Shown here: positions 1 through 64,000 of the stretch, piece after piece
Layout: every line of letters begins with the position of its first letter
How positions within the stretch are numbered: position 1 is the first letter of the stretch
DNA from: Beroe forskalii
Taxonomy: Eukaryota > Ctenophora > Nuda > Beroida > Beroidae
Assembly: GCA_011033025.1 (NCBI GenBank)
Contig: WFMF01000014.1
Span: 682,001-746,000, forward strand
Direction of reading: 5' to 3'
DNA length: 64,000 nucleotides
Notes under the pieces: model-generated
Seen by the model: only the letters and a program-made list of their open reading frames with translations
Databases searched by the model: none
What the model was told of the DNA's origin: nothing
Made by a program: the position numbers and the translations under genes

Positions 1-984
1 AACCTAATCAATACATACACTTTTCGAAATTTTTGTCCCAAATTCTTAGTATTTCTAGCAAAATTTTCAGATAACTGAATCAAAAGCAACAATTTTCAGC
101 ACTATTTTTTAAAACTTCCAAAATATTTTAATCAAAATTTTCCAAAGGTGCAACATCACCAATATTAAAATATATTTTCTTTATTGTTTATAGTACGGTG
201 TACCAGAAGGATAAGTTATTGTACCTTTTTTTAAAAATAGAAATAACTTATCCTCCTGGTACACGAGTGTGTCCCAAAAGGATAAGTTATTTTTTTATTT
301 TTGAAAAAGAAAAAATAACTTAACCTTCTGGGACACGAGTGTGTCCCAGAAGGATAAGTTATTTTTAATTTTAATAATAATATAATATAATTGTTTTGTA
401 ATGAATACAACACATTTAGGTCACTCTCATTCTTCATCATCATTCTTCATGTCATGCAGGCCCCATGCACCTCTACAAGGTACTCTTAGTTTTCTTTAAA
501 ACTGAGATACATTTTGATGCACCATTCTATCATGCTCTGATTGAAATAGTAATAATTTAAAATAAAAAAAGAAAGTCAGTTTTACCTATTTATACAGAAA
601 TATAATAATTTAACAGTTATGAATTAAAAATAAATAGCTGTCTATGAATTATGAAAAAATAGTCAATAAAAAAGGTCACTAGAATATAACTATGGAAAAA
701 AACAAGATACGACAAATAATAAAATAAATAAATTAGAACATTTATTACACGCTTAGACATTGTCAAATAGATATCTAGGAGGGAACTACTCTAGCCATTT
801 AAGCGTGACTAAAACTAAACTCAAAGGCTCAGATACCAAAAGTGTTTCATGTCAAAAATGTGCCCAAGGAAAATTTCATCTAATATAGAATATAATAAAA
901 TAAAGACATTTGTCATCATTAATTGTGAGAAAAAGTATTTATTCCTTTCTTTTTAGCAATGAAAGGGTTTTCCAAAAGATACTT

Positions 985-1205
985 ATTAAACTTTTCTTTG
1001 GCGTATCAAATAATTTGAATTACCTTCAATTTTATCAATGATAATATTAGAGATTTCCCAGAACTGGTTATCTAAACTAAAACAGTCTGCTTTGAACTTT
1101 TGTAAGTTTGTTTTGAATGAATTTACATCTTTTGATGACTTAACAAATGGTGGTAAGTTGTTCCAATACTTCTTAATTCTATCAGGTAGGAATAATTGCC
1201 TCAAT
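985..1205 (-). mobile_element. LINE remnant: C-terminal tail of a reverse transcriptase
   Basis: A 72-residue minus-strand frame reads LPDRIKKYWNNLPPFVK followed by a VNSFKTNLQKFK stretch. The pattern (R-x-x-x-x-WN-x-LP, then S-x-x-x-FK-x-x-L) is the usual end of the ORF2 protein in CR1/Jockey/L2-like LINEs. No RT catalytic motif is present, so this is only a 5'-truncated 3' end. It is buried inside the foldback element, with a palindromic module starting directly upstream. Family assignment is inferred from this one motif. Confidence 0.5.
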
Positions 1206-1494
1206 TTTAAGATATTAGCATCAACTTTAACATTTTGAAAAAGAAAAATAACTTATCCTTCTGGGACACGAGTGTGTCCCAGAAGGATAAGTTATTTTTA
1301 ATTTTGAAAAATAAAGATAACTTATCCTTCTGGGACACAATTGTGTCCCAGAAGGATAAGTTATTTTTAATTTTGAAAAAGAAAAATAACTTATCCTTCT
1401 GGGACACGTGTGTGTCCCAGAAGGATAAGTTATTTTTCTTTTACAATGTAGGCATGTGTACTGTGTATGCACACATCTTTCTTTGGAGAAGCTT

Positions 1495-1562
1495 TTCCTA
1501 AGCCCGCATAGGTGTGTGTGCGCGCCGCGCGCGAGCCACACAGGGATATACGTGTTTAGCAA
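1495..1562 (+). mobile_element. Short MITE, TTCCTAAGCCCGC family
   Basis: It runs from TTCCTAAGCCCGCATAGG to ATACGTGTTTAGCAA. The ends are weak inverted repeats (TTcCTAAgC against TTgCTAAaC). It is flanked by GAGAAGCTT and GGGAAGCTT, a 9-bp target duplication with one mismatch. The empty site, GGGAAGCTT once, is present in the opposite arm of the host inverted repeat near 1898-1906. A 9-bp duplication suggests Mutator-like mobilisation (inference). Confidence 0.6.
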
Positions 1563-1745
1563 GGGAAGCTTAAGCATGAAGCTGCACTGGGCAGGCGAGT
1601 CTGGCAGGAGTGTCATATATGGTGGCACACTTGTCAGGCGTTGCCTGATCCCCTTGCTAAACTGCGTTTCCCCTTTCTGCTTGCGCGGCATTACACCTAT
1701 GTGGCTTAGGAACTGACTCCCTACTTGCAGAGTAGTGTACTAGTG

Positions 1746-1811
1746 TTCCTGAGCCCGCATAGGTGTGTGAACGCGCCGCGCGAGCCAGACAGGGATATAC
1801 ATGTTTAGTAA
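1746..1811 (+). mobile_element. Short MITE, TTCCTAAGCCCGC family (diverged)
   Basis: Same head and tail as the 1495 copy, with a few substitutions (TTCCTGAGCCC at the head, ATACATGTTTAGTAA at the tail). It carries the same GC-rich CGCGCCGCGCG core. No clear target duplication is visible. Confidence 0.5.
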
Positions 1812-2625
1812 GGGGGTCAGGCAACACCTGACAAGTGTGCCACCGTGTATGACACTTCTGCCAGACTTGCCTGCGCAGTGCAGCTTCATGCTTAAGCTTC
1901 CCCAAAGAAAGATGTGTGCATACACAGTACACATGCCTACATTGTAAAATAAAAATAACTTATCCTTCTGGGACACGAGTGTGTCCCAGAAGGATAAGTT
2001 ATTTTTCTTTTCAAAATTAAAATAACTTATCCTTCTGGGACACACTTAGTCCTTTAGAAGGATAAGTTATTTTATTTTCAAAATTAAAAATAACTTATCC
2101 TTGTGGGACACACTAAAATTCCAGAAGGATAAGTTATTTTTCTTTTTCAAAATTAAAATAACTTATCCTTCTGGGATTTCAAAAGGATAAGCTGATGTTA
2201 TTTTTTCTTTTCAAAAATAAAAAATAACTTATCCTTCTGGGACACTCGTGTCCCAGAAGGATGTTATTTTTTCTTTTCAAAAATAAAAATAACTTATCCT
2301 TTTGGGACACAAGTGTACAGAAGGATAATTTTTTTCTTTTCAAAATAAAAATAACTTATCCTTCTGGGACACACTCGTGTACCAGAAGGATAAGTTATTT
2401 CTATTTTTAAAAAAAGGTACAATAACTTTTCCTTCTGGTACACCGTATATAGATGGGTTGTAGGATGTTACCCTACCCTCCGCCGCGCACGCAAGGTTTT
2501 CTGCGGGGAGTATGCAACACGACCCTCCAAACCTCCGAGTGTTGCGCGCAGGGATGGGAGAAATCCATCAATAGATGGGGAGTTGCTTGCTAAACACGTA
2601 TAGTACGTATACCCCTGTTATCGTG

Positions 2626-2878
2626 GTATGTCTCCCATGTAAACGGGGCTGAGTGACGTCACAGATCTAAAGGTCAATTTTTCTGTATCCTAAACCTTAG
2701 CAAAACCCTAACCAAAACCCTAACCGTAATCCTTACCCTAAACCTAACAAATCCTGACCCTAATCCTGACCCTAACAGTAACCTTTAAAGCGCTAGATGC
2801 GCTTAATTATATTTTTCTGAGTGACGTCATTGTCATAGATAATGAAGGCTCCCGTTTACATGGCCTGGGAGACTAGCC
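2626..2878. mobile_element. MITE with internal telomere-like CCCTAA tract (copy A)
   Basis: The ends are GTATGTCTCCCATGTAAAC and the related inverted sequence near GGGAGACTAGC. The flanks share GTTATCGT (left 617-624, right 2879-2886). The interior (about 2690-2790) is a degenerate run of CCCTAACC-type hexamers, followed by GACGTCATTGTCATAGAT. Two more copies lie at 3056 and 7319. No coding capacity. The inverted pieces on either side (TTGCTAAACACG at about 2588 and CGTTTAGCAA at about 2979) show that it entered an older inverted repeat. Confidence 0.6.
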
Positions 2879-2915
2879 GTTATCGTCGCGCTTCCTCAGG
2901 GAAGCGCCTAGGCTC

Positions 2916-2988
2916 TTCCTAAGCCCGCATAGGTGTGTGTACGCGCCGCGCGACGATAACAGGGATATACGCGTTTGCCGTTTAGCAA
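2916..2988 (+). mobile_element. Short MITE, TTCCTAAGCCCGC family
   Basis: It runs from TTCCTAAGCCCGCATAGG to GTTTAGCAA, with the usual CGCGCCGCGCG core and a short extra segment near the 3' end. It is followed by a GTTACCCTACCC stretch that recurs near 52230. Confidence 0.5.
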
Positions 2989-3055
2989 CCTATGCTCGTA
3001 TGTCGTAGACGCATGTTACCCTACCCTCGCGCGCGGCTTAACGTTCCACATTTGG

Positions 3056-3300
3056 GTATGTGTCCCATATAACTCTGGCTGAGTGACGTCACAGACCTAA
3101 AGGTCAATTTTTCTGTATCCTAAACCTAACCGTGACCCTAACCAAAACCCTAACCTTAATCCTAACCCTAACCCTAACAAATCCCTGACCCTAATCGACC
3201 CTAACTAGTCCTTAAAGCACTAGGTGCGCTTAACTATATTTTTCTGACTGACGTCATTATCATAGATAATGAAGAGCCAGGAGTTATATGGGACACTAGC
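3056..3300. mobile_element. MITE with internal telomere-like CCCTAA tract (copy B)
   Basis: The ends are GTATGTGTCCCATATAAC and the inverted GTTATATGGGACAC. A perfect 10-bp target duplication, CCACATTTGG, lies at 3046-3055 and 3301-3310. The interior has repeated CCTAACCCTAAC-like hexamers. The same host repeat without the insertion is readable near 52263 (CGTTCCACATTTGGACGTC), so both insertion and target are defined. A 10-bp duplication is typical of Mutator-like elements; the family assignment is inference. Confidence 0.75.
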
Positions 3301-3377
3301 CCACATTTGGACGTCACTTAGCAACCTCGCCATCCAGTCAGAAGAAATAGACGGGGCAACGTCCGTCGAATCTGTAC

Positions 3378-4701
3378 GGCGAAAGTATCATACCGGGTAT
3401 GATGGCACTAATTGAGATTCATTGGTACCAATGGTGATGGCTGAAATGGCACCCCCTTATCGCCATTGGTACCATTGGCGATCACCATTGGTACCACTAC
3501 CTTGGTGCCATTCCCTCTAATATGGCGATCTCGATTTGAAGTTTAGTAACGCTTCTTAATGGCGTCATTGACACCATTTAAATGACATCCGATGGCGATC
3601 GCCACGGCCAATGGTATACCTATACCATTGGCCGTGGCGATCGCCATCGGATGTCACTTAAATGGTGTCAATGACGCCGCGCCATTAAGAAGCGATACTA
3701 AACTTCAAATCGAGATCGCCATTAGAGGGAATGTCACCAAGGTTGTCATTCAGTCATTGGCGACAATGTCGCTATTGGAGCCATTAAAATGGTACCAATT
3801 TAATAACGACAGTGGTGCCATTGGCATCAATGGAACATTTGCAATTTGGCACCATCGGCGCCATTGGACGTATTGGTACCAATGGTACCACTGGCACCAT
3901 TTAAAATTAAATGGCATCAATGGTGCCAATGGCTCTATTGCTATCAATATCATTGACCCCAATGGTGCCACCAGCACCATAAAGATGGCACCAATTGTGA
4001 TATAATTGCGATGACGATGGCAATGATTCCAATGGTGCCACTAAAATTGTGCCATTGGTACCATAGGTGGCAATGGTACCATTGTTACCATGCACTCAAA
4101 TGGCACCATTGGTCACATTTTAAAATTAATGGTGCCAGTGGCACCATTGGTAGCAAATGCAATAGAGCCAATGGCACCATTGATGCCATTTGAATGGTGC
4201 CAGTGGCGCTAATGGCACCATTGGTACCACTTATCGCACTGGTTCCAAATGATCCATTGGTGCCAATGGCACCATTTGCATTGTTGGTATTAAAATGGAA
4301 CCATTTTAGTGGCGCCATTAGCACCAATAGCGTCATTGTCACCAATGGCAACATTGGTGCCTCACCCTTCTAAATCTAATGGCGATCTCGACTTAAAGTT
4401 AAGTATCGCTTCTTAATTAAATAGTGGCAATGGCGCCATTGCCACTATTTAAATAATAATAATAATTTATTTTTTGTCGCTTGACAACTCAAGTAGTTCT
4501 CACTACCTTGTTTAAATGGTTCCATTCGTATCCATTGGCGATCGCCAATGGTATTGGTACCAATGGCGATAGGGTGCACCATTGGTACCTTGTCAGCCAT
4601 CACCATTGGAACCAATGGATCTCCATTGGTGCCATCTAGGAGCGCCATTGGCACCAGTGGCGCCATTGGTGATATGTGCTACCCGGTATGACACTTTCGC
4701 C
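3378..4701. mobile_element. CCATTGG/GGTACC-rich foldback element, copy 1
   Basis: The left end GGCGAAAGTATCATACC matches the inverted right end GGTATGACACTTTCGCC. The interior is almost wholly short self-complementary words (CCATTGG, GGTACC, GGCGCC, GCGATCGC) arranged as imperfect tandem and inverted copies. A strong hairpin has arms of about 120 bp at 3498-3618 and 3621-3743. Open frames of 60-137 codons on both strands are repeat artefacts: the translations are runs of Asn, Gly, Thr and Trp on one strand and Pro, Leu and Met on the other. The related element at 22755-25100 marks the start of duplicated block 2. Confidence 0.65.
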
Positions 4702-4769
4702 TTCTGACCACATGCGTAATCCACATGATTGTACTTGTCTCGCAGATCTAAATTAATTAATTGAAATGG

Positions 4770-4786
4770 GTCTGACGACGTCAGAC
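4770..4786. repeat. 17-bp palindrome GTCTGACGACGTCAGAC
   Basis: A self-complementary 17-mer after ATGGG, repeated at 16557-16573 and 25169-25185. It behaves like the end of an unrecognised small element. The rest of 4702-5137 is the 3' flank of the vWA gene and holds nothing else I can support. Confidence 0.4.
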
Positions 4787-5137
4787 AAATATGTACAATG
4801 ATAATCAAAAATATGATCATACAATTTAGTGCAATTTTGGGCAGAAATGATCAAAATAAACTTTTAGTTTTAAAAAGATACAATACTAATACTATCCCAG
4901 AATAATTTGAAGCTCAAAGTTTGGTTTAACTGACTTACTGATAAGACCGGCCAATTACCAATGAGAGGAGATAATTCATTTAGATAGCATTTAAGAAAAG
5001 TTAATCGTTGGTTAAATTGTTCATGCTGAAAGTCAGGGTCAACCGATATATTTCACATAAATTTAACATGCAGTATCTTCTGTAATTGTACTTGTCCAGA
5101 GTTCTGAGATTGTTTATTTCCAGAAATAGCCTGCTGA

Positions 5138-8100
5138 TCACGCCTCACGGGGGTTTCTGCCCCTTCCACGAATACGATCAGCCTTGCTCTTGGCTCTATA
5201 GCCCCCCATCCAAGACTTGGAGTCGACAATCGCTTGCGCTTCTGCGGAAAATAATCATTTAACTGAAGTACAAGTACAAAGAATAATTTAACAAAAGTAA
5301 AAGTTTATGCAATGATTATGGAGCAATTCTACAGTACTACGACTTTCCTACAAAACAAAATAAATCAATCTAACTAAATAAATCTAAATATATGAATTAG
5401 CTAATTCAATAATCTGTCGCATGATCTACCTATCTGTTCTGCACACTCGCAAGCCCTCTGCTCCTGCTTGACAGCGTTACCCCCGAACTTGCAGGTCCTC
5501 ATCTGGTTACAGTTCCCGCCTTTCCTTCTGAGGAAGAAGTCAATCAGCTTTAAATGGGGATGGCAACAACGTGACTTTTATATCCCTCATAAATGAAGAA
5601 AATTGGGTGATTTCACCATTCTGACGTCACTTATTTGTCAATTAGGTCTTGCAGAAACAGACTGGAAATTTTCAGCTCAATCGGGTTCGGACAAGCTTTA
5701 AATTTCAGCTTTCTCGTCGCCTAAGAAACTAACCACCTGAAAAGTCCTAAAAAACCAGCGTTTGTGTGGTAGAAATAGTGTTTCTGGATACAGGGAGAAT
5801 ATCGAAAATCGGTGGACATAATTGCTGCGATGGTGTCAGTTTCATGATTTAAAAACATATTCACCATTTTTTGGTCACCCACGGGACCTCTATAATTATA
5901 TGAGCGACTAGAGCGACTGAAGGGTCAAAAACGGCCGTTCCTTGCCGAAAAACGGAACTTTCCTAAGCTCTAAGCGTATATAACTATTCTAGTAACTCAC
6001 CCCACACAGATTGACCAGTGTCCCCAAACACACTTCTCGACTTCCTCTGATGAACTATCGCAGGAGTTGGAGACTGAAAAGTGGGGTGTCAGACTGAGGG
6101 TTAGATTTTAGAATGAGATCAATCGTGGCAGACTAGATCGATATACAATTCGGATCAATTGAATCTTGAAGTTGACGCACATGTGCTTTCATCGTCCTTG
6201 CAGATTGCCTCAAAAGTCGTGGTCAGCTCGTACTCAGATGATACGAAGTTTGAAAATGGAAAAAAGTTTTTATCAAATGACACGAAGTCTGAAAATGGAA
6301 AAAAGTTTTTATCAAAAGTCGAATGATGAACAAACAACATGACTCCAATCAAAACGAACACCATAACAGAACTAACAGGAATAAGTTGATGTTTGTTGGC
6401 ATGAACTCCCAACTAACACCCCACTAACTTGCTTCCAAGAGAAGGTTGGCTAGTTCGTGGAACTGATCGAAGTAGTCTATCTTAGTGACCATCTCGAAGC
6501 CGGAGATACCCCTCAGCTCCGCCTCGTTTACATCGTCAGTCACTCCCAGCGCCACGATGTCTATACCGTCATCCGTCCTGTGGTAGGGAGAGGAGGGGTT
6601 ATAAATATATTGCTGTCCTTTTAGCGCGGCGCGTTGCATTGAAAGTACCTGGATCGCTGTCACGCACTCTTCAGGCGCGGTGTGTTTTACGCCGCGCAGC
6701 CAAAAGGTACTCATCAGGGCCGGTGTGTTTTACGCCGCGCCTCAACACCAGCTATATATACCGGGAAACTGGTCCGTTCCCTTTTCGTAGTAGCAGTTGG
6801 CAGACACAATATATGGAGCTAATTGGGAAATAATAGAAAGAAAGAAGTGTGAAAGTGTTTCGGATGTTAGGCTAGGAGTAGGACAAGGTTGTGTTTCACG
6901 AACCTCATTTGTGTGGCAATGGACACCGGGGAGCCTCCGACGTTGGACTTTCCGTCGGTTATCAGGATTGCAACCTTCTTGTAGCTGGAGGTTGCTTGAA
7001 GGAGCTGTCTCGCAACCTGGAAAGGGATGAAGTAGTGCATAGGAGAAATGTAGAAAGGCAATATGAGAAATTCTTCCCTTTTCTACGGCTTGCCCTTTAA
7101 TTTAGCTAAGATTTAGCAGTTAGGAGCCACCAACAATTATAAGTTACAACGATGCCCAATGGAACCCCCACACGTGAATCCTGTGTGGTAGGCTTTTATT
7201 CATGAGAGTATCCCCACGCATGTGACCGGTCATACACTTCTGTCAAGTCAGTACCACTTATGCAACCCTAGACCTGACTCGTCATTACATTAACAAGTTC
7301 AGGTTGGCCCGAGTCCGGGTATGTGTCCCAAACTTTTTGTATCCTTCACCTAATTATTGCCCTAACCAAAACCCTAACCTTAATCGTGACCCTTAACCTA
7401 ACAAATCCCGATACTAATCCTGATCCTAACCCTAGTCTTTAAAGCGCTTAACTACATTTTTCTGACGTCATTATCATAGATAATTAAGGCTCGAGAATTA
7501 TATGGGACACTAGTCCGAGTCCGGGCCCTAAGTCGTTGGCTAGAATACTTTGTCTTATCCAAAAGGCACCATATTTGGGAAGGGGGGAGGGACCTCCCAT
7601 CCACATCCACGCTGCTCCACGAGGGACAGAGCCTCTGTTGATAGAGAGCTTATTACTGGGGTCGTGTCTTCTCGCGGACAGATTGTAAGTTCAGGTCAAT
7701 TCTTGCTCTGATACTTGATAATGATTTTGGGTCATATCAAACTATTAAAAAAAATATGAGCAAAACAATTGAAAAATGAACTGGACCTTTTTTTGTCAGA
7801 TTTCTATTTACTTTTTGCCAAAAATCCCTCAAAATCCAGTTTAAAATTTTGCCGAAATGGACTTTATAGTTTCTATTTTTTGTTATAACTTCACCATTCT
7901 GAAATTTTCAGAGTCGCTTTGAAAATAAATTTCGCACCGAAATTTTGATTTAGGCCCCCAACATTTTTTTGACCACTAGAGCAAAAACGGGGATTTTTGC
8001 TCCAATCGCCAAAAAACATGAAAACATAGCCCAGTGACAGAACACAGTCAGCATCTCGCCGATCCCAAATTTCAGAAATACCAAATCACGTCTTCCATCA

Positions 8101-11100
8101 CCGGCATAGTTTTTCCCGAAATTATACATCATCAATTTTGTATCGTCTCACAGCATGAATCTACTTAGTGAGTGTGTTACTGTGTTTCGTTCATTAATTT
8201 GTTTATGGCGATTACACATCATTGTGCGCTGGGGGACAAGTATATACCCCAAAATAAAAAGCCGAGGTATTCGTGGTGACTGCCTTGCTGACGGAAGATC
8301 AGCCAAGTATTTGACATTCAGTTACGGCACTTGCAAAATAAAATATTATAATTTAAAATGCAGTAATAAAAATTTTCCTTGTGTTTGAATAATGAGCGTA
8401 ATTAAGCAAAGAATACTAAACCAATGACATCAAAATACCGTCAAAATGTCAAATTCTATCGCAACGAAAAGTTTTGCAGCTATCAGATAATGTCTTCACA
8501 CTCAGATCAGTGTTTTTCTACTTTCAGAGCGGAGACGTGATTTCAGATCACGTCTGCACGCTCAGATCAGCATTTTGCCACGCTCAGCGCGCAGACGTGA
8601 TTTTCAAATCACGTCTCCGCTCTGAAAGTGGCAAAACACTGATCTGAGTATGAAGACATTATCTGATAGCTGCAAAACTTTTCGTTGCGATGGACTATGA
8701 TATTTTGACGGTATTTTGATGTCATAAGTTCACAATTCTTCGCTTAATTACGCTTATTATTCAAACACAAGGAAAATGCTGAGAGTGGTAAAACGCTGAT
8801 ATGAGAGTGCAGACGTGATCTGAAATCACGTCTTCATTCTCATAAGTCATTGCGGGAGCTATAACGACATTTTCTGACCAATATCGACTCCAAGGCCATG
8901 CCTACGTTGTTAAGCTATGATAACGTGCCGTTCGAAATGGTGTATTTATTCAACGACGAAATTTGGTGAAATTGGTCATCTTAGAGAGCAAGTTAAAACG
9001 TTTAAATGATACGATAAACTTTAAATCAGGAGCTTTCGAAAATCATGTGATTATCGTCGTCAGCTGAAGATGGAAGGTGAGAGGATGCTTATAAATGAAA
9101 TGAGTGGTGTCAGGGAGTGGGGGATGGGTGGTGGGTGTGAGTGATCAGGTGACGGGATAATCAAATACAATATAATAAATTGGTCATGAATGTTGAATCG
9201 CCCTTTTGCGTCCAAAGCTATTATATAGTGATTATGATTATCGTCAATTTTTCGCCAAAATCACGTCTGGAGAAGGCCGACTTGTCGCCACGCTGAGCGT
9301 GGCAGATCAGCAGTGTTCTGTCACCGGGAAACATAGAAAACAAAAGTTTCGTAAGCGGAGGGCTATTCTGTTTCTAAGCAACATGAAACAGAAAAATGGC
9401 CAAGGCTAGAAAATTGGGAAAATGTTGTTTGAAAGTGAGGGTGTAACTGCAAAACTGGGGGCATTTCTCATGCGATAAGTATTTAAAATTGTTTAATTTA
9501 ACTAAGGATTACATCGTTCAAATCTTCGTAAAACAGTTGCCGCCGAGTGAGCTATTTATTAGAATTTTTGATGCGGTAAAAAGTATGATTTTATGATCAA
9601 TTTGCATTGGATAGGTACGGGGAAAAATGAAATATAAATATTAATATTTCTTAGCCTTTGAATTGTTATGATTCCCTGCACATTTTCTCATGTGGCATGA
9701 TTGACGGTGCTATGCAACATCTGTCATAGTTTTATAACAAAAGCTTAGGAATATTCTCATCTTAAGTGAGTAATAGTAATATGTATGACTCATACACATT
9801 ACTATTACTCATTTCAGATGAGAATATTTCAAAGCTTTTGTTATCAAAGCTTTTGAATTTTTCAAAGTTTCATGTGGCACGAATTGAGAGGTAACAGTAT
9901 TCACCTCATGACACACAATCACCCCGCAATCTTCTTACACGGCACGAGTGTATCCAGCCATTGCAGCCCTGTGTCTTACAAAATTATTGGATACTTCGAA
10001 AATTGTCCAATTTAATGTCTATTAAAACTGCTTTGCTGTACCATGGACTGAAACCACTCTGTCGCCAGTCGGATCCGATGTTTTGCTTATATAAATTTTA
10101 AAATTATCCTGTGTATCCTGAATTTAAAGTTTGTGTAGTTTAGCTAACAAATGCTTGTGAATTGTAATAATATTTGTGATTAGCAAATCTTAGCCAGATT
10201 CAAATGAAACCTTTTGCATCATGTTTGCTACGCGAAACTGCGTTTCATTGTTGTCTTTCGTTTGGGACTTTGGTCAGTGTTGCATATAATTATATAAGCA
10301 TGTGCCATGTATACATGAATATCCTTATAGAGAACTTTATTTAAAAGAGCCCAAGGAAATTGTGAGAAGCAAGAGATTGAGAATAAGTTATTTGTTTACT
10401 AAGATGCCTCATGTCAGGGTTTTGACAGTTTTTTCATCATTTTATCCCTCAAATTCAATAAGCATTCATGATTTGGTGTAAGCATAACATAAATCATCAA
10501 TTAAGACACTGACACAACATCCATGATCCAGCAGTGTCGTGATATGGACACTACCAACAGAGAAGGCAATGACGCTGATAAAGACGCTGATAAAGACACT
10601 GATAAAGACACTGATAAAGACGCTGATAAAGACACCGGTCAGAGCCTGAGTAACGGATTCAGCAACTGTACGCCTCTCTTTTGGCTAGCTACCGCAGCGG
10701 CATCTGTGGGTTGTGGCTTTCAACATGGCTACGCCCTTGCAATCCTTGGCAACACTCTACCCATAATCAAAAACAGGTTCGATGTCTCTGACGTTTACAT
10801 GAGTGGTATAGTAAGTGGGAATGCCCTGGGAGCTATTCTTGGAGCTGTGTTGGCTGGATATGCTGCTGACAGATTGGGCAGACGGAAGGCCCTCCTTCTA
10901 AACAGCATCTTCCTCAATGTCGGTTGGAGTTTGATGGCTGGTGCCCCTTCACAACATTTCTTTGGTGGGTAGAGTGGCGGTAGGGTTTTGGGGTAGGAGC
11001 CATCAGTCCTGGGGAACATGTTCTATCCGAGATATCCCCAGTCTCCCATCAGAGGCTTCATAGGGAACATGTTCACACTTGCCGGATCTGTCGGCTTTTT

Positions 11101-13999
11101 ACTCTCTCTTTGCTCTTAGCATACCACAAGTCATCGGCCATAAGGACATCGGCTGGAGACTGGTATTTGCTTTCCCATCCCAATGGTATTTTTTCAGGAT
11201 GCGGTGCTCATAGCTTGTCCAGAAACGCCTCCTTATCTGGCTAGTATAAAACGGGAAATTCACAGGGCATTGGCATCATTGGCAAAGTATCGTAAGGTTT
11301 TATCTGAGCAAGAGGTAGAAAATGTCGTCTATGGTGAGGCAGATGTAAATCAAACGGAAAATCGTGTTTTGTCGCTCCGGGAAATCTTATCAGACTCCGG
11401 ACATCGTCTTGCTCTCATAATAGGTCTGATCCTACACAGCTCAAGAGAACTAAGTGGCATCAGTGCTGTGTACAGCTACACCCTTCAGATATTTGAAGAA
11501 GCAAATGTGTCAGATCCAGAACTAGGGACAGTCGGGATTGGACTGATCACTGTATTCACAGCGGGATTGGTAGCTCTCTTGGCTGACAAGATTGGACGTA
11601 GATTCATCATGATATCAGGACTTGTGGTATTAATTGCTGCTCAAATTAGCATCGGAGTATCCCAAACGTGTTACAGAACTGGCAAATTACTGCTTTGGTC
11701 GTGTGGGGGAGAATGGACTGGGCCTGTTGCTTTGGTTTCCGTGTTTGTTTTCACAGCAGGCTTTGTCTCAAGTCTAGGGTCAATATTGTGGATCTATGTC
11801 AATGAAATAACAGCCCCAGAAGCTAGGGGCAAAACCAACCTTGTATGTTTTGCCATCCACTGGGGTCTATCCATGGTCGTTCTCTTTTCTTATGATTGGA
11901 TAGACAAGAGTCTCGCTCCGTACACTTTCTTCCTTTTTGCAGGATTCCTTACACTTTTTCTAATCGTGGTAGTGTTCATGATGCCCGAGACGAGCAACAA
12001 ACCCATACATCAGGTGTGTCAAGAGCTTAGAGAGCAGTCAAAACGCTGGCCTCCAACTGTTGCTTTCCTTAGAAAGTGTAGCACTGTACATCCTTCCAAT
12101 GATGCTGTTAGCACTGACCACTAAGTCACAAGTTTACTTCACTCCTTAATGAGTTACTACTGGGATTTTGAAGTTACTGGGATTTTGGAATTACTGCAAT
12201 TTTCTGATTTAGAAGGTACTGTACATAATTTTGCAGAACTTTCTTGCTGAGAAGATGATTATAGACCCCAGTGACAGAATATTTTTGGTGTGACTTATAA
12301 CCTGTCAATATTATAAAAATGCTATTTTTCGCTGATTTTTCAAAAATCAATCATTTCCTTTTTTATTGTTAGTAAAAAAGCAATAGCCCGGGTAATACTT
12401 CCAACTATTATCCGAGCTATTGCTCGAGCAAAATCTCGGGCAAGCGAAAAACCTCGATCTAGACAGGCTTGCTACAGCAATTGCTCCTCAAAATTCCCTG
12501 TCTAGAACGGGTGATTTTCTGCATATAACAATTAACGTATCTATAGATATATTGCTACTTTTTGTCAACAAAAAGTGAATGAAGTAACGTTTATCACAAT
12601 GCCTCCCATGTTAACAGAGGCCAGTTTAGAACATGTTTGGAGTGTGAATTTGGTACGGAGAGCGTGATAAACCTGATATGATGATCAGGTTAAAATGGGT
12701 TTTTTCACATTTTTGTACTTTTCGGCGGGTGCGAACGCCGAATTTCCTTAGCCACACAGTATGAGTATTCACCACACCGGATTTACCACACCGGATCCAC
12801 GAGTAGGGGTCCTCATTTACAACTCACCTTGAGAGCACCGTTAGTGTTAGTAGCCCCCGGGCTGTATCTGATCTGGTTCTCCGTGAACTGGTTGACGACA
12901 GCACACATCGAGTTCTCGCAGCACGGATTGATGGGAACTGCTACCCGGGTAGAGTAAGTCACCACGCCCGAACACACCGTCACGCCCTCGTCAGCGGCTT
13001 TGATGGTGAGCTGGGTGCGATAATTGTAGAAGAATATCTTCAATCTTATCCAGGCTATCTGATATTCAAGCAAGATAGTAATCCCTCATCGATTATCATG
13101 AATTTAATCGCACATTGCACAATGAAGTGATTATCGGTAATAGGTACTATATAGTTCATGGTGCACATAATACTCAGTATTTCGAGTAGTGTCTTGACGA
13201 ATCCGAGGGTTGTAAGGAAGTTCTGGTGGCCGACACTGCCCGAGGAGTCGAGGACCAGAGCCAGGTTGAGGTGGCACTTGACGTCCGGACACGCGGCTAT
13301 AGTCGGCACGTTGTCGTAGTTGGAAGGTCGGTAGTAGGACTTCTGAGCGGGAGCCCCCTGGACGCTCATCCGACTCAAGTCAGCGAAGGAGTACGTCCTG
13401 CTCTTGCTCTTGCCTCCTCGAGCAAGGTCAGCCTTGCGAACGGGGGATTCAGTTATTGTTTTGACTTCTTTGGACATTTTGACTTGGGGTAATTTCTAAC
13501 TGCCTATATGTACCAATTCCAGGGGGTGTTTTGAACACCAATGAATGGGCAGGATTCTGATGTTATTAATTAATTTATGATTTATCGGGGGCGATCGCAG
13601 CAGGCGAAAAAAAATTGGATAAGCAATAATGAACTATTTTCTTTCAACTTATTAACACGCGTTGCATGCCCAACTGACTTGCGAGCATGCTCCACATCCG
13701 AATAGACGGCTTCTGGTTCGGGCTCCTCTATTCCCCCGAATATCGTTTGCTGGATAGCACTTGCAGCAGCATACTGATCACACCTGTAATGAGAGCGACG
13801 ACTTCAAACACAAGGAAATTATATTTATATTTAAGGTTTTTTTTACGGTAATATTCTATGCAGTGTTATTGGTTATTCACTCAAAATAATTGCTCATTTT
13901 AACTCTTTAAACACTGAAAAATCCCCAATAACTTTACCTGGTTTGCTCTAAAAAGAGTAGAACTATAAACACGGAAAACAGCATCTTCGAAATGAACAT
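5138..13999 (-). CDS. Secreted vWA-TSP1 domain protein, copy 1 (9 exons)
   Basis: Role: probably an extracellular adhesion or matrix protein; the binding partner is unknown. Exons read 13999-13938, 13783-13679, 13433-about 13148 (or 13174), about 13010-12828, 7016-6904, 6577-6429, 6073-6001, 5527-5430 and 5241-5138. Most junctions have consensus donors and acceptors and keep phase, giving about 390 residues. Exon 1 is a signal peptide (MFISKMLFSVFIVLLFLEQT). Exons 3-6 form a von Willebrand A domain with the MIDAS motif DSSGS, the strand CSGVVTYSTRV, then ILITDGKSN and IDIVALGV. Exons 7-8 form a thrombospondin type 1 repeat (CVWGHWSICVG, then CNQMRTCKFGG). A basic tail ends GRGRNPREA. In exon 9, differences between the two gene copies are silent in this frame only, which confirms it. 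The junctions of exons 2/3 and 3/4 are uncertain: the base before exon 3 is AA, not AG. Intron 4 contains a sugar transporter gene on the other strand. Confidence 0.72.
7319..7514. mobile_element. MITE with telomere-like tract (copy C)
   Basis: It runs from GTATGTGTCCC to GGGACACTAGT with a perfect 10-bp target duplication, CCGAGTCCGG, at 7309-7318 and 7515-7524. The interior again has CCCTAACC-like hexamers. It lies in intron 4 of the vWA gene. Block 2 lacks it at the matching point (27856-27880). Confidence 0.7.
8372..8777. repeat. 406-bp imperfect palindrome
   Basis: The sequence from 8372 (ATTTTCCTTGTGTTTGAAT) returns as reverse complement ending at 8777, with arms of about 200 bp centred near 8574. 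Sub-repeats of CAGACGTGATTT and GATCACGTCT occur inside the arms and once more at about 8811-8832. Present only in block 1. It resembles a foldback MITE; no transposase is visible. Confidence 0.65.
8980..9176 (-). mobile_element. 5'-truncated Penelope-like element (3' end only)
   Basis: This is the reverse complement of the last roughly 190 bp of the Penelope-like element at 54345-57813, including the GATTATCCCGTCA and CTTGCTCTCTAA stretches. It is bounded by an 11-bp target duplication, AAATTGGTCAT (8969-8979 and 9177-9187). Extreme 5' truncation with a variable-length duplication is the expected outcome of target-primed reverse transcription. Confidence 0.8.
9734..9844. repeat. Hairpin repeat shared by both blocks
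   Basis: The arms are about 50 bp (ATAACAAAAGCTT on the left, AAAGCTTTTGTTAT on the right) around ATGTATGACTCATACACAT. The block 2 counterpart is at 28493-28603, so it predates the split of the two copies. Confidence 0.6.
10523..12124 (+). pseudogene. Sugar transporter (SLC2A/MFS), copy 1, frameshifted
   Basis: Intronless copy of the transporter at 29509, nested inside intron 4 of the vWA gene on the opposite strand. The N-terminal part (from ATG 10523) keeps the DKD repeat, which has more units than in copy 2, and the ADRLGRRK motif. Between about 10963 and 11185 it carries a cluster of small indels relative to copy 2: loss of CTT after TTTCTT, an extra T in GGGTTTTGGGG, loss of TG before CATCAG, loss of C in TTCTATCC, an extra C in TCTCCCATC, and others. 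The frame is lost and regained. From 11183 to the stop at 12124 the 313-residue C-terminal part is open and closely matches copy 2. It is either a pseudogene or a patch of poor base calling; the tight clustering leaves both open. Confidence 0.7.
12125..12827. other. Intron 4 remainder upstream of the transporter copy
   Basis: Non-coding part of vWA intron 4. About 12385-12510 has a block-1-only stretch with short CTCGGGC/GCCCGGG words and TCTAGACAGG/CCTGTCTAGA inverted words. No gene is seen. Confidence 0.4.
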
Positions 14000-15289
14000 C
14001 TTGGCAATGAATTAACATCCTGGTTCCCTAATAAGCCGTGGTCATGCTTAATCTAATTTAACGTATTGCCCGGAAATTTGAGAAATCTGATACTTGAATT
14101 TTATCATTATATTTATTAGGGATATTTTACTACTAGCATGCCACTAGCGTTAATAAGGATTATCATGTAATTATGGGATGGGTGGGTGACGCAATCTTTA
14201 TAATCGAACAGAGAAAGCGAAAGGCAAAATTTCATTAATTAAATGTTTGTAGATAAACATTCCGTTGCTCTAACTTGAAATAATACCGAAATTTGAATCT
14301 TGAAATTAAAGTTTAAACCTTCATAATGGAACTATCACGTGTTACTTCAGCATTTTTGGCACCTCCCTGATCCCTCCCTCCCTTCGTCAGGTCAGTATTG
14401 GCGAATCACCTCCCTTCTTCAGTCAGTATTGGCCAATTCCTATCCACGAAAATTCAGATTTTTGGATAAAAATCTCGAAACTTTTGCTGACTTCAGCTAA
14501 GTCCTTCCTCCTAACCTTCCCCTGTCGGCATTTGGAAGCCCCTTCCATCCTGTAGTCGCAAAAATGCGAAATATTAATTTGAGCAGTCACATAATAGGAA
14601 TGTGACTGCTCCCACAAGTTACCTTTTTGTTCAGACTATGGATTCAGTCTCCAATCATATCTTCGTGGCCATGTCTTCCTCTTTCACAGGCTACACCCGT
14701 CGGCCTCATTTCGCTCGTCACAAATCCCTCTGGAACCAAAGCTGACAAACTACGGGTTGATACAACGATCTCCATTCACCATTGACCATTCTACCTATAT
14801 TATGAAAGCATTATATAGATTCATAAAAAGATAACGTATACAGCATGATAACTCAGATATTCATTCCACTCTTTTGAATAATTAATTTTATGTGAAATTT
14901 CATTTGTTCATAGAAGTTAAGGTAATATATTCTCATAAGCCTCTCATGAGCCATAAAATGACAAGCGTAATGCCAATTGTGAATTATACTACATGAATAA
15001 CAGATTATTTGAACCTCAAGACGAAATCAATGAGCAGTTATATTTAATTATGTCATTAAATGGATCAAATTTTAACAAATTTGGCGTTCGAAGCTATCCA
15101 ATTTATCGATTCATAGTCTCATGCGATGTATAGGGTTTGATATTGAGTTCCTCTTGTCTAGGAATTTCAAATAATGAATAAAATTTTTTGCTACAGTATC
15201 CGATCCCATGGCTTAAATCCAGCATTGCAGCAATTTCTGTACACGGGTCACGTTTCATTTCCAAATACTGACACTGTCCACCTACTTAT
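14000..15289. other. Intergenic region between vWA-TSP1 and COQ7 (block 1)
   Basis: AT-rich sequence shared with 35057-36334. The part next to 14000 should hold the promoter of the vWA gene (transcribed leftward) and the part near 15290 the 3' end of COQ7. The short open frames are not conserved between the two blocks, so I call no gene. Confidence 0.4.
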
Positions 15290-16758
15290 TCAGACCCTTT
15301 CAGCTACCTTGATAGCGGTCTGGCACCCCAGTTTGATGACCTTGGACAGGAGTTTGTACTGTGGCGCCAGCTCGGCACCGTGCTCTATTCCGGTGTCATG
15401 ATGCTCCAACTCCTCGTCCCTAAACTTCTTAATGATCTGAGGGGTAGAATTAGAGGGGGTAGAATTAGAGGGGGATTAGAATTAGAGGGGGGGGGGACAA
15501 TAAGGGGGGAGTAGAATAAAAGGGGAAGTGTTTAATTAGAGGGGTGAAGTGGTAGAGGTGAATGTAGGACCAGTTCAGGTTTTCAGAAATGGGTTATTAA
15601 GTTATTATATTTGACATCACGCCAACCTGGAGTAATTCCGTGTAATCCTCCTCCTTGCCCTGCTCGATTATCTCTCTGATCTGGTCGGTATAGTGGGTCA
15701 CTATAGTATCCTCCACCGCTACAGTGCACGCCATAGCTCCCTCCTTACCTGCAAAGTGGAATGTTTTGACATTCAGAAGTCTTTAATAAAGGTACATTTC
15801 TGGGTGACAAATTTTCTGGATAACAAATTTAATTCGACCGTTTCCAAACGGTAACCATGTTAATTTTCATCGCCTTATCGATCAATGGAAGATAAGCTGA
15901 TAAGTTAAGTCTTCCTACCCAGAAGAGCAGTGGATGCGCCAAGCACGAATCCAGCCGTTCTCCAGAAGGGAAGGAGTACGGTGGGTCTCACTCGGTGGTC
16001 TACAATCAACTCGTTCATCTTATCCCTGTGAACCTTCTCTTGGTCCCACATGTGCTGAACGAGGCACGAGTGAGTGAATCAAGGGATGGGACAAAACAGG
16101 GGCACAAAACCAGGTATTGATAGAACAATCCTGCCACTTCGTTAACAATCAAGGCTATGTCAGTAAGAGATTATCAAGTTTTCATCTGGAATAGTAAATT
16201 TTAATATAGATTTCTAAATTAAAACTCCGGCTGTTTACCTTGATGAGCGGTGCCACATTGGAACGGCCCAAGACAGCCATTTGTCCAGCGTATATGTCAT
16301 TGGCCCCCACTTCGCCAGCGTGATCTACTCGCAGAAAACGCTGGATCATCTCCTCCGACCTTTTGTACTTGTCTGAAAGCAGGAATGTGGAAAATAGCCA
16401 GGACCAAATGGATGGATACAAAAATTTGACATGGAAATTGGCAAGAGTAGAAAATTGAATCTATATCACGTAACTGATCGTCAGGCGTTGCCTGTCTTTA
16501 TCCAGTTACTGATTGTCAGGCGTTGCCTGACCCCCCCCAACTTTTTGAAATAATGGGTCTGACGACGTCAGACAAGCAATTGAATCAGTAAGCTGGTACA
16601 GGTGTAAAACATCTCAACTCACCTGAAGGGTACTCCTCTTCATAATCTTCTTCCTCCATTGAATCACTTGCCGCTCCATTACTCGCCACTGTAGATTCAA
16701 ACCTTGTGCAGCAGCGCCTGCAGGCTACGATCCTCCTTACGACTCCTCGAGTTAACAT
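15290..16758 (-). CDS. COQ7: COQ7, 5-demethoxyubiquinone hydroxylase, copy 1 (5 exons)
   Basis: Mitochondrial di-iron hydroxylase that carries out the penultimate step of ubiquinone synthesis, demethoxy-Q to demethyl-Q. Exons are 16758-16623, 16372-16239, 16054-15919, 15748-15627 and 15436-15290. All junctions are GT..AG and in phase, giving 224 residues, close to the usual length of about 217. The start [17 protein letters not shown] looks like a mitochondrial presequence. Di-iron ligand motifs are visible: [18 protein letters not shown] (E-x-x-H), [10 protein letters not shown] and RDEELEHHD (E-x-x-H). The motif [12 protein letters not shown] is diagnostic of the family. The last intron holds a short GTAGAATTAGAGGGG tract that is hugely expanded in copy 2. 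Intron 1 holds a block-1-only repeat insertion. Confidence 0.92.
15437..15560. repeat. Short purine-rich minisatellite in last COQ7 intron
   Basis: About six degenerate units of GTAGAATTAGAGGGG with a run of Gs. It corresponds to the 2.8-kb array at 36484-39260 in block 2. Confidence 0.7.
16479..16573. repeat. Repeat insertion in COQ7 intron 1 (block 1 only)
   Basis: Two copies of the palindrome GTCAGGCGTTGCCTG(AC) and one of GTCTGACGACGTCAGAC, with a C run between them. The matching intron in block 2 (about 40215-40240) lacks the segment. The same words occur near 1636, 1826, 4770, 25169 and 52075. Confidence 0.5.
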
Positions 16759-16925
16759 GGCGGCTATAGATGAGAACGATGTTGAGGAAACTGGTTACTT
16801 AATAAAACCAAGAAGGTCGTATTATTGGCGATTAAATTCGGAATCGCTTGAAAAAATTCGTGCGTGCATGATTTCGTCCCGGCCCAAATCTATCAGATCA
16901 ATGCGCGCGCGTAAGGCGCGCCAAC
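16759..16925. promoter_or_regulatory. Head-to-head intergenic region, COQ7 / small plus-strand frame
   Basis: Only 167 bp separate the COQ7 ATG (minus) from the plus-strand ATG at 16926. The interval contains GCGCGCGTAAGGCGCGCC just before the plus-strand ATG, and this is conserved in block 2 (40417-40577). CG-rich words in an AT-rich setting suggest a shared bidirectional promoter (inference). No TATA box is evident. Confidence 0.4.
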
Positions 16926-17127
16926 ATGTCATTTGAAAGATTAATGCGTTTTCCAGATTTTACGATCCCGCAAATCAAATTTGAGGTGGCACTTCCATTG
17001 TCCCAGACTGTGACATTCGAGAAATCAACTCCCTATGAAGTGTGTAATAGCCCTTACTTCCAAAATATTCTCCTATTTTTCAGTGGGAACGGTGATTGCT
17101 GCAATTTTGCAGTACGTTTGTCTTTGA
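16926..17127 (+). CDS. Possible small membrane protein gene, copy 1
   Basis: ATG 16926 opens a frame starting MSFERLMRFPDFTIPQIKF, followed by VALPLSQTVTFEKSTPYEV. The first 118 bp are nearly identical in block 2. If a 40-bp intron (17044-17083, GTAATA..TTTTCAG) is removed, the frame ends in a hydrophobic stretch, LGTVIAAILQYVCL, and stops after 53 residues. Copy 2 gives the same layout with a 37-bp intron. Read through instead, the frame ends at different places in the two blocks. I do not recognise the family. The near-zero amino-acid change in exon 1 supports coding; such a short intron is a weakness. Confidence 0.35.
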
Positions 17128-17662
17128 GCTGGTATTTCATGGGCTCAAAATTGGTACTTGATTATTGCTGGTCGTATTTCGTGACTGGAACGAAATCCTT
17201 GTTCCTATAATTCATTCCTTACATAGAATAAGGCTACACACCTGGAATAAAATTAACATCACAAAATATCAATTGAAATTTACATTTACAAAAAAACAGA
17301 GCAACATTTGATTACGTTGAGCTTAAACTATACAATAAGTTATGGTTCAGTTCTAAAATTTGATAGTAGCTAAACGAGATTAAGTTCATTGATCTGACTT
17401 ACTCAAAATAAACAAAATTGAAAGTTTTACAACCTTCAATCACAGCCAGATGCCACGATAGTTCATAAATCATAGCATCACAGTTAACAATGATTTGATG
17501 ATAGGCCGGGTCACGACTCACGATAAAAAGCGATTAATTAATGAAATAAAACAGTGACAATAATCACTGCAAAATGAAGAGACATAACTTAAACGCACAT
17601 ACTAAGCTCACTGAAAACTGACTATAACATCTAGGGCGCACCAACACACCAACAAACATGGC

Positions 17663-19866
17663 CTATCTTACTCTGTCCTCGTACTCCTTCATTTCACCTG
17701 CATTATCATAGCTGTTAAACAGCTCCCAGTCCCTTGCAATAGGAGCAGACAACATCTCCTCTGTAATGCCGAAACCATCAGCCAGGGCCAGCGCATCCGG
17801 TGCTATTTCCTTGATCAGTCTGTCGTAGTCGTCCCTGAGTGAGGCAGCCCCACGTCGAGATATCAGGTTATTGGTGAGGAAGAAGGCGATGTTTTCCTGA
17901 AGTACGGTGATCAGGTACAGGTTGTACAGTTTCTGGAGAACTGGCTGTAAGGTGGGGTCAGCAGAGCGGATTTTCTCGTGACAGATGTCGGAGATTAGTT
18001 TCTCCGAGTAAGCTCGGCCTGCGGCTTGAACCAGATCCTGGTGCTGTTCGGACCACATTTCAAACCGCTTAGCTCGGAGCACTGACTTGTCTGCTACTTT
18101 AACCGCCATTTTCTTAGCAACGTTGATAAACAGAAGCTTTTCCCTGAGATCAATGATACGTCGCATGTACTCGATGTCAGAGCCAGATCCCGCTTTTCCC
18201 TTGCGTAACACTACGCCGGGAGTGTAGGCTGGCGCCATTAATCCTAGGAAAGCTGGGAAGTTCTTAGCGGGGTTCATCTTAACCGCCATGTCAGCAAGGT
18301 ATTCCATCACTACCTTCATCATTAGCACACTGTTATCTCCCTCAGCAGTCATGCTGGAATGTGAGCCAGCAATAGCCGGACCGAACCTGTTAGCCGCCAA
18401 GTACCCCTGTCCACCACACCGCTCTCGCGAGATAGTGGCGGCGTTGTTAATGTGCCACCCTGTGATGGCTTTGATAGCGCAGCACATCATCACTATCTCC
18501 CTGTGTGAGACCGTGTAGACATCTCTCCCAGGGACTGAGAACTTGGCGTACATAGCTTGGATCTGCTTGAGGGCGATGTCGAAGATGTAGGTTTTAGCTA
18601 GGAGGGGTATGAGGGCGTGTTGCTGGAGCTGGTAGCCTAGGATGGGGTAGTCACTCTTACCTGCTGGTCCTGCAGTCAGCCGTGTAGCCGAGTACTTGAG
18701 GGCTATTGCCATGCACGCCTTACTCGCTCCTGGGGGGAGGGAGGGATGCTTGGTTATCATCAATTTCCTAAACAATGTCTCGTGATTCGTGAACTGGATG
18801 TTTATTTATCACACGAAATTCGAAAGCTCCTGATTCTAAAAAGCATATTTCGTATTGAATTAAACGTTTGCAACAGACCCTCAACAGTACCAACTGTATG
18901 AAGTTGATTTAAATGTTCGTATAGATCTTCCAGCTGAATGACCGCTAACCTTGTGACATGGACGCAATACAGATCCTTCCAGACAAGAGCTGATCCGCCA
19001 CCTTGAGGAACCTGGCCCTGTTGTTCCCACTGATGTTTGTCACGTACTCGCCACCTTCATGCACCTGCAGAGAGGAGACTGGCTCGTTTAATTATGGAAC
19101 ATGAAATTGTTTTCGTGAAACTAATCGACAATAATAATGCGGATAGGCCTTTTGTAAGTTTATTACGAAGCCTATTATGACTACTGAAGAACATTGAAAT
19201 TTTAAAATTGTAGTAATAGCGGATAGTAGCTTGGCGTACCTCGCTATCTTTGTTGAGTAGGTTCTCCCTTGGTACCCGCACATTATCGAAGGATATCTTG
19301 GCGTTGTCAATACCGTTCAGACCCATCTTGATACCCATGTCATGTATCGTAACACCTGTGGCAACATTCAAGTTAGATATATTGTAGACCATTTCTCAAG
19401 AGACCATCCCAAGAAACTAATATTATGACTCGTGAAATGACACAAATTGGCATTAGCTTTTATCAACACCACATTAATCGATGAGACGTTACTCATATGT
19501 GTACCCATGGATCGATCGTCGATAAAAATGCGTAAAATTTCGACAGAAATTCTATGAAAATTAAATTGCGCGCACTGTAAAATGCGCGTCTTACGCACGA
19601 GCACACTGTATCTTCCTCACCAGGCATGGTGTTTCCCTGCTCATCCCTTATCTTGACCAGCACGCCATGTATTCCATTGTTCTCCTCCCCCGTCATCAGC
19701 TGCGCAAACACCACCATATGGTTAGCGTGCACTGCCCCGTTCGTTATCCAGTACTTCTGGGCCTTTACCGACGGCGTGTGGATCACGAACTCGTCGGTTT
19801 CCGGATCGTAAGTGGCGGTGGTTTCCATCTCCACCGCGTTGTTCCCGTAGCCCAGCTCGGAGAGAC
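17663..19866 (-). pseudogene. Acyl-CoA oxidase-like gene, copy 1, 5'-truncated
   Basis: It holds the last exons of the gene at 41279-47172: 18729-17663, 19064-18950, 19355-19240 and part of exon 2 (19866-19621). Homology to copy 2 ends inside exon 2 at CAGCTCGGAGAGAC (19866 against 46481). Exon 1, with the start codon and targeting sequence, is missing. The remaining exons are open, properly bounded and nearly identical in protein sequence to copy 2 (for example CGGQGYLAANRFG and SSMTAEGDNSVLMMK). Differences from copy 2 in the long last exon are mostly silent, which is odd for a dead gene fragment (see findings). Confidence 0.8.
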
Positions 19867-20030
19867 ATTTTTAAATTTATAAGTCTAATAAAATAAGAAA
19901 GGTTAGCATATTCAGGCATATTAATCAAAATTTTCAGTTTTTTTCTGGTCTATGAAAGTTTTCAGATTTAATCAACATAAAATTAAATTAAAAAACATAA
20001 TAATTTAAAAATTTTTGGATCCCCAGTTCT

Positions 20031-20131
20031 GATGAAGGCATTTCTTCTATGGATCCCGTCAAAGACTATGGTTGGAGTTGTTGGAGAGTTCTGTGGCTTG
20101 ACTACAAAGATGACTGTATTTGTTCTACAAA
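20031..20131 (+). repeat. Direct repeat flanking the junction element (left)
   Basis: About 100 bp beginning TCTGATGAAGGCATTTC is repeated almost perfectly at 22060-22159. The two copies flank the inverted-repeat element at 20477-22004. Both contain an open stretch reading MKAFLLWIPSKTMVGVVG, which could be part of a duplicated exon; I do not recognise it. Confidence 0.6.
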
Positions 20132-20476
20132 GAAGATGTTTTAACCTTGCAAGCAAGGGTGAAGTCGCCCAGAATGGAGTCCCATTGTTTCTCTGGTTCA
20201 TTCACGTCTCTTCGGAGTCGCAGCCTGATTTATGTTTACAAGTGCAAAACACAGTCGACTTGATCTTTTGATCTTGTTAGGACCAGATGGAACTTTATCT
20301 TCCCTACACTGGATAAAGACATTGATGAACTTAATTTCCTTGATGAACTTGGAGCTTCTGAAACTAACACACAACATCTTGTGGTTGGGGGAGCGTTGGG
20401 CGCCCGTCAAATGCATTCAACCCCACAACACGGTCGCAAGTCCGTGTGCCACAGTGTTAGCTTTCAGTACACCATT
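20132..20476. other. Junction DNA, no gene recognised
   Basis: Unique sequence between the end of block 1 and the inverted-repeat element. A plus-strand frame from 20232 to 20537 has no family resemblance and runs into the repeat, so it is not called. Confidence 0.3.
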
Positions 20477-22004
20477 ATGGTGGCTCAAACCCGCCACCAG
20501 AAAAAAAATTAAAAATTTTTTCAAGAAAAATTTTTAAAAAAAATTTAAAATAATTTTTTTAATTTTAAATTTTGTTTTAAAAATTTTTTTTTAATTTTTT
20601 TTAAAAATTTTGAAAAAAAATTTGAAAAAAAATTAAATATTAAAAATCATGGCTCAAACCCGCCACGAAAACTAAAAATGAAAATGAAAATCGTTTTTAT
20701 TCCAAATCAATGCATGCGAACTTTTTGTGCGCCCGCGCAAAAGATTTTAAAATTACTTTGAAAAAGCGAAATCGCTTCATCTTGAAACATCATGAAAAAC
20801 GTTTGGCGTTCGTGCGTTACGTTAAGTTCATAATGTATAAGTAAGCAAAATGATATGAGCAGCCAAATTCACGTCCCAGTAAAGTTCTCGGCCAGTCCAT
20901 CAGACTTTCTACTGCTCAATTATGTACTTGTAGAATGACAGGCAATCAGCAGGCACCCCAGCCCATTGAATAGAATAACGAGGGATCTACCCATTATTGA
21001 GGGGGAATAACAGGCGGCCCCACCCATTTGAAGGAATGTGAAGCGGCCCGCCCATTGAGAAGAATAAGAGACGAATCCGCCTGCTTAGGATTTTTAGTAC
21101 AATGACAGGCAGCCCACCCATTGAGAAGGATGACAGGCATCCCCGCCCATTGATAAGAATGACTGATGGCCCATTGAAGGTACTAAACTCCTAAACAGTT
21201 TGATTGTCCTCTTATTCTTCTCAATGGGTGGGGCTTGTCACATTCACTCAAATGGGTGGAGCCGCCTGTAGTTCCCCTCAATGGCTGGTGTAGCATGACA
21301 TCATTCTCAGAGGATGGATCCTGTCATTCTATTCAATGAGTCAATGGGCTAGCTGATCGCCTGTCATTCTACTCAATTCTACATAATTGAGGAGAATGGC
21401 AGGCGTCTCCGCCAATGTGGGTAACAACAGGCGGCTTTTGTCCTGTGATGCATATTGAGAAATAAGGTGACTGCAACAGCCCCACCCATTGAGAAGAATG
21501 ACACTGAAGGATTACAGATAGCCCAGCTCTGGCCCAGTGGGAATAAAAGGGCAAAGGGGTAACATCGACTAGGAAAGGTTGATGGGCTGGTCGAGAGCCT
21601 TGCCGTTGGGACTTGAATTTGGCTGCTGCTCATATCATTTGCTAACATTATGAACTTAACGTAACGCCGCCAACGCCAAACGCCAAGCCATGATGTTTCA
21701 AGATGAAGCGATTTCGTTTTTTCAAATTAATTTTAAAAAATCTTTTGCGCGGCACAAAAAGTTCGTATGATTTGAATAAAAAACGATTTTCATTTTCAGT
21801 TTTAGTTTTCGTGGCGGGTTTGAGCCATGATTTTTAATTTTTAATTTTTTTTTCAAATTTTTTTTCAAAATTTTTAAAAAAATTTAATAAAATTTTTTAA
21901 AACAAAATTTAAAATTAAAAAAATTATTTTTTTAAAATTTTTTAAATTTTTTTTTAATTTGAAAAAAAAATTTTTTTTTTCTGGTGGCGGGTTTGAGCCA
22001 CCAT
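20477..22004. mobile_element. 1.5-kb inverted-repeat element in the junction between blocks
   Basis: The left end ATGGTGGCTCAAACCCGCC matches the inverted right end. Long subterminal inverted repeats (20640-20835 against 21650-21850) include GGCGGGTTTGAGCCATGA and a CTTTTGCGCGG word. The flanks share ACACCAT (20469-20475 and 22005-22011), a 7-bp target duplication. Next to both ends are A/T-only tracts of about 120 bp. The core (20940-21520) is made of roughly 30-bp units of CCCACCCATTGAGAAGAATGACAG type, in both orientations. No transposase is visible. Confidence 0.65.
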
Positions 22005-22059
22005 ACACCATATCATTTTTGGTGTCTCATGCTTTATTTGGATCTGCCTAGCTCTCTGA

Positions 22060-22159
22060 TGAAGGCATTTCTTCTATGGATCCCGTCAAAGACTATGGTT
22101 GGAGTTGTTGGAGAGTTCTGTGGCTTGACTACAAAGATGACTGTATTTGTTCTACAAAG
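22060..22159 (+). repeat. Direct repeat flanking the junction element (right)
   Basis: Near-identical partner of 20031-20131, beginning TCTGATGAAGGCATTTC and ending GTTCTACAAAGAA. Confidence 0.6.
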
Positions 22160-22335
22160 AATAATTTATAAGTAGTTAAGTAATAAACAAGTCAACAAAG
22201 TCAGGATATCCTAGCACATTAATAACATGAAATAAGTACTACTTCTAGGAATGTGAAATGGAAAACTGGGGTAAACTATAAAAGAACTTATAATTCACAA
22301 GGGGTGGTATTTCTTGCGGTGATTAGTAAGATGAG

Positions 22336-22392
22336 TTCCTTAGCCCGCATAGGTGTGTGTACGCACCGCACAGGGATATACGTGTTTAGCAA
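22336..22392 (+). mobile_element. Short MITE, TTCCTTAGCCCGC variant, perfect 9-bp TSD
   Basis: It runs from TTCCTTAGCCCGCATAGG to CGTGTTTAGCAA. It is flanked by TAAGATGAG on both sides (22327-22335 and 22393-22401). This is the shortest family member (57 bp), and its perfect duplication shows recent movement. The surrounding 22160-22670 is otherwise AT-rich with nothing recognisable. Confidence 0.75.
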
Positions 22393-22678
22393 TAAGATGA
22401 GGCATAATGTAGAATTCACAAAGTGAAAAAAGGCATGGAATTATCAATACTTTAATAGCTAGAAAAACCCAAAATTCATTAGAACCCCAATGCTGGTAGT
22501 AGTTGATAAAGTCAATGAGATAATATGTCATTTGAGAAATGGTATAGAAGCATAGAGAACTGCTCAATGTTTGATCTGGCCCTTACAATCAAAGTCATTT
22601 TTGTCCTTAGGGATTTTTCACATATTATATAATCATCAAGGAGGGAGGGGGTGTTTTCAAATGATTACATTTGCTTTG

Positions 22679-22745
22679 CCCTAACCAGCGCCCTGGTTTC
22701 GCGCACGGAGTGCGCGGCGCGGCAAGCGCTAAACCCTGGTTAGGG
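22679..22745. repeat. GC-rich hairpin
   Basis: CCCTAACCAG and CTGGTTAGGG arms bracket a GCGCACGGAGTGCGCGG core. It sits just left of block 2. Confidence 0.45.
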
Positions 22746-23039
22746 GAAACCAATGCCATTGGTATGATACCTTCGCCGTGCAGATTATATCCTTCCTAAA
22801 CCCCCCAATGGTGCCATTTGATGAGTTGATGGCACCAATGGAGATTTATTGGTACCAATGGTGCAGTGATGGCTGAAATGGCACCCCCTTATCGCCATTG
22901 GTACCATTGGCGATCACCATTGGTACCACTTATGACTTAACCACTACCATTGGCGATCGCCATCGGATGTCATTTAAATGATGTCAATGACGCCATTAAG
23001 AAGTGATACTAAACTTCAAATCGAGATCGCCATTAGAGG

Positions 23040-24106
23040 TTCCTAAGCCCGCATAGGTGTGTGTAGGGGTGTCACAACGCGTACTTGCGCACAAAGTACT
23101 AGCACAATTTTGCGAAGAAAAGTGAAACACAATTTTTTGCAGTTAAAATAAAATAACTTGAGATGTAATATCTGGATCGATCTGAAATTCGGATATATGG
23201 TGTAAAACCTAAAATTACAGGTTCCTGGTTAAGAAAATTTCAAAATTTTGCCCCAAACCAAAGTTATGGGCCAAAATGTCACTAAAATGTCATAAAAAGT
23301 CACTAAACTTGTAATTACTCTTCTCCTGGGGCAATTTTTAAGATTCTAAAAAACCAGGACATCTCCAAATTTTGTTCTTCGACATTTCTGAAAGTTTTAT
23401 GACGATTCGATGAAAAATGAAAAAACGGTAGGTCTCCTAGATCCCAATTTTTCACTGCGACACGCGAAACTGACAAAATATACCAAACATAACGAAACTG
23501 ATCAGCGCGCACGTGCTACGTTACAACATTTAGAATTGCGCGCGCTGTTTGAATGCACGTGGGCGCTTGCGAGCTATATAACAGTGTTTTCAGATTTGTT
23601 CTACGTCTATCCTGAGCCAAGTTATGGACAAAATACGTCCGAATTTTTCCGAATTTTGACCAGTTGACTTTGGAGATAGATAATTCTACTTTTACATCAT
23701 GTATTTCCCTGAAAGTTTCAAGAAACGTTAAAGGAAGGATTAAGCTTTGATTTCCATGTTTTATCTTGTAATTTGAGCGATTATTTTTCTTTCCATCGCG
23801 TGTTGAGTGAGGACGATTGATATGCGTAATTTCAAGCAAAATTTCGGCGTTGCATATTTTCACCGCGGATGCTGTCCTAGTGCAGCCTATAACTTCCTCA
23901 AATCATCAAATTGGCCAATAAAACTTAGTTTGTTTAAGAGTACTCATCGTGCTGATCATTTTGGTACCATTTTTGTGGGGATTCTTCAAATTTCATTTTT
24001 TATGTGACACCCCTAGTGTGTGTACGCGCCGCGCGCTTCCCTACGGGACACACTGTGCTGGGGAAGCGCGCCGCGCGAGCCACACAGGGATATACGTGTT
24101 CAGCAA
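23040..24106 (+). mobile_element. Short MITE (TTCCTAAGCCCGC family) carrying another element
   Basis: The head TTCCTAAGCCCGCATAGG at 23040 and the tail ATATACGTGTTCAGCAA at 24106 belong to one MITE. It is flanked by a perfect 9-bp duplication, CATTAGAGG (23031-23039 and 24107-24115). Block 1 has the site empty at about 3720-3728 (CATTAGAGG once). The 952-bp element at 23064-24015 later entered it. Confidence 0.75.
23064..24015. mobile_element. hAT-like non-autonomous element
   Basis: The terminal inverted repeats are TAGGGGTGTCACA and TGTGACACCCCTA. It is inserted in a GT run with GTGTGTG on both sides; slippage makes 7 or 8 bp equally readable. A TAGGGGTGT-type end with an 8-bp duplication is typical of hAT elements. 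The largest open frame (115 codons) has no transposase features, so it appears non-autonomous. Confidence 0.65.
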
Positions 24107-25528
24107 CATTAGAGGGAATGGCACCAAGGTTGTCATTCAGTTATGGTGACAATGTCGCTATTGGAGCCATTAAAATGGCACCAATTTAATACCGACAGTG
24201 GTGCCATTGGCATCAATGGAACATTTGCAATTTGGCACCATCGGCGCCATTGGACGTATTGGTACCAATGGTGCCACTGGCACCATTTAAAATTAAATGG
24301 CATCAATGGTGCCATTGGCTCGGCTCTATTGCTATCATTGACCCCAATGGTGCCACCAGCACCATAAAGATGGCACCAATTGTGATATAATTGCGATGAC
24401 GATGGCAATGATTCCAATGGTGCCACTAAAATTGTGCCATTGGTACCATAGGTGGCAATTATGGTACCATTCTTACCATGGACTCAAATGGTACCATTGG
24501 TCACATTTAATGGTGCCAGTGGCGCCAATGGTAGCAAATGCAATAGAGCCAATGGCACCATTGAATGGTGCCAGTGGCGCTAATGGCACCATTGGTACCA
24601 CTTATCGCACTGGTTCCAAATGATCCATTGGTGCCAATGGCACCATTTGCATTGTTGGTATTAAAATGGAACCATTTTAGTGGCGCCATTAGCACCAATA
24701 GCGTCATTGTCACCAATGGCAACATTGGTGCCTCACCCTTCTAAATCTAATGGCTATCTCGACTTTAGTATCGCTTCTTAATTGAATAGTGGCAATGGCG
24801 CCATTATTAATGGCGCCATTGCCACTATTTAAATAATAACTCGGGCTCGCAAACCGCCGCGGGGGGCTTGCCAGCCCCCTGATAATAATTAGAGTTTTGT
24901 CGCTTGACAACTCAAGTAGTTCTCACTACCTTGTTTAAATGGTTCCATTCGCATCCAATGGCGATCGCCAATGGTACCAATGGCGATAGGGTGCACCATT
25001 GGTGCCTTGTCAGCCATCACCATTGGAACCAATGGATCTCCATTGGTGCCATCTAGTAGCGCCATTGGTGATATGTGCTACCCGGTATGACACTTTCGCC
25101 TTCTGGCCACATGCGTAATCCACATGATTGTACTTGTCTCGCAGATCTAAATTAATTAATTGAAATGGGTCTGACGACGTCAGACAAATATGTACAATGA
25201 TAATCAAAATGATCATACAATTTAGTGCAATTTTGGGCAGAAATGATCAAAATAAACTTTTAGTTTTAAAAAGATACAATACTATCCCAGAATAATTTGA
25301 AGCTCAAAGTTTGGTTTAACTGACTTACTGATAAGACCGGCCAATTACCAATGAGATGAGATTATTCATTTAGAGAGCATTTAAGAAAAGTTAATTGTTG
25401 GTTAAATTGTTCATGCTGAAAGTCAGGGTCAACCGATATATTTCACATAAATTGAACATGCAGTATCTTCTGTAATTGTACTTGTCCAGAGTTCTGAGAT
25501 TGTTTTTTTTCCAGAAATAGCCTGCTGA

Positions 25529-28500
25529 TCACGCCTCACGAGGGTTTCTGCCCCTTCCACGAATACGATCAGCCTTGCTTTTAGCTCTATAGCCCCCCAT
25601 CCAAGACTTGGAGTCGACAATCGCTTGAGCTTCTGCGGAAAATAATGATTTAACTGAAGTACAATTACAAAGAATAATTTAACAAAAGAAAAAGTTTATG
25701 CAATGATTATGGAGCAATTCTACAGTACTACGACTTTTCCTACAAAACAAAAGGGTTTATCATTTCAACAATTATTGTTGAAATTTAGTTAGATTGATTT
25801 ATTTAGATTAGATTTAGTTAGATTGATTTATTTTGACTATATTTCATATTGAATATGAAATATAGTCAAAATAAATCAATCAAACTAAATAAATCTAAAT
25901 ATATGAATTAGCTAATTCAATAATCTGTCGCATGATCTACCTAGCATCTGGTCTGCACACTCGCAAGCTCTCTGCTCCTGCTTGACAGCGTTACCCCCGA
26001 ACTTGCAGGTCCTCATCTGGTTACAGTTCCCGCCTTTCCTTCTGAGGAAGAAGTCAATCAGCTTTAAATGGGGATGGCAACAACGTGACTTTTATATCCC
26101 TCATAAATGAAGAAAATTGGGTGATTTCACCATTCTGACGTCACTTATTTGTCAATTAGGTCTTGCAGAAACAGACTGGAAATTTTCAGTTCAATCGGAT
26201 TCGGACTAGCATTAAATTTCAGCTTTCTCGTTGCCTGAGAAACTAACCACCTGAACAGTCCTAAAAACCAGCGTTTATGTGGTAAAAATAGTGTTTCTGG
26301 ATTATACAGGGAGAATATCGAAAATTGGTGGATATAATTGGGGTAGTGGTGATTTGAAAACATATTCACCATTTTTTGGTCACCCACGGGACCTCTTTAT
26401 GAGCGACTAGAACGACCAAAGGGTCAAAAACGGCATTCCCTTGCCGAAAAACGAAACTTTCCTAAGCTCTAAGCGTATGTTATTATTACTATTCTAGTGA
26501 CTCACCCCACACAGATTGACCAGTGTCCCCAAACACACTTCTCGACTTCCTCTGATGAACTATCGCAGGAGTTGGAGAATGAAAAGGGGGGTGTAAGACT
26601 GAGGGTTAGATTTTGGAATGAGATCAATCGTGGCAGACTAGATCGATATAAAATTCGGATCAATTGAATCTTGAAGTTGACGCACATGTGCTTTCATCGT
26701 CCTTGCAGATTGCCTCAAAAGTCGTGGTCAGCTCGTACTCAGATGATACGAAGTTTGAAAATGGAAAAAAGTTTTTATCAAATGACACGAAGTCTGAAAA
26801 TGGAAAAAAGTTTATATCAAAAGTCGAATGTTGAACAAACAACAATACTCCAATCAAAAAGAACACCATAACAGAAACAACAGGGATAAGTTGATGTTTG
26901 TTGGCATGAACTCCCAACTAACACCCCACTAACTTGCTTCCAAGAGAAGGTTGGCTAGCTCGTGGAACTGATCGAAGTAGTCTATCTTAGTGACCAACTC
27001 GAATCCGGAGATACCCCTAAGCTCCGCCTCGTTTACATCGTCAGTCACTCCCAGCGCCACGATGTCTATACCGTCATCCGTCCTGTGGCAGACAGAGGAG
27101 GGGTTATATTGCTGTGATTCGGTCATCGGATACTGTGGTCACCACAGTATCCGATGGCCGGATGGCCACAGTGTGGTATCCGATGGCCACAGTGTGGCGT
27201 CTCAACCTTTTAGCGCGGCGCGTTGCATTGAAAGTACCTTGATCGCTGTCACGCACTCTTGAGGCGCGGTGTAATACGCCGCGCAGCCAAAAGGTATTCA
27301 TCAGGCGCGGTGTGTTTTACGCCGCGCCTCAACACCAGCTATATATAAGTATATACCGGGAGACTGGTCTGTTCCCTTTTCGTAGTAGCAGTTGGCAGAC
27401 ACAATATGGAGCTAATTCGGAAATTATAGAAAGAAAGAAGTGTGAAAGTGTTTCGGATGTTAGGCTAGGAGTAGGATAAGGTTTCACGAACCTCATTTGT
27501 GTGGCAATGGACACCGGGGAGCCTCCGACGTTGGATTTTCCGTCGGTTATCAGGATTGCAACTTTCTTGTAGCTGGAGGTTGCTTGAAGGAGCTGTCTGG
27601 CTACCTGGAGAGGGATGAAGTAGTGCATAGGAGAAATGTAGAAAAGCAATATGAAAGATTATTCCCTTTTCTGCGGCTTGCCTTTGGATTTAGCTTATAT
27701 TTGGTAGTTAGGAGCCACCAATTAGTAATACAGCGATGCCCAATGGAACCCCCAGAAGTGAATCCTGTGTGGATCCCCACGCATGTGACCGGGCATACAC
27801 TTCTGTCAAGAGAGTGCCACTAATGCAACCCTAGACCTGACTCGTCATTACAAGTTCAGGTTGGCCCTGAGTCGTTGGCTGGAATACTTTATCTTATCCA
27901 AAAGGCACCATGATATTTGGGAAGGGGGGGGGGGACTCCCGGCCACATCATGCTGCTCCGCGAGGGACAGAGCCTCTCTCGATAGAGAGCTTCTTACTGG
28001 GGTCGTGTCTTTTCAGGGACAGATTGTAACTTCTTGATTTGATACTTGATAGTGATTTTCATAAAAAGTTATGAGCAAAACCATTGAAAAGTGAATTGGC
28101 CAAAAACATGAAAACATAGAAAACAAAAAGTTTCGTAAGCGGAGGGCTATTCTGTTTCTAAGCAACATGAAACAGAAAAATGGCCAAGGCTAGAAAATTG
28201 TAAAATGTTGTCTGAAAGTGAGGGTGTAACTGCAAAACTGGGGGTATTTCTCATGCGATAACTATTTAAAATTGTTCAAATCTTCGTAAACAAGTTGCCG
28301 CCGAGTGAGCCATTTATTAGAATTTTTGATGCGGTAAAAAGTATGATTTTATGATCAATTTGCATTGGATAGGTGCAGGGAGAATATGAAATATTAATAT
28401 TAATATTTCTTTGCCTTTGAATTGTTATGATTCCCTGCACACTTTCTCATGGGGCATGATTGACGGTGCTATGCAACATCTGTCATAGTTTTATAACAAA

Positions 28501-31500
28501 AGCTTAGAAATATTATCATCTTAAATGAGTAATAGTAATATGTATGACTCATACACATTACTATTACTCATTTCAGATGAGAAAATTTCAAAGCTTTTGT
28601 TATCAAAGCTTTTGAATTTTTCAAAGTTTCATGTGGCACGAATTGAGAGGTAACAGTATTCACCTCATGACACAGAATCACCCCGCAATCTTCTTACACG
28701 GCACGAGTGTATCCAGCCATTGCAGCCCTGTGTCTTACAAAATTATCGGATACTTCGAAAATTGTCCAATTTAATGTCTATTAAAACTGCTTTGCTGTAC
28801 CATGGACTGAAACCACTCTGTCGCCAGTCGTGTCCGATGTTTTGCTTATATATGTATTTTTAAATTATCCTGTGTATCCTGAATTTAAAGTTTGTGTAGT
28901 TTAGCTAACAAATGCTTGTGAATTGTAATAATATTTGTGATTAGCAAATCTTAGCCAGATTCAAATGAAACCTTTTGCAATTTGCATCATGTTTGCTACG
29001 TGAAACTGCGTTTCATTGTTGTCTTTCGTTTGGGACTTTGGTCAGTGTTGCATATATTTGCATGTACGAGATTATGTTCTGTATACATGAATATCCTTAT
29101 AGAGAACTTTATTTAAAAGAGCCCAAGGAAATTGTGAGAAGCAAGAGATTGAGAATAAGTTATTTGTTGTTCGGATATGGCCTAGCCTGGCGAGCTTAGT
29201 GGATGTCCTTGCTGAACGGCATGTTAAACAAGGAACTGAAGCTGAGAGGTTCCGTTCAGTCCGAGCAGCTATTGGGTCAAATGTTGGTATACCTACAAAG
29301 TGTGTTTCTCAACACAACCCCAGATTACTATAAGATGCCCCATGTCAGGGTTTTGACAGTTTTTTCATCATTTTATCCCTCAAATTCAATAGGCATTCAT
29401 GATTTGGTGTAAGCATTACATAAATCATCAATTAAGACACTGACACAATCATTTAATAACATCCATGACCCAGCTGTGTCGACAAGCGTGACGTCGCAGT
29501 GTCGTGATATGGACACTACCAACAGAGAAGGCAATGACACTGATAAAGACGCTGATAAAGACACTGATAAAGACACCGGTCAGAGCCTGAGTAACGGATT
29601 CAGCAACTGTACGCCTCTCTTTTGGCTAGCTACCGCAGCGGCATCTGTGGGTTGTGGCTTTCAACATGGCTACGCCCTTGCAATCCTTGGCAACACTCTA
29701 CCCATTATCAAAAACAGGTTCGATGTCTCTGACGTTTACATGAGTGGTATAGTAAGTGGGAATGCCCTGGGAGCTATTCTTGGAGCTGTGTTGGCTGGAT
29801 ATGCTGCTGACAGATTGGGCAGACGGAAAGCACTCTTTCTGAACAGCATCTTCCTCAATGTCGGTTGGAGTTTGATGGCTGGAGCCCCCTCACAACATTT
29901 CTTCTTGGTGGGTAGAGTGGCAGTAGGGTTTGGGGTAGGAGCTGCATCAGTCCTGGGGAACATGTTCCTATCCGAGATATCCCCAGTCTCCATCAGAGGC
30001 TTCATAGGGAACATGTTCACACTTGCCGGATCTGTCGGCTTTTTACTCTCTTTTGCTCTTAGCATACCACAAGTCATCGGCCATAAGGACATCGGCTGGA
30101 GACTGGTCTTTGCTTTTCCCATCCCAATGGTATTTTTTCAGGATGCGGTGCTCATAGCTTGTCCAGAAACGCCTCCTTATCTGGCTAGTATAAAACGGGA
30201 AATTCACGGGACATTGGCATCATTGGCAAAGTATCGTAAGGTTTTATCTGAACAAGAGGTAGAAAATGTTGTATATGGTGAGGCAGATGTAAATCATACA
30301 GGAAATCGTGTTCTGTTTCTCCGGGAAATCTTATCAGACTCCGGACATCGTCTTGCTCTCATAATAGGTCTGATCCTACACAGCTCAAGAGAACTAAGTG
30401 GCATCAGTGCTGTGTACAGCTACACCCTTCAGATATTTGAAGAAGCAAATGTTTCAGATCCAGAACTAGGGACAGTCGGGATTGGACTGATCACTGTATT
30501 CACAGCGGGATTGGTAGCTCTCTTAGCTGACAGGATTGGACGTAGATTCATCATGATATCAGGACTTGTGGTATTAATTGCTGCTCAAATTAGCATCGGA
30601 GTATCCCAAACGTGTTACAGAACTGGCAAATTACTGCTTTGGTCGTGTGGGGGAGAATGGACTGGGCCTGTTGCTTTGGTTTCCGTGTTTGTTTTCACAG
30701 CAGGCTTTGTCTCAAGTCTAGGGTCAATATTGTGGATCTATGTCAATGAAATAACAGCCCCAGAAGCTAGGGGCAAAACCAACCTTGTATGTTTTGCCAT
30801 CCACTGGGGTCTATCCATGGTCGTTCTCTTTTCTTATGATTGGATAGACAAGAGTCTCGCTCCGTACACTTTCTTCCTTTTTGCAGGATTACTTACACTT
30901 TTCTTAATCCTGGTAGTGTTGATGATGCCCGAGACGAGCAACAAACCCGTACATCAGGTGTGTCATGAGCTTAGAGAGCAGTCAAAACGCTGGCCTCCAA
31001 CTGTTGCTTTCCTTAAAAAGTGTAGCACTGTACATCCTTCCAATGATGTTGCTAGCGCAAAGTCACAAGTTTACTCCACTCCCTAATGAGTTACTACTGG
31101 GATTTAGAAGTTACTGGGATTTTGAAATTACTGCAAGTTTCTGATTTAGAAGTTACATAATTTTGCAGAACTTTCTTGCTTAGAAAATATAATAGACCGC
31201 AGTGACAGAATACAGAAGCGCAGAATTTCACTACTCTATTTGGTTGTCACCGTCTCAAGCATTATATTTATGATTCAATATTATGTATTGATTGAAATGC
31301 GATTCAATAACATTTGTCTTTATTAAATTTGTCTTTATTAAGAATTTTTATCCATCCGTGTATTTTTCCCTCCCCAACGCCTTTTTGTTTTACAAAAAGG
31401 CATTGAAGAGGGTTGGCAGAGATCGTGGTAAGGAAGGTGAGAAATCTGAAATAGGATTTGTGTATATGAGGTACAGATTTACAATAGAACTACTGTAATT

Positions 31501-34500
31501 ACTGGAAAAGTGCCCGGATTGCTCCTTTATAATATCAGTCGCGAAAATGACAGCCGGTGTCCGTCCGTCCTCACCAATTTTCATGTTTTCATGATTCTTA
31601 AACTTGTGAGACTTGACTCAAACAGTTAGAGACTTGTGAGGCTTGACTTAAACAGTGAGAGGCTTGTGAGGCTTGACTCAAACAGTTAGAGACTTGTGAG
31701 ATTTGACTTAAACAGTTAGAGACTTGTGAGACTTGACTTAAACAGTTAGAGACTTGTGAGACTTGACTCAAACAGTTAGAGACTTGTGAGACTTGACTTA
31801 AACAGTTAGAGACTTGTGAGATTTGACTTAAACAGTTAGAGACTTGTGAGACTTGACTTAAACAGTTAGAGACTTGTGAGACTTGACTTAAAACAGTTAG
31901 AGACTTGTGAGACTTGACTTAAACAGTAAGAGACTTGTGAGACTTGACTTAAAACAGTTAGAGACTTGTGAGACTTGACTTAAACAGTTAGAGACTTGTG
32001 AGACTTGACTTAAACAGTTAGAGACTTGTGAGACTTGACTTAAACAGTTAGAGACTTGTGAGACTTGACTTAAACAGTTAGAGGCTTGTGAGACTTGACT
32101 TAAACAGTTAGAGACTTGTGAGACTTGACTTAAACAGTTAGAGACTTGTGAGACTTGACTTAAACAGTTAGAGACTTGTGAGACTTGACTTAAACAGTTA
32201 GAGACTTGTGAGACTTGACTTAAACAGTTAGAGACTTGTGACGAGACTTGACTTAAACAGTTAGAGACTTGTGAGACTTGACTTAAACAGTTAGAGACTT
32301 GTGAGACTTGACTTAAACAGTTAGAGACTTGTGAGACTTGACTTAAACAGTTAGAGACTTGTGAGACTTGACTTAAACAGTTAGAGACTTGTGAGACTTG
32401 ACTTAAAACAGTTAGAGACTTGTGAGACTTGACTTAAACAGTTAGAGACTTGTGAGACTTGACTTAAACAGTTAGAGACTTGTGAGACTTGACTTAAACA
32501 GTTAGAGACTTGTGAGACTTGACTTAAACAGTTAGAGACTTGTGAGACTTGACTTAAACAGTTAGAGACTTGTGAGACTTGACTTAAACAGTTAGAGACT
32601 TGTGAGACTTGACTTAAACAGTTAGAGACTTGTGAGACTTGACTTAAACAGTTAGAGACTTGTGAGACTTGAGACTTAAACAGTTAGTTAGAGACTTGTG
32701 AGACTTGACTTAAACAGTTAGAGACTTGTGAGACTTGACTTAAACAGTTAGAGACTTGTGAGACTTGACTTAAACAGTTAGAGACTTGTGAGACTTGACT
32801 TAAACAGTTAGAGACTTGAGACTTGACTTGACTTAAACAGTTACAGAGACTTGTGAGACTTGACTTAAAACAGTTAGAGACTTGTGAGACTTGACTTAAA
32901 CAGTTAGAGACTTGTGAGACTTGACTTAAACAGTTAGAGACTTGTAGACTTGACTTAAACAGTTAGAGACTTGTGAGACTTGACTTAAACAGTTAGAGAC
33001 TTGTGAGACTTGACTTAAACAGTTAGAGACTTGTGAGACGACTTAAACAGTTAGAGACTTGTGAGACTTGACTTAAAACAGTTAGAGACTTGTGAGACTT
33101 GACTTAAACAGTTAGAGACTTGAGACTTGACTTAAACAGTTAGAGACTTGTGAGACTTGACTTAAACAGTTAGAGACTTGTGAGACTTGACTTAAACAGT
33201 TAGAGACTTGTGAGGCTTGACTTAAACAGTTAGAGTTAGTCCGTTATATAATTCTGCATATCATGTTGGCATGTTGTATTAATTACCGACCATCAACAAG
33301 CTTCGAGCTAATGGACATACATGATAGGCTATAATGCTCAGCAATAAGGCAACACGTACGTACTGAGTTTTTTTAAAGATCATTTGACACAGCTATTATA
33401 TAATTCATCAACAATTACTTTTTATAAGCCTCTTACGATGCATTGACGGCAGCAAGATTTAAATTTGCATGCTGACCCCACCCCTAAATCATTAGGGGGG
33501 GGGGGGTATAGGACACTACGGCTCAGGACTCTAGGGCACTGTACTCTACGGCACAGGACACTACGGCACAGGACTTTTGGGTACACTTTGGTTTCAGGGT
33601 GGACTCTGCGGCACATACAATTCAAGCACCACCAATTAATTCGTTAATACTACCGTGAATCATAGGTGTATTTTGGGAAGGGTCAAAAAGGAGGGCAAAT
33701 TGGACCTAAAAGAGGGCAAAAAGAGGGCATGATAGGGCGCCCTCTCAAAAAAGAGGTCAGTTCGGAAGCTATGGCGGACGCAAACGTCTAATTTCCTTAA
33801 CCACACAGTATGAGTATTCACCACACCGGATTTACTACACAGTATCCACGTGTAGGGGTCCTCATTATCAACTCACCTTGAGAGCACCGTTAGTGTTGGT
33901 AGCCCCCGGGCTGTATCTGATCTGGTTCTGAGTGAACTGGTTGACGACAGCACACATCGTGTTCTCGCAGCACGGATTGATGGGAACTGCTACCCGTGTG
34001 GAGTACGTCACCACGCCCGAACACACCGTCACGCCCTCGTCAGCGGCTTTGATGGTCAGCTGGGTGCGATAATTGTAGAAGAATATCGTCAATCTTATCC
34101 AGGCTATCTGATGTTCAAGCAAGGTAGTAATCACTCATCGATTATCATGAATTTCATCGCGTAATAAAGTGATTATCTATGTTCGGTAATAGGTACTATA
34201 TAGTTCATGGAGCACATAATACCCAGGATTTCGAGTAGTGTCTTGACGAATCCGAGGGTTGTAAGGAAGTTCTGGTGGCCGACACTGCCCGAGGAGTCGA
34301 GGACCAGAGCCAGGTTGAGGTGGCACTTGACGTCCGGACACGCCGCTATGGTCGGCACGTTGTCGTAGTTGGAAGGTCGGTAGTAGGACTTCTGAGCGGG
34401 CGCCCCCTGGATGCTCATCCGACTCAAGTCCGCGAAGGAGTACTTCCTGCTCTTGCTCTTGCCTCCTCGAGCAAGTTCAGCCTTGCGAGCATGGGATTCA

Positions 34501-35056
34501 GTTATTGTTTTGACTTCTTTGGATATTATGACTTGGGGTAATTTTTAACTGCCTATATATGTGCCAATTCCAGGGGGTGTTTTGAATAAAATTTTTGCCA
34601 ATGAATGGGCAGGATTCTGATGTTTTTAATTAATTGATGATTTATCGGGGGCGATCGCAGCAGGCGAAAAAATTGGATAAGCAATGATGAACAATTTTCT
34701 TTCAACCAATAAAGTATAAACACGCGTTGTATGCTCAACCAACTTGCGAGCATGCTCTACATCCGAATAGACAGCTTCTGGTTCTGGCTCCTCTATTCCC
34801 CCGAATATCGTTTGCTGGATAGCACTTGCAGCAGCATACTGATCACACCTGTAATGAGAGCGAGGACTTCAAACACAAGGAAATTATATTTATATTCGAC
34901 GTTTCATTGCGGTAACATTCAATGCAATGTTATGCCCTCAAAATCATTGCTCATTTTAACTCTTTAAAAACTTTAATATCGCCAACAATTTTACCTGGAT
35001 TGCTCTAAAACGAGTAGAACTATAAACACGGAAAACAACATCTTCGAAACGAACAT
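25529..35056 (-). CDS. Secreted vWA-TSP1 domain protein, copy 2 (9 exons)
   Basis: Same gene as at 5138-13999. Exons: 35056-34995, 34848-34744, 34482-about 34198 (or 34223), about 34059-33877, 27604-27492, 27082-26934, 26578-26506, 26041-25941 and 25632-25529. Exon lengths equal copy 1, except exon 8, which has one extra codon (CADQML against CAEQI). Signal peptide, vWA domain (DSSGS MIDAS, GVVTYSTRV, ILITDGKSN), TSP1 repeat (CVWGHWSICVG) and basic tail (GRGRNPREA) are all present. Two splice sites look damaged. The base pair before exon 7 reads AT instead of AG, and the bases before exon 3 read CATGCTCGCAA, the end of exon 2, instead of an acceptor. Intron 4 hosts the intact transporter at 29509-31086 and a 1.6-kb minisatellite. 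Confidence 0.7.
25821..25881. repeat. 61-bp snap-back palindrome in vWA intron 8 (block 2 only)
   Basis: GATTGATTTATTTTGACTAT and its reverse complement meet at TTCATATTGAATATGAA. Block 1 has only the right-hand half. The pattern is an inverted duplication of local intron sequence, as expected from template switching during replication or amplification. Confidence 0.6.
27124..27156. repeat. 33-bp perfect palindrome in vWA intron 5 (block 2 only)
   Basis: CATCGGATACTGTGGT, then C, then ACCACAGTATCCGATG. It is followed by two more partial copies of GGCCACAGTGTGG. The segment (about 27117-27205) is absent from block 1 at 6615. The neighbouring GCGCGGTGTGTTTTACGC hairpins (about 27262-27330) are in both blocks. 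Confidence 0.6.
28493..28603. repeat. Hairpin repeat, block 2 copy
   Basis: Counterpart of 9734-9844 with the same ATAACAAAAGCTT / AAGCTTTTGTTAT arms. Confidence 0.6.
29171..29331 (+). other. Coding-like insertion upstream of the transporter (block 2 only)
   Basis: Block 1 lacks these roughly 160 bp (junction near 10399). One frame is open throughout and reads SLVDVLAERHVKQGTEAERF, then RSVRAAIGSNVGIPTK, ending at a stop near 29331. It resembles the segment at 43721-43800 (VDVLAAWLIKQGTENRRAPY). I do not recognise the protein. It is probably a piece of a mobile element or a captured gene fragment. Confidence 0.4.
29509..31086 (+). CDS. Sugar transporter (SLC2A/MFS family), intact intronless copy
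   Basis: Twelve-helix facilitative sugar porter of the plasma membrane; the substrate cannot be told from sequence. The first ATG in frame is 29509 (525 residues); a 9-codon upstream frame (29465-29491) precedes it. Residues 10-24 are a DKD/ADK repeat that varies between the copies. Family signatures: DRLGRRK (101-107, loop 2-3), EISPVSIRG (156-164, loop 4-5), CPETPPYL after helix 6 (218-225), ADRIGRR in loop 8-9, NEITAPEARGK in loop 10-11 and PETSNKP after helix 12. It has no introns and lies inside intron 4 of the vWA-TSP1 gene on the other strand, which suggests origin by retroposition (inference). Copy 1 (10523-12124) is frameshifted, so this is the only apparently functional version. Confidence 0.88.
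   Translation: MDTTNREGNDTDKDADKDTDKDTGQSLSNGFSNCTPLFWLATAAASVGCGFQHGYALAILGNTLPIIKNRFDVSDVYMSGIVSGNALGAILGAVLAGYAADRLGRRKALFLNSIFLNVGWSLMAGAPSQHFFLVGRVAVGFGVGAASVLGNMFLSEISPVSIRGFIGNMFTLAGSVGFLLSFALSIPQVIGHKDIGWRLVFAFPIPMVFFQDAVLIACPETPPYLASIKREIHGTLASLAKYRKVLSEQEVENVVYGEADVNHTGNRVLFLREILSDSGHRLALIIGLILHSSRELSGISAVYSYTLQIFEEANVSDPELGTVGIGLITVFTAGLVALLADRIGRRFIMISGLVVLIAAQISIGVSQTCYRTGKLLLWSCGGEWTGPVALVSVFVFTAGFVSSLGSILWIYVNEITAPEARGKTNLVCFAIHWGLSMVVLFSYDWIDKSLAPYTFFLFAGLLTLFLILVVLMMPETSNKPVHQVCHELREQSKRWPPTVAFLKKCSTVHPSNDVASAKSQVYSTP
31602..33236. repeat. 30-bp minisatellite (about 54 units) in vWA intron 4
   Basis: Head-to-tail units of GACTTGTGAGACTTGACTTA followed by AACAGTTAGA. Most are identical; rare variants add an A (TTAAAACAG), lose GT or replace A with G. 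Found only in block 2; the matching position in block 1 (about 12245) has none. High uniformity points to recent expansion. The flanking 33240-33860 is intron with a G run at 33497 and GGACACTACGGCACAG repeats at 33513-33580. Confidence 0.95.
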
Positions 35057-36334
35057 CTTGGCAATGAATTAACATCCTGGTTCCCTAATAAGCCGTGGTC
35101 ATGCTTAATCTAATTTAACGTATTGGCCGGAAATTTGAGAAATCTGATACTTGAATTTTATCATTATACTTATTAGGGATATTTTACTACCAGCATGCCA
35201 CTAGCGTTTACATTATCATAGACTAATGAGTGCGGATGGGCGGGTGACGTAATCTTTAAAATCGAACAGAGAAAACGAAAGGCAAAATTTGTAGATAAAC
35301 ATTCCGTTGCTATAACTTGAAATTATACCGAAATTTGAATCTTGAAATTAAAATTTAAACCTTCATAATGGAACTATCACGTGTTACTTCAGCATTTTTT
35401 GGCAACTACCTCCCTCCCTTCCGTCAGTATTGGTAAACCACCTCCCTTCTTCTGACGTCAGTAATGGCCAATTGGCCAAATCCTATTCACGAAAATTCAG
35501 ATTTTTGGATAAAAATCTCGAAACTTTCGCTGACGCCTGACTTCAGCTAAGTCCTTCCTCCTATAAAAAAACCTTCCCCTATCAGTATTTGGAAGCCCCT
35601 TCCATCATGTAGTCGCAAAATAATAATAGGTATGTGACAGCTCCAATATTTTACCTTTTTCTTGAGACTATGGATCAGTCTTCAATCATCTCTTCGCGAC
35701 CATCTCTTTCAGGGGGGGGGGAACAGCCGTTGACGAAGCCGCCCTCTATTCCCTCGTCACAAATCCCTCTGGAACCAAAGCTGACAAACGATACAACGAA
35801 CTCCATTGACCATTCTACCAATAATAATTCTGCCTATAGTAATAATGAAAGCATTATATAGATTCATAATAAGAAGAGTATTAAGCACGATAACTCAGAT
35901 ATTCGTTCCACTCTTTTGAATAATTAATTTTATGTGAAATTTCATTTTTTCATAGAAGTAAAGGTAATATATTTTCACGAGTCATGAAATTATAAGCGTA
36001 ATGCCCATTATACTACATGAATAGCAGATCATTTGAACCTAAAGACGAAATCAATGAGCAGGTATATTTAATTATGTCATTAAATTGATCAAACTTTAAC
36101 AAATTTGGCGTTCGAAGCTATCCAATTTATCGATTCATAGTCTCATGCGATGTATGGGGTTCGATATTGAGTTCCTCTCGTCTAGGAATTTCAAATAATG
36201 AATGCAAATTTTTGCTACAGTATAATCTTGACACATCCGATCCCATGGCTTAAATCTGCAGAGTCGCATTCCAGCAATTTCTGTATAAGGGTCACGTTTA
36301 ATTTACAAATGCTGTACATCATCCACCAACTTCT
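35057..36334. other. Intergenic region between vWA-TSP1 and COQ7 (block 2)
   Basis: Counterpart of 14000-15289. A 75-codon plus-strand frame (35634-35861) is not conserved in block 1, so it is not called. No RNA gene seen. Confidence 0.4.
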
Positions 36335-39300
36335 TCAGACCCTTTCAGCTACCTTGATAGCGGTCTGGCACCCCAGTTTGATGACCTTGGACAGGAGTTT
36401 GTACTGTGGCGCCAGCTCGGCACCGTGCTCTATTCCGGTGTCATGATGCTCCAACTCCTCGTCCCTAAACTTCTTAATGATCTGAGGGGGAGTATAATTT
36501 GAGGGGTAGAATTAGTGGAGTAGTGGGGAGTAGAATTAGAGGGGGTAGAATTAGAAGGGGATTAGAAATAGAGGGGGGAGTAGAATTAAAGGGGAGTAGA
36601 ATTAAAGGGGAGTAGAATTAGAGGGGTAGTAGAATTAGAGGGGGATTAGAATTAGAGGGAGTAGAATTAGAAGGGGAATAGAATAAGAGGGGGAATAGAA
36701 TTAGAGTAAGCCCAAGTTTGATATTTTCATGTTATTGAGATGCGTGTAATCTACAGTTAGAACAGTTCTTATGATTGTCATTGCCCACATAAAACTGAAC
36801 AGTTTTCGCGGTATTGATTTCATTTAGTTAATTTTGTTTAAGTTTCATACACGTTTTGACTGCATGAATGATACTAGAAGTTGACAAGCTGAAGATATTA
36901 AATTGATGTGTTCAATGTCAAGATTGGAGTTAATCATATTTCAAATATATTTAGAAGCCCATTGCGGTGCCCTTCGGGGTTTTCAATCATAGAGGGGGAG
37001 TAGAACTAGTAGAATTAAAGGGGGGTAGAATTAAAGGGTAGCAGAATTAGGGTGGGGAGAATTAGGGGGAGAAGAGAGGGGGTAGAATTAGAGGGAGTAG
37101 AATTAGAGGGTAGTAGAATTAGAGGGGAGTAGAATTAGAGGGGAGTAGAATTAGAGGGGGAGTAGAATTAGAGGGGGGAGTAGAATTAGAGGGGGAGTAG
37201 AATTAAAGGGAGTAGAATTAGAGGGGGTAGAATTAGAGGGGGTAGAATTAGAGGGGGTAGAATTAGAGGGGTAGAATTAGGGGGAGTAGAGGTGGGGAGT
37301 AGAATTAGAGGGGAGTAGAATTAAAGGGGGTAGAATTATAGGGGTAGAATTAGAGGGGAGTAGAATAAGAGGGTAGTAGAATTAGAGGGGAGTAGAATTA
37401 GGGGGAATTAGGGGGTAGAATTAGAGGGGAGTAGAATTAGAGGGGAGTGAATTAAAGGGGAGTAGAATTAGAGGGGGTAGAATTAGAGGGGGTAGAACTA
37501 GTGGGGAGTGGGAATTATAGGGGAGTAGAATTAGAGGGGAGTAGAATTAAAGGGGGTAGAATTATAGGGGGAGTAGAATTAGAGGGGGAGTAGAATAGGG
37601 AGGAAGTAGAATAAGAGGGAGTAGAATTAGAGGGGAGTAGAATTAGAGGGGGATTAGAATTAGAGGGGGATTAGAATTAGAGGTGGGGAGTAGACTTAGA
37701 GGTGGGGAGTAGAATTAGAGGTGTGGGATTTAGAGGTTGTGGGGCTGGGTTGTGCTCGGGGGAGAGGACGGGGTGGGTGTCCACTGAGTGCTTGTTACCG
37801 TACTCTCCTGGTGGATTAAAGTTAGAGGTGGGGAGTAGAGGTGGGGAGTAGAATTAGAGGGGGAGTAGAATTAAAGGGGGGTAGAATTAAAGGGTAGCAG
37901 AATTAGAGGGGAGTAGGGTGGGGGGTAGAATTAGGGGGTGAATTAGGGGAGTAGAATTGGAGGGCAGTAGAATTAGGGGAGTAGAATTAGAGGGGGAGTA
38001 GAATTAGAGGGGGAGTAGAATTAGAGGGGGAGTAGAATTAGAGGGGGAGTAGAATTAAAGGGGAGTAGAATTAGAGGGGGTAGAATTAGAGGGGGTAGAA
38101 TTAGAGGGGGTAGAATTAGAGGGGGTAGAATTAGAGGGGGTAGAATTAGAGGGGGAGTAGAGGTGGGGAGTAGAATTAGAGGGGGAGTAGAATTAAAGGG
38201 GGGTAGAATTATAGGGGGAGTAGAATTAGAGGGGGAGTAGAATAGGAGGAAGTAGAATAAGAGGGGGAGTAGAATTAGAGGGGGAGTAGAATTAGAGGGG
38301 GATTAGAATTAGAGGGGGATTAGAATTAGAGGTGGGGAGTAGACTTAGAGGTGGGGAGTAGAATTAGAGGTGTGGGATTTAGAGGTTGTGGGGCTGGGTT
38401 GTGCTCGGGGAGAGGACGGGGTGGGTGTCCACTGAGTGCTTGTTACCGTACTCTCCTGGTGGATTAAAGTTAGAGGTGGGGAGTAGAGGTGGGGAGTAGA
38501 ATTAGAGGGGGAGTAGAATTAAAGGGGGTAGAATTAGAGGGGGTAGAATTAGAGGGGGAGTAGAATTAGAGGGGGAGTAGAATTAGAGGGGGAGTAGAAT
38601 TAGAGGGGGAGTAGAATTAGAGGGGGAGTAAAATTAAAGGGGAGTAGAATTAAAGGGGAGTAGAATTAGAGGGGGTAGAATTAGAGGGGGTAGAATTAGA
38701 GGGGAGTAGAATAAGAGGGTAGTAGAATTAGAGGGGGAGTAGAATTAGAGGGGGAGTAGAATTAGAGGGGGAGTATAATTAGAGGGGGAGTAGAATTAGA
38801 GGGGGAGTAGAATTAAAGGGGAGTAGAATTAGAGGGGTAGAATTAGGGGGGGTAGGAATTAGAGGGGTAGAATTAGAGGGGTAGAATTGGGGGTAGAATT
38901 AGAGGGGAGGTAGAGGTGGGGAGAATTAGAGGGGAGGGGTAGAATTAAAGGGGGGTAGAATTAAAGGGTAGTAGAATTAGTGGGGGTAGAATTAGAGGGG
39001 GTAGAATTAGAGGGGGTAGAATTAGAGGGGGAGTAGAATTAGAGGGGGTAGAATTGGAGGGGGAGTAGAATTAGAGGGGGAGTAGAATTAGAGGGGGAGT
39101 AGAATTAGAGGGGTAGTAGAATTAGAGGGGTAGTAGAATCAGAGCGGGTAGAATTAAAGGGGAGTAGAATTGGAGGGGGAGTAGAAAAAGAGGGGGAGTA
39201 GAAAAAGAGGGGGAGTAGAAAAAGAGGGGGGAGTACAATTAGAGGGGGAGTACAATTAGAGATTTTTGACATCACACCAACCTGGAGTAATTCCGTGTAA

Positions 39301-40416
39301 TCCTCCTCCTTGCCCTGCTCGATTATCTCTCTGATCTGGTCGGTATAGTGGGTCACTATTGTATCCTCCACCGCTACCGTGCACGCCATAGCTCCCTCCT
39401 TACCTGCAAGGTGGAATGTTATGACCTTGGGGAGCCTTTAAAAAAGGAACATTTCAGAAGGCTTCATTAAAGGTACATTTCTTGATGAAATGCAATTCTA
39501 AACAATCAATGAGCATTTCAGCTTCTTTCAAATAACAAATTTGAGTTGGACGTTTTATAAACGGTCACCATGTTAATTTTCATCTCCCTATCCATTATCC
39601 CTATCCATTATCAAGGAACAATAAGCTAAGTCTTCCTACCCAGAAGAGCAGTAGATGCGCCAAGTACGAATCCAGCCGTCCTCCAGAAGGGAAGGAGTAC
39701 GGTGGGTCTCACTCGGTGGTCTACGATCAACTCGTTCATCTTATCCCTGTGGACTTTCTCTTGGTCCCACATGTGCTGAACGAGGCACGAGGGAGTGAAT
39801 CAAGGGATGGGACAAGGAGGAAAAAACCAGGTTTTGGTAGAACGATCCTGACACTTCATTAAAAAACAAAAAATATGTCAAAGAGAGATGATCAAGTTTT
39901 TATTAACAATCAGCTCAACTCAGGTGAGGAAACTTTAACATAGATTTCTCCATTAAAACACCTCAAAAATGTGAACCAACACCGGCTCTGTACCTTGATG
40001 AGCGGTGCCACATTGGAACGGCCCAGGACAGCCATTTGTCCAGCGTATATGTCATTGGCCCCCACTTCGCCAGCGTGATCTACTCGCAGAAAACGCTGGA
40101 TCATCTCCTCCGACCTTTTGTACTTGTCTGAAAACAGTTGTTGTGGAAAATAGCCAGGACCATTGGGCCAAATGGATGGAATCTTATGATACAAAATAGG
40201 CAAGACTAGAAAATTGTATCTACATCCAGTATAACTGAATAAGTAAGCTAGTAAACGTTTAAAAAACCTCAACTTGTCTGAAGGGTACTCCTCTACGTAA
40301 TCTTCCTCTTCCTCCATTGAATCACTTGCCGCTCCATTACTCTCTACCGTAGATTCAAACCTTGTACAGCAGCGCCTGCAGGCTACGATCCTCCTTACGA
40401 CTCCTCGAGTTAACAT
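36335..40416 (-). CDS. COQ7: COQ7, 5-demethoxyubiquinone hydroxylase, copy 2 (5 exons)
   Basis: Same enzyme as at 15290-16758. Exons are 40416-40278, 40127-39994, 39775-39640, 39403-39282 and 36481-36335 (225 residues if spliced as in copy 1, with one extra Glu in the [10 protein letters not shown] stretch). The di-iron motifs [23 protein letters not shown] and DEELEHHD are all kept. Two oddities. First, the donor after exon 1 reads CAG|ACAAGT instead of CAG|GTGAGT. The 150-bp intron is open and in phase, so unspliced it would add 50 residues ([12 protein letters not shown] to QLFSD). Second, the last intron contains a 2.8-kb minisatellite. Exon differences from copy 1 are mostly silent. Confidence 0.88.
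36484..39260. repeat. Purine-rich minisatellite, 2.8 kb, in last COQ7 intron
   Basis: Irregular units of 15-18 bp, GTAGAATTAGAGGGG(GA), with GGGGG and AAAGGG variants. A larger unit of about 650 bp is itself duplicated: a GGGCTGGGTTGTGCTCGG segment with CTTGTTACCGTACTCTCC recurs at about 37738-37815 and 38389-38462. A non-repetitive 270-bp piece (about 36713-36983) interrupts the array. The strand is nearly all purine, so the COQ7 transcript carries a very long pyrimidine-rich tract. Confidence 0.93.
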
Positions 40417-40577
40417 GGTGGCTATAGATGAGAACGATGTTGAGGAAACTGGTTTATAAAACCAAGAAGCTCGCATTGGAAATAAAATTCAGAATCGCTT
40501 GAAAAATTCGTGCGTGCGTGATTTCGTCCCAGATCTATCTATCATTCAATCAATTCGCGCGCGTAAGGCGCGCCAAC
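40417..40577. promoter_or_regulatory. Head-to-head intergenic region, block 2
   Basis: 161 bp between the COQ7 ATG and the plus-strand ATG at 40578. The GCGCGCGTAAGGCGCGCC word next to the plus-strand ATG is conserved with block 1. Confidence 0.4.
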
Positions 40578-40776
40578 ATGTCATTTAAAAGACTAATGCG
40601 TTTTCCAGATTTTACGATCCCGCAAATCAAATTTGAGGTGGCACTTCCATTGTCCCAGACTGTGACATTCGAGAAATCAACTCCCTATGAAGTGTGTTAT
40701 GGTCATTTCCAAAATATTCTTATATTTTTCAGTGGGAATGGTGATTGCTGCAATGTTGCAGTACCTTTGTCTCTGA
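40578..40776 (+). CDS. Possible small membrane protein gene, copy 2
   Basis: Starts MSFKRLMRFPDFTIPQIKF; exon 1 (40578-40695) differs from copy 1 by one residue (K for E). With a 37-bp intron (40696-40732) removed, it ends in LGMVIAAMLQYLCL and a stop. The hydrophobic tail varies conservatively between copies. Unrecognised family; see the block 1 entry for the weakness of the intron call. The 40777-41278 stretch is the 3' flank of this frame and of the oxidase gene, with nothing else seen. Confidence 0.35.
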
Positions 40777-41278
40777 GCTGGTATTTCATGGGCTGAGCGT
40801 ATTTAGTAACTGGAACGAAATCATTGTACCTATAATTGTACCTTTAACTTATTCCTTACATAGAATAAGGCTACACTCATGGAATATAGTTAACATCACA
40901 AAATAACAATTGAAATTTACATTTACAAAAAAACAGAGCAACATTTGATTACGTTGAGCTTAAACTATACAATAAGTTATGGTTCAGTTCTAAAATTTGA
41001 TAGTAGCTAAACGAGATTAAGTTCCTTGATCTGACTTACTCAAAATAAACAAAATTGAAAGTTTGACAACTTTCAATCACAGCCAGATGCCATGAGTATA
41101 GTTCATAAACCATAGAATCACAGTCAACAATGATTTGATGGAAGGGTCACGACTCACGATAAAAAGCGATTAATTAATGAAATAAAACAGTGACAATAAT
41201 CACTGCAAAATGAAGAGACATAACTTAACGCACATACTAAGCACTGAAAACTGACTACAACACACCAACACACATGGC

Positions 41279-44200
41279 CTATCTGACTCTTGCCTCGTAC
41301 TCCTTCATTTCACCTGCATTATCATAGCTATTAAACAGCTCCCAGTCCCTAGCAATAGGAGCAGACAACATCTCCTCTGTAATGCCGAAACCATCAGCCA
41401 GGGCTAGCGCATCCGGTGCTATTTCCTTGATAAGTCTATCGTAATCGTCCCTGAGTGAGGACGCCCCACGGCGAGATATCAGGTTATTGGTGAGGAAGAA
41501 GGCGATGTTTTCCTGAAGTACGGTGATCAGGTACAAGTTGTACAGTTTCTGGAGAACTGGTTGTAAGGTTGGGTCAGCAGAGCGGATTTTCTCGTGACAG
41601 ATGTCCGAGATAAGTTTCTCCGAGTAAGCTCGGCCTGCGGCTTGAACCAGATCCTGGTGCTGTTCGGACCACATTTCAAACCGTTTAGCTCGGAGCACTG
41701 ACTTGTCCGCCACCTTAACCGCCATTTTCTTAGCCACGTTGATAAACAGAAGCTTTTCCCTGAGATCAATGATACGTCTCATGTACTCGATGTCAGAGCC
41801 AGATCCCGCTTTTCCCTTGCGTAACACAACGCCGGGAGTGTAGGCTGGCGCCATTAATCCTAGGAAAGCTGGGAGGTTCTTAGCGGGGTTCATCTTAACC
41901 GCCATGTCAGCAAGGTATTCCATCACTACCTTCATCATCAGCACACTGTTATCTCCCTCAGCAGTCATGCTGGAATGCGAGCCAGCGATAGCCGGACCGA
42001 ACCTGTTAGCCGCCAAGTACCCCTGTCCACCACACCGCTCTCGCGAGATAGTGGCGGCGTTGTTAATGTGCCACCCTGTGATGGCTTTGATAGCGCAGCA
42101 CATCATCACTATCTCCCTGTGTGAGACCGTGTAGACATCTCGGCCAGGGACTGAGAACTTGGCGTACATAGCTTGGATCTGCTTTAGTGCAATGTCGAAG
42201 ATGTAGGTTTTAGCAAGGAGGGGAATAAGGGCGTGTTGCTGGAGCTGGTAGCCTAGGATGGGGTAGTCACTCTTACCTGCAGGTCCGGCAGTGAGTCGCG
42301 TAGCCGAGTACTTGAGGGCTATTGCCATGCACGCCTTACTCGCTCCTTGTGACATGGAGGGATGCTCGGTTATCATCAATTTCCTAAACCATGTCTCGTG
42401 ATTCGTGAACTGGATGTTTATTTATCACACGAAATTAAGAAACTCCTGATTTTAAAAACATATTTCGTATTGGGGGGCCAACCCCCAAAACCCCCCAAAA
42501 TTAAGCCCCCTATTGGAAATTTGTTATATCCACCAGGGGGTTAAATTAAACCCCCTAAAATTAAACCCCCTATCGACAGCAAAAATTAAGGGGGGGATGA
42601 AGCCCAAAAAAAACCAAAAAAAACCAAAAAAAACCTAGCCCAAGAATCGGAAAAGTAGGGTGGGCCTTGGTTTTTTTGGTTTTTGGTATTTTTGGTTTTT
42701 TTGGTATTTTTGGTTTATTTTGGGTTAGGTTTTTTTCAAAAATTTTGACTTTTTCATGCCAATATGGATTGTTGATGCTATTAATGTGTTGTTATTGATA
42801 TTACTATATTTTCAAACAATATTCGTTAGTTTTATCGATGTTTTGGGTGATTTGTGGTGTTTTATATGACATAATCAGTATATTAAGGCATTGTTTTGGT
42901 GAACTATCAGCAAAGCACTGCTCAAGAGTTGCCGAGGGTCAAGCCAGCATGATCAGCAGGGGGTTAATAGTGGTCAGACTTGAATCACCAGGCCAGGGGG
43001 CCACTCAGTGCTGAAATAAGGACATAGGGGCCCTGCAAACTGCCAAGTGCTAGTGGACCAGGGGGTTTCTTAGGGCTCACTGGTTTGCTCATGGCTGATT
43101 AAGTTCAGACTAGTGTCATCTGAGATCAACAAGGTGTTTTGGAAAAGTCACCATTTCAAAGGATAGCCAAGGGTCGCCAGGGAGACAGTCACTTATGATT
43201 GTCCAATATCAAGGTACTGTAATGGTCAGAAGGAGCCAGGAGTTAGACAAGGTTAAGCAACGGGTCGCCATGCTACTATGGGATCAAAAGGCTTTTGAGG
43301 GAAGAAGTTGAGTGAGGACAATCAAGACATCAGATAATCACTCATTCAGTTGTTATTAAGGGACAGCCAAGGTTCAGCATGAAGTCAGCCAATGGTCATG
43401 AAGGGACCACTATTGCAGTCAGAAGAGGCAAGAAGGTCACTCAGGTTTTAACTTCTTGCTAGGGGTAAGTGAAACGTCAAATAGGTATCAGGAAAAGGTC
43501 AGTCAAATTTTCTCTGGGGTTGGTAAGGGTTTGCCAAGTGCAGTTTCGCCCTTGATTCACCTACCCTCCAAAGCAAAAAGAAATATTTCCTGTGTGCTGG
43601 CGGTATATAATATGCAACTTATGTCCATGCTGGAGTGGAGAGAACCTACATGTCTTTAATGAGCCATGCAGCTAGGACATCCACCACATTCAGCCAGGCA
43701 AGACTCTTGCCTGGCTGAATGTGGTGGATGTCCTAGCTGCATGGCTCATTAAACAAGGAACTGAAAACCGTAGGGCTCCATACAGGGCTAGCGCTGCACC
43801 TTCTGGTAATAATGTTGCGATGTATATGCCTTTAGTTATAATATGCTCAAAATTAAGGGCCAGAAAAGGTTCTGTAAAGTATCCCCAGGGGTTAGGGTCA
43901 CTCAGTCAGGTAGTGTTAGGATATGATTGTCTTGGTTCAGCAGGGAGGAATGTTAGGCCCAAAAAAGGTCTTCCAGGACTCAATAAAGCAGGAGCAATAA
44001 AGCTGAGGATCAGCCTAAGTATGTACATAAAATACAATTGACAAGAAGCTCAGATAAGCTCATGACTCTATAATAAGGACCATGTTCAAACAGCTTTTGA
44101 TAAACATTTATTATTTAGAACAGTAATATGACCCCTTAGGCTAAGCTCGATTGGACCTGACCTGGAAAAAGTACCCACCAGACTCCAGTGTAAGGAGTTA

Positions 44201-47172
44201 AGGACCAATTTCAGAACGATTAGATGAGTGAAAATATTCAATTATATTCAGTAACTTACACAATTATAGGTCGTTTAGGCTACATACCAAGCTCCTGTGG
44301 ATCTACAGTCATATGGTAGACATCATAAAACAATCGAATTTTAACCTAAAAATCGTTTGGAAAGGTGCTAGAAATTAATAAAATGTAACCCAAAAAACCA
44401 AAAAACCTAAAAAAACCAAAAAAAACCTAGCCCAAGAATCGGAAAAGTAGGGTGGGGCTTGGTTTTTTTTGGGCTTCATCCCCCCCAATTAAACCCCCCA
44501 AAATTAAACCCCCTATCGACAGCAAAAATTATTTTAGTATGATTCAAAAAAGCACCAAAATGAAGAAACAAAAAAGGTACCATTTGAAAAAGTTGCCAAA
44601 AATCACGAATAAAAAAGGTACCATTTGAAAAAGATGCTGAAAATCAGAAACAAAAATGGTACCATTTCATAAAAGTTCCAAAAATTATAAACAAAAATGG
44701 TACCAAAAACCGGAAACAAAAATGGAACCAATTCCAAAAATCGCCAAAAATCACGACCAAAAATGGAACCATTTTGAAATGGTGCAAAAAATCAGGAACA
44801 AAAATGGTACCATTTCGAAAGGGTGCAAAAAATCAGAAACAAAATGGTACCATTTGAAAAAGATGCTGAAAATCAGAAACAAAAATGGTACCATTTCGAA
44901 AGGTTGCAAAAAATCAGAAACAAAATGGTACCATTTGAAAAAGATGCTGAAAATCAGAAACAAAAATGGTACCATTTCATAAAAGTTCCAAAAATTATAA
45001 ACAAAAATGGTACCAAAAACCGGAAACAAAATGGTACCATTTCTAAAATTCATAAAAATCACGACCAAAAATGGTACCATTTTGAAATGGTGCAAAAAAT
45101 CAGGAACAAAAATGGTGCCATTTTGAAATGGAGCAAAAAATCAGGAGCAAAAATGGTACCATTTCGAAAGGGTGCAAAAAATCAGAAACAAAATGGTACC
45201 ATTTGAAAAAGATGCTGAAAATCAGAAACAAAAATGGTACCATTTCTAAATATCGCCAAAAATCACGACCAAAAATGGTACCATTTTGAAATGGTGCAAA
45301 AAATCAGGAACAAAAATGGTACCATTTGAGAAAAAAAATTCCCCTTTTTTCACTAAGAATTAAGCCCCCTAAAACCCCCTAAAACCCCCCAAAACCCCCC
45401 AAAATTAAACCCCCTATTGGCGATTTTTTGATATCCACCAAAATTGAGGGGGTTGGCCCCCCCCCCCCCCCGTATTGAATAAAACGTTTGCAACATACCC
45501 TCAACAGTACCTACTGTATGAAGGTGATATTAATGATCATATGACAGCCAGCAGAATGACAGCTAACCTTGTGACATGGACGCGATACAGATCCTTCCAG
45601 ATAAGAGCTGATCTGCCACCTTGAGGAACCTGGCCCTGTTGTTCCCACTGATGTTTGTCACGTACTCGCCACCCTCGTGAACCTGTAGTGGAGAGACTGT
45701 TTAATGGAACTTGAAATTGTTTTCGTGCGCAACGCCGCAACATGCTTTATGAAACAAATCGACAATAATAATGGGGATAGGCCTTTTATTACCTATCTTA
45801 TCGAGACAACTAAAATTGTAGTAATGACGGTTAGAAGCTTGACGTACCTCGCTATCTTTGTTGAGTAGGTTTTCCCTTGGTACCCGCACATTATCGAAAG
45901 ATATCTTGGCGTTGTCAATACCGTTCAAACCCATTTTAATACCCATGTCATGTATCGTAACACCTGTGGCGACATTTAAGTTGGATATATCTCAAGTGTC
46001 CATCCCAAGAACTAAGATTATAACTTGTGAAATAAAATAAATTGGCATTAGGTTTTATCAACACCACATAACTCGATGAGACGTTACTCTTATGTGTACC
46101 CATGGATCGATCGTCGATAAAAATGCGTAAATTTCGATAGAAATTTTATGAAAAATAAATTGCGCGCACTGTAAAATGCGTTTCTTTATCAACCGCTTTG
46201 CCGATCTATGCACGAGCACAGTGTATCTTCCTCACCAGGCATGGTGTTTCCCTGCTCATCCCTTATCTTGACCAGCACGCCATGTATCCCATTATTCTCC
46301 TCCCCCGTCATCAGCTGTGCAAACACCACCATATGGTTAGCGTGCACTGCCCCGTTCGTTATCCAGTACTTCTGGGCCTTTACCGACGGCGTGTGGATCA
46401 CGAACTCGTCGGTTTCCGGATCGTAGGTGGCGGTCGTTTCCATTTCTACGGCGTTGTTACCGTACCCCAGCTCGGAGAGACCGAAGCAGCCGATGTTGGT
46501 GAGACTGTCGATACCGTCCAGAACTTCCTTGTGACGGGCAGTGCCGAGCTTTAGTACAGTGCCTGGGAGGGATGGGGGTGAGGGATAGACAATCAAAACG
46601 TGATTTCAGACAATTTATAGGTTCTGTATTTATTTAACAATAAAAGCTTTGGAACTATAAACAGACTGAACACTGTTGAAATAAAAAAGAAAATAGTGAA
46701 TAAGAACTAAACGTAGCATTTAGGAGTATTACAATTAGGTATAAAGATTTGATTTCGAGTTACCTCCGAACAAATTGAACTGCACTGTCATCTTCGTAGC
46801 CGTAGCACCGTCAACAATTGAGGTGTTTTCATGAGCAGCAAAGATAGCAGTGGGATTAGTTGAGAAGAAGTGAACTGAAATGAACTTCTCATCGCACAAA
46901 GCTTTCAATCTTCTCAATGCCAGTTCTCTTTCGTCTTCCAAGCTTAGATTGTATTGGGGAATGAACGATTTGTCATTACTCAAAAACTGTCGCATTTTCG
47001 TGTGCAATTCTTGATTTTGGTCATCGATAAAATCTGTCATTTTGTTAGGATCAAAGGATGGATTAGGATTCCACGAATCTCTCAACTTGGCAAGATCTGA
47101 GAAGCATCTGATAGCCGATAGTGTGCCACTGTGATTCAGAGCCAAACTTCTCAGTCTTTGGACAAGTGCCAT
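41279..47172 (-). CDS. Acyl-CoA oxidase-like flavoprotein, complete copy (5 exons)
   Basis: FAD-dependent oxidation of acyl-CoA to 2-enoyl-CoA in fatty-acid breakdown. Exons are 47172-46764, 46562-46236, 45963-45848, 45682-45568 and 42345-41279; all phases agree and give 677 residues, the usual length. The start MALVQRLRSLALNHSGTLSA resembles a mitochondrial presequence, and the C-terminus (YEARVR) is not a typical peroxisomal signal, so location is uncertain. Family motifs: QFNLFGGTVLKLGT, FGLSELGYGNN, KYWITNGA, VTIHDMGIKMGLNGIDN with VRVPRENLLN, RERCGGQGYLA and SSMTAEGDNSVL (the last includes the expected catalytic Glu region). It is closest in style to the ACX2/ACOX3 branch (inference). 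Intron 4 holds a 3.0-kb inverted-repeat element. The bases before exon 5 repeat the end of exon 4 (see findings). Confidence 0.82.
43655..43753. repeat. 99-bp perfect palindrome
   Basis: Two 49-base arms pair without a mismatch around a single C at 43704. The left arm contains CATGCAGCTAGGACATCC, the right its exact complement. It overlaps the coding-like stretch beginning VDVLAAWLIKQGTE on the right side. Confidence 0.9.
44565..45335. repeat. GGTACC satellite within the 3-kb element
   Basis: Units of about 45-50 bp built on AAAATGGTACCATTT, alternating with GAAAATCAGAAACAAA-type spacers. Two larger blocks repeat at about 44630-44720 and 44945-45030. Frames of over 100 codons on both strands are artefacts (Lys/Asn/Gln-rich on plus, Phe/Leu-rich on minus). 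Confidence 0.8.
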
Positions 47173-47794
47173 CCCACTGTAAGTGTAAGCAGATTAGATT
47201 TATCATGTGAGCAGACAAAATTTTGAACAAATTAATAGATATGCACTACAGATGTATTACGTAACTTCGAGCTAGATTTAGCACTTCTCAAGTTCTACAG
47301 AACAGTCGAACTATATGCAGTAAATTTAATCAATTTAAAGTTAGAACTTTAGAACATACACAATGTTCTTTTAAATTATGAATCGCCAGAAACCTTCGCC
47401 TCAGAGAACTCAGTAAATTAATAGTCTGGAGTCAGATAAGATAAAATGGTTAAAGTATATCAATATTCGAAAATATAAATATTATGATCTTTTATGTTAA
47501 ACGTGATGAATTAAGCCATCACACTTACAATTTAGATTCATGACTTTCAAGTAAATTTAACTTTGATAAAACCAGCAGAAAAAGCATGATTAGGACCTAA
47601 GTAATCTCAACATCTACTAACAAAATGTGAATAGCAATGTGTGACCCATTTCAATTTGATCATTGCATACTTTTAAATGTTACTTCAATTTCAACCAGTG
47701 GCTCATAATTTTATCGTCAGTTAACATAATATATTAATTATTTTGGTGCAATAGTTCTGTTTGTCTTCTTTAGCACAAGAACAAATCGTGTGCT
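47173..47794. other. Intergenic region between the oxidase and U1-70K
   Basis: AT-rich, no repeats or genes recognised. It should contain the oxidase promoter and the 3' end of the U1-70K transcript. Confidence 0.4.
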
Positions 47795-49014
47795 CTAAAC
47801 ATCAGGCTTAGCCTCCTCTTCTTCAATTGGCTCCTCCTTTATTTTGACATCTGCTGCACTCTCGCCACCCTTGACATCTCGGCTACCCTCTCTGTCCCTG
47901 TCTCGCTCATCAAACCGCTCCTTAACATCAGCATCTCTGTCCTTGTCGTCTTCCCTATCCCTTCTCTGTCCCTCTCACCGTTCCTATCTCCTCTGTCTCT
48001 ATCCCTGTCACGCCGGTCATCACGATCTCGTCTGTCTCTCTTCCTGTCTCTGTCACGGTCGTCATCCCGTCGTTCACGCTTCCTATCCCCATCTCTGTCC
48101 CTTCTACGATCTGAATCATCCCGATCCCGTCTTCTGTCATCATCCCTGCCCCTTTCTTCCCTTCTGTCAGAGGAGCGAGGCATTCTTCTGTCCTCCTTCC
48201 TGTCTTCATCTCTTACTGACCGGTCACGGTCTGAAGATCTTGCTCTTTCAGATTTATCTCGAGATCGTGATCGTTCTTTAGATCGAGGCCTCTCACTCTC
48301 ATCCCTCGTGTCAATGTTCAGTAGCCTCTCACGCATCCTTTGGGCTCGTGCCAACTTGTCCTGGTATTGGCGTGGGTCCACCCGTCCTGAGTGGGTTACA
48401 TTCATTTCAGGTGCTCCAATACGTGTCCCGCCAAGACCACCTCCGAATCGCCGTGGCTTCCAGTTCTTCACAGTTCTTCCCCGTTCAATGTCAACAACAA
48501 CCCGTTTACCATCGATTTTTCTGCCATCTCCATACTTGAAAGCAGCCCTCATTCCCTTTTCAGTTTCATATTCAATGAAAGCATAACCCCGGGGTTTACC
48601 CGTCCTAACATCCCTTACCATGTGGATTTTACGTATGTATCCAAACTCTTCGAATTCTCGCTGCAATTTGTCCTCTCTGGTATCATAGTTGATCCTAGAA
48701 ACAAAAACTGTCTTAAAAGCATCACCAGACGCATTAACATCATTATGCGGATCCCAAGATTGCATCTTTTGCTCGATCAGATTTTTCTGGAGGTCCTCTT
48801 TTTCTTTTCGTTTAGCTTCACGTCTTTCTGCCCGAGTGGGTACCTTTTGAGGAGTGGGTGTATCGGCAGGATCTTCAAACAAAGCCAGATAAGAACCAAT
48901 TCCAGTTAGAGTGCAAAGTTCATTAGAATGTTTAGGCTGAGGTGGGGGTAGATATGGCAAAGGATCCCTTGGTGCAAACAATGCCAGCAGATTCCCTGGC
49001 AAGAATTGAGTCAT
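47795..49014 (-). CDS. SNRNP70: U1 snRNP 70-kDa protein, intronless
   Basis: Core U1 snRNP protein that binds stem-loop I of U1 snRNA and helps define 5' splice sites in the nucleus. The start is the ATG at 49014 ([20 protein letters not shown], the family's usual N-terminus); an upstream in-frame ATG at 49104 adds an unrelated leader. Then come a basic helix ([13 protein letters not shown], 61-73) and an RRM with RNP2 VFVSRI (103-108) and RNP1 RGYAFIEY (142-149). A glycine/arginine linker and a long RD/RE/RS-rich tail follow. The reading frame as written stops at 47839 after an untypical end. In the -1 neighbour frame the tail continues [17 protein letters not shown], then [11 protein letters not shown], and stops at 47795, which looks like the true terminus. 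A one-base loss near 47960-48000 is therefore likely (sequence error or mutation). Confidence 0.88.
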
Positions 49015-50245
49015 TGCTACCTCAGATGTTAAACTGTTAGAATATAATCTTAGTATGTATATTATAATGCGTGTTGCTACTATGTAGGGCAATACTGTTT
49101 TCAAGAAACAAAATTATTTTTTCATGGTGTTATAACTAGTCAAAAAATATTGAGAAAACTTCTGCATCCACCCTGAGGGGTGGGAAGGCCAAGCCCTTGG
49201 CCTTTTTAGCAGAAAATAGTAAACTTTCGAATTTTTTCAAAATTCCTCTGCTATCAAATTGCTAAATTGCTCATGATGAATGAAAATGGGGGGGTCCACT
49301 GGCCAACAGCCACTGGCAGGGAAATTACTGGAGTGCTTTTGAGGAAAATCTATTCGCAAGAGGGCTCCTTAATTCTGATGAACAAGCTTGTCACAGAGTC
49401 CTGTAGGGTATAACAGGACAGTAGACACTGGTGGGTGATACTGCCTCTCCTTCTGCAAAACTTGAAGTGCCAAGAAATCACTTACCCCAACATTGGAGCT
49501 TAAGTTGGCTTCCCAGAACTCTGTGAACTCTAAGGCCCTTACAGCCAGTCAAATCCATCTCTGCTCCACCACTAATTTACACCCTTCCACCATGACTATC
49601 ATCACCTCTTTCAACACCAGTGCTTCACCTCCTGCCTCCCTTCTTCCATCCACCTTGTTTATTTGTTTCTATTACAGGCCTCTTTGCCCCTATTGAGCCC
49701 AGAGGTGTCTGCATAGACTTTGGTTGATCAATCAAATTCACTATAAGTGCAAAAAGTGGTCAATTGCAAGTGGTAATGCAGGTTCTGCTATGTGTTATCA
49801 TAACTTTGAAAACACTTGCAAGCATATTCACAATACCTTCAAATCCACTCTCTTTGAGGGAGGGGGTGGCACTGACCTGAACTTACGATAAAAATGGATT
49901 GGAATAGAGACAATTGGGACAAATCATATCATACAACTGCCTAGATCTCTAGAGAGACTATCTGGACTGGGTGCAATGGCCTGAGTAGGTATGTTCCAAC
50001 TTAGTGACCAGTAACTTTTTTATACCAACCCAAAACTTCTTTTACTAGTACAACTAACCAACTTGAAACTAACAGTCTTATTTCCATAGCAACATTTATG
50101 GCACATGAATTCTTCAAACAATTACCAAGTCATTGGCAAATATCATCAATATCAGAAATCAGCTGGTTATGTCATTTTTTGTAGGATGTATTAGTCAGTG
50201 ATGATGCCACACCAATTTAAAGTTAAGATTCCTAATCATTTGAAT

Positions 50246-51000
50246 TTAAAAGAAATCTTTCTTCAAGACATCAATCTGCAAGACTTTTCTCCAACTCCAT
50301 ACTTGAACACCAACATGATCCCTTTGGGTAATGCAAGGTGGAGAGCAGTAGGATCTCAGTGAGTCACGCCAAGATGAGTGGTGTGCAGATATCCTCAGTC
50401 CAATACCTACCTCAGCTTTCAGGGTGTTTAAATTGCAAGAGCTTTTTATGAGGTAGGCCCCCCAGCGGCCCAGCAGTCACCCCCCTGGTACCAGGGTAAA
50501 GCACCATCAAGTGCAGTGACCACCTGCTTGAATAAAACTGAAACTAGCTCTTTGTTATTACTCCAAGCATCAAGAAATTAAGCAACACACTTAGTGAAGA
50601 GAAGTAGAGGACTGGTGGATGGATCTGGGTAATTTGTGACCTTTTACCTTGGACATTAATAAAATTAATGAGAGTGGCATGCATCCTGATCCAATACTCC
50701 ATCTTGAGAGATGCTTCTCCTGAAAATCAGGGTTAAAATATATTTGAATTAAAAAGAAATCTTTCTTCAAGACATCAATCTGCAAGACTTTTCTCCAACT
50801 CCATACTTGAACATAGGGAAAAGAAAAGGAATTATCTTGTTTTGTATTTTAATTGTATTGTAATGTTGATAAAAATAAATTTCTTTCTCTAAAAATTTCT
50901 TTCTCTTTGGGTAATGCAATGTGGAGAGCAGTAGGATCTAACTGAGTCACACCAAGATGAGTGGTGTGCAGGCATCTTCAGTCCAATACCTACCACAGAT
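50246..51000. repeat. Direct repeat pair, about 500 bp apart
   Basis: AAAGAAATCTTTCTTCAAGACA through CTCCATACTTGAACA, and TTTGGGTAATGCAA through GTCCAATACCTACC, occur twice with about 95 percent identity. In the second copy an AT-rich 85-bp piece separates the two parts. No function is visible. Confidence 0.6.
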
Positions 51001-51259
51001 TCCTAACTCATAATTAAATCAACTTAAGAGTGCTAGGGGCAGCTGAGAAATCTACATTCACCATCCAAAATTTCTGGAAATGGGAATTTTTTGATAAAAC
51101 TATCACAAATATTGACGCAAATTGAATGGATTTACTGCATTCAACCCTAAAATATATACCATACCCCAAAATATATACAAAATGCCGCTACCTGGTTGCC
51201 AGTTTGAAGGACCCACCCCATTACTCTTTAATGTGATGCCATCCATGCCACTCCCAGAT

Positions 51260-51365
51260 CCAAGAATTTTATTATTTAGGTGCTAAATCGTGGAATAATT
51301 CCCCATCAGAACTAAGGAACATCAATGACCCAAAGGTTATCACCAGAATATACAAAAAATAAACT
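51260..51365 (+). mobile_element. Probable LINE reverse-transcriptase tail remnant
   Basis: A plus-strand stretch reads YLGAKSWNNSPSELRNIND and ends soon after in RIYKK and a stop. The G-A-K-x-WN-x-x-P-x-x-(I/L)-R pattern is common at the C-terminus of LINE ORF2 proteins. No other part is seen; low certainty. Confidence 0.35.
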
Positions 51366-51938
51366 TCTGGAATCTGCCAAAGATGACATCTATAAGCTTA
51401 TAGTGTAGAGTTGAATTAACACTTAATCTTCTGGTCCTAGAATGTTAAAGTGGACCATTGCTAATTGCTAACTGTACCTAATTTAGTTGAATTTCTTTCT
51501 GGACTATTTTAAATTCAATGTCCTGTATTAGATTTTTATCCGGTAAATTCGAAATATAGGAGACACTTTTTTCCTTTTTTTAAATGTATTTCTTCCAACT
51601 TTTCCACGGGCAAGTATACTTGGTACTGATGTGATCTGACCTCAGCAAGTCATGATACTGCAGCCTTATTGACTTTTTCAATATAAATATGTTCAGTATG
51701 TTATTTAAACAAAGCAAGTTAAAGAATAAAGACAGCAACAAAGAAAGATTTCAAAAAATATACTACGAAAATAATGACATGGACACTATTTCACAATGCA
51801 ACGTTTCGATCATGTGATCAACATGCCATGTTCATTACTTGCGCACTTGCCATATGCCATGCTATTTGTCCCTGTTTGTTCGCGCAATCGCGCGCGCTGC
51901 GCACCTTTTATTTAATCGCGCACAAAAACACTTGTCAG

Positions 51939-52370
51939 TTCCTAAGCCCGCGTAGGTGTGTGTATTCCTAAGCCCGCAAAGCTAGGTGCGTGTACGCGCG
52001 CGCCGCGGCGCTTCCCTGGGGAAGCGCAGCGCATTGCGGAAAAAATGGCGTGGCGGAGGTTAGGGTAAAATCCTTGTCAGGCGTTGCCTGACCCCCTCGC
52101 GCGCGCGAAGCGCACGCCGCGCCGCGCGCCGCGCGCCACGACTCCGTCTGACAAACAGCGCCTGGATAATAAGATAAAAATATTAGTATATTTTTTTTTA
52201 ATTTTTTTCTAATTTTGGTCGTAGGATGCAGATGTTACCCTACCCGCGCGCGCGGCGCAACGTTCCACATTTGGACGTCACTTTGCAACCAAATAGTCAG
52301 CCACTTTGCAGCCATCCAGTCAGAAGAAATAGACGGGGCAATGCAACGTCCGTCGAAATTTTGGTGATTC
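51939..52370. mobile_element. MITE cluster and GC-rich repeat
   Basis: Two heads of the TTCCTAAGCCCGC family lie 26 bp apart (51939 and 51965). A GC-rich tract follows (CGCGCGAAGCGCACGCCGCG) with GTCAGGCGTTGCCTGAC. Then comes GTTACCCTACCC and the CGTTCCACATTTGGACGTC unit. This last part is the empty-site version of the repeat that holds the 3056-3300 MITE. Confidence 0.6.
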
Positions 52371-53324
52371 CTAAATAGACTTCTAGAATTAGGGACTTTT
52401 AGATTTTATGATTGAAACTCAAAAATTAAGTTTCATCAAACTGAGTGCAGTAAAGAACATTTATCTGATTTCTATGTACCATTAGTTTTGTTACGGATGC
52501 GGATTGGAGTAATAGCTTTATTTTTTAGTTACAATTATTGGTCTACTTTATACTCTATAACTTGCAATATAAGTCAGAACTTGCAATATAAGTTAGAACT
52601 TTTCCATCATGATGAAGTACCTTATCAAGATCAACTTCTGGCAAGAAATATCAGTACCAAGGACAGGATTTGAAATCAGGATAATGGATATGCAAAATTT
52701 TTCCAGGTTGAACAGATTTTCACAGTTGGCAGGGAAATTAAACCTCATCAGCTATTGGATATTTTCTTAACATTTGGTGCTATACAGCATTGGCTATGTT
52801 ACAGCACTACTGTGTAATACTTATTTTTGATGAAACACTTTAAAACAGTACATTATAAGGTATCTTACACATATGCATGCTCATCAGTCAAAACCAGTGA
52901 TCATCATTATTTCAGAGTTAACTGCCCTTTTAACTGCCCTTTTTACTACCCTACCTCATCAAATTACTACCCTACCTGATACCTCATTGAATTATTACCG
53001 AGTTTGAGTATAACATGGTGACTTATAGCATGATGATTGATTGTGTTGAATATTGTTCATCGGGCTCACAATAAGGAGCAGGTTATACCATGTGGTTATA
53101 ACTAAGCAGAATTATTAATTAATTAATTACCTCATCAAGAGGGTAGCTTAAAGGTGTAGTTAAAAAGTTTCTGTATCCCAGGGGGCAAGTTTAGAAAGTT
53201 TTCCTTTCAGGAAAATCTGTTTTATATCTATCTGAAATGCTGGATGCTGGGACAAAATAAATCCAATGAAAGCTTGTAACATTTGAGCTCACATAGCAAT
53301 AATGAACCATTCAATTCTTAGGAA

Positions 53325-56300
53325 ATGGGAGATAGTTGGGATGAAACTAGTTTTGATGTGAGTGAAGCAGATGCCAAAAGTCTTGCAAAGCATGTAGATT
53401 CAGATGGATTGGATGATGAAATTTTTGGTGGACTGGGTAAGAAACCTGCAGGAAATCAGTCTTTACTTAAGGCAATGCAACAGTCCACTGGAAAAGGAAT
53501 ATTTGATGATGATGACAATAAACCAAATATGAGGAAACCAGAGATTACTATAAAACAGCCTGAGATTAGGAAACCTCAGAATCAGCCATTCACCAAAAAT
53601 GTAACAAAGCCCTCTAAGAATGATGAAGATGATATATTAGCTGATTTGCTTGGAGATTCTGACTTATCTGACCTATCACAACAAAAAACAAAGTCAGTGC
53701 CTAGTGTTCCTTCAAATAAACAAACTGGGGGTGTCTTCAAGAAAACCCCTGATCAGTCAACCCAAAGACAGGGACCATCTCAAATGAGTGGAAAATCAAA
53801 AATTAAGAATGACTTATTTGATAATGACGATGATAGTGATATACTTGGGATGTTGGATGTCAAGAAAGACTCAAAGGAAGTGTCTGATAATAGACATCAA
53901 ACTCCACCAAGACTAGAAAAGTCATCCAAACCAACATTTGATGATATGATCAGCCGGACTTCCCTCATGAAAAGTAATGAAGAAATAACTCCAAGAAAGT
54001 TAACCTCACCAACTGATGATTTTGCAAGTCCTGCAGGTTTCACACCAAGGTAATTTTGTTATTATGTCCAGCATCCATTATAACATTTTTATAAACTTTT
54101 CCTCAGGGGGCATGGACAGGTTTTAAGAAAGGGGTCAGCAAGTTACATTCAAAACCTGTTTGATTTCGTATTTTGCTTGGCTCCAAGTTCTGTCAACCAT
54201 TAGAAATCTTTCGCAATCTCTGTCCAAAAAGGGGGAGGCAGTTGCCTCTGTTTTCTTCTCCCCTGGCTATGCACCTGCTATTTCTACTGCCATGCCACCC
54301 ACATCAGGAACTAAATATGTTCTATTCCATCTCTCTCTGGCCTCGACTGCCCCGCCAAGTACAACGGACAGACCTACCGCCCCCTCCTCGACAGAATGAA
54401 AGAACACGAGAGATGCTACAGACTGAATAACGCAGTTGACGACACTACAGACAGAGTGAAATCTGCTCCAGCTCATCACTCCCTCCCCACCGGACACAAC
54501 ATTGCCTGGAACGACATCCACATCCTCAAGTCCCTCCCCTCCCGCTCCCACCTAGACCTGACAGAACAGGCTGCCATAGCCACTAGGAAACCATCTATGA
54601 ACAGAACAGACAGCGCTCCAAAGTGCAGCACCCTGTGGAACCCCATCCTCCCCAAGATTTCCTCAACCTTCAGACCTACTGACTCAGGAATCCTCTTCCC
54701 TAACTACTGACACCACTTTTCTTGTTTATGTTATTAGTGATATTGTATTTGATTATCCCGTCAACTGATCACTCACACCCACCACCCATCCCCCACTCCC
54801 TGACACCACTCATTTCATTTATAAGCATCCTCTCACCTTCCATCTTCAGCTGACGACGATAATCATCACATGATTTTCAGCTCCTGATTTAAAGTTTATC
54901 GTATCATTTAAAACGTTTTAACTTGCTCTCTAAAGTTGTACCCTGATACGTCACACCCTCTCCCCATGGATCAGTCTACAAACGATGCAGTATCCAGTTC
55001 TACACCTACATCCCCTCAGCATCAACACCTTCGCCTCCCTCAACCCTCTACCCCTCCTTCAACGACAGCCTCCTCTCCCTCTTCGGACCTACTGCCCCCT
55101 CCTCTCAAGACAACCTCCTACCTCATGCAACGACTAGCCACCTACTCCTGCCACATATCCTTCCTCAAAGCCTGCAGGGACCACTCCTTCATCCCCAAAG
55201 GACTCCGACTTACCTCCCCTATCGCCTCAACCCGCGCCACAGACATCATGACCAGAGCCTCTACCTCCCTCCTGACAGAACGTCTCAACCACTATAGACA
55301 ACGCTTCGCCCACAGCAAGCAGAACTACGACGACAACCTCCGATCCCTACACCTCCTCCTCTCCCCCGAATACTACCAGAAACTCCTCCACCTACACGTG
55401 AAGAAGTCTTGCTACACCCACAAGAAGCAGCTTCTCAAACACAAGAAGAAGTTCGACGCCCTCCTCGCCGAACGACACTCCCTTCCTCTCCCCCCTACGC
55501 AGCTCTCCCGACGTTCGACATCCACACACCCACCTTTCGAGGACCTCTCTTCACCACCAAACCTATCACCAAGGACAACACCACGAAGACCGTCATCAAC
55601 CTCTCCGACCATCCCTCACCACGGCTCAGACTGAAGTCCTCTCCCTCGGGCTGAAGTTCGTTCCTACCCCCACCACCGACCCTACCCCCGACTTGGCTCC
55701 TCTCATCCAGAACGTCACCAAACAACTCGGAGACGGAATGGAATCCTCGGTCACACACCAGGTTACCTCTGTATTGTCTGACTATGACCCACAACGTGAC
55801 ACTACCCGTGACAATTTGACTAAACAACAACGTTCTGCTTTTGACATCACTCAAGAAACTTAAGTCTGACCTTCGCTTTCTTCCTGCTGACAAAGGCAAC
55901 GCCACCGTTGTCTTGACCAACCAGCAATACATTGACAAGGTTAACGACCACTTATCTTCAGGAAGCTACACTCTTCTCTCGTCCGACCCTACAGCGTCCA
56001 TCACCAACAAACTTCACAACGTCCTCAAGAAGCTGCTCAAGGAGAAGAAGATCGACGCCTCCCTCTTCAAACAGATGCGGAACCTCCACCCCAGATGGCC
56101 TCAGCTCTACGGTCAACCGAAGATCCACAAACCTGGAGCCCCCATCCGTCCTGTGGTCTCCTTCTACAACACCCCTCTCGAGGCTCTCCACAAAACCCTC
56201 TCACATCCTGAAGCCCCTGACGCAGAACCACCTCCGCCTCAAGGACTCCCTCGACTTCCGATCCAGATTCCTAGCATCCCTCAACCCTTCCTACCCCTAC

Positions 56301-59300
56301 CACTCCTCCCTCGACGTCCAGTCCCTCTACACCTCCTGTGACATGCGCCTAGCAATGAAGTCAGCCATCTCCTCCTTCGAGCAGAACCCCTCCCTCCTAC
56401 CTTCCAACCTCTCCTCCTCTACCATCAGGACTCTCATCTCCTTCTGCCTTGACAACTCCTACCTCGAGTTCAACGGCTCCTTCTACTCGCAGGATGTTGG
56501 TGGACCCATGGGCTCCCCCTCACGGTGCAGCTAGCAGAAATCCGGGTAGCAGAAGTCGAAGACCTCGCCCTCTCCACCTCTCCTGACCCTCCCAACTCCT
56601 ACTGCCACTTCGTCGACGACGGCCTTGGCTCCTTCAGGGACAGACAACACGCAGACTCCTTCCTCAACTTCATCAACTCCCTGACGGACGACCTCACCTT
56701 CACCCTGGAACACCCCTCTCCCGACGGAACCATCCCCTTCCTTGACGTCCTCATCCATCCCGACAAGTCCACATCGGTCTACAGGAAACCCACCCACACC
56801 AACCTCTACACCCGCTTCGACTCCTGCACAACGACTTCCTCCAAGGACAGTGTCATCAGATCCCTCACCAGACGGGCCCACAACCTCTGCTCTCCTCAAC
56901 ACCTCGACGCGGAACTTCAGACAGTACGACACACCCTCCTACAGAACGGATTCCCTCCCTCCCGCATATCCTCCATCATGACAGAGGTCTCCCAGAAGTT
57001 CAACAATCCTCCACCCACCAATCTCGCTGCCTTCAACAGAGACATCAAACCACGACCCTCCTTGAAGACCTTCCTCCCCTTCCATCCCTCCCTCTCCAAA
57101 CCCATCAAGAAGATCCTCAACGACCACGACATCGACGTCACCTTCTCCTCCAACACCTCCCTCCGGAACCTCCTCACCAAGACAAAGACTACTCCTCCCT
57201 CCTCCCAGACTCCCAACACCATCTACGAGATCAGCTGCCTCGACTGCCCGCCAAGTACAACGGACAGACCTACCGCCCCTCCTCGACAGAATGAAAGAAC
57301 ACGAGAGATGCTACAGACTGAATAACGCAGTTGACGACACTACAGACAGAGTGAAATCTGCTCCAGCTCATCACTCCTCACCACCGGACACAACATTGCC
57401 TGGAACGACATCCACATCCTCAAGTCCCTCCCTCCCGCTCCCACCTAGACCTGACAGAACAGGCTGCCATAGCCACTAGGAAACCATCTATGAACAGAAC
57501 AGACAGCGCTCCAAAGTGCAGCACCCTGTAACCCCATCCTCCCTCAACCTTCAGACCTACTGACTCAGGAATCCTCTTCCCAACTACTGACACCACTTTT
57601 CTTGTTTATGTTATTAGTGATATTGTATTTGATTATCCCGTCAACTGATCACTCACACCCACCACCCATCCCCCACTCCCTGACACCACTCATTTCATTT
57701 ATAAGCATCCTCTCACCTTCCATCTTCAGCTGACGACGATAATCACATGATTTTCGAAAGCTCCTGATTTAAAGTTTATCGTATCATTTAAACGTTTTAA
57801 CTTGCTCTCTAAATCTCTCTGGCCTCTTCCAGCACAGAACCATGCTTAGTGCTACTTTTCTATAATCTTTATTTCTTATCTGACACTGATATAATCTCAT
57901 CTAAAACTTAATTCTGATTGATTGTTTTGTCACCACTTGCTGTTGATGATATGATATAAGTCAACTGAAAATTTGCAGCAGTGGAGGTAGAGGGAGACGA
58001 GGTTTAAGCTCCGGATTACAGACGCCAAAGACTGGTTCTGGACTACAACCTGATGATACTTTTGACTTGTTCATGAAAGATGATGACAATGAAATCTATG
58101 CTCCAACTCCAGCAAAGTCTGCAAATGTTGAAGATATGTTCAGGTTAGCTACCCATGTAGTTCAAAATTAGCTTAATTTAGTTCAAATAAGCTTAAATTT
58201 ATTTTTTCTGGACTCAGACTTGAAATTTCTGTGCTCTGAAATTTCTGTGCTCATTTCATCTGTTTCAGAGTGGATCAAGTGAGAACACCTCAATCACAGA
58301 GCCGCACACAAACTCCTGTCAACACAGGAGCTCGTGGTGGACAGCAAAACATGACTTCTACTCCTGCCAAACCTTCCAGTATTGAGGATATGTTCAGGTA
58401 AGAGCTACTTAGTGACTTAAGAATTTCATGGGCTAATTTTTGTATCACCTATGTGTTTCATGTTGTTTGTGTTGATAATCCATGAAATCTAAACTCTTGA
58501 TCACTTGTAAACATCCCCTTACAGAGTTGACCAGCTGAAGTCCCCACCATCTGTAAGTCGAGCACAGACACCAGTGAGCACTCCACCAGTAGCTCCTCGG
58601 CCTGGAGGTGGTGCAGGAACTGCTGCTCCTAGTCCTGGCCCCCAAACAAGGGAGATGCGACCTCACACTCATGATGGAATTCCTGGTATCTGACATCTTG
58701 ACATGTTTATATTTCATCTTAATACTTTAACTCTTTGATACTGTGCAATTTCTAGCAAGAACGCAATATTTGCCTTTGGATAAGAAATAATTAGTATCGT
58801 CCACGTCAGACGTTTTTTGACCCTCGTATTTCGCCAGGTCCTGCTGCTGGGGAGACACCAGTTCAAAGCAGGCCGCCATCTGCTGGACGACGAGCCAAGA
58901 CGGCCCTTCCCAACAGGTTTTATTTCCCTATCATTCAGCTATTATTACTATGCAAAGTTCAGGAATAGGTTACCTCTTTGGTAGTGTTTCAAGCAAGAGT
59001 GGTATTAACCTATCATATCGCAGAGGTGGCGGAGGGACAGCCCCTGGGACCCCACAGAGAAGGAACTCTGATGCAGCTGACAGTCTCTTTGCTGACGAGG
59101 ACATCCCGAACAAGTTCCTGCAGGCAGACGGCACTGCAGCTGCCTTACCTTGGGATAAGCCGGAGTCTATGCCCGGTACACCTCCTGTGAGAGGGGGAGA
59201 TGACATGTTGCCGTGGGAGAAGCAGTCAGTACCTGGCACCCCGCCAACAAATGGAGGAGAAGGTCCCACTCTGCCGTGGGATAACAAGCCACAGCCAGCC

Positions 59301-62300
59301 ACTGCTCCTCCAGGGGGCAGGGCACCTGCAGGACTTACCAGCCCCCTGCCTTGGGAGAACAAAGCCCCCTCGGGGGATTCTCAGGTAACTCCTGGCGGCT
59401 GACTTGGTCTATGATATCTATCATGTTTTGATAACGTTTGTAGATACCTCGAAGGTATTCGTCACCACGCTAAAGATATGAAAATTTCACGTACCTTTTC
59501 TCCTATGGTCTATAAAACTGTTAATATACCTATTTTCAGGTAGGTGGTGGCACAGCAACTCAGATCATACTGCAACAGAACGCTGTACTTGAGAAGAAGA
59601 TAGCAGAGATTGAGGCAGAGAAAACACAGCTCCAGAGCAAGCTCTCTGACTCCGTGACGAGTCACAGTGAAGCGAGCAAAGCCCTGGAGAAGGAAGCTGA
59701 AGATTTGAAGGTTTTGGTGAACGAACTGGAGACTAAGGTTAAAGCGAAAGAAAAGGAAGTAGAGACAACTCAAAAACGGTGAGATAACTTTTCAAAAGTT
59801 TTTTGCTGAAATTTTGACTGTGTTAAAGGGTGGGTACTGGGTATTGGGTAGCATTTTCTTCCCCAGGCGTCTGATTTAATCCGTCTGGCTTTGCAATGCT
59901 GTGAACATTCGTCGCTGGTTTCGGGTTGTGTTGTCATGTCCATATCAAATATCTGTCAGATTCAATGAGGCCAAGGCAGACGTCGACCTAATAGAGCAGA
60001 GAACAGAGAAAAAGTACAAAGATGAGATGGAGATTTTAGAAAAGAGATACAAAGACCAAGTTAACCGACTAAACGCTATGTTGGAGGAGAAGGAGAACAT
60101 TATCCAAGATGAGGTCAAATCGGCGTCAAAAAGGTTCGTGAAGTTTTAAGTAGAATTAAGGCACCAATAAATAATTGATTGAACAAATCGGTAAAAACAA
60201 TATCGTTCAAGATTAATTTATTGAATAATGGGTAAAAACAATATCTTTCAAGAGTTCTCTTCCGCCTCTCTCTGCCGTCTGGTATTTTGTTATTTTGTAT
60301 TATACCCATACCCTGCAGACCATCCTGCAGACTAAAAGAAAAGGAGGAGGTGATGTTGAATGAGAACCGGGCACTTCTAGCCAAATGGGAGCGGAGAGTG
60401 GAAGACACGGAAATAAGATACGAGAAGAAGATCAATGACATGTCAACAGCACATGACAGTCTCTTATCAGACATCAAACAGGTCAGGCAGGATATTTAAT
60501 GTGTTCTTGATAAAACGCAGTTTAGATGGAAGTTCCAATTTCGAGATGAAGCTGAGTGAAAGGTGGCTTGCTGGTTATCTGGTTTCCAACGCTACAACTG
60601 ACTAACTGAGCTTGCTTTTTCTGGTTAACATGCGTTGCCATGGAATTTACAATGACTGCTTTGTTATGTTTGTTGTCAGTGGTTTTTGGGTTGGCGTTGT
60701 ACACTGCGCAGCGGATAAAATAGGAGAAAGTCTATTAATTGCTTTATTTGTCATTCTAATCATGGTACAAAAGGGGTGAACTAAAGTTTGGCATATTTCC
60801 AGAAGGACATCTAAGCATTTAGTCGCTGCTAATTGAGTAATTATGCAATTAAGGATACATTTTATTGTGTACATTTATCCCCGTCACAACTACAGCTCTC
60901 CAACATTTGAGGCACATTCACTAATCACTTTAGATGTTGGAGCTGAAACAGGATGAGTCTTGAGTGTAAATCTGTGCCAAAATGCAAAGTTAATTTGCAT
61001 AATTGTATATTCAAGACTCAAGTTGTCTAATGTTTCCAATTCCTCAATTTCACATTGAATGGCTCCGAGCCAATAAGAAAAAGTTCCGCCTCTTAAGTTG
61101 GTGCGCACTTATATTAATTATTGCGAGTTTATTAAACTCTCGCTTATTGCTGACTCATTCCCTGCTGACACCACTCACTTCATCCTGACACCACTCAAAT
61201 TCACTCCTGACACCACTCATCCCCTCTTGACACCACTCACTCACTCCTGACACCACTCACTCCTGACACCACTCCTCCTGACACCACTCACTCCCTCCTG
61301 ACACCACTCACTCCCTCCTGACACCACTCACTCCTGACATCACTCACTCCCTCCTGACACCACTCACTCACTGCTGACACCACTCACTCACCCACTGCTG
61401 ACACCACTCACTCATTCCCTGTTGACATCACTCACTCCCTCCTGACACCACTCACTCACTGCTGACACCACTCACTCATTCACTGCTGACATCACTCAAT
61501 CCTTCCTGACACCACTCACTCACTGCTGACACCACTAACTCCCTCCTGACACCACTCACTCCTGACACCACTCACCTACTCCTGACACCACTCACTCCCT
61601 CCTAACACCACTCATTCCCTCCTGACACCACTCACTCCCTCCTGACACCACTCACTCCCTCCTGACACCACTCCCTCCTGACACCACTCACTCACTCCTG
61701 ACACCACTCACTCCCTCCTGACACCACTCACTCACTCCTGACACCACTCACTCACTCCTGACACCACTCACTCACTCATGACACCACTCACTCACTCCTG
61801 ACACCACTCACTCACTCCTGACACCACTCACTCACTCCTGACACCACTCACTCCCTCCTGACACCACTCACTCACTCCTGACACCACTCACTTCTGACAC
61901 CACTCACTCCCTCCTGACACCACTCACTTTATCCTGACACCACTTCATCCTCTCTTCAGCAACACGGAGAGGAGCTAGCAGAACAGAGACGTATCAGGAA
62001 AGATGAGCTGTGTGCTGTTCTCAGTGTCCAGCAGACTACGACAGCACTGAAGGACCTTACAGAGAGAGTACAGCTCAGTGCTGAGGAGATCAGCAGCTTG
62101 ACTGCCAAACTCGACAAGAACAGGTGATGACATTAGTATGGTCGCATAAAGATCAAATAACGCGTTTAACTTTTAATAAACATTTCCGGTAATTTTATAT
62201 CTTAATCAATGTATTCAAAGCCCTAGAATCACGTCTTGGATTTAAGGATTGCTTGTTTACTTATTCAGCTCCCAAACCCACGACCTCTCTTCTTTGTCTA

Positions 62301-63436
62301 GATCGTATCCCTCTTCATCTTAACTCCACATCCCCTTAGTCTCGGAAGAAAAAATACGTATTTTTCTCTTTATCTAACTCCATCCCCTGTCACTTTAGAG
62401 TCCATGACAATAGTTGTAAATTCGAAGCAAAGTTCAAAATTGAAGGAGAAAAAAAGTACGGCAGTTTCTGCCATCTAACTCCATCCCCTGTCTAGATCGT
62501 ATCCCTCTTTATCTAACTCCATCCCCTGTCTAGATCGTATCCCTCTTTATCTAACTCCATCCCCTGTCTAGATCGTATCCCTCTTTATCTAACTCCATCC
62601 CCTATTTGTTCAGATCTGCTACACTAGAGGAGCGTGAGAAGGCTGCTAAAGTCATGGGGGAGTACCTGCACGACCTAAAACACTCCCTCGAGCGTCAGGA
62701 GAAGGAAATCTCTCATGAGAGAACCCGGGTCCAGGTAACTGGGGTGTGATCAGGGAAAACTGAAGATCAGGGAGAAGTAGTGTAGTAAGTCTAGTAGAGT
62801 CTAGTGAGATTACTGTCTTCCAGTGAGAGTAAAACCTTAATTAAAATGCATGCATCGCGGTCATTATGTTTCAATTTTAAATCATTACCGCAAACATTAA
62901 AGACTTGCGTCAATAAGCCTGTGAAGATCGTGTGAGATAACGAGGAAACCGTCGTTTCCCCATTTTTGAGATAATTGTCGCTGAATATGACTATTTAACA
63001 TTGTTCAAAATTATGTTAAATCTCACATAATAAGATAGTTTTGATATGACTTATGAGATTATGGGTATGACATATGAATTATGACTTCTGCATCATGCCG
63101 TCATGGGAACTTGTAGAATTTTGTCAAGAATGTGAATGTGTGTAACAATTTGATGTTTGAATATTGCCTCCTGATGTAAACTGCTCTGCTAGTCGTGACC
63201 GTGTAAATATGTGCGTCCGCCGTCCGTGCTAGCAGTTGCAGTATTGTAACAGTCATTTCCTGACCTAGCACGCCATATTATGACTCATGAGAATATCACT
63301 TGTCTCTGGAAAGCACCACTACTCGTTTCAGGATCTGGTGTCTAAGATGGAGAAACATCTGCGTGAACAAACGAGGATATCAAATGCTGCTCATGATAAG
63401 CTCATTGAGGAGGAGGCCCGTTTCCGAACAATGCAG
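53325..63436 (+). CDS. FBF1: FBF1-like transition-fibre coiled-coil protein (continues past window)
   Basis: FBF1 (Albatross) sits at centriolar distal appendages and transition fibres and is needed for ciliary gating; that role is known for the family. Coding exons: 53325-54053 (start just after acceptor TTCTTAG), 57979-58143, 58269-58397, 58525-58685, 58838-58916, 59024-59384, 59540-59778, 59960-60133, 60331-60481, 61960-62123, 62614-62734 and 63332-63436, all GT..AG and in phase; more exons lie beyond the window. The N-terminal half is acidic and disordered with DDILADLLGD, repeated NVEDMFR / SIEDMFR and LPWDKPESMPGTPP modules. The second half is a coiled coil ending LVSKMEKHLREQTR, which resembles the human FBF1 rod. 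The acceptor before exon 9 has an in-frame alternative 12 bp upstream. Intron 1 holds a Penelope-like element. Confidence 0.68.
54345..54934 (+). repeat. Penelope 5' pseudo-LTR
   Basis: Endonuclease part and 3' tail, ending CTTGCTCTCTAAA. More than 95 percent identical by eye to 57242-57813, with small length differences. Confidence 0.85.
57242..57813 (+). repeat. Penelope 3' pseudo-LTR
   Basis: Downstream copy of the 54345-54934 segment, ending at the right-hand target duplication. Its final 190 bp are also found as the truncated insertion at 8980-9176. Confidence 0.85.
61145..61945. repeat. 20-bp minisatellite in an FBF1 intron
   Basis: About 40 units of CTCCTGACACCACTCACTCC type, with variants (CTGCTGACACC, ATTCCCTCCTG, GACATCACTC). 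It lies in the intron between exons 60331-60481 and 61960-62123 and ends 14 bp before the acceptor. The unit matches part of the Penelope tail (TCCCTGACACCACTCATTTC). Confidence 0.92.
62305..62612. repeat. 37-bp tandem repeat in an FBF1 intron
   Basis: About four units of TCTAGATCGTATCCCTCTTT followed by ATCTAACTCCATCCCCTG, running up to the acceptor at 62613. The T/C richness makes it part of the polypyrimidine tract of the next exon. Confidence 0.8.
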
Positions 63437-64000
63437 GTTTGTTTTAGTTCAGTGGTTTGTTGAGGAGGGGTTTGTTTTAGTAATTTGTTCAGAAGCGATT
63501 TTTTTGTCCGCGAATTTGTTAAAAAGGATAGTGATCAAATCTTAGCTGCATTGATTCGTGCCTAATCATGGACCATGCGGTCTTGGACAAGTATCATTAT
63601 GTATGCTATCCGGTCCGTGTATCTTACTTCTTTCGAAGCCCCCTCGTTCAGATTTTTCCGTAGAAACGAGATAAGACCAGTGTTAGTTGGTATCATGTCA
63701 CAGATAATTGAAATCTCAATTAGGTTACACGTTAGATATGGCCCTTTGTAATGAACTGTTAATTGAGATTATTAGGGCCACAGCCAGATGAAAAGGAAAT
63801 ATATTAAGCGAATTACGCTGGGTTGTAAACCGGTAATAAACCTGAAAACTCTAAACCTGAAAACTGCAAAGCGACTGAAGTCAAATTACCAGAAACTGAA
63901 ATTAATCATAAAAATTGAACGATGGATTTTGACTGATTATTGCAGTCCTAAAAATACTGCAATTTTTAGAAAAAAAATTAACGTACTATTGCCGTACTTT
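63437..64000. other. FBF1-like gene intron at the right edge
   Basis: Begins with donor GTTTGT after exon 63332-63436. No further exon or repeat is recognised before the window ends. Confidence 0.5.

Follow-up and report, generated by a model that had tools for sequence, protein, structure and literature searches.

The window, by which we mean the whole 64,000-nucleotide stretch of Beroe forskalii DNA analysed, contains a segmental duplication of about 20 kb, with one block at positions 3720–19866 (block 1) and the other at 24107–46481 (block 2), interrupted by minisatellites. Through this duplication four genes occur twice: an acyl-CoA oxidase (ACOX), COQ7, a sugar transporter, and one whose match to VWA is weak. 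All coordinates for the window are window positions, and the ACOX and COQ7 sites lie throughout on its minus strand. The two blocks differ by 871 substitutions in 13,541 aligned columns (6.4%). Runs of at least three adjacent substitutions between them number 39, and seven of these have conserved flanks, the COQ7 donor described below among them. The sugar transporter of block 2 is intact, as a single 557-aa frame (29413–31086), while the block 1 copy (10505–12124) is divided into separate broken frames, with several 1–2 base indels relative to block 2; it is either a pseudogene or a copy bearing uncorrected long-read errors. U1-70K lies within one extended open frame at 47839–49113 (Pfam matches to U1snRNP70_N and RRM_1) and seems to have no intron over that interval; copies of TTCAAGTATGGA close to it were set aside. 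Long open frames at 54315–57479 sit within inverted and direct repeats and have a retroelement-like appearance; no Pfam match was found for the three frames tested there.

The oxidase was identified by Pfam matches to ACOX_C_alpha1 and ACOX in the exon 5 frame and to Acyl-CoA_dh_M in an upstream exon. Exon 5 of block 2, stop codon included, occupies 41279–42345. The intron before it, intron 4, ends at 42346–42358 with the 13 bases TCCATGTCACAAG, directly before GAGCGAG at the exon start, and the same 13 bases end exon 4 of that block at 45568–45580, where the donor GTTAGC follows. This identity had been claimed by the first-pass annotation and holds base for base. Block 1 exon 4 ends with the identical 13 bases (18950–18962), and the block 1 acceptor, over an equal length at 18730–18742, is the polypyrimidine tract TCCCTCCCCCCAG, the normal site that the annotation had described. 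With both strands searched, TCCATGTCACAAG has only three occurrences in the window. The block 1 tract TCCCTCCCCCCAG agrees with the exon 4 end at 8 of 13 positions, and the remaining five are exactly those changed in block 2, each to the exon 4 base. These five changes sit inside 8 bases; their number had been counted correctly before, but their span had been put at ten.

Chance had been called a very unlikely source of this match, and the figures agree. At 6.4% divergence, divided by three for each named base, simple arithmetic gives about 5e-9 for the five named changes, and the identity run of 13 at this acceptor exceeds the maximum of 7 in 1840 mispaired junctions. There are 80 overlapping windows with at least five substitutions in 8 ungapped columns; compared only where flanks were free of gaps, flanks are best conserved at the ACOX junction, with 23 of 24 columns, followed by a window in a G-rich repeat with 20 of 24. 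Elsewhere in the 216 Mb genome the oxidase queries matched contig C252 only, among the matches listed, such counts being lower bounds. The C252 paralogue has no intron at the exon 4/5 position and reads straight through. A 226-base query with the ACOX intron of block 1 matched the two blocks only, among the best candidates scored. A 20-base match to the spliced oxidase junction, with one mismatch, on another contig (G000:C442:88432-88451) was judged to be chance, the oxidase similarity there being a 9-residue stretch only.

COQ7 of block 2 presents the mirror case, at a donor. Its intron 1 begins with ACAAGT (40272–40277) and has no GT; the same six bases begin the next exon (40122–40127). The block 1 donor (16617–16622) is the canonical GTGAGT. 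Read across the exon boundary, block 1 has CCCTTCAG followed by GTGAGTTGAG and block 2 has CCCTTCAG followed by ACAAGTTGAG, and the next exon starts with ACAAGTACAAAAGG. Where block 1 has GTG, block 2 has ACA, and what overlies the intron is the beginning of the following exon, not the end of the preceding one as in the ACOX case. The COQ7 site came to light when direct repeats that connect open frames were scanned for, with 169 candidates; those listed were mostly repeats, COQ7 and CCT6 being among those shown. For the joined COQ7 peptide, the match to a solved COQ7 is confined to the part downstream of the junction and so has no bearing on the junction itself.

Other conserved multi-exon genes were located by family search, and small stretches around them were read. 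We tabulated 48 junctions from 13 copies of 10 genes, taking those for which both ends could be placed by reading frame and omitting first and last junctions of several genes. ACOX was given, COQ7 came from the repeat scan, and the CCT3 pair was chosen because it is duplicated; the other seven genes were picked after CCT3 had been seen, and before their own junctions had. Genes on contigs C2 and C440 and other family matches, mitochondrial carriers included, are left out of the sample. Donors are GT in 42 of the 48 junctions and AC, AT, AT, CT, CT and GA in the remaining six; all 48 acceptors are AG. The run of identity between the intron start and the next-exon start is at least 6 bases in seven junctions (6, 6, 6, 6, 10, 16, 16), and every one of the six non-GT donors is among those seven, each matching the next exon over at least 6 bases. 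The corresponding run between the intron end and the previous-exon end is at least 8 bases in two junctions (13 and 15). Pairing introns with exons of other genes gave 1840 mispaired controls, none of which reached either threshold (maxima 5 at donors and 7 at acceptors); these controls reuse the same junctions and are non-independent, as are the two CCT3 copies. Nine of the 48 junctions lie above every control. As the sample is small, hand-chosen and rich in housekeeping genes, this proportion does not stand for the whole genome. The overlays are 6–16 bases long, and the total direct repeat in the nine affected introns is 11 (four times), 6, 14, 15, 18 and 19 bases.

CCT3 and CCT6 were identified as the gamma and zeta subunits of the T-complex by alignment to 9unw_H and 3iyg_Z, respectively. 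On contig C558, intron 1 of CCT3 has no GT donor and carries 10 next-exon bases over it (one copy read), and intron 2 lacks its GT donor under 16 next-exon bases in both copies. Two introns of CCT6 (contig C602) are without GT, each with 6 next-exon bases. In PSMA6 (contig C179) the 15 bases before one acceptor equal the end of the preceding exon, the same pattern as in ACOX. The remaining tabulated junctions of ACOX, COQ7, CCT3, CCT6 and PSMA6, and all of those in CCT2, PSMB5, PSMB2, PSMA1 and PSMB7, are GT-AG. Several are borderline: CCT6 intron 7 has a donor run of 6 with GT retained, and is included in the nine; PSMA1 introns 1 and 2 have donor runs of 5 and 4; and CCT2 intron 3 has an acceptor run of 6. 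The genes that we take to be PSMA1, PSMA6, PSMB2, PSMB5, PSMB7 and CCT2 were named from their peptides, the family matches supporting only proteasome or Cpn60_TCP1. In one proteasome gene (stretch L042, 461–560) the acceptor together with the first bases of an exon recurs about four times in tandem, immediately upstream, with a period of about 25 bases. Proteasome, chaperonin and mitochondrial-carrier genes were also met with a near-full domain in one open frame on contigs C691, C198, C174, C277, C470 and others; such single-frame matches suggest intronless copies.

When CCT3 and CCT6 are joined at the repeat, their alignments with 9unw_H and 3iyg_Z show no gap at any of the four affected junctions; each has one single-residue gap, away from these. 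Within about 60 bases of the six non-GT junctions there are 49 in-frame, stop-free GT/GC-AG alternatives (16, 13, 3, 3, 6 and 8 per junction), none of which gives the same length or the same peptide. The nearest, a GTGATC donor for CCT3 intron 1, drops one residue and may be a real alternative there. None of the canonical alternatives listed preserves the peptide; as written, CCT3 and CCT6 would not splice canonically to their conserved products. No second CCT6 copy was found by search with the CCT6 peptide, matches of 77–97% identity being only on C602 and all other rows at or below 40%. The two CCT3 copies form an inverted pair about 39 kb apart on C558, at 175–178 kb (L038) and 214–217 kb (L039). 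They differ at 35 of 1429 aligned exon sites and 156 of 1244 aligned intron sites; RNA reads correcting both copies, or ordinary selection on exons, would each give this contrast, which decides nothing.

Two unsupervised scans, over 284 kb and 290 kb, looked for k-mers that recur downstream of donor-like sites; they gave no clear excess and were dominated by tandem repeats. In the 290 kb scan GT-anchored rates fell within the wide range of control dinucleotides; in the 284 kb scan GGT[AG] and, at 13 bases, GTTAG rose above controls, an excess that may come from repeats, though without proof.

COX1 on contig C1134 contains four in-frame TGA codons, and its arginines and isoleucines, compared at conserved COX1 residues, agree better with translation table 4 than with table 5. 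GC content over the first 3 kb of that contig is 20.2%; the figure that PMC6991124 gives for the whole Beroe forskalii mitogenome is 17.3%. According to the same source, the data for individual Bf201606 comprise nanopore R9.4 reads and two Illumina libraries, with about 122 and 42 million pairs; RNA-seq came from another individual, in two libraries with about 175 million pairs apiece. The mitochondrial contig was polished there with nanopore and Illumina shotgun DNA reads, and a complete nuclear genome was stated to be absent (PMC6991124). No nuclear assembly protocol was found in the available portions of the literature searched, which included PMC11184263 and PMC6991124.

The overlays are exact, they recur, and for two of them an unaltered paralogue is at hand. 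We are confident that they are errors of the assembled consensus introduced by spliced-RNA reads, and not part of the biology of the animal. Spliced-RNA reads, or cDNA carried over among the DNA reads (for example by index cross-talk), would have been placed unspliced on the draft genome. The short overhang of a read past an exon junction would then lie on intron, and a consensus caller would write each of its bases into the intron. Upstream of an exon, this would leave the end of the previous exon before the acceptor, as in block 2 ACOX and in PSMA6; downstream, it would cover the donor with the first bases of the next exon, as in block 2 COQ7, CCT3 and CCT6. Polishing with RNA reads predicts donor mirror cases, short overlays and recurrence, and all three were found, which supports the first of the two causes named in the first-pass annotation; the second, conversion from cDNA, fits badly. 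It is general knowledge that an unspliced read end has a limited reach, and overlays of at most 16 bases are consistent with overhangs too short for splicing. CCT and proteasome genes are in general well expressed. There is no N in 264 kb of contigs, and this together with the 1–2 base indels in the block 1 transporter would fit a long-read draft whose correction was incomplete, although the transporter would look alike if it were a pseudogene. That an animal should damage its own chaperonin genes by copies of 6–16 bases is far less likely than that a consensus caller should do so. The most likely reading is a problem of sequence quality at several genes, not biology.

The polishing step and the aligner are inferred from the form of the overlays. 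The default scores of bwa mem would clip the ACOX and COQ7 overhangs, which implies that reads were aligned end to end or reassembled locally. Some features sit awkwardly with polishing by RNA reads. Donor overlays outnumber acceptor overlays by seven to two, and unspliced mapping predicts no such imbalance; just 9 of 48 junctions were hit; and four of the nine repeats are exactly 11 bases, as a fixed target-site duplication would also give. With DNA short-read libraries as big as about 122 and 42 million pairs, RNA reads would not obviously be the ones to prevail at these sites. Nor did the two unsupervised scans bring out any clear surplus of these repeats near donor-like sites.

The alternatives fare worse. 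In the living lineage, reverse-transcribed mRNA might have invaded the gene and served to repair a few bases at the edge of the intron, and the template that the overlays require is indeed a spliced junction; the three proteasome-family matches that are nearly full-domain in one open frame also hint at past retroposition. But the tracts are at most 16 bases and end just inside introns that stay in place, whereas cDNA conversion is known mainly for the removal of whole introns. Donors have moreover been lost in CCT3, with intron 2 affected in both copies, and at two introns of CCT6, a gene for which the search gave no second copy. We therefore regard such micro-conversion as improbable, and if anything slightly less credit is due to the fuller proposal that reverse-transcribed spliced mRNA templates splice-site repair in tracts of 6–16 bases while ctenophore splicing tolerates non-GT donors.

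If the intron was gained by an insertion that duplicated its target site, the direct repeat would be original and the block 1 polypyrimidine tract would have evolved later. A 13-base direct repeat does flank ACOX intron 4, the C252 paralogue is without an intron there, and a total repeat of exactly 11 bases in four of the nine affected introns is what such a process might leave. Nevertheless the totals elsewhere are 6, 14, 15, 18 and 19, so that repeat length is not constant, and the ACOX intron query matched the two blocks only, among the best candidates. Block 1 would also need five changes in 8 bases, all to C, to arrive at its acceptor tract. At COQ7, block 1 has GTGAGT where block 2 has the repeat, and target-site duplication fails to account for this mirror-image donor with its unaltered block 1 site. 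We give the idea little credence.

Less credible again are real non-canonical introns, bounded by short direct repeats and removed by an unusual splicing route. The exact repeat at each of the six donors without GT (6/48) is what they would offer, but acceptors are AG in 48 of 48 cases and donors GT in 42, block 1 COQ7 is canonical, and the non-GT donors AC, AT, AT, CT, CT and GA share nothing evident except the copying of the next exon. Chance substitution can be dismissed: at 6.4% divergence some clusters are expected, and 39 runs of three or more were seen, seven with conserved flanks including the COQ7 donor, but recurrence at nine junctions beyond all 1840 controls already refutes it.

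The overlays are most probably an artefact of assembly, present at a noticeable fraction of the junctions sampled. In studies that use this assembly for the introns, gene models or splice-site evolution of ctenophores, some junctions would appear non-canonical, repeat-flanked or retained; the scale in our small, housekeeping-weighted sample is 9 of 48 junctions affected and 6 of 48 without a GT donor. The signature, a run of exon-intron identity above mispaired controls, provides an easy screen for other assemblies corrected with RNA reads.

Among known systems, the polishing errors of long-read assemblies resemble what we describe in that local base replacements follow the correction reads, with 1–2 base indels in a nearby coding copy; they differ in that what is copied here, onto the edge of the intron, is a spliced junction. 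In the titles and abstract openings on such polishing, no description of a spliced-junction overlay was found. Intron gain by double-strand break repair or introner insertion produces flanking direct repeats, and short direct repeats at both intron ends are likewise found here; unlike in that process, the paralogue still has the canonical site, and the repeats differ in length and in the side on which they lie. Gene conversion or intron loss mediated by cDNA shares with the present case its spliced template, whereas here the introns are kept, the tracts are at most 16 bases, and donors are removed.
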